Positions 1 through 17,352 of a stretch of 17,352 bases of DNA are shown in pieces. The notes under the pieces were generated by a model. The model was not told the DNA's origin and did no database searches. It was given only the letters and a program-made list of their open reading frames with translations. The position numbers and the translations under genes are program-made. Location of the stretch: positions 1 to 17,352 of the forward strand of contig DAIAVG010000010.1 in the NCBI GenBank assembly GCA_027445725.1, in the 5' to 3' direction. This stretch comes from Acidithiobacillus sp. GTDB taxonomy: Bacteria; Pseudomonadota; Gammaproteobacteria; Acidithiobacillales; Acidithiobacillaceae. Numbering within the stretch: the first letter of the stretch is position 1; each line of letters starts with the position of its first letter.

Positions 1-874
1 GCAGGGTCATCTGGTTATTACTGAGGTGCAGATGGGTGGTCGGATTACGGTCGCTGACCAGGACATCACTTTGTTGCAAGGCGCTTTTGAAGGTCTGGCG
101 GTCCAGTATGGCGAAGCGGGGATGTCCCTGGGGGATCACCCGCCGGTAATCGGGATATTTGGCGTCGATGAGTTTGCAGGCGAACTGTTGCGCACCATCG
201 TTGAGCAGAAAACTGGTGTCCGACATTTCCAGCGCGATATCGCCATCATCGAGAATCCGCAGCAGTTCGAGAACGGCTTTGCGCGGAAGAATAGCCTGGT
301 AGCTCCCACTTTCCAAATTGCTGGCAAAGGGCAGGGTCATCATGGCCAGGCGATGACCGTCTGTGGCTACGAGACGCAGTTCCTGACCTTCCACCTCGAC
401 GAGGACACCGTTCAGGAAGAGCCGGGCGTCGTTCTGTGCCATGGTGTTGGCAGCGACGGCAAGCGCTTCGCGAAAGGCTTTGGCATTGCAGTTACCCTGA
501 CAACGACTGCTGTGAGTGCTGAGATATGGGAATTGATCAGCGGGCAATATGTGCAGGGTGAAGCGGCTTTTAGCGGCCTTTAAGAGCAGCTTTTCGCCGT
601 CCTTATGAAATTCTATGGGTGTGTGTTCCGGTAAAGCCCGGCAGATGTCATAGAGCTTGCGGGCGGGAACGGCGCAGGTGCCCGGAGCGTCTACCGGATG
701 GTCCAGGTCGGCGGCAAGCTGAACTTCCAGATCGGTGGCGACGAAGCGGCAATGTTGCCCTGCGGCCTCGATGAGGACATGGGCAAGAATGGGTTGTACC
801 GGTCGCCGGTCAGCAATGTTTGCCATATTGGCCAGGATAGGCAGGAGATCTTCGCGATCGATGGTGATTTTCAT
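1..874 (-). CDS. dnaN: DNA polymerase III beta sliding clamp, 3' part missing
   Basis: This is the processivity clamp that encircles DNA and tethers the replicative polymerase. Reading the minus strand from ATG at 874 gives an open frame of 291 codons that runs off the left edge of the window; a full clamp is about 366 residues, so roughly the last 75 are absent. The product starts MKITIDREDLLPILANM and contains the typical segments RRPVQPILAHVLIEA and, later, ELRLVATDGHRLAM (the beta-clamp VATDGHRLA signature). No frameshift is seen. It lies downstream of dnaA on the same strand with a 283-base gap, the usual dnaA-dnaN order. A possible GGAGCAAAACCTG ribosome site sits just before the start. 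Identity is secure from sequence signature and position. Confidence 0.95.
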   Translation of the reverse strand, partial: MKITIDREDLLPILANMANIADRRPVQPILAHVLIEAAGQHCRFVATDLEVQLAADLDHPVDAPGTCAVPARKLYDICRALPEHTPIEFHKDGEKLLLKAAKSRFTLHILPADQFPYLSTHSSRCQGNCNAKAFREALAVAANTMAQNDARLFLNGVLVEVEGQELRLVATDGHRLAMMTLPFASNLESGSYQAILPRKAVLELLRILDDGDIALEMSDTSFLLNDGAQQFACKLIDAKYPDYRRVIPQGHPRFAILDRQTFKSALQQSDVLVSDRNPTTHLHLSNNQMTL

Positions 875-1051
875 CAGGTTTTGCTCCTTGAGTGCCAGAT
901 CTGAAAAAGGGCCGGTCGGGCCGCTTTATATATATAATTTATATTTTTTCTTTTAACTACTATTATTATTAATGGTCGGGTAGGCTGTGGGAATGTGGTG
1001 TAATCCCTTGCCTGACATGGAATTATGGACCTAGATAAGCCGTCGGAAAGC

Positions 1052-1060
1052 TGTGGATAA
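1052..1060 (-). promoter_or_regulatory. DnaA box (perfect)
   Basis: TGTGGATAA on the plus strand is the exact reverse complement of the consensus DnaA box TTATCCACA. It pairs with the oppositely oriented box at 1131-1139. Confidence 0.75.
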
Positions 1061-1130
1061 GCTGGTATGCTCGGGGATAAAAAAGAGCCCCATTTTTCGT
1101 ACAGAGCCTGCACAGGGGTTATACAGGAGC

Positions 1131-1139
1131 TTATCCACA
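1131..1139 (+). promoter_or_regulatory. DnaA box (perfect)
   Basis: Exact TTATCCACA, 18 bases from the dnaA stop codon. It faces the box at 1052-1060. Confidence 0.75.
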
Positions 1140-1157
1140 GCTTTTGCGAGTGCTGGA

Positions 1158-2513
1158 TCATGCGCCAAGAATCCGTAGCAGGTTGCAGTAATCTTCATCC
1201 ATCTGCGTGTCTTCCTGACGCAGTTTATCGATCTGGCGGCAGGCATGGAGGACGGTGGTGTGGTCGCGTCCGCCGAAGGCCTCGCCGATTTCCGGCAGAC
1301 TGTGGTTGGTGAGTTCCTTGGTGAGGCACATGGCCATCTGCCGGGGACGGGCAATGTTGCGGCTGCGTCGTTTGGACTGCATATCGGAACCGCGAATGTG
1401 AAAATATTCGGCTACGACTTTCTGGATGTTGTCGAGGCTGACCATGCGTTTCTGTACGTCGATCAGGTCGCGCAGGGCCTCACGGGCGGTATCCAGGTTG
1501 TAAGGCTTGTGGGTGAAGTTGACATGGGCGACCACCCGACGCAGCGCGCCTTCCAGTTCGCGGACATGGGAGCGGATTTTCTCGGCGATGAAGAAGGCCA
1601 CTTCTTCGGGCAAATCAACGCCGCTTTCTTCCGCCTTGCAGAGGACAATGGCCATGCGCGTTTCGAGATCGTGGGGCTGGATGGCGACCGTCAGTCCCCA
1701 GCCGAAGCGCGATTGCAGGCGTTCTTCCAGGCGGTCTACTTCTTTGGGGTAGCGGTCACAGGTGATAATAATCTGCCGGCCGCCGTCAAAGAGGGCGTTG
1801 AAGGTGTGAAAAAACTCTTCCTGGGTACGGTCCTTGCCCGCAAAAAACTGGATGTCGTCAATGAGCAGGGCATCCAGCTTGCGGTAACGCTGCTTGAAGT
1901 CATTGATGGTGTTGTGTTGCAGGGAGCGCACCATGTCCATGATGAAGCCTTCGGAGCTGACATAAAGCACCTTGGCATCGGCGTTGCGTTGGAGGATGGC
2001 GTTTCCCACCGCTTGCATGAGATGGGTCTTGCCCAGTCCGACGCCGCCATAGATATACAGCGGATTGTAAGATTTCCCCGGATTTTCGGCGACCTGCCGG
2101 GCCGCCGCCACCGCGAGCTGATTGGATTTGCCTTCAACGTAGGACTTGAAGGAAAAGCCCGGGTTGAGCCGGTTGCCATTGCGCGGATCGGTGATCGGAG
2201 CAGTGGCTGGAGTAGCTGCTACCGGGGCTGGGGTCGTCCCTTCGTCGGTGCCGAGTTCCAGGCGAAGCATCATTCCCGGTGCAAGCTGGGCGAGCACCCC
2301 TTCCAGCAGATCCATCAGTCTTTCCCGCACCCATTCCTTGACGAAGGTATTGGGTGCGAACAGGCGCAGTTCGTTACCATGCAACTCGCCACGAAGGGGG
2401 CGCAGCCAGGTGTTGAACTGCTGGGCTGTGGTCTGTTCTTGCAACTGCACACACAGCGCCGCCCATAAGGCGTCTCCGTTGTGCAGCGCGGATGGCGCTG
2501 GATGACTGCTCAT
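1158..2513 (-). CDS. dnaA: Chromosomal replication initiator DnaA
   Basis: DnaA is the AAA+ ATPase that binds DnaA boxes and opens the origin. The 451-residue product shows the domain I motif QFNTWLRPL near residues 32-40, a proline/alanine-rich linker (about residues 90-115), Walker [11 protein letters not shown] (about 156-165), Walker B with the [11 protein letters not shown] motif, and the domain IV DNA-binding signature [15 protein letters not shown] near the C-terminus. I chose ATG at 2513 because domain I then starts at the usual distance. The frame stays open to ATG at 2570 (470 residues), but the extra 19 residues are not DnaA-like. Neither start has a strong ribosome site; only a weak AGG precedes 2513. 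Size and all motifs are normal. dnaN follows on the same strand. Confidence 0.96.
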
Positions 2514-2794
2514 GCGTAACCTGGTCAGAGGGTCTGGAGGTGAAAGCGCTGTGCCTTCTGTCGCTACCATGTCAGTGTCACGCGGTAGCAGAGTGGGCTC
2601 ACTCCCCGCAACGGGAAGGGCGTTTCACCATAATTCTCCGTCGATGAAGTATACCCAAATATGGCGGTGCGCGCCATTGACCGTGCCTATGACCAGGTCT
2701 TTGCCCAGGGGGCAGGAAAAACGCGCGAGATGGGCACAAACGTGGACGAAATTTATTAGCGATGGCAGTCAAGATGATGCCGGGCTTGATAAAG

Positions 2795-2803
2795 TTTTCC
2801 ACA
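2795..2803 (+). promoter_or_regulatory. DnaA box (one mismatch)
   Basis: TTTTCCACA differs from TTATCCACA at one position and is followed by the AT-rich zone. Confidence 0.45.
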
Positions 2804-2955
2804 AAAATATTAAACTGCAGTTACGTGGACTTGTTCGGGGTCATGTTTCAGTAGTTTATGTAATGCATTGTAATAAATACAATTTTATTGTTACATAATG
2901 TTTCCGCTCTGTGTCAATACGCCCTTGTCATGACGAAACCATTGCAGCCAGAAAA

Positions 2956-2976
2956 ATATCCACAAAGTTATCCACA
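2956..2976 (+). promoter_or_regulatory. Tandem DnaA boxes
   Basis: ATATCCACA (2956-2964, one mismatch) and TTATCCACA (2968-2976, perfect) lie in tandem in the same orientation, separated by three bases. Such close pairs are typical of functional origins. Confidence 0.65.
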
Positions 2977-3198
2977 AGCTATTCAGTATCCTTGTCCTAG
3001 AAACCCCTGTCTGGCTGGTGGTGGGCTGCAAGGCCTTCCGGACGTTCAGACAGCGTTCAGGCGCGGTTTGAGGAACCACATCTGGATCATCTGAGGAACG
3101 TGTGAATCCTTCTTCGCTGTGCCAGGCCATGATGCGCGGTGATCTGCGACGGTTGCGGGACCCTGATAACGCGAGGGATAACAACGCCTCAATGGCCA

Positions 3199-3226
3199 TT
3201 GACAAATCCACTATATCTGGTAAATT
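3199..3226 (+). promoter_or_regulatory. Possible sigma-70 promoter upstream of nrdD
   Basis: A perfect -35 hexamer TTGACA (3199-3204) is followed after 16 bases by TAAATT (3221-3226), which matches TATAAT at four of six positions. It points toward nrdD and would give a leader of roughly 280 bases including the structured RNA. Only the -35 is strong, so this is tentative. Confidence 0.35.
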
Positions 3227-3244
3227 ATATAAAAGGATATCTAC

Positions 3245-3412
3245 ATGATGTTATTTTGCGGTATTCAGGTGTACCGTCTTTGCAGATGGAGTTTTTCGCC
3301 ACATGCAGGAGTAGTCCCTAATGCGCGAATACAGACTGATCTACAGCAGCCCTTGCAGAGTCGATTGGCCAGGCAAAGCCGGTCCTTTTTATATGGGAAT
3401 GAAAAGCAGTAA
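3245..3412 (+). CDS. Possible 55-residue small protein, unknown
   Basis: An ATG at 3245, preceded by AAAAGGA at 3231-3237, opens a 55-codon frame ending with TAA at 3410-3412. The product starts MMLFCGIQVYRLCRW and resembles nothing I know. It lies between the candidate promoter and the nrdD leader RNA. The ribosome site and promoter context are the only support, and composition gives none, so it may be a chance frame in the nrdD leader. Confidence 0.2.
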   Translation: MMLFCGIQVYRLCRWSFSPHAGVVPNARIQTDLQQPLQSRLARQSRSFLYGNEKQ

Positions 3413-3433
3413 CTCTAGATAGCCTAGCAACCA

Positions 3434-3504
3434 GGAGAAGCGGGAATGGGGCGGTTTGCTGCCGTCGCGCTATCCCCTCCGTCCTAGAAGACGGAGTCCC
3501 CGCG
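3434..3504 (+). ncRNA. Structured leader RNA of nrdD, copy 1 of a three-copy motif
   Basis: This is a predicted cis-regulatory RNA ending 7 bases before the nrdD ATG. It shares with copies at 8964-9038 and 10915-10985 the blocks GGAGA (3434-3438), GGGAA (3442-3446) and CGCTATCCC (3468-3476). Helices visible by eye: P1 3440-3445 with 3497-3503 (one bulge), P2 3450-3454 with 3462-3466 (7-base loop), P3 3477-3483 with 3490-3496 (7 perfect pairs, 6-base loop). This makes a closed three-way junction. There is no T-run after P3, so it is not a plain terminator. nrdD has no ribosome site of its own between the motif and ATG; the only nearby GGAG (3493-3496) lies inside P3, 15 bases before ATG, which suggests translational control. 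No known riboswitch class is recognised. Confidence 0.6.
3446..3487 (+). CDS. Possible leader peptide inside the nrdD RNA motif
   Basis: ATG at 3446 follows GGAG with an ideal 8-base spacing and opens a 13-codon frame (MGRFAAVALSPPS) ending with TAG at 3485-3487, in the P3 loop. The ubiV copy has the same ATG and spacing. The peptides are not clearly conserved, so this may be incidental to the RNA. Confidence 0.25.
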   Translation: MGRFAAVALSPPS

Positions 3505-3511
3505 TAAGCTA

Positions 3512-5545
3512 ATGAAAGAACCTTTGTCCGCCAGCCATTCGAGTAGGGCTATTTGGCCATTTGTAATTAAGCGAAACGGTACGAGGGCGCCTTTCGATCC
3601 AAATCGAATTTGCTCTGCCATCACGCGGGCGGGACACGCAGCTGGTGAATTTGATGACAGTGTCGCTGGGCGAATTACGGACGTGGTTCTGAACACGTTG
3701 CAGCCCCTCGTTATCGACCGTGACCCCACGATTGAACTGATTCAAGATCATGTCGAATTAACGTTGATGGATGAAGGCTTCTACCGTACTGCCCGTGCCT
3801 ATATCGCCTACCGTGAGCAGCATCAACGCTTGCGCAGGGACCGTCAGGCGGTGGTGGATGCCGTTAGCTCGGTAAATGAGTACCTGGATCGGGAAGATTG
3901 GCGAATCAACGCGAATGCCAATCAAGGTTATTCGTTGGGCGGTCTGATTCTGAACGTCGCGGGGAAAGTGATCGCCAATTACTGGTTGAGTCATGTCTAT
4001 CCGGATGAAATCGGCGCCGCTCACCGTGAGGCGGACATTCATATCCATGATCTCGATATGCTGGCAGGTTATTGTGCTGGGTGGTCTCTGCGAACCTTGC
4101 TGCAAGAGGGGTTTAACGGCGTACCAGGGAAGGTGGAAGCGGCACCTCCCCGCCACTTGTCCAGTGCGGTGGGGCAAATGGTAAACTTCCTGGGCACCTT
4201 GCAGAACGAATGGGCTGGCGCGCAGGCTTTTAGTTCCTTTGACACCTATCTGGCACCGTTTGTCCGCAAGGACGGGCTTTCCTATGACGAAGTACGTCAG
4301 AATATTCAGGAGTTCATTTACAACCTGAACGTGCCTTCCCGCTGGGGCAGCCAGACCCCTTTTACCAATGTAACGCTCGATTGGGTCTGCCCTGAAGATC
4401 TTCGGGAACAGGTTCCGGTCATCGGTGGAAAGGAGATGCCATTCCGCTATGGCGATCTGCAGGCGGAAATGGATTTGATCAACCTCGCCTATATCGAGGT
4501 GATGAGCGAAGGGGATGCCAAGGGCCGCGTCTTCACCTTCCCCATTCCAACCTACAACATAACCTCTGATTTTCCGTGGGATTCGGAAAACGCCGAAAGA
4601 CTGTTTGCTATGACGGCAAAGTACGGCCTGCCCTACTTTCAGAATTTCATTAATTCTGAACTCCAGCCCAACATGGTGCGCTCTATGTGTTGTCGGCTCC
4701 AACTCGACCTGCGCGAATTGCTCAAGCGCGGAAATGGGCTTTTCGGTTCAGCAGAGCAGACGGGCTCCATTGGTGTGGTGACCATCAACTGCGCCAGGCT
4801 GGGTTATCTCCATAAAAACGACCGCAATGAGTTATATCGTCAACTCGATAGTCTGCTGGTAATGGCAAAAAACAGTCTGGAGATCAAACGTAAGATCATC
4901 CAGCGCCACATGGACACGGGGTTGTTCCCCTACTCCAAACGTTATTTGGGCACGCTTCGCAATCATTTCTCCACCATTGGCATTAATGGGGTCAACGAAA
5001 TGATCCGCAACTTCACGGACGATAGGGAGGATATCACAACGCCCTTGGGTTACGAGTTCGCCTTAGAGTTTTTAGATTATATAAGGAATCGTATGGTCGC
5101 CTTTCAGGAGGAAACAGGCCACATGTACAATCTGGAGGCTACGCCCGCGGAGGGCACCACCTACCGTTTCGCCAAAGAAGATCGCAAGCGGTTTCCCGAT
5201 ATTTTGCAAGCGGGAACCCTGGACAAACCCTACTACACGAATTCTTCGCAACTGCCGGTTGGATTTACGGACGATCCATTTGAGGCATTGGAACGACAGG
5301 AGGCTTTGCAAGCCAAATACACGGGAGGCACCGTTCTTCATCTATATATGGGCGAGCGCCTCTCTAGCTCAGAAACCTGCAAACGCTTGGTGCGGCGCGC
5401 GCTGGAGCGATTCCGGCAGCCGTACATTACAGTTACCCCCACTTTTTCCATCTGTCCGGTGCATGGATATCTGGCTGGTGAGCATCCATTTTGTCCCGTC
5501 TGTGACCAAGAACGCATTGCAGAAAAGCGGCGGCGTTCTGCATAA
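3512..5545 (+). CDS. nrdD: Anaerobic (class III) ribonucleoside-triphosphate reductase, large part lacking the glycyl-radical segment
   Basis: This enzyme reduces ribonucleoside triphosphates to dNTPs without oxygen. The 677-residue product has an N-terminal ATP-cone (WPFVIKRNGTRAPFDPNRI, about residues 11-29 onward), the catalytic barrel, a MCCRLQLD segment with C393/C394 as candidate thiyl-radical cysteine, and GSIGVVTINCARLGY. At the C-terminus is the zinc site C648-x2-H651 and C661-x2-C664, after which the protein stops within 13 residues. The glycyl-radical domain that normally follows, with a GY motif, is missing. It is encoded by the next gene in another frame, 19 bases downstream. The start is fixed by an in-frame TAG at 3485-3487 with no alternative start codon before 3512. 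A structured leader RNA directly precedes it. Confidence 0.95.
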   Translation: MKEPLSASHSSRAIWPFVIKRNGTRAPFDPNRICSAITRAGHAAGEFDDSVAGRITDVVLNTLQPLVIDRDPTIELIQDHVELTLMDEGFYRTARAYIAYREQHQRLRRDRQAVVDAVSSVNEYLDREDWRINANANQGYSLGGLILNVAGKVIANYWLSHVYPDEIGAAHREADIHIHDLDMLAGYCAGWSLRTLLQEGFNGVPGKVEAAPPRHLSSAVGQMVNFLGTLQNEWAGAQAFSSFDTYLAPFVRKDGLSYDEVRQNIQEFIYNLNVPSRWGSQTPFTNVTLDWVCPEDLREQVPVIGGKEMPFRYGDLQAEMDLINLAYIEVMSEGDAKGRVFTFPIPTYNITSDFPWDSENAERLFAMTAKYGLPYFQNFINSELQPNMVRSMCCRLQLDLRELLKRGNGLFGSAEQTGSIGVVTINCARLGYLHKNDRNELYRQLDSLLVMAKNSLEIKRKIIQRHMDTGLFPYSKRYLGTLRNHFSTIGINGVNEMIRNFTDDREDITTPLGYEFALEFLDYIRNRMVAFQEETGHMYNLEATPAEGTTYRFAKEDRKRFPDILQAGTLDKPYYTNSSQLPVGFTDDPFEALERQEALQAKYTGGTVLHLYMGERLSSSETCKRLVRRALERFRQPYITVTPTFSICPVHGYLAGEHPFCPVCDQERIAEKRRRSA

Positions 5546-5564
5546 CACATTAAAGGAGAATATT

Positions 5565-5771
5565 ATGTGCCCTGAGATAGTCAATGAAAGCCCGATAGAA
5601 GTGGAGTTGAGTGATGACGAAAGACAACCCTGTGAGGTTTGGACAAGGGTTATGGGGTATCATCGCCCGACCTCATCGTTTAATATAGGTAAGCAAGGAG
5701 AGCATTTGGAACGTAAGCATTTCATCGAGACCAAGAGTTTCGATGGGGATCGCTCTCCATCGGATCATTAG
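5565..5771 (+). CDS. Stand-alone NrdD glycyl-radical segment
   Basis: The 68-residue product contains CEVWTRVMGYHRP (residues 23-35), then FNIGKQGEHLERKHF (39-53). This matches the C-terminal glycyl-radical segment of NrdD, with G31 as the expected radical glycine. It begins with ATG at 5565 after a good AAAGGAG (5552-5558), 19 bases past the nrdD stop, and lies in a different frame from nrdD. It is therefore a separate translated unit, not a readthrough tail. Its TAG is directly followed by the nrdG ATG. NrdG would have to form the radical on this small protein while docked on NrdD. I believe similarly short NrdD-family proteins are annotated in some other bacteria but cannot confirm it here. 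The alternative is a recent frameshift, which the ribosome site argues against. Confidence 0.85.
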   Translation: MCPEIVNESPIEVELSDDERQPCEVWTRVMGYHRPTSSFNIGKQGEHLERKHFIETKSFDGDRSPSDH

Positions 5772-6509
5772 ATGGGCGCCAACGTTCTCGATATGAGGGA
5801 TATTATATCTGAGAACGGATCAATTTTATTACCGACTTTTGCCGGTCTCTCCCAGTTTAGTGCGGTGGATTACCCAGGGCATTTGTGTGCTGTACTATAT
5901 ACCCAAGGTTGTCCGTGTCGCTGTCGTTACTGCCATAATCCAAGCCTACAGCAGGGGCAGGGACCGTCGGTTATGTCGTGGCCTAGCGTCATGGAGTGGT
6001 TGGTTACCCGCAAGGGGTTGCTGGATGCAGTAGCATTTTGTGGCGGGGAACCAACAGTCCATAAATCGTTGCTGTTGGCGATGAGGCAAGTAAGGGCATT
6101 GGGATTCAATGTCGCCCTGCACACGTCCGGACTATATCCACATAACTTTGCAAATATGCTCCCATTCTTGGATTGGGTTGGGTTTGATGTCAAGTCACCT
6201 TTTGCGCGTTATCCCGATGTCACCCGCGTACCAGGAAGCGGCGGCAAGGTAAGAGAATCTCTCGAACGGATGTTATCCAGTAAGGTTTCCTATGAGATCC
6301 GAACAACGGTACATAATACCATTTTAAATAGCGCAGATCTTGTTACGATGGCCAGCGAGTTGCAAATGCTTGGCGTATCCAGGTGGGTATTGCAACGCTT
6401 TAACAAGGCCGGATGTGCAGATTTGGAGTTGGTTGCTAGCCACACTCCAATAGATGGTGATGTGGTTGATCGGTTGCGCGTCTATGTACCAAATATCTTA
6501 GTTAGATAG
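5772..6509 (+). CDS. nrdG: Anaerobic ribonucleotide reductase activase (radical SAM)
   Basis: NrdG uses S-adenosylmethionine and a [4Fe-4S] cluster to generate the glycyl radical on NrdD. The 245-residue product has the radical SAM motif C47-x3-C51-x2-C54 (QGCPCRCRYCHNP) preceded by GLSQFSAVDYPGHL. This is typical of the longer NrdG2-type activases rather than the short E. coli NrdG. FCGGEPTVH (a GGE-type SAM contact) follows. ATG at 5772 abuts the stop of the small glycyl-radical gene, so translation is likely coupled; no clear ribosome site is seen. ATG at 5793 is an alternative start. The gene ends 26 bases from the convergent lipoate-ligase-like gene. Confidence 0.9.
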   Translation: MGANVLDMRDIISENGSILLPTFAGLSQFSAVDYPGHLCAVLYTQGCPCRCRYCHNPSLQQGQGPSVMSWPSVMEWLVTRKGLLDAVAFCGGEPTVHKSLLLAMRQVRALGFNVALHTSGLYPHNFANMLPFLDWVGFDVKSPFARYPDVTRVPGSGGKVRESLERMLSSKVSYEIRTTVHNTILNSADLVTMASELQMLGVSRWVLQRFNKAGCADLELVASHTPIDGDVVDRLRVYVPNILVR

Positions 6510-6535
6510 CGATGCTGGTTCTATCGTCTGTACGC

Positions 6536-8080
6536 CTATTGCATGGGTTTTCGTCCCGCAAGCCTTATAACCTTTTCCGCTACACCAAGGTCTATAGATG
6601 ACTCGGCGCTAAACTCTCCTGAATATGCCGACTGTTCTTGCATGAGATCGTAACAGTTGGCGCCAGCGATATCCAGTAACAATGCGGGCATATTTGCTGA
6701 GCGAAATGCATATTCTCGCTTGATGTAAAAATTATTACAGCACATTCCTAAGTAGGATTTCGTGCCACGTTTCTTGAGTGCTTTTAGTGCAATCTCTAAA
6801 TGTTCAAAATTCCTTACTGTGGTGACATTTAATCCCTGCTGTCTGGCTACCTTGTATACCTCACCAACATCGCATTTCCCGCACTGGGAGCAGCCGTCTT
6901 TATGCCGCCACTTGCACCATGCGGGTTTGGCGCAGTATGGAACGAGTAAGGTGTCGGCCTTTGCTACGATATCAAAGGCATCCATTGTTCCGTCGGGGTC
7001 ATGGATCATGAAGGAACTTGCTGACGATGGCGCTATGGAAAGTTTGACGGCTATTCCATGTTGTTCGAAAAGGCGCCGGAGCAACACCATAATATGGTGG
7101 GGAGTAAATCCATACAATTCCCATTGATTCTCATAAAATAAATTGTCCATTCGTCGCGTGATTTCAGTTTCTGATGCACCACGCAATACCGATTCAATTT
7201 TACGAAACAGGTTGTGCGGTCGAATGTACACATTACCATTCAGGTGTAAGGATGATATCCGGAGATCCGTATCGAATTGTATGCGCCCGTGAAGCACACC
7301 GCCCGATGTTGTAATAAAACCGCTATAGGTGCTCTCATGAGCATTTTCTGGCAGGTTGTGGTGATCACATACGTATGTTTGTGATGTATTATTAATCCAT
7401 GGAATCTGCATAATACTAGGCAAGTTACATGATTGAGCTATAGCTTGTGCTAAAGACGCCTTGAGTTGTAATAAGCCTGCATCGCTCAGGTTCGGCAGAG
7501 TGGTGAAGCGATGCGTGGCCGTATGTATGCCTGCGGGTGTTAATTTTTCCTTTGGAACGCGTAGCGCGTGAAGCATCGTATTTATGTCCAACGACCTGAA
7601 TAGAGTGCCATTTGCGATTAGAACATTATCTAATACGCCTATATATACGCTCCCCAGCTTTTGTCCATTCGCGTAGATGTCATTTGGGTTATTGAAATAA
7701 ATGTTTTCATGGCCACTATTAGATAGACCATCGCAAACGGCCATGCAAATGATATCGAGCCATTGTTCGATATTTAAATGTTGCACCGGAAGCGTTAAGC
7801 TCCAACTGATTTGCTTGGGATATAAATACGACGTGCCGCCGCCAGTTAAGCGGCGAATGATCGGTATGGACTTGGCCTGACAGTATGCTGACCGTACAGC
7901 AAAATCCTTGTCTTCATAGGCACCTAATGCTACGGTTCGTGTGCTTTCGTAAAATCGAAGCAATGGCACATGATCTGTACGTGTAACGATAATTTGCTGG
8001 GAATCCAGAACGAGGTTATCGGCGCCGTCCCGAAGCCCGCTATCCCCCCAGGTTAGCTTGTTCATAAATCTTTTTCCCAT
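6536..8080 (-). CDS. Lipoate-protein ligase-like / DUF116 fusion protein
   Basis: This 514-residue protein has two parts. Residues about 15-300 look like the LplA/BPL ligase fold: RRLTGGGTSY (76-85), NDIYANGQKLGS (133-144, with K141 as the expected adenylate lysine) and a lipoate-ligase accessory-like segment (about 255-300). Residues about 375-500 resemble DUF116 with many cysteines (C383, C389, C397, C400, C403, C447, C448, C476) and GANCYDLMQEQ, suggesting metal or Fe-S binding. The ATG at 8080 shares one base with the ubiV stop (TGATG), so the two are in one operon; ATG at 8065 is another possible start. The stretch looks richer in A+T than dnaA. A role in anaerobic ubiquinone synthesis or in lipoylation is only inferred from position. 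Confidence 0.75.
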   Translation of the reverse strand: MGKRFMNKLTWGDSGLRDGADNLVLDSQQIIVTRTDHVPLLRFYESTRTVALGAYEDKDFAVRSAYCQAKSIPIIRRLTGGGTSYLYPKQISWSLTLPVQHLNIEQWLDIICMAVCDGLSNSGHENIYFNNPNDIYANGQKLGSVYIGVLDNVLIANGTLFRSLDINTMLHALRVPKEKLTPAGIHTATHRFTTLPNLSDAGLLQLKASLAQAIAQSCNLPSIMQIPWINNTSQTYVCDHHNLPENAHESTYSGFITTSGGVLHGRIQFDTDLRISSLHLNGNVYIRPHNLFRKIESVLRGASETEITRRMDNLFYENQWELYGFTPHHIMVLLRRLFEQHGIAVKLSIAPSSASSFMIHDPDGTMDAFDIVAKADTLLVPYCAKPAWCKWRHKDGCSQCGKCDVGEVYKVARQQGLNVTTVRNFEHLEIALKALKKRGTKSYLGMCCNNFYIKREYAFRSANMPALLLDIAGANCYDLMQEQSAYSGEFSAESSIDLGVAEKVIRLAGRKPMQ

Positions 8081-8958
8081 CAGTCGTTATGCGCATGCAT
8101 GAACGTCATGCCCGGTAAGCCATGCCAATAGCCGTTACAAACAGGTGAGCGCAGCATCCCCTCGGAAATAGATGTCCCATCTACAGCTGCATGAAATGTT
8201 TTCACAATGGTGTCTGTATCTTTTAGCTGTGGAGATATACGCACTATATCTATGCCCATATCCAACATTGCGCCAGTCTCATATAACAGATTGCATGGAA
8301 TGCCTGATTGAAGCTGGATGCCATTCATGGTGAATAGGCGTTCATGCTCTTGGGTAAAAAGTGGCCGCCCTTCCGGATCTCGTATGCAGCGTTGTTCACA
8401 CTCGTCCTTGCCGACATTATCCGCACGGGCGGTGAAGCAGCGCGCCGAAAACGATAGCGGTAAGTATCCATATGCGAACACTTCGGTTTCCATGGCCTCC
8501 GGCCGCGTGTTTTGTAACGTGCCGATGGTCGTGGCGGGTAGCTCCACCGGAGGAACCCATCGAGTTGCCCCAAGCTCGGCTAATAGCGATAATGTTTCGC
8601 TATTATAACAGTTTATATGCGGCCCAGCGACAAATGGAACCCGCCCCGCCAGTAAATGAACCGCAGACATGTCATTGGCTTCGACAATGTAATTGGCATT
8701 TGCGCAAATCTTCTCTAATTGTAGTAGATCCGAGTTGGCTTCTAGGAGTGCTAACGTGGAAAGCACGACCTCCTTACCAGCGTCGGTTAGTCGCGCAGCA
8801 ATGTCGAGCCAGTCGGCTCTACGTAGGGCGCGTCGCTTTGCGCACACGGTTTCTCCTAAATAAACAATGTCTACGGGCCAGTGTTCTGCGGACCGATAAA
8901 ATTGCTCTATGTCTTCCTTTGACCAGTAGTAGTGAATTGGGCCTAATGAGATTTTCAT
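8080..8958 (-). CDS. ubiV: Oxygen-independent ubiquinone hydroxylation protein UbiV (U32 family)
   Basis: UbiV works with UbiU as a [4Fe-4S] heterodimer that hydroxylates the ubiquinone ring without oxygen. The 292-residue product has cysteines C39, C174, C187 and C191. C39 is at the same position as in E. coli UbiV, and the 13- and 4-residue spacings match its C180, C193 and C197 cluster ligands. The start MKISLGPIHYYW is typical. The ATG at 8958 has no ribosome site of its own; it follows the structured RNA at 8964-9038 by five bases. The next gene overlaps its stop by one base. UbiV is separated from ubiU by 198 bases and so probably has its own promoter. Confidence 0.93.
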   Translation of the reverse strand: MKISLGPIHYYWSKEDIEQFYRSAEHWPVDIVYLGETVCAKRRALRRADWLDIAARLTDAGKEVVLSTLALLEANSDLLQLEKICANANYIVEANDMSAVHLLAGRVPFVAGPHINCYNSETLSLLAELGATRWVPPVELPATTIGTLQNTRPEAMETEVFAYGYLPLSFSARCFTARADNVGKDECEQRCIRDPEGRPLFTQEHERLFTMNGIQLQSGIPCNLLYETGAMLDMGIDIVRISPQLKDTDTIVKTFHAAVDGTSISEGMLRSPVCNGYWHGLPGMTFMHAHND

Positions 8959-9026
8959 CTATTTGCTCGGGAAGCCCTGGCCTTTATACCGGGGAGGGAT
9001 AGCGTGGCCTGTGTTGCAAGCCCCAT
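8955..9026 (-). CDS. Possible leader peptide overlapping ubiV
   Basis: On the minus strand, ATG at 9026 follows GGAG (9038-9035) by 8 bases. It opens a 23-codon frame starting MGLATQATLSLPG whose TGA (8957-8955) overlaps the ubiV ATG as ATGA. Such a junction would couple translation. The peptide is not clearly conserved in the ubiT or nrdD leaders. Confidence 0.3.
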   Translation of the reverse strand: MGLATQATLSLPGIKARASRANR

Positions 9027-9038
9027 TCCCGCATCTCC
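8964..9038 (-). ncRNA. Structured leader RNA of ubiV, copy 2 of a three-copy motif
   Basis: Read on the minus strand this copy has GGAGA (9038-9034), GGGAA (9030-9026) and CGCTATCCC (9004-8996). P1 pairs 9031-9026 with 8973-8968 (six pairs). P2 is GGCTTG with CAGGCC (9022-9017 with 9011-9006, five-base loop). P3 pairs 8994-8989 with 8980-8975 with one C-A mismatch. P2 differs in sequence from the nrdD and ubiT copies yet still pairs, which is covariation support. The motif ends about five bases before the ubiV ATG. It closely resembles the nrdD copy at the 5' side: both read GCGGGAATGGGGC. Confidence 0.6.
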
Positions 9039-9156
9039 TTTTGACAATGCTATCTTGTTGAATGAATGTCTATAGCCATCGGATCGCTGAATCAGTATGC
9101 AAAAGTCATAGGCTATCGCTAAATCACAGCATGGGCCGTCTGTATAATACCGGGAG

Positions 9157-10167
9157 TTAATGCCAAGGTCTGTGATATGCCCCGAGAGTATGGGACTGTC
9201 CCTCAGAAAGGCGATCCAGGGCGGAGGTCCATTGGGTTTTTACGGAATATCGCTCAGGATTCGAAGCGCAAAGATCTATGGCCTCGCGCAAGACGCGCGC
9301 GACAGAGGCGACATAGGCCGGACTTCGCTGGCGCCCCTCCACCTTGATGGCGGCTACACCATGCCGGAATAAATCTGGCAGGATATCCAAGACATTTAGG
9401 CTGGTAGGTTCCTCAATGGCGTAATACGGTTGCGCGTTGGTATAGTAGCGGCCCTTGCACAAGGTAGGGTACCCGGCCGCTTCATTAAGGCCATGGCGAT
9501 CAATCAATACGCCATTGAGGCGAGACTGGCGGCCCAGGGGGGTCTCCTCCCATCGTACCGACTCGGCTGGTGAGCAAACCCCGCTGGCATTGGGGGACCG
9601 GCCCGTAATGTAGGATGACAAAGCGCAACGACCTTCTACCATGACGCATAGACTTCCATAACCGAATACTTCGATTTCTACTGGGCTGTTGGTTATGGTA
9701 TGCCAAAGCTGTTCTAAGGAGAGAACTCTTGGGAGAACGGCTCTTTGAATGCCAAATCGCTGGTGGTAGAACGCCAGGGCCTGATGGGTGGTGGCAGACG
9801 CCTGCACGGAAAGATGTAAACGCAGATTGGGGTGGTGACTTGCAGCATAACGCAGCAATCCAGGGTCCGCCATGATCACGGCATCTATCCCAAGCACCGC
9901 AGCGCGATCCACTGCGGTGGTCCAGGCAGACCAGTTGTGTGCCTGTGGATAGGTGTTGATGGCGAGAAGGACTTTTTTTCCAGCGCGATGCGCATACTCG
10001 ACACCGCGTGCGGTATCATCTGGACCAAAATTAAGCCCAGGAAAATTGCGGGCGTTAGTGTCGTCGCGGAAGCCCATATATACAGCATCTGCGCCATTAT
10101 CAATGGCGGCTTTCAAGGCCGGCAATCCGCCTGCGGGGCAAACCAACTCCGGTTTACGGTCATTCAT
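9157..10167 (-). CDS. ubiU: Oxygen-independent ubiquinone hydroxylation protein UbiU (U32 family)
   Basis: UbiU is the partner of UbiV in oxygen-independent ring hydroxylation. The 336-residue product starts MNDRKPELVCPAGGLPALKA, the U32 peptidase-family N-terminus. It carries C174, C181, C198 and C237, whose spacings (7, 17, 39) equal those of the E. coli UbiU cluster ligands C169, C176, C193 and C232. ATG at 10167 is preceded by AAAGGA; the frame extends to 10209, but the added residues are not UbiU-like. The ATG shares its A with the TAA of a 60-residue ORF (TAATG), suggesting coupled translation. It follows ubiT on the same strand. Confidence 0.94.
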   Translation of the reverse strand: MNDRKPELVCPAGGLPALKAAIDNGADAVYMGFRDDTNARNFPGLNFGPDDTARGVEYAHRAGKKVLLAINTYPQAHNWSAWTTAVDRAAVLGIDAVIMADPGLLRYAASHHPNLRLHLSVQASATTHQALAFYHQRFGIQRAVLPRVLSLEQLWHTITNSPVEIEVFGYGSLCVMVEGRCALSSYITGRSPNASGVCSPAESVRWEETPLGRQSRLNGVLIDRHGLNEAAGYPTLCKGRYYTNAQPYYAIEEPTSLNVLDILPDLFRHGVAAIKVEGRQRSPAYVASVARVLREAIDLCASNPERYSVKTQWTSALDRLSEGQSHTLGAYHRPWH

Positions 10168-10349
10168 TATGATGTCCTTTCTATTAAACCGTTCCATTTT
10201 CCAGAACACCAGTTCGGTGCGAGCAACAAGTGTACCGGAGCGGTGCCGGTTAGTCTGTGGAATATAATATCGCAGGGCGTTATTTCTAAAACATTACAGC
10301 CCGTTTCTATGTACTCATTTATAGTCAATGGTGAGGCCGTCAAATCCAT
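10167..10349 (-). CDS. 60-residue ORF resembling the C-terminus of YhcC-type radical SAM proteins
   Basis: Between ubiT and ubiU a 60-codon frame starts at ATG 10349 and ends with a TAA that overlaps the ubiU ATG. The product includes ITPCDIIFHRLTGTAP and LLLAPNWCSGKWNGLIER. From memory this resembles the C-terminal tail of the TIGR01212/YhcC radical SAM family, which has a pattern like IHRLTGDAPxxLLLAPxWCxxK. No radical SAM core is encoded: an in-frame TAA lies right before the ATG. There is no clear ribosome site. It is either a remnant of a lost gene or a retained small protein coupled to ubiU. Function is unknown. Confidence 0.4.
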   Translation of the reverse strand: MDLTASPLTINEYIETGCNVLEITPCDIIFHRLTGTAPVHLLLAPNWCSGKWNGLIERTS

Positions 10350-10368
10350 TTAAGGTATATACAGGCAC

Positions 10369-10905
10369 TCAGGGCTGAAGAGCGCGATCAAGTACGTCAT
10401 GCAAGCGCCTGTCGGCGTGCGTTTTGCGGATAGCACGATCTATGGTTTGCCTTATTCGGGGACCCAATGGGGCTGGTAGACCGTTGATCGGGGCGAGCCA
10501 ATCCAAGTCTATCGAATCCAAAATATTCTTAAGATGCAGTCCGATGGATGTTTCTCCCTCCAACACCAGGCGGCGGGCGAAGAAAAGGGTGTCCGGATCT
10601 TCGAGGCGTAGTGCGAGTCGGCAAAAATCCTTGGCGGTCCCTGCAATGCGCAAGTCGACCGGTCCAGCGAGGGCCGGAGCAAGCCTTCCCCGCCTTATTG
10701 TAAAGCGGAATGATTTTCCGAGGTCGGACACCTCGACCACAATGCGCCGCCCCTCTATCTGGTAGAGATCTGGTTGATGCTTCGCCAGAACCCAATTGGC
10801 CGTGCCCACGAAGAGGGCGGTGAGCACCGGATCCATCAAAATTGTTGTTGTGGCGATAAATGGACGTGCTAGTGCGCGCCCTTGATGCATGAATTTTGTC
10901 GTCAT
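10369..10905 (-). CDS. ubiT: Ubiquinone biosynthesis accessory factor UbiT (SCP2 domain)
   Basis: UbiT is the SCP2-type lipid-binding accessory protein needed for anaerobic ubiquinone synthesis, replacing UbiJ. The 178-residue product (E. coli UbiT is about 174) has the conserved EDPDTLFFARRLVLEGETSI segment followed by GLHLKNILDSID, the hallmark of the UbiT/UbiJ SCP2 fold. I chose ATG at 10905, which directly follows the structured RNA. The frame is open to a TTG at 10956, but that 17-residue extension is made of the RNA motif itself. There is no ribosome site between the motif and ATG. The gene heads a run ubiT - small ORF - ubiU, all on one strand. Confidence 0.92.
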   Translation of the reverse strand: MTTKFMHQGRALARPFIATTTILMDPVLTALFVGTANWVLAKHQPDLYQIEGRRIVVEVSDLGKSFRFTIRRGRLAPALAGPVDLRIAGTAKDFCRLALRLEDPDTLFFARRLVLEGETSIGLHLKNILDSIDLDWLAPINGLPAPLGPRIRQTIDRAIRKTHADRRLHDVLDRALQP

Positions 10906-10979
10906 TGGTTTTTGCGGGGGCCCCGGCATTTCTGTCGGGGAGGAATAGCGTGGCAAGCGTAAGGTTGCCTTTTCCCCAT
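10902..10979 (-). CDS. Possible leader peptide overlapping ubiT
   Basis: On the minus strand, ATG at 10979 opens a 25-codon frame starting MGKRQPYACHAIPPR. Its TGA (10904-10902) overlaps the ubiT ATG as ATGA, the same junction as at ubiV. The GGAG before it is only two bases away, which is too close for good initiation, so support is weaker than for the ubiV one. Confidence 0.2.
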   Translation of the reverse strand: MGKRQPYACHAIPPRQKCRGPRKNQ

Positions 10980-10985
10980 CTCTCC
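10915..10985 (-). ncRNA. Structured leader RNA of ubiT, copy 3 of a three-copy motif
   Basis: Read on the minus strand this copy has GGAGA (10985-10981), GGGAA (10976-10972) and CGCTATTCC (10950-10942). P1 is the weakest of the three copies (GGGG 10977-10974 with CCCC near 10920-10916). P2 is GGCAA with TTGCC (10969-10965 with 10956-10952, 8-base loop). P3 is CCCCG with CGGGG (10940-10936 with 10925-10921), with inner CA/TG pairs and a GAAA loop. Helix positions match the nrdD and ubiV copies while the paired bases differ. The motif ends about nine bases before the ubiT ATG. Confidence 0.6.
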
Positions 10986-11028
10986 TTTTCGTCAGTTGTC
11001 GCGTGCAATGGAATGCTCAACCGCCTTG

Positions 11029-11057
11029 TTGACATTCCGTTGAAAAAGCATTATTCA
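11029..11057 (+). promoter_or_regulatory. Possible promoter for the flavin oxidoreductase gene
   Basis: A perfect -35 TTGACA (11029-11034) is followed after 17 bases by TATTCA (11052-11057), a poor -10. It lies about 80 bases before the start at 11135 and would be divergent from ubiT. Only the -35 is convincing. Confidence 0.3.
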
Positions 11058-11134
11058 TATACCATATCAGACAATAAACGGATGTGGAAGTACTTTTATT
11101 ATGCGTCCGGCGCGACGCAAACGAGGTGGTTGAC

Positions 11135-12316
11135 ATGGATTTCCCATACTTAAAGATCAAAGGACGGTCCCTGCTCCCCGTGATACAGGGGGGTATGGGT
11201 ATTGGTGTTTCAGCACACAGTTTAGCCGGGGCTGTGGCGGCTGAAGGGGCCATCGGAACGATTGCAAGCGTGGAGTTACGCCGTTTGCACGAGGACTTGA
11301 TGCGGCACTTGCGGCGCCTGAGAGATCCTGAAGCCTCGGCCAGGGCGAACCTGGTCGCCTTAGATCGCGAGATTCAGGAGGCACGCCGGATCGCGGGAAG
11401 GGAGGGGTTTATCGCAGTCAATGTCATGCATGCCATTTCCGGCTATCGAGAGCATGTGCTGCAAGCTATCAAGAGTGGGGTTAATGCGGTGATCGTGGGC
11501 GCGGGTCTGCCCATGGACTTGCCCACGCTGGCCGCGGAGTTCCCCAAGGTCGCGCTGATCCCGATCCTTTCTGAAGCTCGCGGCGTTCAGGTGGTTCTGC
11601 GCCGTTGGATGCGCCAGAAACGTCTTCCAGACGCTATTGTTATCGAGAATCCCCAATTTGCGGGCGGGCACTTGGGAGCCACCAGGTTGGAGGATGTTTC
11701 AGATCCCAAGTATGGTTTTGCAAATGTCCTGCCCGCGATCCGCAGACTGTTTGAAGAAATGGGTCTGAAACCTGACCAGATCCCGCTCGTTGCTGCTGGA
11801 GGGATATCTTCCTTTCAGAAAATACGGGAGATATTTTCTCTCGGCGGGAGCGGGGTTCAGTTGGGTACGCCATTCGCTGTAACCACCGAGGGCGATGCGC
11901 ACATCAATTTTAAGCGTGTCCTCGCCGATGCGACGCCTAAAGACCTGGTGACATTTATGAGTTCGGCAGGTCTGCCCGCGCGCGCAGTGCTTACTCCCTG
12001 GTTGCGCCGTTACTTGGGGCGTGAGGAAAAGCTGCGCGCCTGTGCAAGTCAGGATCGTTCTCAATGCCCCAGTCAGACGGAGTGCTTGGTGCATTGCGGG
12101 TTCAAGGATGGCAGTTCATCTTCAGGACAATTCTGCATAGAGGCCCAATTGGCGGCTGCGCAACGCGGTGATGTGCAGCATGGGCTATTCTTTCGAGGCG
12201 CCGGACAGCTACCCTTCGGCCAACAAATTAGAAGTGTTCGCGATCTTTTTGCGACGCTGCTATATGATGTCGCATGGACAACGAGAGAGGAGTGTATGCC
12301 AGAGATGGCAGTATGA
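11135..12316 (+). CDS. NAD(P)H-dependent flavin oxidoreductase, nitronate monooxygenase family, with Cys-rich tail
   Basis: The 393-residue product is an FMN-binding TIM-barrel enzyme of the nitronate monooxygenase / 2-nitropropane dioxygenase family (also YrpB or FabK-like). Signs are VIQGGMGIGVSAHSLAGAVA near the N-terminus, IVIENPQFAGGHLG in the middle and the FMN-phosphate segment VAAGGISSFQKI...GGSGVQLGTPF. The C-terminus adds cysteines C303, C311, C317, C321 and C334 before RGAGQLPFG, a pattern that could bind an Fe-S cluster. I chose ATG at 11135, preceded by GAGG; the frame is open to 11084. It is divergent from ubiT and lacks the leader RNA. The substrate is unknown; supplying electrons to anaerobic ubiquinone synthesis is a speculation from position. 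Confidence 0.85.
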   Translation: MDFPYLKIKGRSLLPVIQGGMGIGVSAHSLAGAVAAEGAIGTIASVELRRLHEDLMRHLRRLRDPEASARANLVALDREIQEARRIAGREGFIAVNVMHAISGYREHVLQAIKSGVNAVIVGAGLPMDLPTLAAEFPKVALIPILSEARGVQVVLRRWMRQKRLPDAIVIENPQFAGGHLGATRLEDVSDPKYGFANVLPAIRRLFEEMGLKPDQIPLVAAGGISSFQKIREIFSLGGSGVQLGTPFAVTTEGDAHINFKRVLADATPKDLVTFMSSAGLPARAVLTPWLRRYLGREEKLRACASQDRSQCPSQTECLVHCGFKDGSSSSGQFCIEAQLAAAQRGDVQHGLFFRGAGQLPFGQQIRSVRDLFATLLYDVAWTTREECMPEMAV

Positions 12317-12570
12317 CTTAACCGTCACGTCAAAAGCGGCATTACCTGATGACTACAACGGTATTTTTTTGTGAAAACGTATCAGTTAATCATGATGTTA
12401 CTGAACGCTAAAACGCTGGTGACTTGGCATAGAGTTTGCAGTATTTTTTGGTGTAGACGAACGGACTTCTGGCGGAGTGAGCAGTCCGCGTATGATTGAC
12501 GAAGTGGCAACAAGGGCGGGTATGGGTTTTCCGCCAGGAACGGAAGAGATATTAAAAAGGGAGATCAAAC
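12317..12570. other. Intergenic region before the cytochrome-porin gene
   Basis: No gene is supported here. A weak terminator-like element, TACC at 12344-12347 pairing with GGTA and followed by seven T residues at about 12363-12369, may end the upstream transcript, but the stem is only four pairs. A sigma-54-type promoter follows at 12425-12440. Confidence 0.4.
12425..12440 (+). promoter_or_regulatory. Sigma-54-type -24/-12 promoter
   Basis: TGGCAT (12425-12430), five bases, then TTGCA (12436-12440) fits the RpoN consensus TGGCAC-N5-TTGC(A/T) with one mismatch and exact spacing of the GG and GC pairs. Transcription would start near 12451, about 120 bases before the cytochrome-porin start codon. 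It would need an activator protein binding upstream; no such gene is in the window. Confidence 0.5.
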
Positions 12571-13995
12571 ATGGAAATAAAGTTGCAGTGGAAAAACAAG
12601 GCCCGTTGGGCTACATGCGCTACGCTCATGGTTGGGGCGGCGGCATTCTCCGGCAATGCACTCGCGTTGCCGACGTTCGCTCGTCAGACCGGATGGTCTT
12701 GCGCAACCTGTCATACATCCTATCCGCAGCTCACCCCGATGGGTCGCATGTTCAAGTTGCTGGGCTACACCACCAACAATGTGCAGCGGCAGCAGAAACT
12801 GGAGGCGAAGTTTGGGAAGAGCACCGCGCTGCTGCTGATGCGCGTATCGCAGTTTTCGGTATTTGCGCAAGCGAGCTATGCGAATGTGGCTGGCGGTCAG
12901 GAAGCATTTAATGGGGCAGGCGTCTCTAACCCGCCGGGCAACCAGAATGACATTCAATTTCCGCAGCAGGTGAGTTTGTTCTATGCGGGTGAAATTACCC
13001 CGCATATCGGTGCATTCATGCATCTGACCTATAGTGGTCGGGGTGGCTTTGGCATGGACGACAGCGACTTCCGTTGGGCGCATCCATGGAGTTTTGGCCC
13101 CGATCAACTGCTGATTACCGGCGTCGAAGTGAATAATACGCCGACCGAGCCTGATATCTACAACACGGTGCCCGATTGGTCCGCGCCGTTCTCAAGTTCC
13201 AAATATAGTGCTATTCGGCAGATTCCCACCACCTTCATCGAAGGAGCGCATGGCGCCGGTTATCCTCTTGTGGGTGTCGGTACTTATGAGGCCTATATCT
13301 TCGGGCCGAACAAGGCCAACTGGCTTTACTTCGAGGCCGACGGGTACACCAACGCCGATGGCATTGGTGTGCAGGCGAATTCTGGGGGGGCATTCGGATA
13401 TGCCAATGATGGCAGAATGCAGGGCGTCGCTCCCTATGTTCGCTTGGCCTATCAGCGCGACTGGGGTAACTGGAACTGGGAAGTCGGCACCTATGGCATG
13501 TGGAGTCACCTGTATGATAGTCCCAACACCAAAGGCGGTCCCGTAGACAGTTTCGATGACTATGACCTGGATAGCCAACTGCAATGGCTGGATACCGCGG
13601 ACAACAGCAACGTCACGTTGCACGCGGATTGGATACACGAGGATCAGACCTTTGGTCCAGGCAACACCATCTCAACCACGACAACAGGAAAGCTTAACTC
13701 GCTCAATATAAATGGCGCTTATTGGTTCCATGATCATTATGGCGTATCCGGCGGGTATCTGGACACCTGGGGTTCGGCCAACCCTGGTCTCTGGGGAACG
13801 AGCTATTCTTTGAACGGATCTCCGGATACCAATGGGGAATGGATTGAGGCGTCTTATTTGCCGTGGTGGAACACGCGATTCTCCCTGCGCTATACGCTCT
13901 ACAACAAATTCCGCGGCTTGACCAATGGTGCTGTAGGCCCTGAAAAAGCGTCAGCTTACAATACGCTTGAGCTGCTGACCTGGATATCATTTTAA
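12571..13995 (+). CDS. Cyc2-like monohaem outer-membrane cytochrome c-porin
   Basis: The 474-residue product has a signal peptide (cleavage likely after A32, NALA), one haem c site C44-A-T-C47-H48 in the segment RQTGWSCATCHTSYPQLTPM, then GRMFKLLGY. About 400 residues rich in aromatic and alternating polar/non-polar stretches follow, ending in phenylalanine, as in outer-membrane beta-barrels. Length and layout match the Cyc2 family of fused cytochrome-porins, whose founding member in A. ferrooxidans takes electrons from Fe(II) at the cell surface. AAGGGAG precedes ATG 12571. Next, 14 bases downstream, is a cytochrome c4, suggesting an outer-membrane-to-periplasm relay. Whether it oxidises iron or another donor cannot be told from sequence. 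Confidence 0.75.
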   Translation: MEIKLQWKNKARWATCATLMVGAAAFSGNALALPTFARQTGWSCATCHTSYPQLTPMGRMFKLLGYTTNNVQRQQKLEAKFGKSTALLLMRVSQFSVFAQASYANVAGGQEAFNGAGVSNPPGNQNDIQFPQQVSLFYAGEITPHIGAFMHLTYSGRGGFGMDDSDFRWAHPWSFGPDQLLITGVEVNNTPTEPDIYNTVPDWSAPFSSSKYSAIRQIPTTFIEGAHGAGYPLVGVGTYEAYIFGPNKANWLYFEADGYTNADGIGVQANSGGAFGYANDGRMQGVAPYVRLAYQRDWGNWNWEVGTYGMWSHLYDSPNTKGGPVDSFDDYDLDSQLQWLDTADNSNVTLHADWIHEDQTFGPGNTISTTTTGKLNSLNINGAYWFHDHYGVSGGYLDTWGSANPGLWGTSYSLNGSPDTNGEWIEASYLPWWNTRFSLRYTLYNKFRGLTNGAVGPEKASAYNTLELLTWISF

Positions 13996-14009
13996 GGAGG
14001 GGGTGGGCT

Positions 14010-14651
14010 ATGTGTCCTGTATTATCATTGAACAATTTGGCTCTTTCCAAAAAGAAGGGCGTTATCTGCAGTACCGTCGTAGCGCTGGCGTTATTGGGTT
14101 CGGGTCCGGCCCTGGCGCAGGCACCCCAATCGGTCCAACAGTCGTGCATGGTCTGCCACGGGCAGACCGGAGAGAACACCATCTATCCGATTGTTCCTCG
14201 ACTTAACGGTCAGCAGGTGCAATATCTCGCATGGCAGCTTCAGCAGTTCAAGAAGCATACGCGTGCGGATCAGAATGCGCAGATTTACATGTGGCCTGTC
14301 GCGCAAGCCTTGGATCAGCAGGATATACAGTCGCTTGCGAAGTATTATGCGGCGCAGTCGCCCATGCACAGCGCGTCCTCGCCGCGCCCGGGCGTCTCTG
14401 CGGGCAAACAGATATTCCTGCAGGGCATTGCTTCACAGGGTATCCCGGCGTGCATGGCTTGCCACGCGGTGAACGCGACAGGTCGAGGGACATTCCCGCG
14501 ATTGGCGGGGCAGCGATATGGATACATGGTTCAGCAACTGAAATATTTGCATGACGGAAGTAGGGTGAATCCCATTATGCAGCCTATAGCAGAGAAGCTG
14601 ACGATCCAGCAAATGCAGGATGTGGCAGCATATCTGTCCGGCTTGCATTGA
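14010..14651 (+). CDS. Dihaem cytochrome c4
   Basis: The 213-residue product is a periplasmic electron carrier with a signal peptide (n-region KKK, hydrophobic STVVALALLG, cleavage after ALA, about residue 36). It has two haem c sites, C46-MV-C49-H50 and C148-MA-C151-H152. M94 (YMWPVAQAL) and M190 (NPIMQPIAEKL) are the likely axial methionines. The duplicated halves and the repeated RLxGQxxxY...QL pattern are typical of c4. A strong AAGGAGG precedes ATG 14010, only 14 bases from the cytochrome-porin stop, so the two are probably co-transcribed. It differs from the second c4 at 14935 in lacking the long Ala/Thr/Ser linker. Confidence 0.9.
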   Translation: MCPVLSLNNLALSKKKGVICSTVVALALLGSGPALAQAPQSVQQSCMVCHGQTGENTIYPIVPRLNGQQVQYLAWQLQQFKKHTRADQNAQIYMWPVAQALDQQDIQSLAKYYAAQSPMHSASSPRPGVSAGKQIFLQGIASQGIPACMACHAVNATGRGTFPRLAGQRYGYMVQQLKYLHDGSRVNPIMQPIAEKLTIQQMQDVAAYLSGLH

Positions 14652-14668
14652 CGGAAGGGGGACTTTAT

Positions 14669-14715
14669 CGCGGTTGCGACTTTATCGCATTTAGTGGATG
14701 CTGCTCGCAATCGCG
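14669..14715 (+). terminator. Inverted repeat after the first cytochrome c4 gene
   Basis: CGCGGTTGCGA (14669-14679) can pair with TCGCAATCGCG (14705-14715), 11 pairs including one G-T, around a 25-base loop. The region also holds an 11-base direct repeat GACTTTATCGC at 14661-14671 and 14678-14688. No strong T-run follows, so it may be a Rho-type end, a processing site or an operator rather than a classical terminator. Confidence 0.35.
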
Positions 14716-14813
14716 GCTTTAAAAGGAGTTGTAGCGTTAAATTCTTGCGGTCAAATAAGGCGTATCTATGGACTCGCAAGAAACGTGAATGGTGTATCGG
14801 CAGGTAATATCTA

Positions 14814-14840
14814 TATAATATGATTACGCCTGCGTATAAT
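14814..14840 (+). promoter_or_regulatory. Possible promoter of the cycA-sdrA-pet genes
   Basis: Two perfect -10 hexamers TATAAT occur at 14814-14819 and 14835-14840 in an AT-rich stretch about 100 bases before the second cytochrome c4 gene. Neither has a good -35 at the right spacing. The second overlaps the inverted repeat TACGCCTGCGTA (14825-14836), which could be an operator. The 253-base gap suggests this c4 gene starts its own transcript. Confidence 0.4.
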
Positions 14841-14934
14841 TAATATGGGGTTTTGTTCATAACCGGCCTATAACTATCGAGAGTCTGCAATAGGAGCTTG
14901 GTGGTTGCTAGCCCTATCAACCAAGGTGCTATAT

Positions 14935-15648
14935 ATGCTACAAAAAAAACCGTTTTTATCAGCTATTCCCGTGTTAACGATAGCCATGGCCATGACGTCC
15001 GTAGCCTATGGCTCCACTCTCGCTAAAACGGTCTCTGCGGCTTCTCCTACAGCGGTCACCGCTAGTGCTACGAGCGTTACCGCTGCAACGGCGTCAGTCA
15101 CCCCAAGCGGGGTTCCCACGGTGGTGCAGTCCACTTGTATGGCCTGCCATGGCCTGCAGGGTGTGGCAGCAGATGGGGGCATGTTCCCCAATTTGGCGGC
15201 GCAATGGAAGCCTTACATCCTGCGAGAACTCGACCATTTCAAAGCGCATACACGGGCAGATCCGCAATCATCCATTATGTGGGGCATGGTGGCCCCGTTG
15301 ACTGCCGCGCAGATGCAGCAAGTCGCCGAATACTTTTCTTCTCAGAAGCCTGCGGCGGGACACGTTTACGATCCTAAACTCGTCGCCGAGGGGAAAAAAC
15401 TGTACTTCGGAGGGTTGCCCAAGGAACATATGCCAGCGTGCATGGCCTGCCATGGCACAACGCTGGCCGGTTTGCCCCCTTACTTCCCAATGTTAGCAGG
15501 GCAAAAACGCACTTATGTGATCAACCAACTGACCTATTTCAAGTCAGGGCAGCGGGTCGCCACGCATAAGGACATCATGCAATACATCGCCACCAGGTTG
15601 AATCAAAAGCAAATCACAGCGCTGGCCGCCTACATAAGGTCCCGGTGA
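14935..15648 (+). CDS. cycA: Dihaem cytochrome c4, first gene of the pet cluster
   Basis: This is a periplasmic or membrane-anchored dihaem c4 that in Acidithiobacillus exchanges electrons with the bc1 complex. From ATG 14935 the product is 237 residues: a signal peptide (MLQKKPFLSAIPVLTIAMAM, cleavage near VAYG-S), an Ala/Thr/Ser/Val-rich linker of about 40 residues, then two sites CMACH and CMACH in two homologous halves. ATG 14935 follows AAGGTG with 8-base spacing. A TTG at 14905 after AGGAG is an alternative start that adds 10 residues. The gene overlaps sdrA by four bases. The order cycA-sdrA-petA-petB agrees with the petI operon as I remember it. Confidence 0.88.
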   Translation: MLQKKPFLSAIPVLTIAMAMTSVAYGSTLAKTVSAASPTAVTASATSVTAATASVTPSGVPTVVQSTCMACHGLQGVAADGGMFPNLAAQWKPYILRELDHFKAHTRADPQSSIMWGMVAPLTAAQMQQVAEYFSSQKPAAGHVYDPKLVAEGKKLYFGGLPKEHMPACMACHGTTLAGLPPYFPMLAGQKRTYVINQLTYFKSGQRVATHKDIMQYIATRLNQKQITALAAYIRSR

Positions 15649-16463
15649 GCCCGATGGTTGAAAATGATTACACCAAACCGAGGGGTGACGGCACTCTGGA
15701 GGGGAAAACGATACTGGTCACCGGTGCTGGAGACGGCATCGGCAAGGCCGTATCCATTGAGTATGCCCGTCAGGGCGCTACGGTCATTTTGTTGGGAAAG
15801 ACGAAGCGTAATCTGGAAGGCGTCTACGATGAAATCACCGACTATGGATACCCTGAGCCGGCTATTCTTGTGGTGGATCTGGCCGAACCGACAGGCGATG
15901 CGTTTAAAACCATAAGCGCTGCTATATCCAGCGAGTTCAACCAGTTGAACGGCATAGTGCATAATGCGGCGGAACTCGGGATGTTGACTCCACTGGAGAT
16001 CTATGAAGGAGCTCTATGGGATCATGTATTTCAGGTCAACGTAAAGTCTCCTCTTCTGGTGACGCAGCAGTGCCTTCCGTTATTAAAAGAGGCTACGTAC
16101 GCATCTATTATTTTTACAACAGATGAATCCGGTATAAAGCCCAAAGGCTATTGGGGTGCCTACGGCGTGAGCAAGTCCGCCATATTGCATATGGCTCGTA
16201 TGTGGGCGATAGAGTATGCCAACACGAGTATCCGGGTGAATATCGTAGATCCCGGACCCTGTAGAACAGGGCTTCGCCTGTTGACGCATCCCGGTATGCC
16301 GATGAAGCGATATACGCCTCCTGAAGCGATCACCAGTATCTATACGAGATTAATGGATTGTGACGTGTTGGGTCATAACGGAGAGTTGTTTTATGCCCAA
16401 GATTTTATCAATCCTGATTTGGATGACAGAACTGAAAGGGATCTGGCAACCTCTACGATGTAA
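15645..16463 (+). CDS. sdrA: Short-chain dehydrogenase/reductase family protein SdrA (YciK-like)
   Basis: The 272-residue product is a Rossmann-fold SDR resembling E. coli YciK. It has cofactor motif TGAGDGIG (26-33), VVDLAEP, HNAAE (106-110, the NNAG position) and active-site Y173-GVS-K177. The residue 13 before Y173, where the catalytic serine normally stands, is D160 (FTTDESG); S162 lies two residues later. It may thus be a weak or non-classical enzyme. GTG 15645 overlaps the cycA TGA as GTGA, so coupling is likely; ATG at 15654 is an alternative start. SDR genes are known inside Acidithiobacillus pet operons, with function still unclear to me. Confidence 0.85.
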   Translation: MSPMVENDYTKPRGDGTLEGKTILVTGAGDGIGKAVSIEYARQGATVILLGKTKRNLEGVYDEITDYGYPEPAILVVDLAEPTGDAFKTISAAISSEFNQLNGIVHNAAELGMLTPLEIYEGALWDHVFQVNVKSPLLVTQQCLPLLKEATYASIIFTTDESGIKPKGYWGAYGVSKSAILHMARMWAIEYANTSIRVNIVDPGPCRTGLRLLTHPGMPMKRYTPPEAITSIYTRLMDCDVLGHNGELFYAQDFINPDLDDRTERDLATSTM

Positions 16464-16493
16464 TCCATCAAACAGCACATAGGAATCAATATC

Positions 16494-17114
16494 ATGTCAG
16501 ACGAAACGCAGGACAACAAGCATGCTCCAAATGTAACGCGTCGCCGCTTTCTCACTGCTCTGGTGACGGTATCCGGCGCCGCGGTAGCGGGCACTATTGC
16601 GGTACCGATGGTAAAATCGTTGGATCCAACGGCTGCCGCCGCGGCATTAGCCACCACCACCATTGATCTGTCTCCCATCGAGCCAGGTATGCAAATGGTG
16701 GCGCTGTGGCAGGAAAAGCCGGTTATAGTGGTAAACCGAACCCCGGAAATGCTGACCACTCTTGACGAGGCTGAACAGAAAGGCCTATTGAAAGATCCCA
16801 ACTGCAATATTCCGCAGCAGCCCCCCTACTGCAAAAACAAGTATAGGTCACGGGTGCCGGAATGGTATGTCGGTATAAAAATATGCAACCACCTGTGTTG
16901 CATACCGCATTACCGGCCCAAAAAAGCCAGCGTCGCGCCATGGTGGCTCGGTGGGTTTCATTGCCCTTGCCATGGATCTATGTACGATCTTTCTGCACGC
17001 GTAATCAAAGGTTCACCCGCCCCGCATAATATGGCAGTTCCTGAATACGACATCGATGTGGAAAAGAAAAGCGTCGTTGTAACCAAAATGTATCCGCTCG
17101 CGCATTTGTGCTGA
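16494..17114 (+). CDS. petA: Rieske iron-sulfur subunit of the cytochrome bc1 complex
   Basis: This is the [2Fe-2S] subunit that takes the first electron from quinol and passes it to cytochrome c1. The 206-residue product has a twin-arginine-type N-terminus (TRRRFLTALVTVSGAAVAG, uncleaved anchor). Rieske box 1 is C131-N-H133-L-C-C136 and box 2 is C157-P-C159-H160-G-S. Cluster ligands should be C131, H133, C157 and H160, with C136-C159 as the disulfide. The usual glycine before the second box 1 cysteine (CTHLGC) is replaced by C135. An insertion between residues 100 and 125 holds two more cysteines (C104, C113). It follows sdrA by 30 bases and precedes petB by 27. Confidence 0.95.
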   Translation: MSDETQDNKHAPNVTRRRFLTALVTVSGAAVAGTIAVPMVKSLDPTAAAAALATTTIDLSPIEPGMQMVALWQEKPVIVVNRTPEMLTTLDEAEQKGLLKDPNCNIPQQPPYCKNKYRSRVPEWYVGIKICNHLCCIPHYRPKKASVAPWWLGGFHCPCHGSMYDLSARVIKGSPAPHNMAVPEYDIDVEKKSVVVTKMYPLAHLC

Positions 17115-17141
17115 GTGTGGTAGCCGAGAAAGGAGGCTGAT

Positions 17142-17352
17142 ATGAGTTTCAAAGAGTGGTTTGTCAAACGTTCGCCGTTGCCGGAGATGTGGCGGGAGCA
17201 CATGGCTGAATACTATGCGCCAAAGAATTTCAATATCTTTTATTATGCAGGGTCTCTACTTCTACTGATGGTGGTGTTGCAGTTCCTGTCGGGATTTTTG
17301 GTTCTGGCACACTACATACCATCTGCCAGGGATGCATACATGATTCCATATA
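17142..17352 (+). CDS. petB: Cytochrome b of the bc1 complex, 5' part only
   Basis: A strong AGGAGG (17131-17136) precedes ATG 17142. The 70 visible codons encode MSFKEWFVKRSPLPEMWREH, then YYAPKNFNIFYYAGSLLLLM and the start of the first membrane helix, as in the N-terminus of bc1 cytochrome b. The frame runs off the right edge before any haem-ligand histidine. Identity rests on this N-terminus and on its place after petA. Confidence 0.9.
   Translation, partial: MSFKEWFVKRSPLPEMWREHMAEYYAPKNFNIFYYAGSLLLLMVVLQFLSGFLVLAHYIPSARDAYMIPY

Follow-up and report, generated by a model that had tools for sequence, protein, structure and literature searches.

The window analysed here, a 17,352-nt stretch of Acidithiobacillus sp. 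DNA (contig DAIAVG010000010.1, positions 1 to 17,352, forward strand), contains three copies of a structured element upstream of nrdD, ubiV and ubiT, which look like leftover right (3') ends of IscB/HEARO (ISC, IS200/IS605-superfamily) mobile elements. Taken as a whole, comparative sequence analysis makes it probable that such right ends supply a folded replacement ribosome-binding site, and we infer that the window copies represent a transposon-borne split ribosome-binding site retained as a 5' leader.

Three copies of a covarying element in the window

Rereading of the sequence located the GGAGA block at 3434 (+), 9038 (-) and 10985 (-), where a first-pass annotation had placed it, and the shared blocks, including CGCTAT(C/T)CC, together with helices P1, P2 and P3, are indeed common to all three copies. 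The distance from copy to start codon is 7 nt for nrdD (3512), 5 nt for ubiV (8958) and 9 nt for ubiT (10905), all three genes start in an ATGA context, and no Shine-Dalgarno (SD)-like tetramer is found at -16 to -4, in agreement with the earlier statement that they lack an ordinary ribosome site. The element begins further 5' than the segments first delimited, with a GATAGC upstream of GGAGA that pairs with GCTATC to form a pseudoknot (Table 1). Folding energies of the three single copies did not differ significantly from those of shuffles (z of -1.20, +0.55 and -0.46), so that one sequence alone would not have revealed the structure.

Table 1. Features of the three element copies and the adjoining genes in the window.
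Feature	Position	Strand	Evidence
nrdD copy, entire, from pseudoknot strand GATAGC to the last base 5' of the nrdD ATG	3418..3511	+	sequence and model matches
nrdD copy, pseudoknot 5' strand GATAGC (partner 3469-3474)	3418..3423	+	
nrdD copy, distal Shine-Dalgarno AGGAG	3433..3437	+	
nrdD copy, P1-closed domain, GCGGGA 3440-3445 / CCCCGC 3498-3503	3440..3503	+	positions counted on sequence
nrdD copy, hairpins inside P1: P2 3450-3454/3462-3466, P3 3477-3483/3490-3496		+	
nrdD copy, pseudoknot 3' strand GCTATC	3469..3474	+	
nrdD, anaerobic ribonucleotide reductase catalytic part, 677 aa, ATGA start	3512..5545	+	PF13597, PF03477
ubiV copy, entire: GATAGC 9054-9049, AGGAG 9039-9035, P1 from 9032, GCTATC 9003-8998, P3, P1', spacer	8959..9054	-	
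iscB 3'-end remnant, frame open to TGA overlapping the ubiV ATG (ATGA)	8955..9116	-	translation, protein match, tblastn
ubiV-like gene (Peptidase_U32); name ubiV from the first-pass annotation	8080..8958	-	
ubiT copy: AGGAG 10986-10982, P1-P2-P3-P1', spacer; pseudoknot strand lost	10906..10990	-	
GTCAAC 5' of the ubiT copy, identical to the usual element left tip; possible left-end remnant	11028..11033	-	9/9 ubiT orthologues printed
ubiT-like gene, SCP2 domain	10369..10905	-	

A covariance model built from the three window copies found matches in 20 of 57 genomes, including G001. Across 103 distinct aligned rows, 93.9% of the cells were paired and both sides had changed at all 18 pairs; the covariation score, computed on an alignment fitted to the structure, was 0.440, whereas shuffled controls gave 0.173 and slid partners no more than 0.095. 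All three window copies are genuine members of a strongly covarying family. The pseudoknot occurs in several sequence versions, the copy's own hexamer being perfectly complemented in 77 of the 103 rows against 1.34 expected. Double changes were also seen inside orthologue sets, at five pairs for ubiT, three for a cytochrome, three for an amidohydrolase and one for a 130-aa secreted protein; none appeared in the sets of nrdD (3 rows), ubiV (4), hemC (2) and DUF1015 (2), which are small or close. The first-pass annotation had not recognised the element as any familiar riboswitch class, and it found no match of its own in Rfam at E values up to 5.

RNAalifold recovered only three pairs on the MAFFT alignment A2, in our opinion because MAFFT misaligned the hairpins, and model R2 derived from A2 was not used. 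Alignment A4 comprises 99 chosen loci; one of its 106 matches is a tnpB-type end. Absent from A4 are the G236-family loci L199, L186, L200, L214, L187, L188, L215, L216, L189, L217, L218 and L201, the near-identical G424 copies L146 and L220, duplicates (L063, for example), the majority of IS-type ends, and partial or weaker matches. Since AGGAG and P1 are built into the search models, copies without them are under-sampled.

The element as the right end of IscB/HEARO transposons

Intact relatives carry an iscB gene and/or a HEARO omega-RNA upstream of the same right end, and the idea of a family unrelated to anything known was dropped on these grounds. Of 40 relative loci, some of them with too little upstream DNA to show it, 12 had an omega-RNA (RF02033) match that reached the gathering score. 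The iscB gene, complete in relatives, reads into the element, its product has RRXRR and HNH domains, and the best solved-structure matches are IscB. Within the window, Rfam and tblastn searches returned no RF02033 match and no iscB beyond the C-terminal remnant before ubiV (9116-8961, E 1.9e-12), whose tail is identical to IscB at 26 of 47 residues (E 1e-15); at the nrdD copy, tblastn gave a weak 21-residue match (E 0.22). Lacking omega-RNA and complete iscB, the window copies are end relics, that is, incomplete members, which keep AGGAG and P1-P3 despite the loss of the rest of the element. The left tip reads GTCAAC or GTCAAT in all 12 loci of one set, and within the window this tip occurs only 5' of the ubiT copy; among HEARO-anchored loci, 13 of 22 have GTCAAC and the others GTCAAG, GTCAGG, GTCAGT or GTTG. 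In the ubiT of G015 the element is gone, and so is the gene's own N-terminus.

The right end lies directly 5' of NTGA, which is ATGA in 86 of 98 scored starts; PMC9581776 gives NTGA as the TAM of IsrB, a relative of IscB. Comparison with uninserted sites showed where the element enters. In the mdh gene of G432, AAAGGAGTATTAGC is followed by GTCAAC, the element and ATGA, whereas in uninserted G431 GAGGAGCATTAGC runs directly into ATGA; likewise, CGGGAGATCTGCCGCT precedes GTCAAC, the element and ATGA at glnK of G434, whereas AGGGAGATCCGCCGCC adjoins ATGA in uninserted G441. An SD stands immediately 5' of the ATG in all nine other mdh relatives printed, G431 included, and in all five other P-II genes printed, G441 included. 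Thus, at mdh and glnK the insertion falls between the native SD and the ATG. The 2009 description of HEARO reportedly already noted integration at ATGA/GTGA, in which case the preference for start codons was known.

Samples anchored on HEARO or iscB show different right ends as well: none of six G146 copies lies at a gene start, and the G358/G261 ends have GGAG or GGGGA near the start. Among eight additional iscB 3' ends of this family, inspected by eye, five had a distal AGGAG/GGAGG and a hairpin, one had a proximal GGGAGG and two were without a clear SD; only four of the eight continued directly into an ORF of 60 aa or more.

A distal Shine-Dalgarno sequence and the proposed restoration of its spacing

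The GGAGA block, whose nature was overlooked in the first-pass annotation, is a strong SD situated 70-odd nt from the start codon. AGGAG is present in 96 of 106 copies at a median of 76 nt before the start. A scored start follows 98 of the 106 copies, a few of these starts being misplaced by some bases (e.g. L061, L069), and an SD-like tetramer at -16 to -4 was found at only one of the 98. Between AGGAG and the start lie helix P1 and usually two hairpins, with the covarying pseudoknot, and the gap from AGGAG to P1 plus the gap from P1' to AUG amounts to 8-12 nt in 77 of 90 copies. Folding of this spacer would therefore place AGGAG about 8-12 nt from AUG. The arrangement expected of a split ribosome-binding site is present: a strong SD out of normal reach with none near AUG, and between the two a structure that, judged by covariation and geometry, restores the spacing. 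A C-rich stretch before P3 could act as an alternative partner of AGGAG.

A DNA-pattern scan requiring AGGAG gave 45 matches, 38 of them distinct and 34 with GATAGC upstream. A scored start was found in 40, directly behind the element in 38 (those of L341 and L349 were assigned beyond it), and a local SD in none of the 40; a crude search detected an IscB motif in 14 of 37. When matches were sorted by SD position, 15 of the 138 with a scored start fell into neither the proximal nor the distal class, IS-type ends and misassigned starts among them.

Initiation at these starts could instead come about by termination-reinitiation, in which ribosomes that have translated IscB or a relic frame terminate at the ATG-overlapping TGA and begin again there, with the structure doing no more than slowing or placing them. 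In 36 of 105 full copies, the window ubiV copy included, an IscB-type frame runs uninterrupted to a stop at the start codon, and ATGA overlaps are a known translational coupling arrangement according to PMC6728339. The remaining 69 copies, however, among them those at nrdD and ubiT in the window, have no such frame, and they retain AGGAG in 63 and at least four of the five P1 pairs in 67, so that iscB coding does not explain the conservation. Moreover, three of four ubiV relatives (G003, G009 and G015) carry one base fewer next to AGGAG than does the ubiV copy of the window. On balance, this explanation is unlikely.

A DNA role was also weighed, whereby the structure is conserved only as a substrate of the transposase, any effect on the gene is incidental, and translation proceeds by coupling or SD-independent initiation. 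The module P2-GCTATCC-P3-CGCGCA does recur at IS200-type and tnpB-type ends away from start codons, and multicopy elements of G296 have a CATAGC/P1-like arrangement with no start downstream, so transposition, too, may make use of P1 and the pseudoknot. Against this explanation, AGGAG and P1 outlast the iscB frame and are kept in orthologue sets, the native SD is displaced by the insertion, and a local SD is almost absent from the scored copies. In addition, a P1 partner was found in none of eight copies with a proximal SD only, by a crude pattern search that detects P1 in only 76 of 111 distal-only copies and with one of the eight being a misassigned start (G438:C113). We regard a purely DNA-level role as quite improbable. 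Plain IS200/tnpB end repeats were likewise rejected for the window copies, because most such ends are without a distal AGGAG and are not followed by a start codon.

Genes downstream of the element

Family models identified the genes behind the element as hemC, a P-II regulator, pyrF, dapA, ksgA, galE, murJ, cca, mdh, a SoxA/TsdA cytochrome, an amidohydrolase and a DUF1015 gene, the remaining ones being read by eye; these targets, 12 of them named by family models and the others by eye, share no pathway theme. The names thiG, for a G261 gene, and CHRD, for the 130-aa protein, were unsupported by NCBIfam and Pfam, respectively, and were dropped.

The first-pass annotation had proposed a structured RNA switch of an anaerobic regulon. 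What stands is a conserved structured RNA that is linked to gene starts and most probably acts on translation; the anaerobic riboswitch does not stand. A pseudoknotted junction with covarying helices does lie just 5' of start codons, where it could in principle sense a signal, and the three window genes plausibly serve anaerobic growth. The targets, however, are unrelated across genomes and track insertion rather than function, at least six near-identical copies in G424 and Yanghanlia precede different genes, no known family was matched in Rfam, and no sign of ligand sensing emerged from the sequence comparisons, so that gene content and mobile origin leave this reading highly improbable. The element is mobile, and scattered mobile copies were named in that annotation as a refuting outcome, yet it is tied to start codons.

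Proposed mechanism and implications

An IscB/HEARO element inserts directly 5' of NTGA, in this family usually an ATGA that contains a start codon, cutting the gene off from its native SD as seen at mdh and glnK, and its right end brings a replacement AGGAG some 76 nt 5' of the start. According to the split-site model, the intervening DNA could not be short because it houses P2 and P3, hairpins common to IS200/tnpB-type ends and presumably required for transposition. In the mRNA, P1, P2, P3 and the GATAGC:GCTATC pseudoknot would fold the spacer away, bringing AGGAG and AUG to a normal effective distance at which the ribosome could initiate. In iscB-bearing copies, ribosomes ending IscB at the TGA overlapping ATG may also restart. 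In the three window copies everything else in the element has been lost, and the end has been retained as the 5' leader of nrdD, ubiV or ubiT.

IscB elements are RNA-guided, presumed ancestors of Cas9. If the model holds, it explains how they can sit at the starts of housekeeping genes (mdh, the P-II gene, pyrF, dapA, ksgA) without silencing them, it provides a natural ribosome-binding site assembled by folding over some 70 nt, longer than both known T4 examples, and it means that transposon ends are retained as host 5' leaders. It also cautions that, where unrelated genes share a conserved, covarying 5'-UTR structure, this can be a transposon end and not a riboswitch. More tentatively, IscB/HEARO elements might be transposons that seek out start codons and persist in housekeeping genes by means of a transplantable pseudoknotted ribosome-binding site, their ends being repeatedly kept by hosts after the death of the element, with nrdD, ubiV, ubiT and hemC on transposon-made initiation sites. 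As the SD would be active only in folded RNA, these genes may each have acquired a control point dependent on the fold (e.g. on temperature, magnesium or a protein).

Comparison with known systems

The ends of IS200/IS605 and tnpB elements share the P2-GCTATCC-P3-CGCGCA module with the present family, but those printed (e.g. with GGGTCA, GGTTGA or GGTAA termini) are not followed by a start codon, and the distal AGGAG and the P1 partner are missing from most of them. HEARO/IscB (RF02033) is, judging by the relatives of the window copies, the same mobile element, with its omega-RNA, iscB and insertion 5' of ATGA; RF02033, however, represents the 5'-terminal omega-RNA, whereas the structure described here lies at the 3' end, has no Rfam match and stands in the window without omega-RNA or complete iscB. 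In the searchable literature, whose reach did not extend to the founding HEARO/ISC papers, no ribosome-binding site was described for the right end of IscB/HEARO elements. The closest functional parallel is provided by genes 25 and 38 of phage T4, whose split ribosome-binding sites, according to PMC3014915, contain a structure that cuts the SD-AUG distance from 27 to 11 nt and from 22 to 5 nt. There, mutation and probing back the arrangement, whereas that at IscB ends is predicted from comparative sequence analysis. In T4 an over-distant SD is brought to working distance by an intervening RNA structure, as is proposed for the IscB ends, but at the latter this structure spans about 76 nt, comprises up to three helices and a pseudoknot, is mobile, and precedes many unrelated genes.

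Identity of the leaders preceding nrdD, ubiV and ubiT

The three segments preceding nrdD, ubiV and ubiT were found as the first-pass annotation had described them, sharing the blocks GGAGA, GGGAA or its variants, GGC and CGCTAT(C/T)CC; when checked against the known Rfam families, none matched at E values up to 5. The names ubiV and ubiT are those of that annotation, the protein families being Peptidase_U32 and SCP2. Folding of the single window copies was not outstanding relative to shuffled sequences, and the case therefore depends on comparison.

The 3' end of iscB lies upstream of many copies, and its frame reads through the element to a TGA stop that overlaps or abuts the downstream ATG. 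The upstream protein was assigned to IscB both by Pfam (RRXRR, 9.8e-72, and HNH) and by solved relatives. The HEARO omega-RNA, which forms the 5' part of these elements, reached the gathering score at 9/20 and 3/20 loci in the two sets searched; in copies from G424 and G432 it lies about 90 nt from the right end, too little space for iscB. The left tip was GTCAAC or GTCAAT at 12/12 loci and varies in other lineages (GTCAAC in 13/22). Within the window, the ubiV copy retains an IscB tail that is identical at 26 of 47 residues (E 1e-15), the nrdD copy carries stops in the IscB frame and only a 21-residue IscB match (E 0.22), and tblastn found nothing better than E 1 for IscB elsewhere. It is thus nearly certain that the segments are right ends of IscB/HEARO elements.

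Features of the window and their coordinates
Feature	Position	Strand	Remark
IscB tail, ubiV copy (tblastn)	9116-8961		
NrdD, catalytic ORF	3512-5545	+	677 aa; first of two NrdD pieces
NrdD, separate stretch	5577-5771	+	64-residue stretch; matches the last positions (530-562) of PF13597
Lipoate ligase-like domain (PF21948) + DUF116 (PF01976)	6536-8080	-	514 aa; adjoins the ubiquinone genes
AsdA-like match (antisense to dnaA)	1971-2051	+	sub-threshold in Rfam, 43.8 of 52 bits; faces ORF 1158-2570
ORF resembling dnaA	1158-2570	-	

A small ORF like the separate NrdD stretch is preceded by its own element copy in Bacterium BMS3Bbin13 (L084, L321).

RNA structure

Over 106 matches (103 distinct), 93.9% of the cells in helices P1-P3 were paired and all 18 pairs showed two-sided change; pairing is favoured by the fitting of the alignment to the structure in the model, and the size of the margin is seen from the slid controls, which, like the shuffled ones, fell far below the real helices. 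In a smaller alignment of 45 rows, 17 of 18 pairs showed two-sided change. An additional helix, GATAGC:GCTATC, crosses P1 and thus forms a pseudoknot. Of 103 evaluable copies, 77 had a perfect complement of their own hexamer no more than 49 nt upstream, where shuffling of the upstream sequence predicts 1.34. Most frequent were GATAGC/GCTATC (63), GAGAGC/GCTCTC (7), GGTAGC/GCTACC (4) and GATGGC/GCCATC (2). The pseudoknot is lost from the window ubiT copy, and P2 is absent from the leaders of a 130-aa secreted-looking protein and hence dispensable.

A probable split ribosome-binding site

A scored start codon followed 98 of the 106 copies (ATG in 97, ATGA in 86); the remaining eight comprise seven that finish with ATGA but no scored ORF, and a single tnpB-type end. 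AGGAG stands at the element's 5' edge in 96/106 copies. The median distance from the end of the Shine-Dalgarno (SD)-like motif to the start was 76 nt, and 1/98 had an SD-like tetramer between -16 and -4. AGGAG lies mostly 1-3 nt from P1, and the 3' strand of P1 lies 6-10 nt from the start; the two gaps summed to 8-12 nt in 77/90 copies (range 2-16). In the folded model, P1 formation would bring AGGAG and AUG to an ordinary distance. This geometry suggests that the element likely acts as a split ribosome-binding site.

Occupied and empty sites were compared at two genes. The G432 mdh leader reads AAAGGAGTATTAGC, then GTCAACTAC, the rest of the element and ATGA, whereas in G431, without the element, GAGGAGCATTAGC directly joins ATGA; an SD lies immediately 5' of the mdh start in 9/9 other relatives printed, G431 among them. 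Likewise, the G434 P-II (glnK-like) gene shows CGGGAGATCTGCCGCT, the element and ATGA, whereas in G441, without it, AGGGAGATCCGCCGCC directly joins ATGA; GGAG, GAGG or similar precedes the start in 5/5 other P-II genes printed, G441 included. These comparisons indicate that the element pushes the native SD away.

Retention after loss of the element

Within the genus, ubiT occurs in 9/17 genomes and its leader is present at 8/9; in G015, ubiT has lost both leader and first codons. Paired cells and double changes among orthologues were 121/144 with five pairs changed (ubiT), 71/71 with three (a cytochrome), 32/33 with three (an amidohydrolase) and 71/72 with one (the 130-aa protein); the nrdD, ubiV, hemC and DUF1015 sets were 90-97% paired, with no double changes.

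Conservation might reflect the IscB reading frame or coupling to it, and 36 of 105 full copies do have an IscB-type frame that runs as far as a stop at the start codon (AGGAG kept in 33, at least four of five P1 pairs in 36). The other 69 lack such a frame and nevertheless kept AGGAG in 63 and at least four P1 pairs in 67, although the models include AGGAG and P1 and preferentially recover copies having both. Coding or coupling alone therefore cannot explain the conservation. Transposition probably accounts for part of it, since the P2-P3 module is also present at IS200 and tnpB ends. P2-GCTATCC-P3 was seen by eye upstream of tnpB, and on the strand opposite to it, in at least L049, L051 (4370-4426), L052-L055, L057 and L058, and right behind the apparent tnpA stop in IS200-type elements of G296, G181 and G263. 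G296 elements also show a P1-like arrangement, with no start codon.

Other right-end types

A HEARO search of the class matched 14/369 genomes, 7 above the cut-off. Of 18 HEARO-anchored loci examined, 16 yielded a right end; 8/16 adjoin an ORF of 60 aa or more (5/5 in G261, 3/3 in G358; in one of the eight the start lies a few bases beyond the right end), 2/16 run off the locus, and 0/6 in G146 abut a gene. These ends belong to other types, and GGAG or GGGGA lies near the start in several. Among eight iscB 3' ends of the Acidithiobacillus family beyond the model matches, inspection by eye found a distal AGGAG or GGAGG with a hairpin in five, a proximal GGGAGG in one and no clear SD in two; 4/8 continue directly into an ORF of 60 aa or longer. 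Model matches numbered 185 distinct, 138 with a scored start, and the SD was distal only in 111, proximal only in 8, both in 4 and neither in 15; a crude search gave a P1 partner in none of the eight proximal-only cases, one of whose starts was mis-assigned. The samples beyond the right-end model thus indicate that a right-end ribosome-binding site is common, not universal, the distal folded form being one type. G228-family right ends (e.g. L136, L225, L226) carry GGAG or GGAA beside ATG, without distal AGGAG or P1; here the ribosome-binding site has moved to the other side of the hairpins.

Distribution

Covariance model R1, built from the three window copies, matched 20/57 genomes, and R3, built from 45 copies, matched 19/29 genomes of the family, 13/369 of the class and 17/39, 1/2 and 17/18 in three other families; these counts take in IS200- and tnpB-type ends sharing P2-P3 alone, and some counted genomes (e.g. 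G181, G263) have only such ends. Scanning named genomes for a DNA pattern gave 45 loci, representing 38 distinct elements, in Acidithiobacillus, Acidiferrobacter, Yanghanlia, Paraburkholderia, Trinickia, Alcaligenaceae, Oceanimonas, Zobellella, Modicisalibacter, Methylacidiphilum, Sulfobacillus and other records. Seven Yanghanlia caeni copies (L341, L345, L347, L349, L350, L352, L358) are identical in element sequence, with different genes behind those with a scored start and most at contig edges; they are a young family that would suit experiments well. L342, on a contig labelled Micrarchaeota, shares its ubiV leader and gene start with the window and is probably a misbinned Acidithiobacillus contig.

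Comparison with known systems

The first-pass annotation had proposed a riboswitch-like switch of an anaerobic regulon; the analysis yielded no evidence of sensing by the element. A start-codon-inserting RNA-guided element with a fold-dependent replacement ribosome-binding site retained at host genes was undescribed in the literature searched, whose scope lay outside the three founding papers. Its ATGA insertion site agrees with the NTGA target-adjacent motif that PMC9581776 reports for the related IsrB. The predicted AGGAG-AUG spacing resembles that in T4 genes 25 and 38, in whose split initiation regions structure shortens 27 nt to 11 and 22 nt to 5 (PMC3014915).
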